DNA from: Caldimicrobium sp.
GTDB lineage: Bacteria > Desulfobacterota > Thermodesulfobacteria > Thermodesulfobacteriales > Thermodesulfobacteriaceae
Direction of reading: 5' to 3'
Assembly (NCBI GenBank): GCA_009903935.1
Contig: WYEG01000010.1
Coordinates: forward strand, 1-44,533
Length of the DNA stretch: 44,533 nt
The position numbers and the translations under genes were made by a program. The stretch's first letter is position 1. Each line of letters starts with the position of its first letter. The notes beneath the pieces were generated by a model. The model had not been told where the DNA came from. It did no database searches and saw nothing but the letters and a program-made list of their open reading frames with translations. Shown one piece after another: positions 1 through 44,533 of the stretch.

Positions 1-217
1 AAGAAAAGAAGATAAGGGTATGATTAAAGGTCAAAGGGGTCCCTTGCCAAAGGTCAAGGGATAGAGCTCCTACATAAAGGGTATGAATGATAAAGCCTAC
101 TACAACAGTTCCGAGGGCAAGCCTATAAGCAGTCTTTTCAAGCGTTTTAAGATAAAAAATGAACCCTATGAAGGAAACACTGTATATAACCGGAACTAAT
201 ACCTTTAAAAAGTTCAT
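1..217 (-). CDS. CcsA/ResC-like cytochrome c assembly protein (N-terminal part, cut by window edge)
   Basis: An open frame starts at an ATG at 217 and runs off the left edge after 72 codons. Its ATG overlaps the stop of the upstream stress-protein gene (ATGA), so the two are translationally coupled. The peptide has one hydrophobic helix near residues 3-22, a short basic loop, a second helix with the pattern ALGTVVVGFIIHTLYVG, and then a polar stretch with PLTFNHTLIFFS. This order (helix, short loop, GF-x-x-HT in helix two, then a PLTN-x-YESLxFF-like segment) is that of the CcsA/ResC/CcmF family, which handles haem for cytochrome c maturation at the membrane. The match is by pattern only, and the tryptophan-rich WWD domain would lie outside the window. 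It could instead be another small family of membrane haem-handling proteins. Confidence 0.6.
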   Translation of the reverse strand, partial: MNFLKVLVPVIYSVSFIGFIFYLKTLEKTAYRLALGTVVVGFIIHTLYVGALSLDLWQGTPLTFNHTLIFFS

Positions 218-633
218 TCGGTTTTAGGTCTTTTTCTCACGATGTATACCGAGCATGGAGCAAAGGCAGAAACCTTGCTTGCGGTGCTACCAAGGGTATA
301 CCTGATAACATCAGGTCTTGTGCCCCTTGCTCCCATGATAAGAAGGTCAGCAGAAACCTTATGGACATAGTTTAAAATGGCTTCAGCTACGGAATAATCC
401 TCTAAAAGGATGGCTTCGCTCGGAAAATCTTGAGGAAGAAGGCTTTTTCCTTCTTCAAGGAGCTTTTTTCCCTTTTCCTTAAGGATTGAAACCTCTTCCT
501 TTTCCATGTCTTCCCGTTTAGCAACCACATAAAGAAGATAAACCTTGTCGTCCTTCCCTTCAAGAAACTTGGGTAGCTGGCGTAAACCCTCCTTTACATC
601 CTCTGAACCATCATAGGCTACCACTATTAACAT
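214..633 (-). CDS. Universal stress protein (single UspA domain)
   Basis: A 139-residue single-domain UspA-fold protein. The N-terminus MLIVVAYDGSEDV has the conserved Asp-Gly-Ser of strand one. The C-terminal part has the nucleotide-binding signature of ATP-binding USPs, Gly-x2-Gly then Gly-Ser, in MGARGTRPDVIRYTLGSTA, but with ten residues between the second Gly and the Gly-Ser instead of the usual nine. The protein is cytoplasmic and probably binds ATP. Its cellular role cannot be read from sequence. A good ribosome site (GGAGGT, four bases before the ATG) fixes the start. It sits 36 bases after tlyA, with a possible -10 element in that gap, and overlaps the next gene by four bases. Confidence 0.9.
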   Translation of the reverse strand: MLIVVAYDGSEDVKEGLRQLPKFLEGKDDKVYLLYVVAKREDMEKEEVSILKEKGKKLLEEGKSLLPQDFPSEAILLEDYSVAEAILNYVHKVSADLLIMGARGTRPDVIRYTLGSTASKVSAFAPCSVYIVRKRPKTE

Positions 634-663
634 AGCTACCTCCGTGTATTTATGTTTATAAAA

Positions 664-691
664 ATTATATCATGTCTTCAATCTAAGGCAA
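664..691 (-). promoter_or_regulatory. Possible sigma-70 promoter for the universal stress protein
   Basis: On the minus strand TATAAT (669-664) lies immediately after the tlyA stop codon. TTGCCT (691-686, four of six bases of TTGACA) lies 16 bases upstream of it. The start codon follows about 30 bases downstream with a proper GGAGGT ribosome site. The -10 is perfect, the -35 is only fair and overlaps the end of tlyA. Confidence 0.4.
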
Positions 692-1431
692 ATTAAAAAT
701 TCTTTGTTGCCCTTTGCTCCAAGGATAGGGCTTTCAACAACGCCAAGGGGTTCAAAGCCAAGATCCTTGGCAAACTCCCAGATTTCGTTAACCACCTTGA
801 GATGAAGCTTAGGGTCGCGAACAATTCCTTTTTTTACCTCCTTTGGGGAGAGCTCAAACTGAGGTTTGATAAGAGCTATTATTAAACCGTTATCTTTTAG
901 TAGTTCTTTAAGGGCTGGAAGGACTTTTTTTAAAGAAATGAAGGAGACATCAACGGTGATCAAGTCCATCCTTTCAGGAAAGTGAGAAGGAGTAAGATAT
1001 CTTGCATTTATCCCCTCTAATACTGCGACCCTTGTGTCCTCTCGGAGCTTAGGATGAAGAAGCCCTTTCCCCACATCAACAGCGTAGACCCTTTTTGCCC
1101 CTCTTTGGAGAAGACAATCGGTAAAGCCACCAGTTGATGCGCCAACATCTAAGCAAACAAGCCTTGATGGGTCAACCTCAAAGAAGTTTAAAGCCTGCTC
1201 AAGCTTTAGCCCCCCTCTTGAGACATATGGGAGGTCTTCCTCTACCTTAAACTCAGCAGAAGGTGGAAGGGTTTGACTTGCCTTTAGCACACGATGAAAA
1301 TTTTTTCCGTCAAGGCTATAAAAGACCTTGCCGGCAAGGATTAAAACCTTAGCCTTTTCCCTGCTTTCCGCAATACCTCGCTCAACAAGAAGAAGGTCAG
1401 CTCGAATTTTTTTAAGAGGTCTCGAAGTCAC
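670..1431 (-). CDS. tlyA: TlyA family rRNA 2'-O-ribose methyltransferase
   Basis: About 253 residues in the TlyA architecture. An N-terminal S4 RNA-binding domain spans residues ~5-65 (RADLLLVERGIAESREKAK). It is followed by an FtsJ/RrmJ-type Rossmann methyltransferase with the SAM-binding loop CLDVGASTGGFTDCLLQ and the acidic end of strand two (YAVDVGKG). The Lys-Asp-Lys-Glu residues of the 2'-O-methyltransferase class can be assigned to RGGLK, DVSFIS, LIKPQFE and NKEF. Characterised TlyA proteins methylate 16S and/or 23S rRNA, and some were first described as haemolysins. The longest frame starts with TTG at 1437. GTG at 1431 is equally compatible with the family start and is used here. Either start overlaps the upstream HDOD gene by 20-26 bases and neither has a clear ribosome site. 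Confidence 0.92.
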   Translation of the reverse strand: MTSRPLKKIRADLLLVERGIAESREKAKVLILAGKVFYSLDGKNFHRVLKASQTLPPSAEFKVEEDLPYVSRGGLKLEQALNFFEVDPSRLVCLDVGASTGGFTDCLLQRGAKRVYAVDVGKGLLHPKLREDTRVAVLEGINARYLTPSHFPERMDLITVDVSFISLKKVLPALKELLKDNGLIIALIKPQFELSPKEVKKGIVRDPKLHLKVVNEIWEFAKDLGFEPLGVVESPILGAKGNKEFLICLRLKT

Positions 1432-2974
1432 GCTCAAGGGTGATCAAAGAAATGCGGGTTTTCCCCTGCTTTTTGACAACCTCTATCCCCTTTTTAATAA
1501 GGTTTATCAGTAAAGTTTCAGGGATGTCTCGTTTAGGATTAATTTCCTTGGGATTGTAAGACAGGACAACAACATAAGGACCGTGATATTTGGGAAAGAC
1601 CTTTTTTAAATTTTCTTCTATTTTTCGATAAAGTTTTCTGGCAACGACCATCGCCCCGTTAGAAGGTGTGTGGGGAAGAAGAACAAAAATCCTTCCCTCA
1701 TCTTCATAAGACAACAAATCGCAACGCCTAAGAGCTTTATTTATCACTCCTCCGAGGACTTTTATGACCTCTACCTCTCCCTCAAGCCCAAACTTTTCTT
1801 TAAGCTTTTGGCTAACATCAAGGTCGATAAGAAGAAGGCTAAAGGGATAGACATATCTTCGAGCCCTTATCAATTCCTCTTTTAACCTACGCATAAAGTA
1901 AGGGAAGGAGTAAAGCCCTGTTTTTTCGTCTAACAGGCTTTCCTTTTCTAAACGTTCAAGCAAACGAAAGTATTTTTCTAAGAGCTCTTCCTTTTCTTTT
2001 AAAAAAACAAACTTTGCCTCTTCGTATTTTTTTAGTAATTCCTTTAAGTTTAACTCCTCTTTCTTTTGAGCATCCTCTAACTCCTTGATGCGCCTTTCCT
2101 TTTCCTTCTCGTATTCACTAAAGGTTAAAAGCTTGTACTCATCAAGATCAAAGATTTCAAGAAAGTTGTTTGCCACTTTGGGAAAGACCTCTTTGAAGGC
2201 TTCAAGTTCGTCTTCGCTAAAGAATTCTCGAGAGATTTCCTTAAACTTAGCAAAACGCTCCTCCCGGTTGTGGGTGAAAAAGCTACCTACTCCATGGTCA
2301 ACCATCCTAAGAATTTTTAAATCTCTATGAATATCGGGTGGCAGAAAATTTTCCGGGTCTTGGTGATGATACCTAAGGTTCAGGATGAACCTTCGAGGAA
2401 GGGAAAACTGTTCAAAGTATTCAGCTCCAACCTCAGCATGGTTTAGTCCAAAGACCTCTTCTTCCGCTTCAAATATAGCCTTATCAAGGCGTCTTCTTTT
2501 TAGAACTTGGAGATAGGCTTGAGGATTAGCAAGATAAAGGAGGATTACTCCATAGTCCATAAGCAAGCTTGCCGGAAAAAGATGAACTGGGAAGGGTTCT
2601 ATCAAGTCAGAAAGGAAGGTCGCAAAGACAAGGTTTGATAAAGCCCTTGCCCAGAAAAGTCTATAATTAAACTCTGTAAAGGTTTGCCTGGTTAATAGTT
2701 TAGATAGATAACCAAGGACGAGGTTTTTAGCAAGCGTGTCCCCAAGGATTAAGATGGCAAGCCTAACAGATGATACCGGAGGGGCATCTTTTCTATACTT
2801 TGGAGAGTTTGCTATGTCAAGGATAAACTGCTTAAGTTCAGGAGTTTCTTCAACAAGCTTCCAAAACTCTTCTTCTGGTTTAAGAAGGTGGGTCTGAAGT
2901 ATCTTTACCCCAAGCTCAGGAAAAGAAGGAACCTCCTTTCCTTCTCTTTGAAAGAGTTCTTCAAGCTTGCCCAT
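1412..2974 (-). CDS. HDOD domain protein with degenerate GGDEF domain
   Basis: 520 residues. Residues ~15-230 form an HDOD domain (PSFPELGVKILQ, then a long helical region with an HHQDPE motif at ~203-208), a helical relative of HD phosphohydrolases often found in signalling proteins. A charged coiled coil covers ~285-348. Residues ~347-515 are a GGDEF-family domain recognisable from LLDEKTGLYSFPYFMRRLKEE and the LLLIDLD strand. The signature loop that should read GGDEF is YEDEG (residues 423-427), so diguanylate cyclase activity is unlikely and a binding or scaffold role is more probable. No membrane segment is visible. It is the first gene of a minus-strand unit leading into tlyA. Upstream bases show no ribosome site, and a weak TTGTTT/TAACTT pair ends five bases before the ATG. 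Confidence 0.85.
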   Translation of the reverse strand: MGKLEELFQREGKEVPSFPELGVKILQTHLLKPEEEFWKLVEETPELKQFILDIANSPKYRKDAPPVSSVRLAILILGDTLAKNLVLGYLSKLLTRQTFTEFNYRLFWARALSNLVFATFLSDLIEPFPVHLFPASLLMDYGVILLYLANPQAYLQVLKRRRLDKAIFEAEEEVFGLNHAEVGAEYFEQFSLPRRFILNLRYHHQDPENFLPPDIHRDLKILRMVDHGVGSFFTHNREERFAKFKEISREFFSEDELEAFKEVFPKVANNFLEIFDLDEYKLLTFSEYEKEKERRIKELEDAQKKEELNLKELLKKYEEAKFVFLKEKEELLEKYFRLLERLEKESLLDEKTGLYSFPYFMRRLKEELIRARRYVYPFSLLLIDLDVSQKLKEKFGLEGEVEVIKVLGGVINKALRRCDLLSYEDEGRIFVLLPHTPSNGAMVVARKLYRKIEENLKKVFPKYHGPYVVVLSYNPKEINPKRDIPETLLINLIKKGIEVVKKQGKTRISLITLERDFETS

Positions 2975-3069
2975 AGCAAAAGTTAAATGTAAAATAACGA
3001 TTAAACAAGGCTATTTTATCCAAGCTTTAAAAAAGAAACAAGAACTTTTTTTAGCTTAAGGAGGAAGTT

Positions 3070-4332
3070 ATGACTAATGATCTCAAAGGGGAGATGCTCG
3101 AGATAGCTAAAAGGGCAAAAAGGGTTTGCCCCACCTTGGCTAAACTCTCAACGGAAACAAAAAACAGCGTCTTAAAAGAGGTGGCGAAAAAGTTAAGGGA
3201 AAAGAAGGAAGAGCTAAAGGAAATAAACTCTCAGGATGTAGCCCAGGCCCTTTCCTTAGGGCATACCAAGGCTTTCATCGATAGGCTAACCCTAACGGAC
3301 AGAATAATAGAAGGCATGGCCAAGGGGCTTGAGGAGGTGGCTCTTCTTCCCGACCCTGTAGGGGAGATTGTGAAGATGTGGAAAAGACCAAACGGGCTTC
3401 TTGTGGGGAGGATGCGCATCCCCCTTGGGGTCATCCTTCTTATCTATGAGAGTAGACCTAATGTGACCATCGATGCTGCAGGACTATGTTTTAAAAGCGG
3501 GAACGCGGTGATCCTTCGCGGAGGCAAAGAATCCTTTAGGTCTAACCTTGCTTTAGCTGAGGTCTTTAGAAGCGTTCTGCGGGATTTCGGCTTGCCCGAG
3601 GATGCCGTGCAGGTTGTTCCCACCCCTGAACGGCAAGCTATGGAATACCTCCTCGAGCTTGAAGACTACATCGACCTTGTCATCCCAAGGGGTGGTGAAA
3701 GCTTAATTAGGTTTGTGGTTGAAAAATCAAGGATCCCGGTCATCAAACACTATAAAGGAGTCTGCCATGTTTATGTTGATGACGAGGCAGACTTAGAAAA
3801 GGCTATCAAAATCTGTGTTAACGCTAAATGCCAAAGACCGGGTGTCTGCAACGCTATGGAAACGCTCTTAGTGCATGAAAAGATAGCTCAAGAGTTTTTG
3901 CCAAGGCTTGCCAAGGAGTATGAGGCTTATGGTGTTGAGCTAAGGGGTTGCCCAAAGACCCTTTCCATTCTACCGAATGCCAAGCCAGCAACCGAAGAGG
4001 ACTGGTATGCCGAGTATCTTGACCTAATCCTTGCGGTCCGGGTAGTTTCTTCCCTCGATGAAGCCATAGAGCACATCTCCAAATACGGAAGCAACCATAC
4101 TGAAGCCATCGTTACGGAAAACTACACCAAAGCCATGAAGTTTGTTCAAGAGGTTGACGCAAGCTTAGTTTTGGTCAACGCCTCTACAAGGTTTAACGAT
4201 GGTGGAGAACTTGGGCTCGGGGCAGAGATCGGCATCTCAACGACTAAGCTTCATGCCTATGGACCGATGGGGCTTGAGGAGCTTACCACCACAAAGTTTA
4301 TAGCCTTTGGTAATGGGCAAATCCGAACCTAA
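3070..4332 (+). CDS. proA: Gamma-glutamyl phosphate reductase
   Basis: 420 residues, the usual ProA length. It is an aldehyde-dehydrogenase-fold enzyme that reduces gamma-glutamyl phosphate with NADPH to glutamate semialdehyde in proline synthesis. The ALDH-like core is visible throughout: [17 protein letters not shown], the glycine-rich LRGGKE, and the catalytic cysteine C260 within [15 protein letters not shown]. The C-terminal [25 protein letters not shown] is characteristic of ProA. A strong ribosome site (AAGGAGG) sits about six bases before the ATG. It is the first gene of the plus-strand run, divergent from the HDOD gene across 95 bases, and overlaps nadD by 20 bases. Its partner proB lies about 9 kb downstream in the same direction. 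Confidence 0.97.
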
Positions 4333-4996
4333 GGTAGGTATACTTGGGGGGACCTTTGACCCCCCACATCTTGCCCATCTTCGCATCGCTGAAGAAGCCC
4401 GAGAAGCCTTTTCGCTTGACGAAGTTTGGTTCTGCCCAGCCTTTGACCCACCGCACCGTAAAGAAAAACCAAAAGCGGACTTTGAAAAAAGACTTCACAT
4501 GACAAGCCTTGCAGTCGAGAATAATCCTGCCTTCAAAGTTATCGACATTGAAAGAGGGGAAAGCCCATCCTACACCATTATCACTCTCCAAAAGCTAAAA
4601 AAGCTCTTCCCTCAAGTGAATTTTTATCTGATAATCGGCTGGGATTCCTTTCTTGAGCTTCCCTCGTGGCATCGCTATCAAGAGCTTATAGACTACGCCG
4701 AGCTCATCGTTTGCACGAGAGGAAATATGGATAAAGCGGAAGCGGAAGCTATCTTTTCTAAAAAAGTAGAAGCTTATTGGGGAAGCTCAAGCTCCTCTTC
4801 TGTCATCCCGAGCGTAGCGAGGGACCCCTCAAAGAAAGAGCGGGTGCATCTTCTCTTCGTTTTTCCTTTTGAAATCTCAAGCACGGCTATAAGAAAGCTT
4901 AGGGCAAACGGCAAATCCATCAGGTATTTGGTGCCTGAAGGGGCTTATGCTTATATTTTAGAGAAGGGGCTTTATCTACCATGCGAGGCTCGGTAA
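4313..4996 (+). CDS. nadD: Nicotinate-nucleotide adenylyltransferase
   Basis: Transfers AMP from ATP to nicotinate mononucleotide in NAD synthesis. The nucleotidyltransferase signature [12 protein letters not shown] is near the N-terminus, [10 protein letters not shown] forms the central strand, and the C-terminal FEISSTAIR motif plus [14 protein letters not shown] are typical of NadD. The ATG at 4313 is preferred over the upstream in-frame TTG at 4307. The gene overlaps the end of proA and the start of mutS (16 bases). A Ser-rich segment followed by [10 protein letters not shown] (about residues 157-176) has no counterpart in the family. It corresponds to an in-frame copy of a common bacterial palindrome-type repeat placed in a variable loop before the ISST motif. 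All catalytic motifs are intact, so the enzyme is probably functional. Confidence 0.95.
4801..4828 (+). repeat. Dispersed VIPSVARDP-type repeat inserted in frame in nadD
   Basis: The core TGTCATCCCGAGCGTAGCGA (4801-4820) followed by GGGACCCC matches a repeat family I know from many bacterial genomes, whose translation reads VIPSVARDP or similar in one frame. It is GC-richer than its surroundings and the arms CGAGCG and CGAGG give it partial dyad character. It keeps the nadD frame open. No second full copy is visible in this window. Confidence 0.6.
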
Positions 4997-7530
4997 AGCA
5001 AGAACTCACTCCCATGTTTAAGCAGTATCTTCAGATAAAGTCAAAGTATCCTGATTGTATCCTCTTTTTCCGTCTTGGGGATTTTTACGAGATGTTCTTT
5101 GAGGATGCTGAGACGGTGTCTAAGCTCCTTGGGCTTGTTCTGACAAAAAGAGAGGCCGGAAAAGACTTTTATGCCCCTATGTGCGGAATTCCCGCAGAAA
5201 AGAGCGATTTTTACATCCAGAGACTTCTTGAGCTTGGCTTCAAGGTTGCTATCTGTGAGCAGGTTGAGGACCCAGCCCTTGCTAAAGGCTTAGTGCGAAG
5301 GGAGGTTGTCCGAACCTACACCCCTGGCTTAAACACCGAGATATCTTATTTGCCTGGTAAAGATAAGGTATACCTTGCAAGTTTTCTCCCTGGCTCAAAG
5401 GTTGAGTTAGCCTTTCTTGAGCTTTCCTGTGGAGAGTTTATCTATACCGAGCTTCCCTTTGATAAAGCCTTGGCTGAAGTTTTAAAAAAGGAGCCAAGGG
5501 AAATTCTCCTTCCTGAAGACCTAAAAGCGGACCCTTTGTCACCTCGAGCTGAGCGAGAGGTCACCACCGGATCCGTCCTACAAGACAAGCTAAAAGCCCT
5601 TCTTCCTAATACGCATCTAACCTTTCTTCCGAAGAAGGTCTTTCAAGATGCCCTCTCAGCCATTAGATACTATGTTGAAACCTATCAGCCTGAGCTTAAA
5701 GACAGGCTCTCCTCACCCCTTTGGTATTATCCGGAGGACTATCTTTTTCTTGATGAGAACGCCAAGCGCCATCTTGAGCTTCTTCGCAACCTCTGGGATG
5801 GGAGCCCAAAGTATAGCCTTTATTGGGTTCTTGATGAGACGATTACACCAATGGGTGGAAGGCTCTTAAAGGAGTGGATACTTTATCCCCTGCGAGATGC
5901 AAAGGAGATCATAAAAAGGCAATCTGCCGTTGAGTTTTTCTATGAAAGAAAGAGCTTAAGGGACGAACTAAGGAGCTTGCTGCAAAAGATTTCAGACCTT
6001 GAGCGGATCGCTCAAAGATGTAAGCTAAGGCTTGCCACCCCAAAGGAGCTTGCTCTACTTCGGGACTCCTTAAGCTTTATACCAAGCTTAAAAGCCCTTT
6101 TTGAAGAGGAAAAATCTCTTCTTCCGGAGCTTATTAGGGAGATCTTGGGGAAGGTTTCTGAGTTTCAAGACCTCTACGAACTTTTAAAAAATACCCTTGT
6201 TGAGGACCCAGCTCCTCTCGGGAAGGGGGCGCCTATCATAAAACCTGGAATATCTGAGGAGCTTGATACATTAAGGAGCCTAAAGGAAAACTCGGTTGAA
6301 TACTTAGCCAACTTAGAACGGGAGCTCCGTATAAAGACTGGACTTCCCAACCTTAAGGTGGGTTACAACAAGGTTTTTGGCTACTTTATTGAGCTTCCCA
6401 AAGCTCAGGCAAGGCTTGCTCCACCCTATTTTGAAAGGAAGCAGACTTTGGTCAACGCTGAAAGGTTTACTACACCTGAGCTAAAAGACCTTGAAGCAAA
6501 GATCGTCACCGCTGAAGAAAAGATAAAAGCCCTTGAAGCTCAGCTTTTTTACGAACTAAGGGACAAGGTGTCCACAAGGGCATCTGCTCTTCTTGACACC
6601 GCAAGGGCTATCGCTTGTCTTGATATCCTTCAAGCCTTGGCTCTGGTTGCCGAACGGGAAAATTATGTAAAACCAGAAATAACAGAAGAAAGGGAGCTTA
6701 TCATTGAAGAGGGAAGGCATCCTGTGCTTGAGAAGGTCCTTGGTCCCCACAATTTTATCCTGAATAGTCTCCACATGAATGAGTCTTCAAGGCTCCATAT
6801 CATCACTGGTCCGAACATGGGTGGAAAATCTACCTTCCTTCGGCAGAACGCTCTGATCATCATCCTTGCTCAGATGGGAAGCTTTGTCCCAGCAACCTAC
6901 GCAAAAATTCCTGTATTTGATAGAGTTTTCACTCGTATTGGAGCAGGGGATGAGCTTATTCGAGGAAGGAGCACCTTCATGGTTGAGATGAGCGAGTGTG
7001 CAAACATCCTAAAAAATTCTACCCCTCAAAGCTTTGTTATCCTTGATGAAGTAGGAAGAGGCACGAGCACTTTCGATGGTTTGTCTCTTGCCTGGGCAAT
7101 AGCCGAAAAATTGTACCAAAAGGGAGTTTTTACTCTTCTTGTCACCCATTACTTTGAGCTTACAGACCTTGCTAAAACCTATGAAGGGATTAAAAATTAT
7201 CATGTTGAAGTTAAGGAATGGGGAAGCGAGGTAGTGTTTCTTTATCGAATAAAGGAAGGAAGGGCAAGCCAATCTTATGGGATAGAAGTTGCTAAGCTTG
7301 CTGGACTTGATGAGGATGTAATCAAAAGGGCTCAAGAGATTTTAAGCAAGTTAGAGGAGAAAAACCTAAAGTCAACCACTGAGGCTAAAAGGGCAAAACA
7401 GTTATCAATTTTTGTTTCTCCTTCTTACGAAGGGATAATAGAGAAACTTCGCAAGCTTAACATTGAAACGCTCACCCCTCTTCAAGCCTTACAAATCCTT
7501 GCCGAATTAAAAAGGGAGATCATATCTTAA
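4981..7530 (+). CDS. mutS: DNA mismatch repair protein MutS
   Basis: 849 residues, the usual MutS length. The mismatch-reading Phe-x-Glu motif is FYE at residues 35-37 within RLGDFYEMFFEDAE. Connector, lever and clamp regions follow. The C-terminal ABC-type ATPase has Walker A GPNMGGKST (~610-618), the FVPATYAKIPVFDRVFTRIGA block, the signature-like region RGRSTFMVEMSE and Walker B with FVILDEVGRGTST. MutS recognises mismatches and, with MutL, starts repair. MutL is not in the window. The start overlaps the end of nadD by 16 bases and the gene ends two bases before the amidase gene. No truncation or unusual residue was seen. Confidence 0.97.
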   Translation: MRGSVKQELTPMFKQYLQIKSKYPDCILFFRLGDFYEMFFEDAETVSKLLGLVLTKREAGKDFYAPMCGIPAEKSDFYIQRLLELGFKVAICEQVEDPALAKGLVRREVVRTYTPGLNTEISYLPGKDKVYLASFLPGSKVELAFLELSCGEFIYTELPFDKALAEVLKKEPREILLPEDLKADPLSPRAEREVTTGSVLQDKLKALLPNTHLTFLPKKVFQDALSAIRYYVETYQPELKDRLSSPLWYYPEDYLFLDENAKRHLELLRNLWDGSPKYSLYWVLDETITPMGGRLLKEWILYPLRDAKEIIKRQSAVEFFYERKSLRDELRSLLQKISDLERIAQRCKLRLATPKELALLRDSLSFIPSLKALFEEEKSLLPELIREILGKVSEFQDLYELLKNTLVEDPAPLGKGAPIIKPGISEELDTLRSLKENSVEYLANLERELRIKTGLPNLKVGYNKVFGYFIELPKAQARLAPPYFERKQTLVNAERFTTPELKDLEAKIVTAEEKIKALEAQLFYELRDKVSTRASALLDTARAIACLDILQALALVAERENYVKPEITEERELIIEEGRHPVLEKVLGPHNFILNSLHMNESSRLHIITGPNMGGKSTFLRQNALIIILAQMGSFVPATYAKIPVFDRVFTRIGAGDELIRGRSTFMVEMSECANILKNSTPQSFVILDEVGRGTSTFDGLSLAWAIAEKLYQKGVFTLLVTHYFELTDLAKTYEGIKNYHVEVKEWGSEVVFLYRIKEGRASQSYGIEVAKLAGLDEDVIKRAQEILSKLEEKNLKSTTEAKRAKQLSIFVSPSYEGIIEKLRKLNIETLTPLQALQILAELKREIIS

Positions 7531-7532
7531 CC

Positions 7533-9869
7533 ATGAAAAAGAGCCTTTTTCTTTTCTTAATCTTAATCCTTCTACCTCTTTTGGTCTTTGCTGAAAAGAC
7601 CCATCAAGTAAAACCCGGTGAAAGTTTAGAGAAGATCGCTAAAAAGTATGGGGTAACGGTAGAAGATTTAAAAAGATGGAACAATCTAAAGAGCAATGTT
7701 ATAAGAGCAGGGGAAGTTTTAATAATCAAGGATAAAGAAGAAGGTAAAAAGCAAGCTAAGAAGGAGACTAAAAAAGAAGTAAAAAAAGAGGAAGAGCCAA
7801 AAATACATATCGTCAAAAGGGGAGAAACATTAAGGGACATTGCCAAAAAATATGGAGTTAGCGTGGAAGAACTTAAGGCTTGGAACAATCTAACTACAAA
7901 CAAGCCAAAGCCCGGAACAAAGCTCATCCTTCAACCGCCAACTGAAAAGGCGGAAAAATCAAATATTTATCATGTAGTTAAAAAAGGGGAAACCTTAGAG
8001 ACGATCGCTAAGAAGTATGGAACAACTCCTACCGCTATAAAGGAGCTAAACAATCTTAAACAAGACAAAGTTTATGCTGGACAGAAGCTTTTAGTAAAAA
8101 GGGTTGAAGAAGAAAAGGAGGTCTTAAGCAAAAAGCCTAAGAAGCCTGAAGCTGAAAGATCAAGCGACCTTTTTTCAAAGCTTCAGGAAAGAGAAAGGCA
8201 ACTACTTAAGCAAAACCCTACAAGAAAAACCTATATTTCGCTGGCGAGCGAATACCGAAGGCTTTTCCTTCTCTATCCTTCTTCTGAATTTGCCCCTTTA
8301 GCCCTTTTGCGAACGGCTGAACTCTATGACGAGGTCTATCAGAAATTTCTAAAAAAAGAAGACTTAAGCCAGGCTGTAAAATACTATGAACAGTTTTTGA
8401 AACACTACCCCGGACATGAGGAGGAGCGAAGGGTCTTTGAGAGGCTTATCCAGATATACGCTGAAGACTTAAAGGATAAAAACCGGGCTAAGGTTTTAGA
8501 GGAAGAGTATAGAAAAAAGTATAAGATAGAGCTTGCTAAAGAAAAAAAAGGAAAAGCCAAGGAAAAGCGCGAACCAGAACTAAAAGCTGAGCCAAAACCC
8601 GAAGTTAAACCCATCCCCCCCAAGGAGCAAGCCCTCGTCTCTGATGTCAAAAAAATCATTAAAGTTGAACCCATAACAGGAGAGGATTATACTCGGATCA
8701 TCGTCGATGTCTCCGGAAACTTTGAGTATCAAGCAAACATCCTTCCTGAGACCAAAGATAGACCTCCAAGGATCTATGTCGACATCTATCCTGTTATCCT
8801 TTCTGATAGCGTTGAAAGGGAGATAAACCTTGAGCACAAGCACTTGCAGAAAATAAGGGTTGGTCAGTTTGATAAGACGACGGTGAGGATCGTTCTTGAC
8901 CTCTCAAGCCTTACCTCTTACAAGCTTTTTAAGGTTAAGGAGCCCCATCAATTGATTATAGATTTAGTGGGCAAAGAGAAGAAAGAGGTTAAGCCATATG
9001 TCACCAAGGAAGCCCCAGAAAAGAAGAAAGAAAAGAGAATAGCTAAGAAAAAAGAAAAAGCAGGAGCGGAGGAAAAGAGGCAGCCAAAAGAGGAGATAAA
9101 AGAGGAGACAACCTACATCCCGCTTGCGCGGCAACTTGGTCTTGGGGTAAAAAGGGTAGTTATCGATGCCGGTCATGGCGGGGAAGACCCAGGAGCCCTT
9201 GGTCCAAACGGTCTTAAGGAGAAGGATGTAGCCTTAAAGATCGCCTTGAAGCTTGGAGAGCTTTTGCGGGATAGGCTTGGGCTTGAAGTTATCTACACTC
9301 GGAGCTCCGATGTCTTTGTCCCTTTGGTTAAAAGACCAGCCATCGCAAACAGCATGAAGGCTGACCTTTTCATATCCATTCATCTAAACGCAAGCCCTGA
9401 CCCCAAAGCTAAGGGGGTCGAGGTCTACTACTTAAACTTTACTACCGATCCTGAAGCTATGAGGGTTGCCGCTCTGGAAAACAGCGTAGCCAACAAAGGA
9501 TTAGCCGACCTGCAAGACCTGGTTAAGGCATTGATTACCAACACGAAGCTTTCGGAATCACGAGCTCTCGCTGAAAGGGTGCAAAGGGAGCTTGTACAGA
9601 CGCTACGCAGACAATACCACGATGTTGTTGACCGAGGGGTAAAATATGCCCCCTTCTTAGTGCTTGTAGGCACAAGGATGCCAGCCATCCTTGTAGAAGC
9701 AGAATTCATCACCAACCCGGAGATGGCTGAAAGGTTAAAGGATGACCGGTTTGTTGAGCTTATAGCTGAAGGGCTGGCTAAAGGCGTTGAATCCTATGCT
9801 AATAGCCTTAAAGTCTCAATTTCTAACCCTCCTAAGGAAGGCACAAAGGGTGAAAGAGCAAAGCCTTAA
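7533..9869 (+). CDS. N-acetylmuramoyl-L-alanine amidase (3 LysM, AMIN, Amidase_3)
   Basis: 778-residue exported cell-wall hydrolase. Residues 1-20 are a signal peptide (MKKSLFLFLILILLPLLVFA). Three LysM peptidoglycan-binding repeats occupy ~23-66, 91-133 and 145-188, separated by Lys/Glu linkers. A helical, TPR-like region spans ~215-330. An AMIN domain follows at ~372-478, which in AmiC directs the enzyme to the septum. A Lys-rich linker leads to the zinc amidase at ~541-755. Zinc ligands are H548 (DAGHGG), E563 (KEKD) and H617 (SIHLNA), with the catalytic Glu at E722 (VEAEFITNP). It cleaves the bond between MurNAc and the peptide stem. Three LysM repeats plus a TPR-like region make it larger than E. 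coli AmiC. It follows mutS by two bases and precedes a DUF1343 gene. Confidence 0.93.
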   Translation: MKKSLFLFLILILLPLLVFAEKTHQVKPGESLEKIAKKYGVTVEDLKRWNNLKSNVIRAGEVLIIKDKEEGKKQAKKETKKEVKKEEEPKIHIVKRGETLRDIAKKYGVSVEELKAWNNLTTNKPKPGTKLILQPPTEKAEKSNIYHVVKKGETLETIAKKYGTTPTAIKELNNLKQDKVYAGQKLLVKRVEEEKEVLSKKPKKPEAERSSDLFSKLQERERQLLKQNPTRKTYISLASEYRRLFLLYPSSEFAPLALLRTAELYDEVYQKFLKKEDLSQAVKYYEQFLKHYPGHEEERRVFERLIQIYAEDLKDKNRAKVLEEEYRKKYKIELAKEKKGKAKEKREPELKAEPKPEVKPIPPKEQALVSDVKKIIKVEPITGEDYTRIIVDVSGNFEYQANILPETKDRPPRIYVDIYPVILSDSVEREINLEHKHLQKIRVGQFDKTTVRIVLDLSSLTSYKLFKVKEPHQLIIDLVGKEKKEVKPYVTKEAPEKKKEKRIAKKKEKAGAEEKRQPKEEIKEETTYIPLARQLGLGVKRVVIDAGHGGEDPGALGPNGLKEKDVALKIALKLGELLRDRLGLEVIYTRSSDVFVPLVKRPAIANSMKADLFISIHLNASPDPKAKGVEVYYLNFTTDPEAMRVAALENSVANKGLADLQDLVKALITNTKLSESRALAERVQRELVQTLRRQYHDVVDRGVKYAPFLVLVGTRMPAILVEAEFITNPEMAERLKDDRFVELIAEGLAKGVESYANSLKVSISNPPKEGTKGERAKP

Positions 9870-11026
9870 ATTAGGTATAGAAACCTTTTTAGACGAGGGC
9901 TACTACAAGAAGTATCTAAACCAAAATTTAGCCCTTCTTACCAATCAATCAGCCTGCCTCAAAAACTTAACCCCCTCATACTTTGCCTTAAGAGAAGCCT
10001 TGGGAGAAAGGCTAAAATTTCTTTTTAGTCCTCAGCATGGTTTCTTTGCTGAAAAACAGGCAAACATGGTGGCATCAAACGATGAAGTAGAACCCTTCTT
10101 TGGGCTAAGAGTGGTTAGCCTTTATGGACCAAGGCTTAAGCCAGAGCCAAAGCATCTTCAAGGGATAGATGTTGTTTTTGTGGATTTACCCGATGTTGGG
10201 TGCCGGGTCTACACCTACATTTGGACGATGTTTCTTGTGATGTCAGCATGTGAAGAATTAGGGATCAAAGTTCTTGTCTTTGACAGACCAAACCCAATCG
10301 GCTCCCAAGTTGAGGGACCTCTCTTAGAAAAGGAATACTACTCTTTTGTGGGGCTTGATAGCCTTCCTCTCAGGCATGGTCTTACGATAGGAGAAATAGC
10401 CCTTCTTTTTAAAAAGAGGCACTTTCCAAGGCTTGAGCTTGAAGTCATTCCCTGTAGAAACTACAAGAAAAGCCAACTTTGGCTTGACCTTTCCCTTCCC
10501 TGGATAAATCCTTCGCCAAATCTTCCTGATTTTTATTCAGCCTTATGCTATCCTGGCTTAGTTTTACTTGAGGGGACAAACCTATCCGAGGGAAGAGGGA
10601 CGACAAAGCCTTTTACTACCTTTGGTGCACCCTATCTAAAGATAGAAAAGCTTTACCCAAAGCTAAAGGAGCTCTTTCCGGAAAAAGATTGGGGAGTGGT
10701 CTTTCGCCCCTTAGCCTTTGAGCCAACCTTCGATAAATGGAAGGGAAAGAGGTGTTACGGTTTTGAAATTCATGTGACCAAGCCCTTGAAGTTCCGCCCT
10801 GTTGAGTTTGGTTTAAGGTTGCTAAAGCTAATCAAAATGGAGTATTCGGAGTTTGAATTTTTGCCCCCACCCTACGAGTTTGAAATGGAAAAGAAACCGA
10901 TTGAAATCCTTGTGGGGTCAAAAGAATTGCTTGAATGGCTAATGAAAAAAGATAGCCTTGATTTTGACTTAGACCTATCTTATACTTTAAAGCGGTATCA
11001 GCTGGAAATATCAACCCTTTCCCTTT

Positions 11027-11037
<11 letters not shown>
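9850..11037 (+). CDS. DUF1343 family protein, NamZ-type exo-beta-N-acetylmuramidase
   Basis: About 395 residues. Family motifs are clear: LALLTNQSA, LKFLFSPQHGFFAEKQA, VVSLYGP, GIDVVFVDLPDVGCRVYTYIWTM, VLVFDRPNPIGSQVEGPLL, LPLRHGLTIGEIALLF and EGTNLSEGRGTTKPF. DUF1343 proteins include NamZ, which removes terminal MurNAc from peptidoglycan fragments. No signal peptide is visible, so this copy is probably cytoplasmic and would act in wall recycling. Longer frames start at 9787 (TTG) or 9796 (ATG). GTG at 9850 is preferred because AAGGAAGG lies a suitable distance upstream and the overlap with the amidase gene falls to 20 bases. The overlap with the amidase suggests linked peptidoglycan turnover. 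Catalytic activity is inferred from family only. Confidence 0.85.
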
Positions 11038-14276
<3,239 letters not shown>

Positions 14277-14280
<4 letters not shown>

Positions 14281-14304
14281 GCATCATCCTTTGCGTTTTA
14301 TAAT
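14277..14304 (+). promoter_or_regulatory. Putative sigma-70 promoter giving a leaderless sensor-kinase transcript
   Basis: TTGAGC (14277-14282) and a perfect TATAAT (14299-14304) are separated by 16 bases. The ATG of the sensor kinase begins at 14312, only seven bases after the -10 hexamer, so transcription would start at or next to the start codon. There is no Shine-Dalgarno sequence in between, which fits a leaderless message. Confidence 0.55.
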
Positions 14305-14311
14305 TATCTAT

Positions 14312-16828
14312 ATGAACCGTCTTTTTAGGGCTCTGCTTATACCGTTATTCTCACTTTTTGTTTGTTTATGCTTTACAACTAAGGGCTTCCCCCAAATCAT
14401 TACCGTTGGGATCTTGGCTAAGAGAGGGGAGGCTATTGAAAAGAACCGTTTTTATCCCTTGGAAGAGTATTTAAAGAAACGAACCTCTTTGCCGATCGCA
14501 TTCCGCTACCTTCCTTTTGAAGAGCTAAAAAAGGAAGCCCTTGAAGGAAGGCTAAGCTTTATCATCACCAACTCTTACCAAGCTATCCTCATAAAAGAGC
14601 TTGCCCTAAAGAAAGGATACTCCTATAAGATCATTCTTAGCCTTGGACAGTATGAACTTGGGGACTACTATCCTTACTTTGGGGGTGTGATCTTTACTAG
14701 GAAGGATGTTCCTATTCAAAGCTTGGCTGAGCTTAAGGGGAAGCCCTTTGGTGCAGCAAACCCAGATTCCTTCGGTGGTTATTTAATCGGGCTTTACGAG
14801 CTTCATAAAGCCGGGGTCAAAGAGGAAGATTTAAAAACTAAATTCTACGGGACCCATGATGCCGTGGTCTATGCGGTGCTAAAGGGGGAGGTAGTAGCCG
14901 GCACAGTCCGGACAGGAATCTTGGAAAGGATGGCTAAAGATGGAAAGATAAACCTTGATGAAATCAAGGTTTTATCTCCAAAAAGCTATCCTAACTTTCC
15001 CTTACTCATAAGCTCACCTCTATATCCAGAATGGCCAGTTCTTGCTAACGCCAACCTTCCAGAAAAGACGCTTAAAGAATTTGCTCGGCTCCTTCTTGAA
15101 ATCCCCCCTGATAGCGAGCTTGCTAAATCCATAGAAGCAGTCTTTTTCTTGCCGCAAGATTATTCCCTTATAAACCAACTAATGCTCGAGCTGATGAAAG
15201 GACCTTATGAAGAACTGAAAGGCTTTTATTTCCAAAGGTTCTGGAAAAAATACCTCCCCTACCTTTTTGCCCTCCTCCTAATCTTTTTAGCCCTTCTTAG
15301 CTACCTTACCTACAACCTATATCTAAAAAATCGCGAATTGAAGAAAACCAAAGAAGCTTTAGAAAGGGAGGCTAATTTCTTAGACACCATCTTAAGACAT
15401 ACTGACCACATGACCTTTCAGCTTGATTTAGCAGGGAACATCCTCTGGGCAAATCAAAAGGGAGATAGAGTCTGCGTAGAAGAATTGGGAGCTAAAGCTC
15501 TGGTTAACATCAAAGAATGCACTTTCGCTAAAAATTTAAACAGCATTTCCGGTTATTTCACAAATCAGCTTTATCAAAAGGAGGACAGGTATAATTTCAT
15601 AGAAACAGTGGAGATAGACGGTTTTGAGAGGACCTATGAAGGAGAGCTTGTGGCTGTAAAAAAAGACGGAAAGGCAGCATCTGTTTTGCTATTCTTACGG
15701 GATATTACCGAAAAGAGCATTATGGAAAGACAAAAGCTCTATCTTGAAAAGTTGAATGTTTTGAAGAATGTAGCGGGAGGATTGGCTCACGATTTCAACA
15801 ACCTTCTCTCTTCTGTGTTTAACCGGCTTGAGCTGATGAGGCTTAAACTTCAACCATCCTTTAAGTCAGAGGAAATTTCTAAGCTTTATAACGAGCTAAG
15901 CCAAAGCTTAAACCAGCTTAAAATCCTTGGGCGGGAACTTTTGACCTTAGTGCGAGGCGAGCCAACTAAGAAGGAAAAGGTTAACCCCTTGGAACTTGTT
16001 AAAGAGTACACTAAATTAGCCTTGGCTGGTCGGTCTAACTATCAGGTTGAATATGCTGTGGAAGAAGGGCTCCCCAAAGTGGAGGTTGACCGGGAACTCT
16101 TTTCCATCATGTGGATAAACCTCTGTTTAAACGCCTTTGAAGCCATGCCTAAGGGTGGTAAGGTGGTAATAAAGCTTTCTACGATAGAGAAGGACGGGCA
16201 GAAGTTTGTCCGCTTCGAACTCATCGACCAGGGCGTAGGTATACCGGAAAAGCACCTTCCCCAGGTTTTTGAGCCCTTCTTTACCACTAAGCCCTCTGGC
16301 ACAGGCTTAGGACTTTATGTAGCAAAGGAGGTTGCGACATCTCACGGAGGAGAAATTAATATACATTCTAAGGAGGGGGAGGGAACAAGGGTTGAAATAC
16401 TTCTTCCTGCTGTTTCTGAGGAAGAAGTTTTAACCAAAACTGAAGTTGAACCCTTATCTCAAAGAAAAAGGGTCCTTGTTATGGATGATGATGACCTTGT
16501 GAGGGAATCTCTGCGGGAACTTTTAGAAAGCTTAGGTTATAAGGTAGAGACAGCGCCTGACGGTGAGATAGCTTACAAGCTCTTTGAAGAATCCCTACAA
16601 GCGAGGAAGCCATACGATTTTGTAATCCTTGACCTCATAGTCCCCGGAAAATGGACTGGTCTTGACACCTACATGGAGATAAAAAAAATATATCCTCAGG
16701 TCAAAGCCATAGTGATGAGTGGGTATTTCACCGAGCCTGTGCTTAGGGATTATAAAAAATATAACTTTTATGGGGCTTTAACTAAACCCTTCCCCATTCA
16801 AGACCTTTTAAAACTCCTTGAAAGCTAA
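14312..16828 (+). CDS. Hybrid sensor histidine kinase with periplasmic PhnD-like domain
   Basis: 838 residues from ATG 14312. The longer frame from 14213 would lie inside proB and in front of the signal peptide, so it is rejected. Order: signal peptide (~1-27), PhnD-like periplasmic binding domain (~28-305, with TVGILAKRGE, ANPDSFGGYLIGLYEL and FYGTHDAVVYAVLKGEV), membrane helix (~313-335), PAS-like region (~350-465), HisKA with phospho-acceptor His493 (GGLAHDFNNLLSS), HATPase with NLCLNAFEAM, DQGVGIPE and GTGLGLYVAKE, and a C-terminal receiver with Asp774 (VILDLIVPG) and LTKPF. PhnD-like sensor domains occur in TtrS (tetrathionate) and ThsS (thiosulfate) kinases, so an oxidised sulfur compound is a reasonable ligand guess given the gene content, but it is not shown. 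dnaE follows by 14 bases. Confidence 0.9.
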   Translation: MNRLFRALLIPLFSLFVCLCFTTKGFPQIITVGILAKRGEAIEKNRFYPLEEYLKKRTSLPIAFRYLPFEELKKEALEGRLSFIITNSYQAILIKELALKKGYSYKIILSLGQYELGDYYPYFGGVIFTRKDVPIQSLAELKGKPFGAANPDSFGGYLIGLYELHKAGVKEEDLKTKFYGTHDAVVYAVLKGEVVAGTVRTGILERMAKDGKINLDEIKVLSPKSYPNFPLLISSPLYPEWPVLANANLPEKTLKEFARLLLEIPPDSELAKSIEAVFFLPQDYSLINQLMLELMKGPYEELKGFYFQRFWKKYLPYLFALLLIFLALLSYLTYNLYLKNRELKKTKEALEREANFLDTILRHTDHMTFQLDLAGNILWANQKGDRVCVEELGAKALVNIKECTFAKNLNSISGYFTNQLYQKEDRYNFIETVEIDGFERTYEGELVAVKKDGKAASVLLFLRDITEKSIMERQKLYLEKLNVLKNVAGGLAHDFNNLLSSVFNRLELMRLKLQPSFKSEEISKLYNELSQSLNQLKILGRELLTLVRGEPTKKEKVNPLELVKEYTKLALAGRSNYQVEYAVEEGLPKVEVDRELFSIMWINLCLNAFEAMPKGGKVVIKLSTIEKDGQKFVRFELIDQGVGIPEKHLPQVFEPFFTTKPSGTGLGLYVAKEVATSHGGEINIHSKEGEGTRVEILLPAVSEEEVLTKTEVEPLSQRKRVLVMDDDDLVRESLRELLESLGYKVETAPDGEIAYKLFEESLQARKPYDFVILDLIVPGKWTGLDTYMEIKKIYPQVKAIVMSGYFTEPVLRDYKKYNFYGALTKPFPIQDLLKLLES

Positions 16829-16842
16829 AGGTGGTGATAGCT

Positions 16843-19800
16843 ATGCTGAGCTTTGTTCCGCTACACCTTCATACTGAGTGGAGCCTACTTGATGGTTCCA
16901 TTCGAATAAAGGACCTTGTCCCTCGCCTCCTTGAGTATGGCTATTTAGGCTGCGCTATTACCGACCATGGGACGCTCTTTGGGTTAGTGCACTTCTATAA
17001 AGCGCTAAAAGAGGCCAACCTAAAACCCCTCTTAGGCTGTGAATTCTATTTGGCTCCCGGCTCAAGGTTTGATAAAAACAAAAAAAATGCCGACTACTTT
17101 CATCTCATCTTGATCGCCAAAAATGAAACAGGTTATAAAAACCTCATTAAGCTTGGCTCAAAGGCTTACTTAGAGGGTTTCTACTACAAACCTCGTATCG
17201 ATAAGGACCTGCTAAAGGAATGCTCTGAGGGGTTGATTGCCCTATCAGCCTGCCTTGAAGGAGAGATTCCCAAGCTTCTTCTCCTTGGAGAAAAGGATAA
17301 AGCCAAGGAAGCCGCCCTTTTTTACAAGCAGCTCTTTGGGGAAGACTTCTATCTTGAGGTTCAGTTTAACGACCTTCCAGAACAAAAAAAGGTGAATGAA
17401 CTGATGTTAGAGCTCGGAGAGAAGCTTGGGATTAAGGTTGTTGGCACAACGGATTCTCATTATCTTGACAGGGATTCCTTTAAGGCTCATGAAGTCTTAC
17501 TCTGTATACAGACGAACTCAAGGCTTGATGACCCTAAGAGATTTCGCTTTAACACCGATAAGCTCTTTCTTCCAAGCCCAGCAGACCTTGAGGAGCTTGC
17601 AAGCTCCTATCCCAAGGAAGTATTGGATAACACCTTCGAAGTGTATGAAAAAGTGAACCTGGAATTGAAGCTTGGTGAACCCATCTTTCCGAGGGCAAAA
17701 TTGCCAGATGCTGAAACGGCAGAATCTTACTTGGTTAAAAAGGCAAGGCAGGGCTTAGAGAGGAGGCTTGCCGAGCTTGAAAGTCAGGGCAAGCTTGCTG
17801 CAAACAAAGAGGAATACTGGAAAAGGCTCGAGATGGAGCTTGAAGTGATCATCGAAAAAGGCTACGCGAGCTACTTCTTGATTGTGTCCGATTTTATCGA
17901 ATGGGCAAGGTCAAAAGGTATTCCTGTTGGTCCGGGAAGGGGTTCTGCCGCGGGAGCCTTAACAAGCTATGCCCTCTACATCACTAACCTTGACCCTATC
18001 CGATGGGGTCTCCTTTTTGAAAGGTTTTTAAACAAGGAAAGACCAAGCCTTCCTGACATTGATGTAGACTTTTGCATGGAGCGCCGAGACGAGGTAATAG
18101 AGTATGTCGCTAAAACTTATGGACAGGAATACATAGCCAAGATCGCAACCTTTGGTTCCCTTTCGGCAAGGCAAGCCATTCGTGATGTGGGTAGGGTTCT
18201 TGGTTTCAAGCCGAAAGAAATTGACCCCATCGCTAAGATGATTACCCCTAGTCCCCAGACAACCCTTCAAGAGGAGGTTAAACGCCCAGAAATCCAAAGG
18301 TTGATGGAAAGCTCACCAAGGATAAGAGAGCTTTTTGAGATAGCCCTAAAGCTTGAGGGGCTTCCTCGGCACCCAAGCATCCATGCTGCAGGAGTCGTGA
18401 TAAGCGGGGTTCCTGTGGTTGAAGTTGCCCCTCTCATGAAGATGGATGAGGATGTCGTTGTCCAATACGATATGAAGGCTTGTGAAGCCGTTGGTTTGAT
18501 AAAGTTTGATTTTCTTGGCTTAAAAACCTTAACCATCATCAACAACACTTTAAAGCTTATCAAAGAGGCAGAGGGTAAAGAAATCGACCTAAACTCTATT
18601 CCCCTTGATGACCCAAAGGTTTTTGAGCTTCTTTCCTCAGGAGAAACAGACGGTGTCTTCCAGTTGGAATCTGAAGGGATGAAAGACCTTTTAAGAAGAC
18701 TTAAGCCCACAGATTTTAACGACCTTATAGCTGTTCTTGCCCTTTACCGCCCAGGTCCTCTCGGAGGAGGTCTTGTTGACCAGTATATTGAGACTAAACA
18801 CGGAAGAAGGGCTCCGGAATATCTTCACCCCCTTTTGGAACCCATCCTTAAAGAGACTTATGGGGTCATAGTTTATCAAGAGCAGGTGATGGAGATCGCC
18901 AGAGCCCTTGCTGGGTATACTCTTGGAGAGGCGGACCTACTACGCAGGGCTATCGGTAAAAAAGAAAAAGAGCTCATGCAGAACCTAAAGAGCGATTTTA
19001 TTGAGCGAGCCAAATCTCGCGGTATTGCGGAAGAAATTGCGGAAAAGGTCTTTGACCTGATAGAAAAGTTTGCCGACTATGGATTTAACAAGAGCCATGC
19101 CGCAGCTTACGCCTTACTCTCTTATCAGACAGCTTATCTTAAAGCCCATTATCCCCTTTACTTCTTAGCCTCAATCCTAACCTATGAAGTGGGAAAAAGC
19201 GAGGAGGTTAGTAAGTATCTCTCGGTTGCGGAAAGGATGAGAATAAAGGTCTTGCCTCCAGATGTAAACAAGAGCGGTGCTGGTTTTATCGTTGAGGGGC
19301 AAGCCCTAAGGCTTGGACTTCAGGCTATTAAGAATGTTGGAGAGGAAGCAGTAAAGGAGATAATCTCCAAGAGACCTTATCGGAGTTTTATCGAATTTTG
19401 TCAGAAGGTGGACTCCCAAAAGGTAAACCAGCGGGTCATTTCAGCGCTTATTAAGGCTGGAGCATTTGATAGCCTTGAGCCAAACCGCGCCAAACTATTA
19501 GCGAACCTTCCTAAGATTTTAAGCTTTTCTCAGCAGATGAAAATGTCTACCCTCTTTGGGCAGGCAAGCCTTCTTAGCGTAAGCTCAAACCTTGTGCTCG
19601 AAGATGTGCCACCCTGGACAGAGGATGAACTCTTGCAGTTTGAGAAGGAAGCTCTTGGTTTCTACCTTACTTCTCACCCTTTAAAAAAGTGGCGTCCTTT
19701 CGTTGAGCTATTTTCCAAAACCAACCTTTCTCAACAGGATACCTTTGAAGATGGAGAGTCTCTTATTTTAGCTTGTTTGATTTCAGACATAGCTTATAGA

Positions 19801-20253
19801 AGGACCAGAACCGGAGAACAGATGGCTATTCTTCGCCTTGAGGATGAATTTTCTAACGCTAAAGCCTTGCTTTTTCCCGATGTGCTAAACAGAGCTTTAG
19901 AATTTCTTCAGGAAGGGAGGCTTATCTGGGTTAGAGCTAAGGTTGATAAGGATGAGGAGAGCCTAAGCTTGGTTATTGAGGACATTGCTCCTATAGAGGA
20001 CCTAAGGATGTTTACGGAGGGTAGATTTGAGCTTGAGATAGAGGCTAAAGAGGTAGAGCCATCAATGCTAATGGAGTTAAAGGAGTTTCTTGCGGAAAGG
20101 AGGGATCCTTGTCTTCCAATAAAGCTTATTCTTAAGTATCCTGATTGGTATGTGCATTTTGAGCCAAACGGTCTAAGCCTTCCTTTAGACAAAACTAAGA
20201 TTACTATGATGAAAGAACTATTCCCTGCAATTGTGCTCAAATATCAGCCATGA
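16843..20253 (+). CDS. dnaE: DNA polymerase III subunit alpha
   Basis: 1136 residues from ATG 16843, chosen because AAGGTGGTG ends six bases upstream. The longer frame begins at GTG 16831 within that ribosome site. The N-terminal PHP domain shows PLHLHTEWSLLDGS and ITDHGT. The family C polymerase core has SYFLIVSDFIEWARSKGIPVGPGRGSAAG and the catalytic pair in LPDIDVDFCMERRDEV. The fingers contain YRPGPLGGG and YQEQVMEIA, then ADYGFNKSHAAAYALLSYQTAYLKAHYP. Tandem helix-hairpin-helix and a C-terminal OB fold (~LILACLISDIAYRRTRTGEQMAILRLED) complete a DnaE1-type replicative polymerase. Placement between a sensor kinase and a sigma-54 activator is unusual. Its stop overlaps the activator ATG (ATGA). 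Confidence 0.97.
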   Translation: MLSFVPLHLHTEWSLLDGSIRIKDLVPRLLEYGYLGCAITDHGTLFGLVHFYKALKEANLKPLLGCEFYLAPGSRFDKNKKNADYFHLILIAKNETGYKNLIKLGSKAYLEGFYYKPRIDKDLLKECSEGLIALSACLEGEIPKLLLLGEKDKAKEAALFYKQLFGEDFYLEVQFNDLPEQKKVNELMLELGEKLGIKVVGTTDSHYLDRDSFKAHEVLLCIQTNSRLDDPKRFRFNTDKLFLPSPADLEELASSYPKEVLDNTFEVYEKVNLELKLGEPIFPRAKLPDAETAESYLVKKARQGLERRLAELESQGKLAANKEEYWKRLEMELEVIIEKGYASYFLIVSDFIEWARSKGIPVGPGRGSAAGALTSYALYITNLDPIRWGLLFERFLNKERPSLPDIDVDFCMERRDEVIEYVAKTYGQEYIAKIATFGSLSARQAIRDVGRVLGFKPKEIDPIAKMITPSPQTTLQEEVKRPEIQRLMESSPRIRELFEIALKLEGLPRHPSIHAAGVVISGVPVVEVAPLMKMDEDVVVQYDMKACEAVGLIKFDFLGLKTLTIINNTLKLIKEAEGKEIDLNSIPLDDPKVFELLSSGETDGVFQLESEGMKDLLRRLKPTDFNDLIAVLALYRPGPLGGGLVDQYIETKHGRRAPEYLHPLLEPILKETYGVIVYQEQVMEIARALAGYTLGEADLLRRAIGKKEKELMQNLKSDFIERAKSRGIAEEIAEKVFDLIEKFADYGFNKSHAAAYALLSYQTAYLKAHYPLYFLASILTYEVGKSEEVSKYLSVAERMRIKVLPPDVNKSGAGFIVEGQALRLGLQAIKNVGEEAVKEIISKRPYRSFIEFCQKVDSQKVNQRVISALIKAGAFDSLEPNRAKLLANLPKILSFSQQMKMSTLFGQASLLSVSSNLVLEDVPPWTEDELLQFEKEALGFYLTSHPLKKWRPFVELFSKTNLSQQDTFEDGESLILACLISDIAYRRTRTGEQMAILRLEDEFSNAKALLFPDVLNRALEFLQEGRLIWVRAKVDKDEESLSLVIEDIAPIEDLRMFTEGRFELEIEAKEVEPSMLMELKEFLAERRDPCLPIKLILKYPDWYVHFEPNGLSLPLDKTKITMMKELFPAIVLKYQP

Positions 20254-21674
20254 AGGTTATTTTGTTAAGCAGACATCCTGAGAATTTTCCCGTTTACCAG
20301 TCCTACCAGCCTTATGTCCGCGAAAAGGACCTTAAAAAAGACTTTCTAGTTCTTTCAGAACTTGATTATCAAATGTTGAAGGCTTTAAATGTTGATGGCA
20401 CACCAGCTATATTTATTCTTGACTATGAGAGCTATTTAGAGGAGACTATTGACTTACTTAAGTCCCTTTTGAAGTATAAGGAAGACGCTTATGCTATAGT
20501 GGTCAATGCGCCAAATGAGGCTGAAGTTGCGGTTAATTTTTTAAAAGCTGGTGCCTATCATTATTTTACGCATGACCTAAATTATGAATGCCTTTACGAC
20601 CTTATCGATGAGATTTCTGCTAAAAAGCCTTTAAAGGATAAACAGATTAAAGAGGAAATAGATGAATATTTTATCGGCAACTCTCCGAAGATACAGAAGA
20701 TTAAGGAGATCCTACCTAAGGTTGCTGAGACAAACTGTAATGTCCTCATCGGTGGGGAAACAGGAACTGGCAAAGAACTTGTTGCTCGCCTAATACATAA
20801 GCTATCTCCCAGAGCAAAAGCCCCTTTCGTTGTAATTGATTGCACTACTTTGCAGGAAACGCTATTTGAAAGCGAGGTCTTTGGGTTTGAGAAAGGGGCT
20901 TTTACTGGGGCTATGTCATCCAAAAAAGGGCTTATTGAGCTTGCTGATGGCGGAACCCTTTTTCTTGATGAAATAGGGGACCTAAGTCTTTCTATTCAGA
21001 AAAAATTCTTGAGGTTTCTTCAAGAGCGCACCTTTACACGGCTTGGTAGCACAAAGCTTATCAAGGTTGATGTTAGAATAATAGCAGCAACTAATAAAAA
21101 TCTTGAAGAAGAAATTATTTCTGGAAACTTCCGTGCTGACCTTTACTATCGTTTAAACACCGTGTATCTATACCTTCCCCCATTAAGAGAAAGAAAAGAA
21201 GATATCCCTTTAATCGTTGACCATTATTTAAATTTGAAAAAAAGAGAGTTAAAAAAAGAAATTAAAGGCTACACTAAAGAATTCATAAAGAAAGTTATGG
21301 AATATGATTGGCCTGGAAATGTCCGAGAGTTAATAAACTTTATAGAAAGGGCAATAATACTGACTAAAAAGGACATTATTAGTGAAGAGTTAATAGAAGA
21401 TTATTTAGAATTAAAAAAAGAAGATGAGAGAATTAAACAGGAAAGGTACTGTGAGGAAGGGAATAAAACAATTTTAATAGAAAAAGATACAAAAATGTTA
21501 AACTTAGTGGAAATTGAGAAAAATCTAATTTTAGAAACATTAATCAAAAATAATTGGAATCAAACAAAAACTGCTCTGGAATTAGGAATTAGCAGAAAAC
21601 AATTAATAACTAAAATGAAGAAGTTCGGCTTATTTAAAGAAAGGTATCACATTAGGTGTAAAAACCCCAACTAA
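20250..21674 (+). CDS. Sigma-54-dependent transcriptional activator with degenerate receiver
   Basis: 474 residues. Residues 1-125 have receiver-like length and pattern with a possible phospho-acceptor D58 (IFILDYE), but the acidic pair at the end of strand one is missing (VILLSRHPE) and the conserved Lys is replaced (YFTHD). The AAA+ domain (~141-370) has Walker A GETGTGKE (169-176), the sigma-54-contacting GAFTGA loop (216-221), Walker B GTLFLDE (235-241), arginine-finger region FRADLYYRLNT and WPGNVREL. A Fis-type helix-turn-helix lies at ~420-460 (NNWNQTKTALELGISRKQLITKMKKFGL). It should remodel sigma-54 RNA polymerase at -24/-12 promoters; one candidate is at 36563-36578. The last ~160 codons are markedly AT-rich compared with the rest. 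Its 3' end overlaps nuoN tail-to-tail by 45 bases. Confidence 0.92.
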   Translation: MKVILLSRHPENFPVYQSYQPYVREKDLKKDFLVLSELDYQMLKALNVDGTPAIFILDYESYLEETIDLLKSLLKYKEDAYAIVVNAPNEAEVAVNFLKAGAYHYFTHDLNYECLYDLIDEISAKKPLKDKQIKEEIDEYFIGNSPKIQKIKEILPKVAETNCNVLIGGETGTGKELVARLIHKLSPRAKAPFVVIDCTTLQETLFESEVFGFEKGAFTGAMSSKKGLIELADGGTLFLDEIGDLSLSIQKKFLRFLQERTFTRLGSTKLIKVDVRIIAATNKNLEEEIISGNFRADLYYRLNTVYLYLPPLRERKEDIPLIVDHYLNLKKRELKKEIKGYTKEFIKKVMEYDWPGNVRELINFIERAIILTKKDIISEELIEDYLELKKEDERIKQERYCEEGNKTILIEKDTKMLNLVEIEKNLILETLIKNNWNQTKTALELGISRKQLITKMKKFGLFKERYHIRCKNPN

Positions 21675-23051
21675 GAAATACAACCCTACAAATAACACTA
21701 TTAAAGTTAATAGAATCTCTGGAAGAGGTAAATATAAGCGAATTTGAACTTTTTTTATGGATTCTATCAAACAAGAAATAATAGCCCAGTAATAATAAAC
21801 GGATAAAATTGTGGTCAGCACGAAGATTAAGGCTAAAACGATTTGATTATGACTAATGAGCTGATAAACAATAGACAATTTTAAGAGAAAACCAAGAGTT
21901 GGTGGAAATCCGGCAAGGTTTAATATGATTAGAAATAATGACATAACGATAAAAATGTTAGCATGGGCTAAGTTGTTTGAAAAATCATGAAGGCTTAGAT
22001 AAATAGTTTGCTTATCTTTTATAATGAAGGATAGGACTAAAAAGAAGAAAAAGACAGAAAGAGAATAAATTAAAAGATAAGAAGAATAGATAGAAATTAC
22101 TTGGTTAGATAGATCTATTGTTAACAAGGAAAAAAGATAGCCAACATTAGCAACTGATGAATAGGCTAAAATCTTTTTTACGTCCCTTTGTTTTATCGCC
22201 AAAAAATTACCTATTAACATAGAGAAAGCAGCAAAAAAATAAAACAAGCTTCGGATATAAGAGAAATCAAAATTAAAATTTTGATATATAGAGTTTAAAA
22301 AGGATACCAAGAAATATCCTATTGTAAGCTTGCTTAGAGCAATAACCATTGGTAAGGCATAGAATGGAGCCCCATGATAAACCTCAGGTAACCAAAAATG
22401 CAAAGGAGCAGCTCCTAGTTTAAAAGCTAGTGCTGTTGACATTAGAATAATTCCTATAATAAAAAATAAAATATTTTCTTTTGTTACTTGTATGAAATTA
22501 AACTGATCAAAAGATATAACTAAGGTAGCACGATAAAAGAAGAAAACTCCAAGGAGGAAAATTATTGCCGTTAAAGTCCCAACAAAGTAATATTTGATGG
22601 CAGATTCAATGGAACCTAAAGTTTTACTGTAATAAGCGATAAAAAGGTAGAATGAAAAAGCCATTGCCTCAATAAGAAGGTAGGCATACACATAATTTGA
22701 GGAATAAAGTAGAATATTCATTAAAGCTGCCGCTAATAGGAAAAGAAAAGATAATTCGTTTGCCTGTTTTGTAGTTTTTATCTGAAAAGGTAAAAAAATT
22801 ATTGTTAATAAAACAGAACAATATATAATTAATGAAAAAATTGAGGCAATAAAAAGTAAGTGGTTTAATAATGCTTGATGAGCCTTGATTTTATTTAAAG
22901 ATACTACTATTGCAAATAGAAGCAATAATACATTTAAACTTATTATAAATCGAGTAGAAAGATTGAATATTAGAGAAATAATAAAGAATATAAAACCTAT
23001 AGAGATTAAAAGGATTGCCAGTTGAATAGGCTCATAAAGTATGTTTAACAT
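21630..23051 (-). CDS. nuoN: NADH-quinone oxidoreductase subunit N (antiporter-like)
   Basis: 473-residue polytopic membrane protein of the complex I antiporter family, last gene of the nuo unit. Proton-path residues are in place: Glu128 in LLIEAMAFSFYLF (TM5), Lys211 in LAFKLGAAPLHFWLPEVYHGAP (TM7) and Lys241 in MVIALSKLTIGYF (TM8). Its final codons are antisense to the last 45 bases of the sigma-54 activator gene. Gene position after nuoM and the KLGAAPLHFWLPEVYHGAP segment identify it as NuoN rather than M or L. It belongs to the membrane arm and should translocate ions as part of the whole complex. Codon use is AT-rich like the other antiporter genes here. A G-rich ribosome site precedes the ATG. 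Confidence 0.9.
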   Translation of the reverse strand: MLNILYEPIQLAILLISIGFIFFIISLIFNLSTRFIISLNVLLLLFAIVVSLNKIKAHQALLNHLLFIASIFSLIIYCSVLLTIIFLPFQIKTTKQANELSFLFLLAAALMNILLYSSNYVYAYLLIEAMAFSFYLFIAYYSKTLGSIESAIKYYFVGTLTAIIFLLGVFFFYRATLVISFDQFNFIQVTKENILFFIIGIILMSTALAFKLGAAPLHFWLPEVYHGAPFYALPMVIALSKLTIGYFLVSFLNSIYQNFNFDFSYIRSLFYFFAAFSMLIGNFLAIKQRDVKKILAYSSVANVGYLFSLLTIDLSNQVISIYSSYLLIYSLSVFFFFLVLSFIIKDKQTIYLSLHDFSNNLAHANIFIVMSLFLIILNLAGFPPTLGFLLKLSIVYQLISHNQIVLALIFVLTTILSVYYYWAIISCLIESIKKVQIRLYLPLPEILLTLIVLFVGLYFLVGVFTPNVIPFFK

Positions 23052-23083
23052 TTTAATACCCCCATCCCTAACAATAAACTCTG

Positions 23084-24457
23084 TTAATATGCTATATACA
23101 AAATATCACTATAGTAAAGGGTCAAAAGGAATACCCCTATAAAAAGTATTAAGGATGTAAGAAAATAGTTTATCGGTATCTCTTGCAATTTTTCACTAGC
23201 AAATACATCATACTTTTTAAAGACCATATAATAAAAAATTCTTGCTTTATAAATCAAATTTAAAGCTATTCCTAAAGCTAAAAAAATTCCAAAGAAAAAG
23301 GAGTATTTAAATGTTGCTGACAATATATAAAATTCACTAAAAAAATAGGCGGTTATTGGGAACCCAGCAAAAATAAGTAAAGAAGTGGTTAAAATAGTTG
23401 TTAAAATGGGATAGCAAATAGTTAAATTCCCATAGTTTTTGATGTTTAAATCATTTGTTTGTTCTTGAAGGTTTTGAGCAAATAGAAATATAGCATAACT
23501 TACTAATCCGTGGACTGCCCCCATAATAACAACTTGAAGCTCAGTTCGTGGCTTGTGAAAAATCATTAATAAACCTAAAACCATTACATTGACATGCGAC
23601 ATACTCATGTAAACCAAAATCTTTTTAAAATCATCGGAAGAAATGGCAATAAATGCAGAAATTGCAATAGACAACAATACTACGAAAACCAATAAATCAT
23701 ATAGATAAGGCATAACCTTGATTAAAGAAACAAAGGCATAAATGGCATACTTACTCAGAACAGCTGAAAAAATTCCAGTAATAAAGGTAGGTAAATTATA
23801 GTAAGTATTTTCTAACCAACCATGAAAAGGAAACACAGGAGCTTTTACCATAATACCTATAAAGATTAGAAAAGTTGCTAATGCAAGCACTGATTTGTTA
23901 GCAAAGGTTCCTTTAGAGGCAATTAAGATCAATATTCCTAAAAGCATAAACACGCTTAATCCGAAATTATAGATAATATACTCCAATGCGTTTCTTTTAG
24001 AATTTCCAGAAGAAAAATTCCATAAAATTAAGGTCGTAGGAACTAACATCGCTTCCCAAAATAGAAATAGGGTTATATAGTCACCAGATAAAAAGTAAAG
24101 ATTATTTATAGCGAAAAGGATCATTAAATAAATATGTAAGAGCTTGTTCTCTATACTATAAAGTTTAAATAGATAGATTGAAAAGAAAATTAAGGAATTT
24201 AAGATCAAAAACAAAAAACTCACCATATCTACTTTAAAGAATAAGTCTGTTTGGAACATTTGCGAAGCGAAATAAACATATTTAAAGCTTGAACCTCCAA
24301 GAAAGAGCTCTATTCCAAGAAGGATAGTAGATAGAAAAGATGCAAAGCTATATGCCAAAAAAATTTTTAGAAAGGATTTAGAAGAAACATGTTGCGATAA
24401 AGATATTAATGGCAAAAGAATTCCTATAACACTTAAACAAACATACCATTCAAGCAT
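23084..24457 (-). CDS. nuoM: NADH-quinone oxidoreductase subunit M
   Basis: 457 residues, somewhat shorter than typical NuoM (about 500). Antiporter-family residues are retained: Glu135 in LFLFWEAMLVPTTLI (TM5), Lys205 in IMVKAPVFPFHGWLENTYYNLP (TM7), Lys236 in VLSKYAIYAF (TM8), and Glu375 in AYFFSEFYIL. A Glu at that last site is the NuoM-type ending, where NuoL has Lys. This separates it from the two other antiporter-like proteins upstream. It is an integral membrane subunit expected to pump protons or sodium when coupled to the quinone site. Spacing to its neighbours is 23 and 32 bases. Confidence 0.9.
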   Translation of the reverse strand: MLEWYVCLSVIGILLPLISLSQHVSSKSFLKIFLAYSFASFLSTILLGIELFLGGSSFKYVYFASQMFQTDLFFKVDMVSFLFLILNSLIFFSIYLFKLYSIENKLLHIYLMILFAINNLYFLSGDYITLFLFWEAMLVPTTLILWNFSSGNSKRNALEYIIYNFGLSVFMLLGILILIASKGTFANKSVLALATFLIFIGIMVKAPVFPFHGWLENTYYNLPTFITGIFSAVLSKYAIYAFVSLIKVMPYLYDLLVFVVLLSIAISAFIAISSDDFKKILVYMSMSHVNVMVLGLLMIFHKPRTELQVVIMGAVHGLVSYAIFLFAQNLQEQTNDLNIKNYGNLTICYPILTTILTTSLLIFAGFPITAYFFSEFYILSATFKYSFFFGIFLALGIALNLIYKARIFYYMVFKKYDVFASEKLQEIPINYFLTSLILFIGVFLLTLYYSDILYIAY

Positions 24458-24480
24458 AATCGCCCCTCATATGCATTATA

Positions 24481-26241
24481 TTATATTAAGATTATAACTG
24501 TCAAAAGAATTGCCAAAAAGATTAACAAAAATTGTAAGTACTTCAACATATTCCCATCATAAAATTTACTAGTTTTTATTGAAAGATTATAGACATTTTG
24601 AGGAACTTCAGTTGCAACTTTCCCAAGATAGACATAATTCATGCTTACCAAGAGATTACGCACACCTACTAACATTTTATCAACAAGAAATCTGTAAAAC
24701 TCCCCAACATATCTATATTCAGCTGGAACCAAAATTTTATTAAATAGATATACTAGAGCTTTACAAAGTTTAATAAAGAACCATTCTGTATCAAGATTGA
24801 TTTTTGGTTTAGGCGCAATAAGCTTTGCTACCAAAAAGTATATTAAAGCTGTAGCTGAAAAAAGGCTTAAAGAGTTTACTATATTAGTATAAGTGTAGGG
24901 GACAAAATGTTCAGGATAGGGTAATAATTGGTAGTAATATGATGGCAGAATACCTATTAAGATACACAGAGAGGAAGCAATAAACATTGCGGCATGCATA
25001 TTCCAAGGTATTGGTTTTACTTCATAGTTTGATTTGGGCTCACCAAAGAAAATGTTAAAACCCATCTTCATAACTATGCTAAAAAACGTTCCTACCGAGG
25101 CTACTTCCATCAGCAAATACTCTAAAGGTTTATGAAGGTCTGCCGCTGAATGGATGGTTATATTTTTTGAGACAAACCCGCTTGTAAGAGGTAATCCAGA
25201 AATAGACAAAGCCCCTACAAAGAAGTAAAGAGCAACCCAGGGATTTCTCCGAGCATACCCGCCTAAAAGATGCAATCTCTCAAGCCCTGTAGAATAAATA
25301 ACAGCCCCAGCTGACATAAAAAGCAACCCTTTATAAATAATGTGGGCAAAGGCATGCGCTGAAGCTCCGTTTAAAGATTCCTGGCTTCCCAATCCCGCTC
25401 CACAAACCATAAATCCAACCTGACTGACTATGTGATAGGACAAAAGCCGCCTTGGATTGTTCTCTAAGGTCGCATAGATAACTCCATATAGAGCCATCAA
25501 AGCCCCAGCTACTGAAATTATTGGCTCACCTGGGAACATCCGAACTAAAGCATAAACTGCACTTTTCGTTGTAAAGGCACTCAAGAAAACAGAACCATAA
25601 ATGGAAGCATTCGGATAGGAATCGGGCAACCAAAAATGCAAAGGAGGCATGGCTGCATTTATTAATACCGCAAGCAATATTAAGTAGTAAGGAAAAGTTC
25701 CCCTTATATTAGAAAAAGTAGCCACACTTTTAATATCATAATGAGTAGAAAGATACAGCATTCCAAGCAATAAACAAAGACCAGAAACAGCATGAATTAT
25801 GGCATACCTAACAGTTGAAAAGTATGATGCCTTAGTCCGAGAAGAGATTATCAATAAAATTGCAGTAAACGCTAACATTTCCCAAAAGGCATAGAAACTA
25901 ATCAAATCATATGCTAAAGTAACTCCAATAGCGCTTGACATGTAGAGCAATGCAGGACCTGGTATTAATCTGTTTCCCTCGTGCAAAGAATATAATAATC
26001 CTACCATTCCTATTAAGGAAAATACATAACAGAAAAATAAAGAAAGTTTATCAACCTTTATATAAAAATCATAATTAAAAATCGTTAAATAGCTATATAC
26101 GCCTTCTTGTAGATTTAAACAGAACAAAAATATAAGTACTGAAACAAAGAAAGCTAAATAATTTAGAATTCTATGGTAGAAAATAAATACAAATAAACCC
26201 AACAAAATTCCAATTAAACTAGGATGTATAATAACGCTCAT
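24481..26241 (-). CDS. NuoL/MrpD-like antiporter subunit (probable NuoL replacement)
   Basis: 586-residue membrane protein of the proton-conducting transporter family. Glu121 (YAFWEMLAFTAILL) is present in TM5 and Lys226 (SAFTTKSAVYALVRMF) in TM8, but the TM7 Lys of NuoL is Asn195 (INAAMPPLHFWLPDSYP). The pattern INAA-x-PPLH-x-WLPD-x-YP and FLSAFTTK is what I recall for a family of Mrp/NuoL-like subunits in anaerobic bacteria, usually next to a partner of about 490 residues and a small membrane protein, exactly as here. After the last core helix, a long amphipathic region (~470-565) leads to a terminal membrane helix, comparable to the lateral helix of NuoL. This suggests it occupies the NuoL position at the end of the arm. 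It overlaps the small gene upstream by 23 bases. Confidence 0.8.
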   Translation of the reverse strand: MSVIIHPSLIGILLGLFVFIFYHRILNYLAFFVSVLIFLFCLNLQEGVYSYLTIFNYDFYIKVDKLSLFFCYVFSLIGMVGLLYSLHEGNRLIPGPALLYMSSAIGVTLAYDLISFYAFWEMLAFTAILLIISSRTKASYFSTVRYAIIHAVSGLCLLLGMLYLSTHYDIKSVATFSNIRGTFPYYLILLAVLINAAMPPLHFWLPDSYPNASIYGSVFLSAFTTKSAVYALVRMFPGEPIISVAGALMALYGVIYATLENNPRRLLSYHIVSQVGFMVCGAGLGSQESLNGASAHAFAHIIYKGLLFMSAGAVIYSTGLERLHLLGGYARRNPWVALYFFVGALSISGLPLTSGFVSKNITIHSAADLHKPLEYLLMEVASVGTFFSIVMKMGFNIFFGEPKSNYEVKPIPWNMHAAMFIASSLCILIGILPSYYYQLLPYPEHFVPYTYTNIVNSLSLFSATALIYFLVAKLIAPKPKINLDTEWFFIKLCKALVYLFNKILVPAEYRYVGEFYRFLVDKMLVGVRNLLVSMNYVYLGKVATEVPQNVYNLSIKTSKFYDGNMLKYLQFLLIFLAILLTVIILI

Positions 26242-26464
26242 AACTATCTTCCCCTCGAGAAACTATTTTCCCTAATATCTTAACAACCACAGTTATAAAC
26301 AAAGCACCTATAATTCCTATTAAACCGGTAAAGAAGGGAAGGTTTTCAAAAGAAAAGGCATGATGATGTTCATGGACTAAATAATCATACAAGCTCAAGA
26401 TAAACATCAAGACAAGAATGAACGAAGATATAAAGATTTGTCGTTTAAACTGTTTATTTAACAT
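26219..26464 (-). CDS. Small two-helix membrane protein of the antiporter module
   Basis: 81 residues with two predicted membrane helices (about 10-29 and 43-64), a His-rich loop between them (YLVHEHHHAFSF) and a charged C-terminus (GEDSYERYYTS). It overlaps both flanking antiporter-like genes (11 and 23 bases), so it is almost certainly translated and coupled to them. I recall similarly placed small proteins between pairs of MrpD/NuoL-like subunits in anaerobe genomes, with a comparable pattern of PF-x-x-LIG-x-IG in the second helix followed by a Glu/Tyr-rich tail. No biochemical function is known to me. A role in holding the two antiporter subunits together is a guess from position. Confidence 0.7.
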   Translation of the reverse strand: MLNKQFKRQIFISSFILVLMFILSLYDYLVHEHHHAFSFENLPFFTGLIGIIGALFITVVVKILGKIVSRGEDSYERYYTS

Positions 26465-27932
26465 ACAAGACCTCTATTAAATTTAGCATAGGTTTTAAAT
26501 AGTCAATGAAGAAAAGGGCGATTAATATAGTAAAGATAGAAGTTATCAACAATGGAATAGCGCAGAAGTAATCCTCTCTAAATTCCTCTTTGATTTCGAC
26601 TCGTTTTAAAGCTCTTATAGGTATGGGTAGTAAGTAAGCCACGTTTAATAATGAGCTTGTTAGAAACACTAAGGCTCCAAGTATAAAATTATTTTGAAGA
26701 CAACCGCTGATAATATTAAATTTACTCCAAAAACCTATAAAACCAGGAACACCGATCATACTAAGAGTAGCTAAAAAGAAGGCAAAAAAAGTTATGGGTA
26801 ATTTCTTAGCTAGTCCGTCTAACTGAGAAATTTCAGTATAATGAGTGGAAACATAGACAGAACCAGCACCAAAAAACAAGGTAATTTTTGAAAAAGCATG
26901 CGCTGTAATATGAAGAATCCCACCTAACACAGATAAAGGATGCATCAAAGCAACTCCAAAAACGATGTAGGATAGTTGACTAACTGTGGAGAAGGCTAGT
27001 CTTGCCTTAAAATTATCTCTCGTTAAGGCAATCAATGAACCTGTTATTATTGTAAACCCGGCAAGAAATAGGATTACATCCTGAATTCCTAAAGTCAAAA
27101 TTCCTACTTTCCCATAAATGTTTAAGAGAACTCTGGCTATGGAGAAGGCACCCGTCTTTACAACGGCAACAGCATGCAAAAGAGCTGACACAGGAGTTGG
27201 AGCAACCATTGCTGATGGCAACCAGCTATGAAGAGGCATGATAGCACACTTAGTGTAACCGTAAAGATACATGATAAGGGCAATTTTTAATACTGAAGAA
27301 TAAGAATTTAATTGATCAAGATTAAATATTCCCTTAGGTAGATAGTCCAAAGTTCCAGCAACATAGTAAGTTATGGCCATGGCCGGTATCAAGAAGAGCT
27401 TTGCCGCACCAAGAAGATAAATCATATACTTTCGACCACCTTCAAGAGATTCCTCATCTTCCTTATGAGCAACTAAAGGATAGGTAGCTATGCTCATTAA
27501 CTCGTAGAAAATAAAAAGAGTTAGAAGATTACCCGAAAAGGCTACACCCATCGTCGCTGACAACGATAGAGCAAAGCAGACATAATACCTCGTTTGCCTT
27601 TTGGCATGGGTCCCCCTCATATAACCGATAGAATAAAAGGTGGTCAATATCCAAAGGAAGGAAGCTCCAAGAGCAAAGAGAAACCCCATAGGATCAACTA
27701 AGAGCTTAATAGAAAGCCCACTTGCTATGGGTAGTATCTCAATATTATAATAACCCTTTTCTAACACTACTGGATACAAAGATAGGACAAAGAGAAACTT
27801 TATAATTCCGGCTATTACCGAGACAGCCTCTCTTAAATTCGGTTTTTTATCACCAAATAGAATAATAAAAGGACAGGCTAAAAGGGAAATCAAAATAGCA
27901 CCAATAGGAGAAATATACTCTATATTAGTCAT
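26454..27932 (-). CDS. Extra MrpD/NuoM-like antiporter subunit
   Basis: 492 residues from the ATG at 27932, which overlaps the nuoK stop by eight bases (ATGACTAA). A longer frame to 27956 lies wholly inside nuoK and is not used. It is an antiporter-family membrane protein with the full set of key residues: Glu144 in FIFYELMSIATYPLVAHK (TM5), Lys228 in LYGYTKCAIMPLHSWLPSAMVAPTPVSALLHA (TM7) and Lys259 in VAVVKTGAFSIAR (TM8). SQLSYIVFG and HITAHAFSKITLFFGAGS follow. The TPVSALLHA-x-x-VVKTG pattern is that of MrpD/HyfB-type subunits rather than NuoL. With the NuoL-like, NuoM and NuoN genes downstream it makes four antiporter-type subunits in a single complex I operon, against three in the standard enzyme. 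Confidence 0.85.
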   Translation of the reverse strand: MTNIEYISPIGAILISLLACPFIILFGDKKPNLREAVSVIAGIIKFLFVLSLYPVVLEKGYYNIEILPIASGLSIKLLVDPMGFLFALGASFLWILTTFYSIGYMRGTHAKRQTRYYVCFALSLSATMGVAFSGNLLTLFIFYELMSIATYPLVAHKEDEESLEGGRKYMIYLLGAAKLFLIPAMAITYYVAGTLDYLPKGIFNLDQLNSYSSVLKIALIMYLYGYTKCAIMPLHSWLPSAMVAPTPVSALLHAVAVVKTGAFSIARVLLNIYGKVGILTLGIQDVILFLAGFTIITGSLIALTRDNFKARLAFSTVSQLSYIVFGVALMHPLSVLGGILHITAHAFSKITLFFGAGSVYVSTHYTEISQLDGLAKKLPITFFAFFLATLSMIGVPGFIGFWSKFNIISGCLQNNFILGALVFLTSSLLNVAYLLPIPIRALKRVEIKEEFREDYFCAIPLLITSIFTILIALFFIDYLKPMLNLIEVLYVK

Positions 27933-28278
27933 TCCCATCTCGGTCCCCATCCTCAATCCTCTCCCGTAGCTCTGTCATCCCTTCAATGTTAAGTGAACGC
28001 TTCAGTCTATAGTAATTTAAAACTAAAATTAAACCAATAGCAAATGAAGCTGCAGCAACGGATAAGGATAATAAAACTATCATTTGCCCAGTTAAATCAC
28101 CATAATAAAAACTTACAGTTGCAAACATCAGATTTATACCGTTAAACACAATTTCTAAGGCTAAGATAGCTAAAAGCAAGTTCTTTTTAGTAAAAAGTAA
28201 ATAAAAACCAGACAATATTATTATAGAAGCTATCAAATAAAAAACCTTCTCTCCCGCAAAGAAGGAATAATTAATCAT
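27925..28278 (-). CDS. nuoK: NADH-quinone oxidoreductase subunit K
   Basis: 117 residues from ATG 28278; a GTG nine bases upstream (28287) is also in frame. AGGGAG nine bases before the ATG and the eight-base ATGATTAA overlap with nuoJ favour the ATG. Three membrane helices are present. Helix two keeps the essential Glu42 (LALEIVFNGINLMF, equivalent to E. coli Glu36). In helix three the pattern GQ-x-x-V-x5-VAAA-E of the family reads GQMIVLLSLSVAAAS, so the second conserved Glu (E. coli Glu72) is Ser78. The C-terminus is extended by ~20 charged residues (TELRERIEDGDRDGND), which overlap the next gene. NuoK links the quinone module to the antiporter subunits. Confidence 0.9.
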   Translation of the reverse strand: MINYSFFAGEKVFYLIASIIILSGFYLLFTKKNLLLAILALEIVFNGINLMFATVSFYYGDLTGQMIVLLSLSVAAASFAIGLILVLNYYRLKRSLNIEGMTELRERIEDGDRDGND

Positions 28279-28771
28279 CGCTTTCACTCCCTTTCATAAG
28301 AAGGTAAATAGCTATCATAGGATAAGTTAGAATAAAGGCCAAAAGGAAAATCGCCAAAGGATATTGATTATAGATTAACTTTGCTAATTCCTTAACGCTA
28401 TAGACAGATGCTGAAGCCTCATACTCCCTGACATCAAAGGTAAATAAAATGAGGATCAATGTTATAACAAAAAGGAGGCTCGGTATTAAAGTTTTAATTA
28501 AGGTGGAATTTCTCATATCTTGAATTTTAAATTCCTCTTCGGGATACAGATAAAGGAAAAATAAAAACATTACCAAAATGGCACCAGCATAAACTATTAT
28601 TTGAAAAGCCATCAAGAATTCAGAGCCTAAAAAGAGATAAACAATACCTAAAAGCACCATCATGACTAAGTAAACTAAAAACTGGTAAACAACCTTTTTC
28701 TGACGAAACAACAGAAGAAATAGAGCTAAAAACAACAACAAAAATATTGACATAAACAGGGGTCTTGCCAT
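28271..28771 (-). CDS. nuoJ: NADH-quinone oxidoreductase subunit J
   Basis: 166 residues with five predicted membrane helices. The conserved helix-three region reads SEFLMAFQIIVYAGAILVMFLFFLYLYP, containing the QIIVYAGAI-x-VLF motif of NuoJ with its pi-bulge Tyr/Gly pair. It is a membrane-arm subunit lying between NuoH and NuoK and takes part in coupling. It starts one base after nuoH ends, and the nuoK ATG overlaps its stop codon. Length is close to the short NuoJ version of bacteria and no anomaly was seen. Confidence 0.93.
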   Translation of the reverse strand: MARPLFMSIFLLLFLALFLLLFRQKKVVYQFLVYLVMMVLLGIVYLFLGSEFLMAFQIIVYAGAILVMFLFFLYLYPEEEFKIQDMRNSTLIKTLIPSLLFVITLILILFTFDVREYEASASVYSVKELAKLIYNQYPLAIFLLAFILTYPMIAIYLLMKGSESDD

Positions 28772-28772
28772 G

Positions 28773-29786
28773 CTAAAAACCTCCCCTCTTAAGAAAGGCT
28801 ACAATCAAAAAGTTTAGCAAAGAAACAGGGATTAAAATCTTCCAACACATGCTCATAAGTTGGTCAAACCTATACCTTGGATAGGTAGCCCTAACCCATA
28901 TAAACAAGAAAACAAAAAAGTATACCTTTATTAACAGAATTAATGGAGCTGGGACAAACTTAAGAGGTGGAAAGATGGTTAAAAGCCAACCCGGCAATGT
29001 CCATCCTCCAAAATAGCAGTGAACAATTAAAAGAGACATAACATAGATAGAAATATATTCAGCAAGGAAAAACATGCCCATGCGAAAACCTGAGTATTCT
29101 GTAACATAACCAGCAACGAGCTCGCTTTCAGCTTCAGGTAAATCAAAGGGAGCCCTGTTTGTCTCAGCAAAGGCACATATTAGAAAAACTATAAAGCCCA
29201 ATATCTGAGGAATGGCATTCATACCAAAGAAACTTTGAGCTTGATGGTTAACTATATCGCTTAGCTTAAAAGATTCAGCCGCTAAAATAACTCCTGCCAA
29301 ACTCATACCTAAGGGTATTTCGTAGCTTAACACTTGAGCCGCTGACCTTAATCCGCCAAGAAGAGAATATTTCGAACCTGAAGACCAACCGCCAAGGATT
29401 ATTCCATACACCGCAAGGCTTGCGCCAGCTAAAATTAAGAGAATTCCTATGTTTACATCAGCAATGATAAAACTTGGATGAAAGGGTATGACGCTAAGGT
29501 TTACGATGGCAAAAGTTAAAACTATTAAGGGAGCAACAAGAAAGATTAAGCGCTCTGCCTCAAGGGGAATGATGTCCTCTTTAGTTAGGAGTTTCAAAAG
29601 GTCAGCAATGGGTTGAAGCAATCCATAGGGTCCAACCTCAGTTGGACCAAGCCTTGCTTGCATTCTACCGATAATCTTTCGCTCAGCATAGACAGTGTAA
29701 GCAGCATGAAGCAGGACTATTCCTAAAACTACAGCAATTTTAATTAAAATTAACAAAATCTCGAGAAATAGGTTATTTGATACCAT
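28773..29786 (-). CDS. nuoH: NADH-quinone oxidoreductase subunit H
   Basis: 337 residues, the usual NuoH length, with eight or nine membrane helices. Family motifs are clear: YAERKIIGRMQARLGPTEVGPYGLLQPIADLLKLLTKED, the Glu/Asp-rich quinone-chamber segment ICAFAETNRAPFDLPEAESELVAGYVTEYSG, and WVRATYPRYRFDQLM. It forms the membrane side of the quinone site together with NuoB and NuoD. The ATG overlaps the end of nuoC by 14 bases. Full conservation of the acidic quinone-channel loops argues that this complex really reacts with quinone, rather than being a membrane hydrogenase. Confidence 0.96.
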   Translation of the reverse strand: MVSNNLFLEILLILIKIAVVLGIVLLHAAYTVYAERKIIGRMQARLGPTEVGPYGLLQPIADLLKLLTKEDIIPLEAERLIFLVAPLIVLTFAIVNLSVIPFHPSFIIADVNIGILLILAGASLAVYGIILGGWSSGSKYSLLGGLRSAAQVLSYEIPLGMSLAGVILAAESFKLSDIVNHQAQSFFGMNAIPQILGFIVFLICAFAETNRAPFDLPEAESELVAGYVTEYSGFRMGMFFLAEYISIYVMSLLIVHCYFGGWTLPGWLLTIFPPLKFVPAPLILLIKVYFFVFLFIWVRATYPRYRFDQLMSMCWKILIPVSLLNFLIVAFLKRGGF

Positions 29787-30300
29787 ATTTCAATAATTCC
29801 TCATTTAATTTTTTTAGTTCTATAAAATCGAGGGGTTTTTCTTCAGGCTCTAAGGGATAATCCTTTCTGAGGGGGTGCCCAACCCAATTTTCAGGAAGTA
29901 GAATTCTCTTTAGGTTTGGATGCCCCTTAAACCTTATTCCCAAAAGGTCGTAGACCTCTCTCTCTAAGAAGTTAGCACAAGGGAAAAGGTCAACGATGCT
30001 ATCAACCTCAGGGTCATCCTCTGGAACCTCAACCCTTAGCCTTAATTGAAGCCTCTTCTCAATGCTGTAGAGCTGATATACCACCTCAAACCTTGCCTTT
30101 CTATTCTTTATCCTCAGATAATCCACACCCGTTAATGTTTGCAGATGATTAAACCCAAGGTCTTTTAAAAGTTTTATAGCCTCTTTCACTCCATCTTTTC
30201 TTAAAATTACAAACCTCTGCCCTCTGAACTCTCCCTCCTCCAAGAAATTGTCCCCTAAAACTTCTTTCAACCTTTGGACTACCTCATCAAGGGTAAGCAC
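29773..30300 (-). CDS. nuoC: NADH-quinone oxidoreductase subunit C
   Basis: 175 residues. The 30-kDa subunit signature is visible in ANFLEREVYDLLGIRFKGHPNLKRILLPENWVGHPLRKDYPL. It is a peripheral structural subunit next to NuoD and carries no cofactor. It starts with GTG (30300) behind a strong GGAGGT ribosome site at six bases, and four bases separate it from nuoA. It is a separate gene rather than a nuoCD fusion. In this operon nuoC follows nuoA, instead of sitting between nuoB and nuoD. Confidence 0.95.
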   Translation of the reverse strand: MLTLDEVVQRLKEVLGDNFLEEGEFRGQRFVILRKDGVKEAIKLLKDLGFNHLQTLTGVDYLRIKNRKARFEVVYQLYSIEKRLQLRLRVEVPEDDPEVDSIVDLFPCANFLEREVYDLLGIRFKGHPNLKRILLPENWVGHPLRKDYPLEPEEKPLDFIELKKLNEELLKYGIK

Positions 30301-30304
30301 CTTG

Positions 30305-30688
30305 CTACCTCCGATGCCAGTCGAGAATTCCTTTTTTTAAGTCGTAAACAAGACCGAGCAAAAGCACTAAAAGAAAGCCTATCATAACTAAGAACCCAGT
30401 GGAGGTTAATCCGGAAAAGCCTACCGTCCAAGGATAGATGAGCCCAAGCTCAACATCAAAAACCGCAAAAAGGATAGCAATCGGATAATACCTTATGGCT
30501 ATTTTTTGCCAAGGAAGACCGCTTGGCTCGTTTCCGCATTCGTAGGGGACGAGCTTCTCCTTATAGTAAAACCTTGGTCTCACAAAAGAGCCAAAAATTA
30601 AACCGCCAAGGCCAAAAATAAAACCTACGATAACCATTATCAGCACGGATAGGTAATTAGTGGGGACATATTCATCGGGTCTAACCAT
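30305..30688 (-). CDS. nuoA: NADH-quinone oxidoreductase subunit A
   Basis: 127 residues and three membrane helices. The conserved loop YECGNEPSGLPWQKIAIRYYPIAILFAVFDVELGLIYPW includes the Cys of the quinone-gating loop (ECG) and the FDVE acidic pair. The ATG at 30688 overlaps the nuoI stop by eight bases (ATGGTTAG). A TTG one codon earlier (30691) is the alternative. NuoA sits beside NuoH and NuoJ near the quinone entrance. It is placed after nuoI here, whereas it is usually the first gene of nuo operons. Confidence 0.94.
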   Translation of the reverse strand: MVRPDEYVPTNYLSVLIMVIVGFIFGLGGLIFGSFVRPRFYYKEKLVPYECGNEPSGLPWQKIAIRYYPIAILFAVFDVELGLIYPWTVGFSGLTSTGFLVMIGFLLVLLLGLVYDLKKGILDWHRR

Positions 30689-31250
30689 CAACCTTTACCC
30701 CTTTTATTTTTACGACAAGTCCCATCCTTCTTGGGGCAGGCTTAAGCTTTAGCGGCACTCCCTTCAAAACCCAATACTTATTCTCGTAAAATTCTTTATC
30801 CCATTTAGCTACATGCTCCTTCCAGTTTTGAACAAGCTTTTCAAGATTAAAAATAAGGTCCTCACGGCACCGACCAGAGTACTCAAACCATTCAGTTAGG
30901 ACGATAGCACCAACCGGACAAACCTCCTCACAATAACCACAATACACGCACCTCAAAGCCTCAAGAATGTATTCCCTTAATCTCCTTTCTCCGGTCTTTT
31001 CATCAACTTCATATTCAATCTTTATACACCTTGAAGGGCAGACAACTGAACATTTTAAACAAGCAACGCAACGGGGCTTACCAGTCTCAGGGTCTACGAC
31101 CATGGCATGCCTTCCCCTAAAGGAAGGAAACACTTGAACCTTTTCGTGAGGATACCGAACTGTAACGGGCTTTCTAAAAAAAGTCCTAAGCGTTATTAAA
31201 AGCCCGGTGACCAAGTCTTTAAAAAGTAAATAGGTTGGAGAAAGCCTCAT
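30681..31250 (-). CDS. nuoI: NADH-quinone oxidoreductase subunit I (2[4Fe-4S])
   Basis: 189 residues. An N-terminal amphipathic helix (LLFKDLVTGLLITLRTFF) anchors it to the membrane arm. Two [4Fe-4S] motifs follow: CVACLKCSVVCP and CVYCGYCEEVCP, which bind clusters N6a and N6b in complex I. Electrons pass through it to NuoB. In complexes lacking NuoEFG this subunit is the entry point for an outside electron donor, so it is the likely docking face for the Fe-S protein encoded at 32934-33452. It overlaps nuoD by four bases (ATGA). A C-terminal extension of ~60 residues beyond the second cluster (WKEHVAKWDKEFYENKYW) may take part in such contacts. Confidence 0.95.
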   Translation of the reverse strand: MRLSPTYLLFKDLVTGLLITLRTFFRKPVTVRYPHEKVQVFPSFRGRHAMVVDPETGKPRCVACLKCSVVCPSRCIKIEYEVDEKTGERRLREYILEALRCVYCGYCEEVCPVGAIVLTEWFEYSGRCREDLIFNLEKLVQNWKEHVAKWDKEFYENKYWVLKGVPLKLKPAPRRMGLVVKIKGVKVDG

Positions 31251-32458
31251 CTATCGCATTCCCCCATCACAATGTCAAGAGTGCCTATGATGGCAACAAG
31301 GTCGGCAATAAGATGGTCTTTTGCAAGCTTAGGTATGGCTGAAATATGAATGAAGGAAGGGGCTCTAATGTGTAAACGGTAGGGTCTTCCGCTTCCGTCG
31401 CTTACCAGATAAAACCCAAGCTCTCCTTTAGCTCCTTCAACAGCAGAATAAAGCTCACCCTTAGGGAAGATCTCTTTTGCCTCCTGTAAAAAGCTAATAA
31501 AAGCAACCTCATTAAAAGCCTCTGCTTTGAGCATCCTTCCACCAGGCATCATATCAAGGTCTGGGGTTAATTCAGAAACTACCTCTCCTTCAGGAAGCTT
31601 TTCAATGCACTGCCTAATAATCCGAATAGATTGCCTCATCTCCTGAAGACGACATTTATACCGGTCGTAGGTATCTCCATTTTTCCCTACAGGCACCTCA
31701 AACTCTACCTCAGGATAGGCATCATAGGGAAAATGCTTCCTAACATCGTAAGGCACCCCAGAGCCCCGTAGTGAAGGACCGGTCAAACCATAGGCAATCG
31801 CTTCCTCAGCGGTGATCACACCTACTCCCACAGTCCTCTCTAACCAGATCCTGTTTTCCGAAAGCAAGCCCTCGTATTCATCGATCCTTCTTTCCATCTC
31901 AGGTAAAAAGTTGTAGACCTTCTCCAAGGTTGCCTCCTCAACATCCATCCTCACCCCACCGATCCTTGGATAGCTTACAGTTAGCCTTGCTCCGCAGATT
32001 TCTTCAAAAAAGTTTAGAATTTGCTCCCTCTCCCGAAAGCAGTAGAGAAAAACCGTCATGGCTCCGATATCAAGGGCATGAGTTGCAAGCCAAAGTAAGT
32101 GGCTCGCAATCCTTGCAAGCTCACAGACCATCGTCCGTAAATATTTTCCCCGTGGGGGAGGCTCGATCCCAAGAAGCCTCTCCACAACCAAACAGTAGCC
32201 AGTATTGTTGTTCATCGCGCTTATATAATCTAGTCTGTCTGTTAAAGGTAAAACCTGGGGATAGGTAAAGTTTTCGGCAAGCTTTTCTAAACCACGATGT
32301 AAGAACCCCACAATCGGCTCGCAATCAACGATCCTTTCCCCTTCAAGCTTTAAATGAAGCTTCAGCACCCCATGGGTTGAGGGGTGCTGAGGTCCCATTT
32401 GAAGCTCTAAGACTGAAAGAAACGGGTCTTCAGGTTCAGATAAGCGATTTTCTGGCAT
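31247..32458 (-). CDS. nuoD: NADH-quinone oxidoreductase subunit D
   Basis: 403 residues, typical for NuoD. The quinone-headgroup His and Tyr are present: His29 in [11 protein letters not shown] and Tyr78 in [15 protein letters not shown] (T. thermophilus His38 and Tyr87). The [NiFe]-hydrogenase CxxC ligand pairs are absent and the C-terminus ends DIVMGECDR as in Nuo proteins. It is therefore a true quinone-reactive complex I subunit and not an Ech/Mbh-type hydrogenase large subunit. It overlaps nuoB by 23 bases and nuoI by four. Confidence 0.96.
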
Positions 32459-32909
32459 AGGGTCCCCAGTTCCTCCTTTCTTCCTTGATCACCTTTTGAA
32501 GTTTAAGCAAACCTTCAATAAGCGCCTCCGGTCTTGGGGGGCAACCAGGCACATAGATATCTACTGGCACGATTTGGTCAACGCCTTGCACCGTTGAATA
32601 GGTCCTAAAAACCCCACCAGAGCAGGCACAGCTTCCCATAGCAACAACCCACCGCGGATGGCTCATCTGATCATACACGCGACGCAAAATAGGAGCCATC
32701 TTATAAGTTAAAGTTCCAGCCACTATAAGGACATCGGCCTGCCTTGGCGAAGCACGAAAGATAATCCCAAAACGGTCAAGGTCGTTCCGGGCTGCACCTG
32801 CAGCCATCATTTCAATAGCACAGCAGGCAAGCCCAAAAGTAACAGGCCAAAGCGACCCTGCCCGAGCCCAGTTTATAATCTCATCGATTTTTCCCCAGAT
32901 AAGCTCCAT
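32436..32909 (-). CDS. nuoB: NADH-quinone oxidoreductase subunit B (cluster N2)
   Basis: 157 residues from ATG 32909, preceded by GGAGGGG at a close spacing; a TTG one codon earlier is in frame. The four ligands of the terminal cluster N2 are the tandem Cys29-Cys30 ([10 protein letters not shown]), Cys94 (GSCACSGG) and Cys123 (PGCPPRPE). This cluster passes electrons to quinone. It is the first nuo gene of the operon and follows the ferredoxin-like gene by 24 bases, with the same orientation and no visible promoter or terminator between them. nuoE, nuoF and nuoG are not found before or after it. Confidence 0.96.
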
Positions 32910-32933
32910 CAACCCCTCCGATAGAGTAAAAAG

Positions 32934-33452
32934 CTACCAAATGGTAGATTTAAGCTCTGAAGCTATACGGGTTGCGTATTTTTCCCTTACCTTCCTTGTT
33001 GCCTCCTCCGGCACGGTAAAGGTTAAGCAGCTCGTAGTGCACCCCTCAACGCAGGCAGGCTTCTCCCCACGGTCGATCCTATGCATGCAAAGATGGCATT
33101 TAAAAACCTTGCCCGTTCCCTCATCCCACTGAGGGATACCCCAAGGGCAAGCCTTCATGCAGGATTTGCAACCAATGCAGAGTTCCTGCCTTACATACAC
33201 GATCCCGTCCTTTTCTCTTCGTGTCATAGCACCGGTTGGGCAAGCCTTAATACAGAAGGCATCCTCACAGTGGAAACAGTTCATGTAAACAAAAAAGATC
33301 CGAGGGACCCCGTTTACCTCCTTAGGACCAACGGGTAAAATATCGCAGAATCTTGCTCCGGGCGAAATATTATTCTCTACTTTGCAATGGACAACGCAGG
33401 CAAGACAACCGATACATTTAAGTTGGTCTTGAGTGATGACATATTTGCTCAT
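32934..33452 (-). CDS. Four-cluster ferredoxin-like electron transfer subunit (PhsB/DmsB/HycB type)
   Basis: 172 residues with sixteen cysteines in four [4Fe-4S] sets: C13-C16-C19-C23, C59-C62-C67-C71, C92-C95-C98-C102 and C119-C122-C134-C138. This is the standard pattern of the beta subunit of DMSO-reductase-family enzymes. No signal peptide or membrane anchor is present, so it stays in the cytoplasm with its catalytic partner, encoded 13 bases upstream. A good ribosome site (AAGGAGG) precedes the ATG. In formate hydrogenlyase the equivalent protein, HycB, wires the molybdoenzyme FdhF to the complex I-like arm. Position between the molybdoenzyme gene and nuoB suggests the same job here, which is an inference. 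Confidence 0.92.
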
Positions 33453-33465
33453 CCTCTATCCTCCT

Positions 33466-35547
33466 TTAAGCTTTTTTGAGGCTCACAAAGGTTTCAAAAA
33501 GCGGGCAGTTCCCACCCACAGTAACCTTTAGTTTGCCTTTCATTAAACGTGTGTCCAAAGCTCCCTTACCAAATGACCTTGTCCTCAAAGGAACGATATC
33601 GCCAAAGCCATGGAGCATAAAGGCTATTTCTGGATGCACATAGGGCGAGACTTTTACCTTTATCCTTTCTTCAGTTCCGTTGGCAGAAACCACCACCGTA
33701 TCCCCCTCTTTAACGCCAAACTTCTTTGCTGTATCTGGATGGAGATAAAGATGATTTTCTGGACAAAGTTCATTAAGAATGGGGTTGTTGCTCGTTGTCC
33801 TTCCCTGAGTATGAAGGGCTATTTTTCCGGTGACAAGCCTAAGCATGCCTTCAGGTGGAGAGGCTGGTCTTTCATAAGGTGCAAAGGATGGAACCCCGGC
33901 CTTCTCTAAAAATTCCGAATAAACCTCTATCTTACCCGTAGGAGTATTGAACTTTAAGTTATTCCTATCATACCAGATTGGCTTGTCAGTAAGGTCGATA
34001 ACTCCTTTCTTCTGAAAATCCTCTATGGTCCAACCCGTCCCTTCAAGCTGCCAATTTACCAATTCTACCTCGTCCTTCCAGGGGAAGTGTTCTCCCTTCC
34101 CAAGCCTTTCAGCAAGGGCTTTAAAGATTTGAAATCTGCTTCTTGAGTCAAACCTTGGTTCTACAGCCTTTTGCCTTAAGGCAAGCTGAGGTCTAAGACC
34201 CTTTCTCACTATCACATGGTCAGTCCTTTCAAGATAGGTAGACTCAGGCAAGATTACATCAGCATACCAAGCGGTCAAACTCCAGTTAACATCTATGGCT
34301 ACAACAAGGTCAAGCTTATCAAAAGCTTTAACCCAGGTATCAAAGTCTGGCATAGCAACTAATGGGTCATGACGCATTGCAATGTAAGCCCTAACCGGAT
34401 AAGGATTACCTGTAAGGACCACCTCAGGAAGAACCTGCAACATTCCCCAGTTTTTCCTGATCCAAGGATATTTAGTTCCTGCCCCGTCGCATCTCTCTTC
34501 TGTCACCTTTGGAGCAATGCTCGTAGGTGTTTTAATCTTATATCCACAATCACCCGCACCCTTGGCTATAAAGATCCCGCCTTTAGCTTCATAGCTACCC
34601 ATAAGGGCGTTTAAGGTATAGATAGCCCTTCTAAAATAAAAGTCGTTCTCTGTCCAAGCAGTCATCCAACCGGGATGAAAGATCACGGATGGCTTTGCCT
34701 CAGCCGCCTCGTAAGCAATCTTTCTTATCTCTTCTGCAGGAATTCCTGTTTCCTTTTCAGCCCACTCAGGTGTATAAGGTTGAACAAAGCTTCTTAAATA
34801 CTCCATCCCAACCACATATTTGTTCACAAAATCTACATCATAAAGGTTGTTGTTCACGATGACATTTATCAAAGCCAAGGCTAAAGCATAGTCTGTGCCG
34901 GGATTAATCATAAAGAATTTATAAGCCTTTGAGGCTGTATAGTTCCATCTAACATCAATGTATACAAGCTTTCCTCCTGAATTGATCATTTCTATAACAT
35001 TTCTTGCTTCTCCAGTAATCAAACTTTCAAGTAGATTTCTTCCAAAAACCACCATATACTTACAGTTCCTATAATCGTAACCAACGGTGTTTCTTGCATG
35101 CCCTGCAATAGACATATGAGCATTATGAACAGAGTTTGAACAACTCGCATCATGGGTAAAGTAGTTAGGAGACCCAATAGCAGCTAAGAAGAGCTTATGT
35201 AATTCCGTATGCGGTCCTCCTCTGTCGCTAAGGGCTATAGCTTTTGCCCCATCTTCAGCTATGATCTTTTTAAGTTTATCGGCTATAAAATCTAAGGCTT
35301 CATCCCAGCTAACCCGTCTCCATTTCCCTGACCCTCTTTCTCCGTCACGGATCATCGGGTATTGGGGTCGCTCATTATCATACTCAAAGGCAACACCAGC
35401 TGCCCCTCTTGGACAAAGAGACTTAGCCCCAAAAACATGGGGATTCCCCCAAATATGTTTTACTATCCCGTCTTCCACCTCAACAAGGATTGGGCATCTT
35501 CCAGTGCACATACAACACAAACTATAAACTTCGCGCCTTTCTCCCAT
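33466..35547 (-). CDS. Molybdopterin oxidoreductase, PhsA/PsrA-like, without export signal
   Basis: 693 residues of the DMSO-reductase family. The N-terminal [4Fe-4S] site is C11-x2-C14-x3-C18-x26-C45. The likely Mo ligand is Cys136 in FTHDASCSNSVHNAH, which places it with the thiosulfate/polysulfide reductase branch. Formate dehydrogenases instead have a (U/C)HGP motif. GWMTAWTEN, VILPESTYLERTDH, and a C-terminal pterin-binding domain (LRLVTGKIALHTQGRTTSNNPILNEL) complete the fold. PhsA and PsrA normally carry a Tat signal and act in the periplasm. Here the first cluster cysteine is at residue 11, so there is no room for one and the enzyme is probably cytoplasmic. No PsrC/PhsC anchor gene is present; the Fe-S subunit and nuoB follow directly. 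The substrate is unproven; thiosulfate, polysulfide or a related sulfur compound is likely. Confidence 0.88.
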   Translation of the reverse strand: MGERREVYSLCCMCTGRCPILVEVEDGIVKHIWGNPHVFGAKSLCPRGAAGVAFEYDNERPQYPMIRDGERGSGKWRRVSWDEALDFIADKLKKIIAEDGAKAIALSDRGGPHTELHKLFLAAIGSPNYFTHDASCSNSVHNAHMSIAGHARNTVGYDYRNCKYMVVFGRNLLESLITGEARNVIEMINSGGKLVYIDVRWNYTASKAYKFFMINPGTDYALALALINVIVNNNLYDVDFVNKYVVGMEYLRSFVQPYTPEWAEKETGIPAEEIRKIAYEAAEAKPSVIFHPGWMTAWTENDFYFRRAIYTLNALMGSYEAKGGIFIAKGAGDCGYKIKTPTSIAPKVTEERCDGAGTKYPWIRKNWGMLQVLPEVVLTGNPYPVRAYIAMRHDPLVAMPDFDTWVKAFDKLDLVVAIDVNWSLTAWYADVILPESTYLERTDHVIVRKGLRPQLALRQKAVEPRFDSRSRFQIFKALAERLGKGEHFPWKDEVELVNWQLEGTGWTIEDFQKKGVIDLTDKPIWYDRNNLKFNTPTGKIEVYSEFLEKAGVPSFAPYERPASPPEGMLRLVTGKIALHTQGRTTSNNPILNELCPENHLYLHPDTAKKFGVKEGDTVVVSANGTEERIKVKVSPYVHPEIAFMLHGFGDIVPLRTRSFGKGALDTRLMKGKLKVTVGGNCPLFETFVSLKKA

Positions 35548-35568
35548 ATTTACCCTCCTCTAAGATGG

Positions 35569-36381
35569 TTATTGCACAATTATTACGGCCCTGTTAGTCA
35601 AACCAGCCACCTTTTCGCTTGTGCTTCCAATAACAATCTTCTTTAATCCGGTAAGTCCTCTTTTACCCATCACGATAAAGTCAGCATCTACTTTATCTGC
35701 AGTATTACAGATCACTTCATAAGGAACACCAGAAAGGATCATTTTTTCGCTGGGAATCCCCTTTTCTATTGCTTTTTCAATGAATTGGTCAATTAAGACT
35801 TCTGCTTTTTGAGTATCTATCCCTGGATGAACAACATGTAAAAAGATCAATCTCTCCGGTTTATACCTTTCGCCTAACATTATAGCGAATTCAGTCGCTT
35901 TCTTGCTACCTTCAGAACCGTCTACAGGAACTAACACAGGACCTCCCTTGGGTGAGGCAGTTCTTGGAGCAACGCAAACATGCTTTTTAGTATGAGCTAA
36001 AACTCCTTGAGTTACGCTTCCTATTAAAAGCTTTAGAAGACCTCTTCTTCCATGCCTGCCCATTACGATTAGGTCAACATTTTGTTTTTCCGCTTGTTCA
36101 ACAATAGCAAATACAGGCTCATCTTTTAAATCAATAATATATTCATATGCAATCTCCTGCTCTATGAGTTTTTTCTTTAGCTCTTCATGATAAACTTTTA
36201 AAGCCGACATTCTTGATTCGATATGCTGAGGCAGCTGACAAAAAAGCTCTTCATTCCATTCAACAACCGAGTAGCCTATTAGCTCCGCTTGACATTTCTT
36301 AGCAAGGGCTAACGCTACACGTTCTGCACCTACCGCAAACTCAGACCCGTCAGTGCATAACATTATTTTGCAATAGGGCAT
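35569..36381 (-). CDS. Tandem universal stress protein (two UspA domains)
   Basis: 270 residues comprising two UspA domains (~1-135 and ~140-270). Each has the ATP-binding Gly-x2-Gly-x9-Gly-Ser motif: MGRHGRRGLLKLLIGSVT and MGKRGLTGLKKIVIGSTS. The conserved DGSE of strand one appears in both (TDGSEFA, VDGSEGS). It is cytoplasmic. GAGGAG lies a few bases before the ATG. It is the first gene of the long minus-strand unit and stands 21 bases before the molybdoenzyme gene, so it is probably co-transcribed with the molybdoenzyme and complex I genes. The role there is unknown. Confidence 0.9.
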   Translation of the reverse strand: MPYCKIMLCTDGSEFAVGAERVALALAKKCQAELIGYSVVEWNEELFCQLPQHIESRMSALKVYHEELKKKLIEQEIAYEYIIDLKDEPVFAIVEQAEKQNVDLIVMGRHGRRGLLKLLIGSVTQGVLAHTKKHVCVAPRTASPKGGPVLVPVDGSEGSKKATEFAIMLGERYKPERLIFLHVVHPGIDTQKAEVLIDQFIEKAIEKGIPSEKMILSGVPYEVICNTADKVDADFIVMGKRGLTGLKKIVIGSTSEKVAGLTNRAVIIVQ

Positions 36382-36461
36382 GCTCAGCTCCTCTTTTTCC
36401 CCAATATTAGCAAGTTTTATACCTAACCGTTTTAAAGATAATCAGGGCAATCTTTGTCCTC

Positions 36462-36524
36462 TTTGGAACAGTTATTGTTCCAAATGGAACAATTATTGTC
36501 CAAAAAGGAACAGTAAGGGGAACA
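36462..36524. promoter_or_regulatory. Phased GGAACA operator array in a divergent intergenic region
   Basis: A perfect inverted repeat, TTTGGAACA (36462-36470) and TGTTCCAAA (36476-36484), has a five-base spacer. A second, imperfect copy follows: TGGAACA (36485-36491), five bases, TGTCCA (36497-36502). Two further GGAACA half-sites start at 36507 and 36519. The first three GGAACA copies begin at 36465, 36486 and 36507, exactly 21 bases apart, or about two helical turns, so bound proteins would lie on one DNA face. The array sits between the divergent stress-protein/molybdoenzyme unit and the split TauE genes, about 40-100 bases upstream of a sigma-54-like promoter. That layout suits an enhancer bound by a dimeric activator. 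Confidence 0.6.
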
Positions 36525-36549
36525 AAAAGGGGCAAAGCGCCAATTAGTT

Positions 36550-36568
36550 ATGCCAATTTTTTTGGCAT
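36550..36568. repeat. Short perfect inverted repeat ATGCCAA-N5-TTGGCAT
   Basis: Seven-base arms (36550-36556 and 36562-36568) flank five thymines and are followed by a further T-rich run. It overlaps the -24 half of the proposed sigma-54 promoter. It could be an operator covering that promoter or a weak transcription stop for anything entering from the left. Short A/T-rich stems of this kind also arise by chance. Confidence 0.4.
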
Positions 36569-36578
36569 ATTTTTTGTA
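36563..36578 (+). promoter_or_regulatory. Candidate sigma-54 (-24/-12) promoter for the split TauE genes
   Basis: TTGGCAT is followed by an A/T spacer and TTGTA. The -24 GG (36564-36565) and the -12 GT (36576-36577, consensus GC) are separated by exactly ten bases as required. The -24 block matches YTGGCAC in six of seven bases and the -12 block matches TTGCA in four of five. Transcription would start near 36588, leaving a leader of about 30 bases with a GGAGG ribosome site before the ATG at 36617. The phased GGAACA array lies upstream, and a GAFTGA-type activator is encoded at 20250-21674. Confidence 0.5.
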
Positions 36579-36616
36579 TTTAATATTCTTGAATTAAAAA
36601 ACTTTGGAGGCGGGGC

Positions 36617-37903
36617 ATGATGTATTGGCAACGTCTAAAGTCTGATTTATTGTTATGGTTTTTCTTTTTAGTATTTTTGTTCGTTAGCACACCTTGCTTT
36701 TCTCAGGAAAAGCAGGCTGAGCCTCAGGCAAAGCCTGCTGAACCTCCAAAAGTAGAGGTAAAGCTTGACAAGGATAAGTATAAAGGTGGGGACACCATTC
36801 AGATTACGGGTAAAGTTCCACCGGGAATGAAGGTCAACTTCATTGAAATTACCTCTACGGAGGCTAAGGTTCAGGTTGGAAGGTTAGACAGAAAGGATTT
36901 TAAATTCTATTTAAGCACCGAAATTCCGGCTTTTTACACCATTATTATCAATGAAAATTATGTAGCCAAAATTGATAAGAACGGCACGGTAGAGGAAAAG
37001 CCAGTAAAGGAAATCTATGCCAAGTATAAGGCTGATAAAAAATGGAGGATAGGGGAATTTCTAAAGGAATCAAACGCTGATATAGCTTTCATTACCCCTC
37101 CCAAGATGATATCTGAAATAAAGGTATGGAAGTCAAGCGTTGTAAGGGCAATTGTTGGTTCAAGAGGAGAACCGCAACCAAGTATAACTGATAAAAAAGA
37201 GGTCAAAAAAGAAGCTGCAAGGCTTCTTCAAGCAAGGATGAGAAGTCTAAGCAACCTTTTCGTCCTCGGGAAGATTACAACCAATGAAGACGGAACCTTT
37301 ACCGCTACTTTTAAGCTTCCTGAAAATGCTCCCAAAGGAGCTTTTTCGGTCATTGCGGTTGTGGACAAGGATTTGAAAAGCGAACCTGCCAAGTTTATCT
37401 GTGAAGTATCCTTTCCGAAGTTCTACTTCCCTGTTGCTGGGACCTCGGTTAACCTTTTTGGACCGTTTATCCTTGCCTTAGCCATCTGCACCTTTGGTGT
37501 TTTGATGGGTGCTGGTGGAGGCTTCATTTTGAACCCGCTTTTGATCCTTATCTATCATATGCCCCATCAAGTTGTTGCAGGGTCAGTCATGCCAACAGTG
37601 CTCTTTAGCCAGGCTTCGGGTATCTATAACTACTCCAAGATCGGTTTTATCAACTGGAAGCTTGGTATAGGAGTTGGAATTTTCATGGCTCTTGGTGGGT
37701 TTATCGGACCACTTCTCAACCAATTTGTTACTTTAGACGAATATAAGTTCGTGTTCGGTATTGTGCTCCTAATCCTTGCCGCTCTTATGCTCTGGCAGAC
37801 TACACCAGGTTATATTGAAAAATCTAAGAAAGAAAAGGCTATCTTGGAAGAGTTTAAGAGAAGAGCCGCAGCTGCTAAAGCTCAAAAGGAACAAAAATCT
37901 TAA
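36617..37903 (+). CDS. TauE/SafE-type permease, first half, with large periplasmic domain
   Basis: 428 residues. A signal or anchor helix (~11-29) is followed by a ~240-residue exported domain of beta-rich character (VEVKLDKDKYKGGDTIQITGKVPPG; later DGTFTATFKLPENAPKGAFSVIAVV). Then comes one four-helix TauE half (~280-393) with MGAGGGFILNPLLIL, HQVVAGSVMPTVLF and GIGVGIFMALGGFIGP, and a charged cytoplasmic tail. TauE/SafE proteins export sulfite, sulfoacetate or related anions using two such halves. Only one is here; the other is the next gene, 12 bases on. GGAGG six bases upstream supports the start. Proximity to the PhsA-like gene suggests a sulfur oxyanion substrate, which is unproven. Confidence 0.85.
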   Translation: MMYWQRLKSDLLLWFFFLVFLFVSTPCFSQEKQAEPQAKPAEPPKVEVKLDKDKYKGGDTIQITGKVPPGMKVNFIEITSTEAKVQVGRLDRKDFKFYLSTEIPAFYTIIINENYVAKIDKNGTVEEKPVKEIYAKYKADKKWRIGEFLKESNADIAFITPPKMISEIKVWKSSVVRAIVGSRGEPQPSITDKKEVKKEAARLLQARMRSLSNLFVLGKITTNEDGTFTATFKLPENAPKGAFSVIAVVDKDLKSEPAKFICEVSFPKFYFPVAGTSVNLFGPFILALAICTFGVLMGAGGGFILNPLLILIYHMPHQVVAGSVMPTVLFSQASGIYNYSKIGFINWKLGIGVGIFMALGGFIGPLLNQFVTLDEYKFVFGIVLLILAALMLWQTTPGYIEKSKKEKAILEEFKRRAAAAKAQKEQKS

Positions 37904-37915
37904 GGGGGTTAAGCC

Positions 37916-38320
37916 ATGAAGATGACTATAGAGTTTTGGGGTGAAAAATTTGAAGCTAACATGGTGATCGGTGCCATAGGGGGTTTTTTGATCGCCGTTG
38001 CCTCAAGCCTCGGTGGGTTTGGTGGTGGTCCTTTTGTGGTCCCGTTGATGACGGTCATCATGAGACTTCCCATCTATGTGGTCGTTGGAAGCTCCCTCTT
38101 AGCCATCTTCTTTAACACCTTAATGGCATCAGCAAGGTATTACTTTTTTGGGCAGACTGATATCCCTCTCTTTATAATAATGGCTATTGGGGCGGTAGCT
38201 GCAGGCTTTATTGGTCCAAGAATAGCTAAAAAACTTAGTCCCATCTGGGTAAAAAGAGTTGCCGCCATAGGAATTCTTTATCTCGCTTTAAAGCTCTTAA
38301 ACGTGCCCTTTATACCTTAA
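37916..38320 (+). CDS. TauE/SafE-type permease, second half
   Basis: 134 residues, four membrane helices. It repeats the TauE half pattern of the preceding gene: SLGGFGGGPFVVPLM, YVVVGSSLLAIFFNTLMASARY, and IGAVAAGFIGPRIAKKL. It has its own G-rich ribosome site (AAGGGGG) and ATG and does not continue the preceding frame, so it is a separate gene rather than a frameshift fragment. On its own it is too small for a normal TauE protein of 250 or more residues. With the first-half gene it could form a complete two-half transporter, or the halves could homo-oligomerise. A strong terminator follows 63 bases after the stop. Confidence 0.82.
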   Translation: MKMTIEFWGEKFEANMVIGAIGGFLIAVASSLGGFGGGPFVVPLMTVIMRLPIYVVVGSSLLAIFFNTLMASARYYFFGQTDIPLFIIMAIGAVAAGFIGPRIAKKLSPIWVKRVAAIGILYLALKLLNVPFIP

Positions 38321-38383
38321 GGCTAACTCCCCTCCTCACCTCCAATCACATAAATCCCTAAACCCCCTCCTCCCCTCCCTGCC

Positions 38384-38406
38384 CCCCTCCCAGGGAGGGG
38401 TTTCTT
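38384..38406 (+). terminator. Rho-independent terminator after the split TauE genes
   Basis: CCCCTCC (38384-38390) pairs with GGAGGGG (38394-38400) around a three-base CAG loop. TTTCTT follows directly. The seven-pair stem is all G/C except one pair. The upstream 60 bases are unusually C-rich (runs of CCCCTCC), which may assist or may reflect local repeat growth. It separates the TauE unit from the hydrogenase-protease gene. Confidence 0.75.
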
Positions 38407-38410
38407 ATAT

Positions 38411-38416
38411 TATAAT
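38411..38416 (+). promoter_or_regulatory. Putative -10 element of the hydrogenase protease gene
   Basis: A perfect TATAAT lies right behind the terminator and nine bases before the ATG at 38426. No convincing -35 is present at 16-18 bases because the terminator stem occupies that region. There is no ribosome site between the hexamer and the ATG, so a leaderless or near-leaderless transcript is likely. Confidence 0.4.
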
Positions 38417-38425
38417 GGCATATTC

Positions 38426-38896
38426 ATGAATAAAAGAATATTGGTTTTAGGGTTAGGAAATATCTTAATTTCCGACGAAGGGCTTGGAGTTCATGCCCTA
38501 AGATGGCTTGAGGCAAACTGTAAACTACCACCTGAGGTAGAGCTTGTTGATGGTGGGACAGGGGGGTTCTCGCTTTTACCGCTATTATCCTCGGTTGATG
38601 TGCTTATCGTCATCGATGCCATCACCCTTGGTAAAGAACCTGGGACAATCTACTGCTTATCCGAAGAAATCTTAACCAATCAAAGCCTTTTAGAAAAAAT
38701 ATCGACCCATGAAATATCCTTTGCCGATATCCTATCTATTCTTCAGCTAAAGGGGGACAAACCAAAAAGTGTCTTTCTCCTTGGGATGGAACCAAAGTCT
38801 TTAGAGGTGGGGACAGAGCTATCAGAGGAAGTAAAAAAGAACATTCCTAAGCTTTGTCAGCTTGTTTTAGAAAAAATAAATGAAAGCATGCCGTAG
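38426..38896 (+). CDS. Hydrogenase maturation protease (HyaD/HybD/HycI family)
   Basis: 156 residues. It cleaves the C-terminal extension of a [NiFe]-hydrogenase large subunit after nickel insertion. The family signature LGLGNILISDEGLGVHAL is at the N-terminus. The nickel-sensing residues of HybD correspond to Glu18 (SDEG), Asp64 (VIDAIT) and His95 (STHEIS). The LLGMEP motif near 125-135 also fits the family. The matching hydrogenase structural genes are not in the window. It is convergent with hypF, whose 3' end overlaps it by 40 bases. Confidence 0.93.
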   Translation: MNKRILVLGLGNILISDEGLGVHALRWLEANCKLPPEVELVDGGTGGFSLLPLLSSVDVLIVIDAITLGKEPGTIYCLSEEILTNQSLLEKISTHEISFADILSILQLKGDKPKSVFLLGMEPKSLEVGTELSEEVKKNIPKLCQLVLEKINESMP

Positions 38897-41166
38897 TAAG
38901 CTTGCCCAAGAGAGATTCCTCCATCAAGAGGGGGAAACTTCTTATTCCTCAAAACTCTTATACCCATTGGCTCAAGGCTTTCCATGATCCTTTTTAGAAG
39001 GGGACCGTTTACCATAACTCCGCCAGAGAGGATGACCTTACTTTGAGAAAGCTCAAGGACGGTTTGCCAGAGAAAATCAGCTAAAGCATTGATAAAAAAG
39101 GTAGCAATCTCTTCCTTAGTATAGCTTCCTTCAACGACCTCTCTAACCATTGGCTCCCAGTCAAAGTAAAAATTCTCCTTTAGGCTGTATGGAAACGCCC
39201 CTTTAACCTGAGGATTGTATAGGGATTCAAGCTTCATAGGAGCTTCTCCTTCGTAGGTGTTTTTAAAACAAACGCCAGCTAAGGCTGAGATGGCATCAAA
39301 AAGCCTTCCGCAGGAACTACATAATGGGAAACTATATGCCCCCTTATCCATAGATTCCCAAGCTCTATAAATCATGAGCAACTCCTTTTCAGAAAAGCTT
39401 CTAATCAAGGGATGGGAAAGCTCAAGGGCTTCTTCTCCATAGACCTCGAAAAGAAAACTTAGGGCAATTTTTCTTATATCCTTTATAGCCGTCTCCCCGC
39501 CGACCAAGCGAAAGGGTCTAAAACTTCTTATCCTTTTGAACTCTAAACCCTGAAGCAAAAGGGTCTCACCGCCCCACACGCTCCTATCCAAACCAAAGCC
39601 AGTTCCATCCCAAGCAAAGCCAAGGAGCTCCTCCTCAGGAACTATCCCCTCTTCAGCTAACACAGACAAAAGATGGGACTGATGATGCTGAACCTGAAGA
39701 AGAGGAATACCCCTCTCTTTTGCCAAGCTCTTAGCAAGCCTTGTGCTTTGGTATCCTGGATGTAAGTCGCAAACGATGAAATCTAAGCTCTTTACCTGAT
39801 AGAGGTTTAAATACTCCTCAATGAGTTTAACAAAATAATCAAAGGTCTCTGGATTGCCAAGGTCTCCGACATGGGGACTTACAATCAAGCGGTTTTTTAA
39901 GCCCAAAGTAAAAGTGTTCTTTTCCTCGGCACCCAAAGCAAGAATGTGCATAGGAGTGGAAAAGGGGAGCATCTGGGGATAGGGAGCATAACCCCTTCCT
40001 CTCCTTATCATGATGTAAACCGTCCCTATCTTTTTTATAACGGAATCGTCAGAACCTCTCAGAATTTTCCTATCGTGGACCAAAAAGTAATCTGCAACCT
40101 CTGCGAGGGCTTTTCTTGCCCTTTCTTCTTCAAAGATTAGAGGCTCGTCTGAAAAATTTCCGGAAGTTGCGATCACCGGGAAAGAAAGCCCCTCAAGGAG
40201 TAAAAGATGGATTGGGGTGTAGGGGAGCATGGCACCAACAAGGTTAATACCTTCTGCAACTTCTTTTGGCAAAAGCTCTTTTCCCGGAACAAGGATTATC
40301 GGGCTTTGAGGGGACTGCATAAGCCCTATATCTTCCTCGTCAACGAGGCAGTATTTTTTAAGGAGCTCAAGGCTTGGAAACATGACGGCAAAGGGTTTGC
40401 TTGGTCTTCTTTTTCTTCGTCTCAGCTCTTTAACGATTTCAGGTTTGTCAGCTCGGCAGATGAGATGAAAGCCGTTTAGCCCCTTTACAGCAAGGATCTT
40501 TCCCTCTATGATAAATCTTCTTGCAAGGTTGAGAGCCTCTCTATCCCAGGCTATGGGCTCATCGACCTTTGTTTGATAAAGGATTAGCCTTGGACCGCAG
40601 TTTGGGCAAGCGATGGCTTCAGCATGAAACCTCCTGTTCATGGGGTCGGTGTACTCTTTCTGACAGTCGGGACAAAGGGGAAAATAGCCCATGGTTGTGT
40701 TTTCTCGCTCATAGGGGAGGCGAATGAGCATACCGTAGCGAGGACCGCAGTTTGTGCAGGCAATAAAAGGGTGCTTAAACCGCCTGTTCTTTGGGTCGTA
40801 GAACTCAAGCAAGCAATCTGGACAGATGGCTAAATCAGGAAGAAGGTCAAGCTCAACCTCAGACGCATCATCTTCCTTAACTATCTTTATCTCTTTTAAG
40901 ACATCTCCATAATTTTTTTGCCAAACTTCATGCGAAATTTCTTCTACAGCTATCTCCCGAATGAAGGCGTTCGGTGGTTTTTCTTCCAAAATGGCTTTTC
41001 TAAATTGGTTAAGGCAATCTTCGTCTCCGGAAGCTATGATTTCAACGCCTGATTGAGTGTTTTTGATTATTCCGCTTAACCCCAACTTTTTGGCTAAACG
41101 ATAAAGGAAGGGGCGAAAACCTACTCCTTGGACTACCCCCTTAATGATTATCCGTTCCGTCTTCAT
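38857..41166 (-). CDS. hypF: Carbamoyltransferase HypF (hydrogenase cyanide-ligand synthesis)
   Basis: 769 residues, typical HypF length. Domains: acylphosphatase-like (~1-95; GVVQGVGFRPFLYRLAKKLGLSG), two zinc-finger motifs (~110-190; CPDCLLEFYDPKNRRFKHPF and CPNCGPR), YrdC-like (~205-390; AVKGLNGFHLICRAD, KRRPSKPFAVMF, VIATSGNFSDEPL), and a Kae1-like C-terminal domain (~410-765; HHQSHLLSVLAE, GFAWDGTGFGLD, LSGGVMVN). It transfers a carbamoyl group from carbamoyl phosphate to the HypE C-terminal cysteine during assembly of the Fe(CN)2CO site. It is the last gene of hypE-hypA-hypF, overlapping hypA by 26 bases. Confidence 0.97.
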   Translation of the reverse strand: MKTERIIIKGVVQGVGFRPFLYRLAKKLGLSGIIKNTQSGVEIIASGDEDCLNQFRKAILEEKPPNAFIREIAVEEISHEVWQKNYGDVLKEIKIVKEDDASEVELDLLPDLAICPDCLLEFYDPKNRRFKHPFIACTNCGPRYGMLIRLPYERENTTMGYFPLCPDCQKEYTDPMNRRFHAEAIACPNCGPRLILYQTKVDEPIAWDREALNLARRFIIEGKILAVKGLNGFHLICRADKPEIVKELRRRKRRPSKPFAVMFPSLELLKKYCLVDEEDIGLMQSPQSPIILVPGKELLPKEVAEGINLVGAMLPYTPIHLLLLEGLSFPVIATSGNFSDEPLIFEEERARKALAEVADYFLVHDRKILRGSDDSVIKKIGTVYIMIRRGRGYAPYPQMLPFSTPMHILALGAEEKNTFTLGLKNRLIVSPHVGDLGNPETFDYFVKLIEEYLNLYQVKSLDFIVCDLHPGYQSTRLAKSLAKERGIPLLQVQHHQSHLLSVLAEEGIVPEEELLGFAWDGTGFGLDRSVWGGETLLLQGLEFKRIRSFRPFRLVGGETAIKDIRKIALSFLFEVYGEEALELSHPLIRSFSEKELLMIYRAWESMDKGAYSFPLCSSCGRLFDAISALAGVCFKNTYEGEAPMKLESLYNPQVKGAFPYSLKENFYFDWEPMVREVVEGSYTKEEIATFFINALADFLWQTVLELSQSKVILSGGVMVNGPLLKRIMESLEPMGIRVLRNKKFPPLDGGISLGQAYYGMLSFIFSKTS

Positions 41167-41509
41167 CCCTTTCTACTTCTAAGGAGGCTAAGATGAGCTC
41201 AAGACCACCTCTGATTTCCACATCAAAGCTTTTACAAAGGGGACAACAAGCTTTAGCCTCATGGTTTGTAGTCTCAACCCCGCAAGAGGGGCAGTAGACC
41301 CGTAATGGGTCTCGCTTTAAGTGAACCTCCGCATCCTCTAAGACCGAACCCTCTTTAAAGGTCTCGACCACTGCCTTAAGGTAGTCAAAATCTATGCCTG
41401 AATACTCGCCCACAAGGAGGACAACCTTGGTTATTCTGCAGGGCTGAAAAGGCTTTGTTTGTTCCTCAATGGAGCGAAGGAGGCTCATGAAGAGGTAGCC
41501 TTCATGCAT
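41141..41509 (-). CDS. hypA: Hydrogenase nickel insertion protein HypA
   Basis: 122 residues. The N-terminal Met-His-Glu nickel site is kept (MHEGYLF), although the usual LSLAQ that follows is replaced. The zinc site is CPSC and CPLC, spaced by ~18 residues. The VVLLVGEYSGIDFDYLKAVVETFKEG segment matches the family core. HypA works with HypB to deliver nickel to the hydrogenase large subunit. Its ATG shares one base with the hypE stop (TGATG), and its end overlaps hypF. hypB, hypC and hypD are not in the window. Confidence 0.92.
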   Translation of the reverse strand: MHEGYLFMSLLRSIEEQTKPFQPCRITKVVLLVGEYSGIDFDYLKAVVETFKEGSVLEDAEVHLKRDPLRVYCPSCGVETTNHEAKACCPLCKSFDVEIRGGLELILASLEVERDEDGTDNH

Positions 41510-42516
41510 CAGCAGATCCGAGGTAGCATTTCGCCAACCAAAGTATCCATGATCCTTGTGGTTCCAAGGACAGTCTCGATGAGGACTCTCGGGCGTGGAG
41601 TCTTTTTCCTTACTACCCCTATAACCTTGCTCTCCGAGGTAAGAGGATACTTCTTCAGGATGGATAAAGCTTTATCAAGTTCAGGCTCAGGGAGAGCAAT
41701 AATTGCCCTTCCTTCTGAGGGAAGATGATAGGGCTCAAGCCCAAGGATAGCGCAGAAGGTTTTTACCTCGTCTCTCACGGGAATATCAACCTCTCTCACC
41801 AAAATTTCTACCTGAGAAGCCATAGCCCATTCATAAAGAACGCTTGCTAAACCACCTCTTGTTGGGTCCCTTAGGGCATGCAATTCTACATCTGCTGAAA
41901 ATAGGGCTAACAATGGCTCTTTAAGGCTTGAACAGTCGCTTTCTACAGGAACATCAAACTCAAAACCCTGTCTACGAGAAAGAATGGCAACCCCATGGTC
42001 ACCAAGAGGTCCTGTGGCAAGGATCACATCACCCTCTCTTAAGCTTTGACAGGAAAGACCGGGCTTAATTATTTCGCCAATCCCAGTGGTGTTGATGATT
42101 ATCTCGTCAAGCATTCCCTTTGGCATAACCTTTGTATCTCCTGCTACGACCAAGACCTCGTTCTTTTCTGCCTCTTCCTTTATGCTTTCAAGAACCTTCT
42201 TAAGAGTAGAAATAGGAAAACCCTCTTCAAGCACAAGCGCTAAGGTTAAGTAGCGAGGTTTAGCTCCCATCACCAATAGGTCGTTTAAAGTTCCACAAAC
42301 AGAGAGTTTCCCAATGTTACCACCGGGGAAGAATATGGGCTTCACCGTGAAGGAATCTGTAGTAACGGCAAGCCAAGGAGAAGAAAGCTCAAGAGGAGTA
42401 GCATCCTCCAAACGGGAGAGATAGGGGTTATCAAAATAGGAAAGAATTAGATTAGAGATAAGGGCTTGGGTTTCCTCTCCTCCTCCACCATGAGATAAAA
42501 GGATGCACTCTTCCAT
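41509..42516 (-). CDS. hypE: Carbamoyl dehydratase HypE
   Basis: About 335 residues of the PurM/AIR synthase fold. The N-terminal LSHGGGGEETQALI, ATTDSFTV (TTDSFTVKPIFFPGG), GTLNDLLVMGAKP, VVAGDTKVM and RDPTRGGLASVLYEWA blocks are all HypE-like. The C-terminus ends PRIC, the tail whose cysteine thiol is carbamoylated by HypF and dehydrated to thiocyanate. ATG 42516 is used. TTG 42522 is the alternative, with AGGAG ten bases upstream. It heads the hypE-A-F unit, divergent from rsmI. Confidence 0.95.
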   Translation of the reverse strand: MEECILLSHGGGGEETQALISNLILSYFDNPYLSRLEDATPLELSSPWLAVTTDSFTVKPIFFPGGNIGKLSVCGTLNDLLVMGAKPRYLTLALVLEEGFPISTLKKVLESIKEEAEKNEVLVVAGDTKVMPKGMLDEIIINTTGIGEIIKPGLSCQSLREGDVILATGPLGDHGVAILSRRQGFEFDVPVESDCSSLKEPLLALFSADVELHALRDPTRGGLASVLYEWAMASQVEILVREVDIPVRDEVKTFCAILGLEPYHLPSEGRAIIALPEPELDKALSILKKYPLTSESKVIGVVRKKTPRPRVLIETVLGTTRIMDTLVGEMLPRIC

Positions 42517-42524
42517 AAACAAAG

Positions 42525-42635
42525 GCTTATAGCTCCTGCAACCTTTTCCTCTTTTTGTTCCCCAAGCTTCTCTTCAAGAAGTTTGTAGACCTCTAAAGAT
42601 ATCACCAGACTGATATTATTAACTATATTCCTCAA
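42525..42635 (-). pseudogene. Possible remnant of a small helical protein upstream of hypE
   Basis: A minus-strand frame opening at TTG 42635 gives a peptide with protein-like character (ISLVISLEVYKLLEEKLGEQ, then KEEKVAGAI). It then runs into the hypE start region in another frame and stops at 42447. The first part looks like the N-terminus of a small regulatory or coiled-coil protein, while the rest is a frame shadow of hypE. There is no ATG or convincing ribosome site. It may be a decayed gene, a leader peptide, or chance. Confidence 0.2.
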
Positions 42636-42661
42636 TTGGATGAAGTCAACCTAAAACATGA

Positions 42662-42667
42662 TAGAAT
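42662..42667 (+). promoter_or_regulatory. Putative -10 element of rsmI
   Basis: TAGAAT lies seven bases before the ATG at 42675, the same spacing as at the sensor kinase and chrA. The nearest -35-like sequence, TTGGAT at 42636-42641, is 20 bases upstream, longer than ideal. AAGG just before the ATG is too close to act as a normal ribosome site. Confidence 0.35.
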
Positions 42668-42674
42668 TTAAGGT

Positions 42675-43352
42675 ATGGAAGGGTCCCTTTTTGTCGTCGC
42701 GACCCCTATTGGAAACCTTGAGGATATTACCTTAAGAGCGTTGAAGGTTCTGAAAGAGGCTGACATCATCGTCTGCGAGGATACAAGGAAGACGGCAAAC
42801 CTTCTACGGTACTACAACATCCCTAAAAAACCGCTCCTAAGCTATTACAAAGGGGCAGAAAAAGAAAGGCTTCCAAGGATAATAGCTCTTTTGAAGGAAG
42901 GGAAAAAGGTAGCTCTCTGTTCTGAGGCAGGAACTCCGCTTATTTCAGACCCGGGAGCTCTGCTTGTTAGGAGAGCGCATGAAGAAGGCATAAAGGTTGA
43001 GCCAGTGCCAGGTCCTTCAGCTTTGACAGCAGCCCTACAGGCAAGCGGGATCGATGCCGGAAACGGATTTATCTTCTTAGGCTTCCTCCCACGAAAGAAA
43101 AAAGACTTCAAGGAGGTTTTGAAGTATTTTCACCTTGAGCTACCAGTTGTGGTTTTCATCTCACCCCATCGGTTTAACAAAGAAGTTTCTGCCCTATATG
43201 AAGAGCTTGGCGAAAGACGATGCTTTCTTGCTCGGGAAATCACTAAACTCCACGAAGAATTAACCTTCAGTAGCTTATCTATACTTAAAGAAAGAGAAAA
43301 TATAAAGGGAGAAATAACTTTGATTATTCTTCCGGAAGAAAAAAGAAGATAA
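42675..43352 (+). CDS. rsmI: 16S rRNA (cytidine1402-2'-O)-methyltransferase
   Basis: 225 residues of the tetrapyrrole-methylase fold. The RsmI signature is clear: LFVVATPIGNLEDITLRALKVLKEADIIVCEDTRKT, CSEAGTPLISDPG, PVPGPSALTAALQASGI and FLGFLPRKKKD. It methylates the ribose of C1402 in the decoding centre of 16S rRNA with SAM. It is shorter than the ~280-residue enzymes because the C-terminal helical domain is absent after VKGEITLI-type strand (KGEITLIILPEEKRR). The stop is intact, so this looks like a natural short form. It converges with chrA with one base between the stops. Confidence 0.95.
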   Translation: MEGSLFVVATPIGNLEDITLRALKVLKEADIIVCEDTRKTANLLRYYNIPKKPLLSYYKGAEKERLPRIIALLKEGKKVALCSEAGTPLISDPGALLVRRAHEEGIKVEPVPGPSALTAALQASGIDAGNGFIFLGFLPRKKKDFKEVLKYFHLELPVVVFISPHRFNKEVSALYEELGERRCFLAREITKLHEELTFSSLSILKERENIKGEITLIILPEEKRR

Positions 43353-43353
43353 T

Positions 43354-44499
43354 CTATCTAAACAATATAAAAGACAATAAACCTCCAAAGACTACCACAT
43401 AAAGGATGTTAATGCCTTTATAAAGCACAAGAAGGCTTGCTATAAAGAAAAGAAGTTTAATGATATTCCAATCAATCGCAAAGCTTAGCTTAAAGGAGGC
43501 AAAAAGCAAAAGGGCACAAAAGGAGGCTAAAATTCCACTTTTTCCTCTTAAAAAGATAGGATTATTTCTTATTCTATCAGCAATTTTAGTTGAAAGTAGG
43601 TATACTACAAAAGAGGGAGCAAAGACATAAATCGTAGCTAAAATAGCACCAGAAAGTCCATAAGCTAAATATCCAACAAAGGTTGCAGTAATTAGGATGG
43701 GACCTGGAGTAACTTGTCCAAGAGCAATGCCATCCATAAAGGTTTTGCTATCAAGCAATTTCATGTTTTCTACTACTTCATGGAGCATAAGCGGTAAAGC
43801 GGTGTAAGCCCCTCCAAAGGCAAATAAGTTTATTTTTACCATCATTAAACTTAGTTGAAAAAGGTTGGTATTAAAAAAATATAGCAAAATTAACCCTAAG
43901 AATAGGATAAAGAATAAAAATAGAATCCCAGTTAAACTGATCGATTGAGTATGTATGATTTCTAAAGACATTGATTTATCCTTAAACAAAGCTTGAGATA
44001 ATAGAAAGCAAAGAATAAGAACAAGAAAGGGACTTATCCCCATCAATAGAAGAACAAAGGAAGCTAAGGCTATCAAAAATTCAACTTTAGACTTGACGAT
44101 GGATTTTGTAAAGCTTAAGAAGGCATTGGCAACGATGGCAACGACTATTACTTTTAGACCGTTGAAAAGGGAGATAACCTGCGGGAGGTTTGAGGTCTTT
44201 TGGTAGAGGGCGCTAAGGAAGAGCATAAGGAGAAAGGCAGGCAAAGCAAAGGCAACATAAGTGGTGATAGCTCCAACAATCCCTCTTAGCTTTACACCTA
44301 CAAAGCCTGCAACATGCATGGCGATAGGACCTGGAACTATCTGGGACAGGGCAACCCCTTCGTTGAAGGTTCTTTGGTCAAGCCATCCCTTTCTTTGCAC
44401 AGCAAGCTCTCGTATGTAAGCAACCATTGCCGGTCCACCAAAGGCCGTTAAGCCAAGCTTTAAAAAGGAGAAAAATAGGTCAAAAAGCGCAGCCTGCAT
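43354..44499 (-). CDS. chrA: Chromate transporter family protein (two CHR domains)
   Basis: 381-residue membrane protein made of two homologous CHR halves. The first (~1-185) has FGGPAMVAYIRELAVQRKGWL and GVALSQIVPGPIAMHVAGFVG. The second (~200-381) has FGGAYTALPLMLHEVVENMKLL and GIALGQVTPGPILITATFVGY. The repeated FGG-x10-14-W/L and Q-x-x-PGP motifs define the long-chain ChrA family. Members export chromate; others have no known substrate, and in an anaerobe another oxyanion is possible. It starts at ATG 44499 with a -10-like TAAAAT seven bases upstream and no ribosome site. It is the last gene before the window edge. Confidence 0.9.
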   Translation of the reverse strand: MQAALFDLFFSFLKLGLTAFGGPAMVAYIRELAVQRKGWLDQRTFNEGVALSQIVPGPIAMHVAGFVGVKLRGIVGAITTYVAFALPAFLLMLFLSALYQKTSNLPQVISLFNGLKVIVVAIVANAFLSFTKSIVKSKVEFLIALASFVLLLMGISPFLVLILCFLLSQALFKDKSMSLEIIHTQSISLTGILFLFFILFLGLILLYFFNTNLFQLSLMMVKINLFAFGGAYTALPLMLHEVVENMKLLDSKTFMDGIALGQVTPGPILITATFVGYLAYGLSGAILATIYVFAPSFVVYLLSTKIADRIRNNPIFLRGKSGILASFCALLLFASFKLSFAIDWNIIKLLFFIASLLVLYKGINILYVVVFGGLLSFILFR

Positions 44500-44506
44500 A
44501 ACATCT

Positions 44507-44514
44507 ATTTTATA
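44507..44514 (-). promoter_or_regulatory. Putative -10 element of chrA
   Basis: On the minus strand TATAAAAT occupies 44514-44507. Its TAAAAT hexamer ends seven bases before the ATG at 44499. The -35 position falls at or beyond the window edge and cannot be checked. No ribosome site separates it from the ATG. Confidence 0.35.
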
Positions 44515-44533
44515 CCAATAATTTTGAACCTTC

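Follow-up and report, generated by a model that had tools for sequence, protein, structure and literature searches.

The window analysed here, a stretch of 44,533 nucleotides from contig WYEG01000010.1 of a Caldimicrobium sp. genome (GCA_009903935.1), carries two intact genes, A (36617-37903) and B (37916-38320), arranged head to tail on the forward strand and 12 nt apart. Gene A encodes 428 aa, comprising a signal peptide region (36617-36706, +; residues 1-30, with a hydrophobic segment at 12-24, read from the hydropathy of the translation), an exported domain (36728-37423, +), an N-terminal TauE half (37457-37798, +; residues 281-394, with helices at 281-297, 302-313, 317-342, 347-367 and 373-394) and a basic C-tail (37799-37900, +). 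The 134 aa of gene B form a C-terminal TauE half that starts with a conserved FWGxxF hairpin and bears a strongly basic loop between its last two helices. A Shine-Dalgarno-like GGAGG precedes A (36606-36610), and a second such run, GGGGG, lies between the stop of A and the start of B (37904-37908, +), in agreement with the first-pass annotation of this DNA, which had proposed a TauE/SafE permease whose halves are separately encoded, each with its own ribosome site.

Both proteins match the TauE/SafE family (PF01925; TSUP, TC 2.A.102, exemplified by TauE of Cupriavidus necator) above the Pfam gathering threshold of 32.6 bits: residues 284-402 of A align to model positions 2-114 (67.6 bits, E 1.7e-18) and residues 15-127 of B to positions 125-237 (80.6 bits, E 1.9e-22), so that one family of 237 positions is shared out over two genes. 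Read jointly, A and B reach 144.8 bits, more than any other TauE match in the genome, where five further TauE genes are each matched within one open frame. The transmembrane halves also align with each other in a profile-profile comparison (hhalign, probability 95.7%, E 1e-8) and have in common the motifs GGGF/GGGP, VAGS/VVGS and GGFIGP/AGFIGP, confirming the earlier proposal that they are homologous, which had been drawn from GGG, VxGS and GFIGP-type motifs. Ordinary TauE/SafE proteins show the same repeat halves and the same motif types, and A and B together cover the family model end to end, but they do so as two genes, the N-half being joined to an exported domain of about 230 residues. 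Searches of PDB sequences with A and B gave no convincing relative.

To place the pair among its relatives, one genome per species was scanned; 173 relatives of A were found, of which the best 80 were analysed. A separate B gene follows A in all 78 of these loci that have enough sequence (in the other two the sequence stops at or just past A), and the presence of both repeats in one chain—a usual, although not strictly defining, feature of TauE—is thus absent from the window and from 78/78 loci. B shares the frame of A in 30 of the 78 and has another in 48; where the frame is the same, the gaps span 5-51 codons and the stops vary. Both parts are strongly conserved, a ribosome-site-like run stands ahead of B in the loci inspected, and two whole-genome sets, which overlap the named loci, agree with the split arrangement. 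In the window itself A and B happen to share a frame, with two TAA codons between them, as would be expected of an ordinary single-chain TauE interrupted by a sequencing error or a recent break. Given the uniformly split loci, the change of frame in most of them, the ribosome-site-like run and the conservation of both parts, such an origin is scarcely credible; a sequencing error as such is ruled out by the 78 split loci, and the base error that might have joined the frames can be set aside. That the frame is shared, both in the window and among 30 relatives, would also suit a B produced by readthrough or frameshifting at the end of A, with a long single chain present as well, and a read-through chain is predicted to be foldable (see below). 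This too was rejected, on the varying frames and stops, and with a ribosome site of its own before B it is only marginally more plausible than an error.

Among the best 80 of the 173 relatives, the closest named ones belong to Caldimicrobium and Thermodesulfobacterium, and the hosts extend over Thermodesulfobacteriota, Nitrospirota (including metagenome-assembled genomes, MAGs, named Nitrospira), Bacillota (Ammonifex), Pseudomonadota (a Sulfuritalea MAG) and one Omnitrophota MAG; as several of these hosts are MAGs, single taxonomic placements may be binning errors. Split-type matches were found in 22 of 297 genomes spread over the phylum, indicating a patchy distribution there, and neither A nor B was found alone in the loci examined. 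The split pair is therefore a real and old variant of the TauE/SafE family, present in sulfur bacteria of several phyla. It is unusual in design relative to ordinary TauE, as had been suggested initially, but it recurs widely in sulfur-metabolising bacteria. No paper describing it was found in a literature search that did not reach most subscription papers, so an earlier mention is possible. A survey of TSUP proteins in sulfate reducers (Marietou et al. 2018, PMC5840216) reports, in the sections available, many uncharacterised TSUP genes per genome, some of them near sulfate-reduction genes, and the same sections contain no mention of split genes or of an exported domain.

A natural single-chain counterpart also exists. 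One weak match among the 297 genomes (L136, genome G104), from a different order of the phylum, turned out to be an open frame of 582 aa with a signal peptide, an Ig-like domain, an N-half and a C-half (TauE model positions 2-236), and over 20 other genomes of that order encode full-length relatives about 75-80% identical to it. These proteins (L136 and L150-L169, about 570 aa, range 548-650 aa), of which several genomes of one order hold two copies, have the same order of parts as A and B, but in one chain. When 20 of them were cut mid-chain, the A and B profiles gave 45 and 3 bits with the N-halves, against 14 and 67 bits with the C-halves, and the order was the same in 20/20 proteins. That the fused halves match A and then B, in this order, indicates that A and B belong together. 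The linker before the fused C-half bears FWGETF, which corresponds to the FWGxxF at the start of B; the motif is also present in L016, a compared TauE without this exported domain. In a tree of the transmembrane parts the split set (99/99) and the fused set (100/99) each form a clade of their own, on long branches and not shown as sisters, and the exported domains of the two sets have distant similarity (hhalign 88.6% over 56 columns). Parsimony over TauE as a whole favours a derivation of the split arrangement by fission.

The distribution of charges differs clearly between the halves. Averaged over 28 sequences of each, the net charge of the loop between TM2 and TM3 is +2.9 in A and 0.0 in B, that of the loop between TM3 and TM4 is 0.0 in A and +4.25 in B, and that of the C-terminal tail is +4.5 in A and near zero in B. 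This inversion of the positive-inside pattern implies fixed opposite topologies and, together with the exported N-terminal domain of A, a N-out/C-in orientation for A, with its tail predicted to be cytoplasmic, and N-in/C-out for B, which argues against dual-topology homodimers and fits two pairing inverted repeats. Half-size homodimers exist in other transporter families, and homologous halves that each contain a full repeat could in principle be merely tandem paralogues, each forming its own homodimeric, or dual-topology homodimeric, transporter. Such an arrangement is improbable here: A and B are not interchangeable, each matching one specific half of the single-chain relatives; with their strong and opposite charge bias neither looks like a dual-topology protein; and neither gene occurred alone in the loci examined. 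A possible analogy is provided by paired small multidrug resistance proteins of the EbrAB type, in which two homologous subunits have fixed opposite topology, although these belong to an unrelated family, and A and B would each correspond to half of an internally duplicated carrier.

A joined A-B chain, made from the window DNA with TAA read as Gly and an alignment drawn from loci with A and B in the same frame, was predicted by AlphaFold2 as two five-helix sets that match each other (pLDDT 79.9, pTM 0.73, scores that describe the joined chain and not an interface), with moderate to low confidence in the last helix and tail of A. A fold search with this model returned mostly beta-sandwich matches, none with E <0.01. 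From the charge pattern and the single-chain relatives, it is most likely that A and B form one heteromeric transporter.

The exported domain (about residues 37-270, behind the signal peptide) was predicted with confidence on its own (AlphaFold2, pLDDT 92.3, pTM 0.88); the fusion of an exported domain to the first half, as first noted, is upheld. It appears as an MG2/Ig-like beta-sandwich with a mainly helical insert of about 90 residues; in the modelled piece the strands precede about residue 91 or follow about residue 178, and the insert occupies about 92-177. The best Foldseek matches are immunoglobulin-like sandwiches, above all the alpha2-macroglobulin MG2 domain 2p9r (probability 1.00, TM-score 0.63-0.66 on the target, E 0.004-0.02). 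Pfam MG2 (PF01835) gives 21.3 bits (E 3.4e-4) with the A of the window, below its gathering threshold of 32.8 bits, and is found at E<0.01 in 12 of 43 relatives (best 1.1e-6). The first-pass annotation had pictured a heteromeric exporter with a sensing or binding domain; the heteromer is supported by the arguments above, but the label of exporter is not, and neither is the sensing role, the fold being a general sandwich of the MG2/Ig-like kind.

A second family, Alph_Pro_TM (PF09608), scores 16.2 bits with A (E 0.009; gathering threshold 24.5 bits) and reaches E<0.01 in 11 of 43 relatives (best 2.4e-4), and hhalign relates it to whole A at 92.5% (E 4.8e-7) and to the domain only at 87.8%. With a score under the threshold, membership of the exported domain in PF09608 was rejected and a distant similarity retained. 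Across 41 genomes, all nine above-threshold PF09608 genes directly adjoin a TauE gene. Such neighbours (L106-L113) place two similar modules side by side, but there the TauE is single-chain and the exported protein is separate, with a C-terminal transmembrane helix of its own. Similar modules thus exist in three arrangements: TauE with a separate exported protein, a single chain, and the split pair. In several of the TauE-PF09608 pairs (L106-L113, L117) a PPDK_N (pyruvate-phosphate-dikinase-like) gene or universal stress genes come next. The literature searched gave no function for PF09608.

Divergently from A, the window carries three recurrent neighbours of the pair on the reverse strand: a double universal-stress-protein gene (35569-36381), a PhsA/PsrA-like molybdopterin oxidoreductase (MoOR, 33466-35547) and a 4Fe-4S electron-transfer subunit (32934-33452), followed by nuo genes from 32912 down. 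In other genomes the MoOR gene often lies just downstream of the pair together with the 4Fe-4S subunit, and in several Nitrospirota nuoB, D, I, A and C follow. The MoOR scores 556.3 bits against PhsA (NF012032), below the equivalog cut-off of 694, and its nearest solved structure is thiosulfate reductase/PsrA 2vpw (E 9e-112). Its alignments start only at position 39 of the model and position 36 of the chain, so that the Tat signal is missing and the enzyme probably resides in the cytoplasm. For a sulfur-anion enzyme located there, substrate or product has to pass through the membrane, and a thiosulfate- or sulfite-type anion is proposed on this ground. Of 73 loci in which an A gene was called, 42 have MoOR near the pair, as do 23 of the 40 whose flanks both exceed 3.5 kb; since some 40% of loci show no such linkage, the link to the substrate is indirect. 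Judged by this gene company, the substrate of A and B is most likely a small sulfur anion such as thiosulfate or sulfite.

The MoOR and FeS genes stand directly upstream of nuoB in an apparently NuoEFG-less complex I operon (21630-35547, -), and the NuoF domain PF10589 was not found in the genome, which is 97% complete. The order MoOR-FeS-NuoB-NuoD recurs in Nitrospirota loci and suggests a complex I with a sulfur-linked electron module. Proteomics of Desulfolithobacter recorded the products of a PhsA-PhsB-Nuo run (GF1_30490 to GF1_30520), with the Nuo subunits appearing solely in thiosulfate disproportionation (PMC9751629).

Genes for a histidine kinase and a sigma-54 response regulator also recur beside the pair (cluster counts are partly inflated by broad homology), sigma-54 regulator genes being frequent neighbours, and 26 of 79 loci, against an expectation of about 4, have sigma-54-like boxes upstream of A that no more than 5 in 100 shuffles better. 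A and B might accordingly be a receptor, with a sulfur compound bound by the exported domain and its signal relayed by the TauE-like membrane part to the nearby sigma-54 two-component system, and a transporter-like protein with a signalling role has a precedent in SoxT1B (PMC11582611). This is unlikely, if somewhat less so than separate homodimers: many loci, the window among them, have no kinase gene near the pair, both halves keep the motifs of transporting TauE proteins, and genes for molybdopterin enzymes recur no less constantly beside it.

Taken together, A and B are quite probably the N- and C-halves of one TauE/SafE carrier that pair as two subunits, with sulfur-anion transport as the likely function. 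The analysis establishes the conserved and intact split, the identity of the halves, the existence of fused counterparts, the inverted charges, the predicted domain fold and the neighbourhood, while the assembly of the heteromer, its substrate, the direction of transport and the role of the exported domain are inferences. A single carrier would have been divided at the linker between its repeats, giving two subunits made from neighbouring genes, probably on one message. A would enter the membrane from the outside, following its exported domain, and B from the inside, and the opposed pseudo-symmetric halves would together build the transport pathway, whose outer face would carry the MG2-like domain. 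A small sulfur anion may then cross the inner membrane through this pathway, serving the cytoplasmic PhsA/PsrA-like enzyme with its FeS protein and complex I genes.

TauE/SafE proteins are ubiquitous and poorly characterised, and a natural two-subunit TauE, each half of which could be expressed, labelled and reconstituted, would offer a direct test of the inverted-repeat mechanism. The pair, with genes for a thiosulfate/polysulfide-type molybdoenzyme and complex I, is also a concrete candidate for the crossing of sulfur anions through the inner membrane, a gap in the pathways of sulfate reducers and sulfur disproportionators. More speculatively, and with considerable doubt, a widespread heteromeric TauE carrier whose MG2-like domain is active in transport might work together with a thiosulfate/polysulfide-type molybdoenzyme of the cytoplasm, the latter feeding or draining a complex I that lacks the NADH module, and the whole would form a unit of sulfur-anion uptake and respiration in sulfate reducers, disproportionators and Nitrospirota.

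Some minor features flank the pair. The divergent promoter region upstream of A holds three tandem 25-nt repeats with 21-bp spacing (36448-36514), built on the palindrome GGAACAGTTATTGTTCC, whose pattern has its sole perfect match in the genome here; they are possible activator sites. A weak sigma-54-like box, TTGGCATATTTTTTGTA (36562-36579, +), overlaps a palindrome (36549-36569), TATGCCAA-TTTTT-TTGGCATA, which with a T run extends over 36549-36579 and could instead be a terminator. After B comes a terminator-like hairpin, CCCCTCCCAGGGAGGGG, with a T-rich stretch (38384-38400, +), of a kind whose count in the region is not above chance. Further along, at 43354-44499 (-), the window encodes a chromate (ChrA-type) transporter-like protein, judged by eye from its translation.
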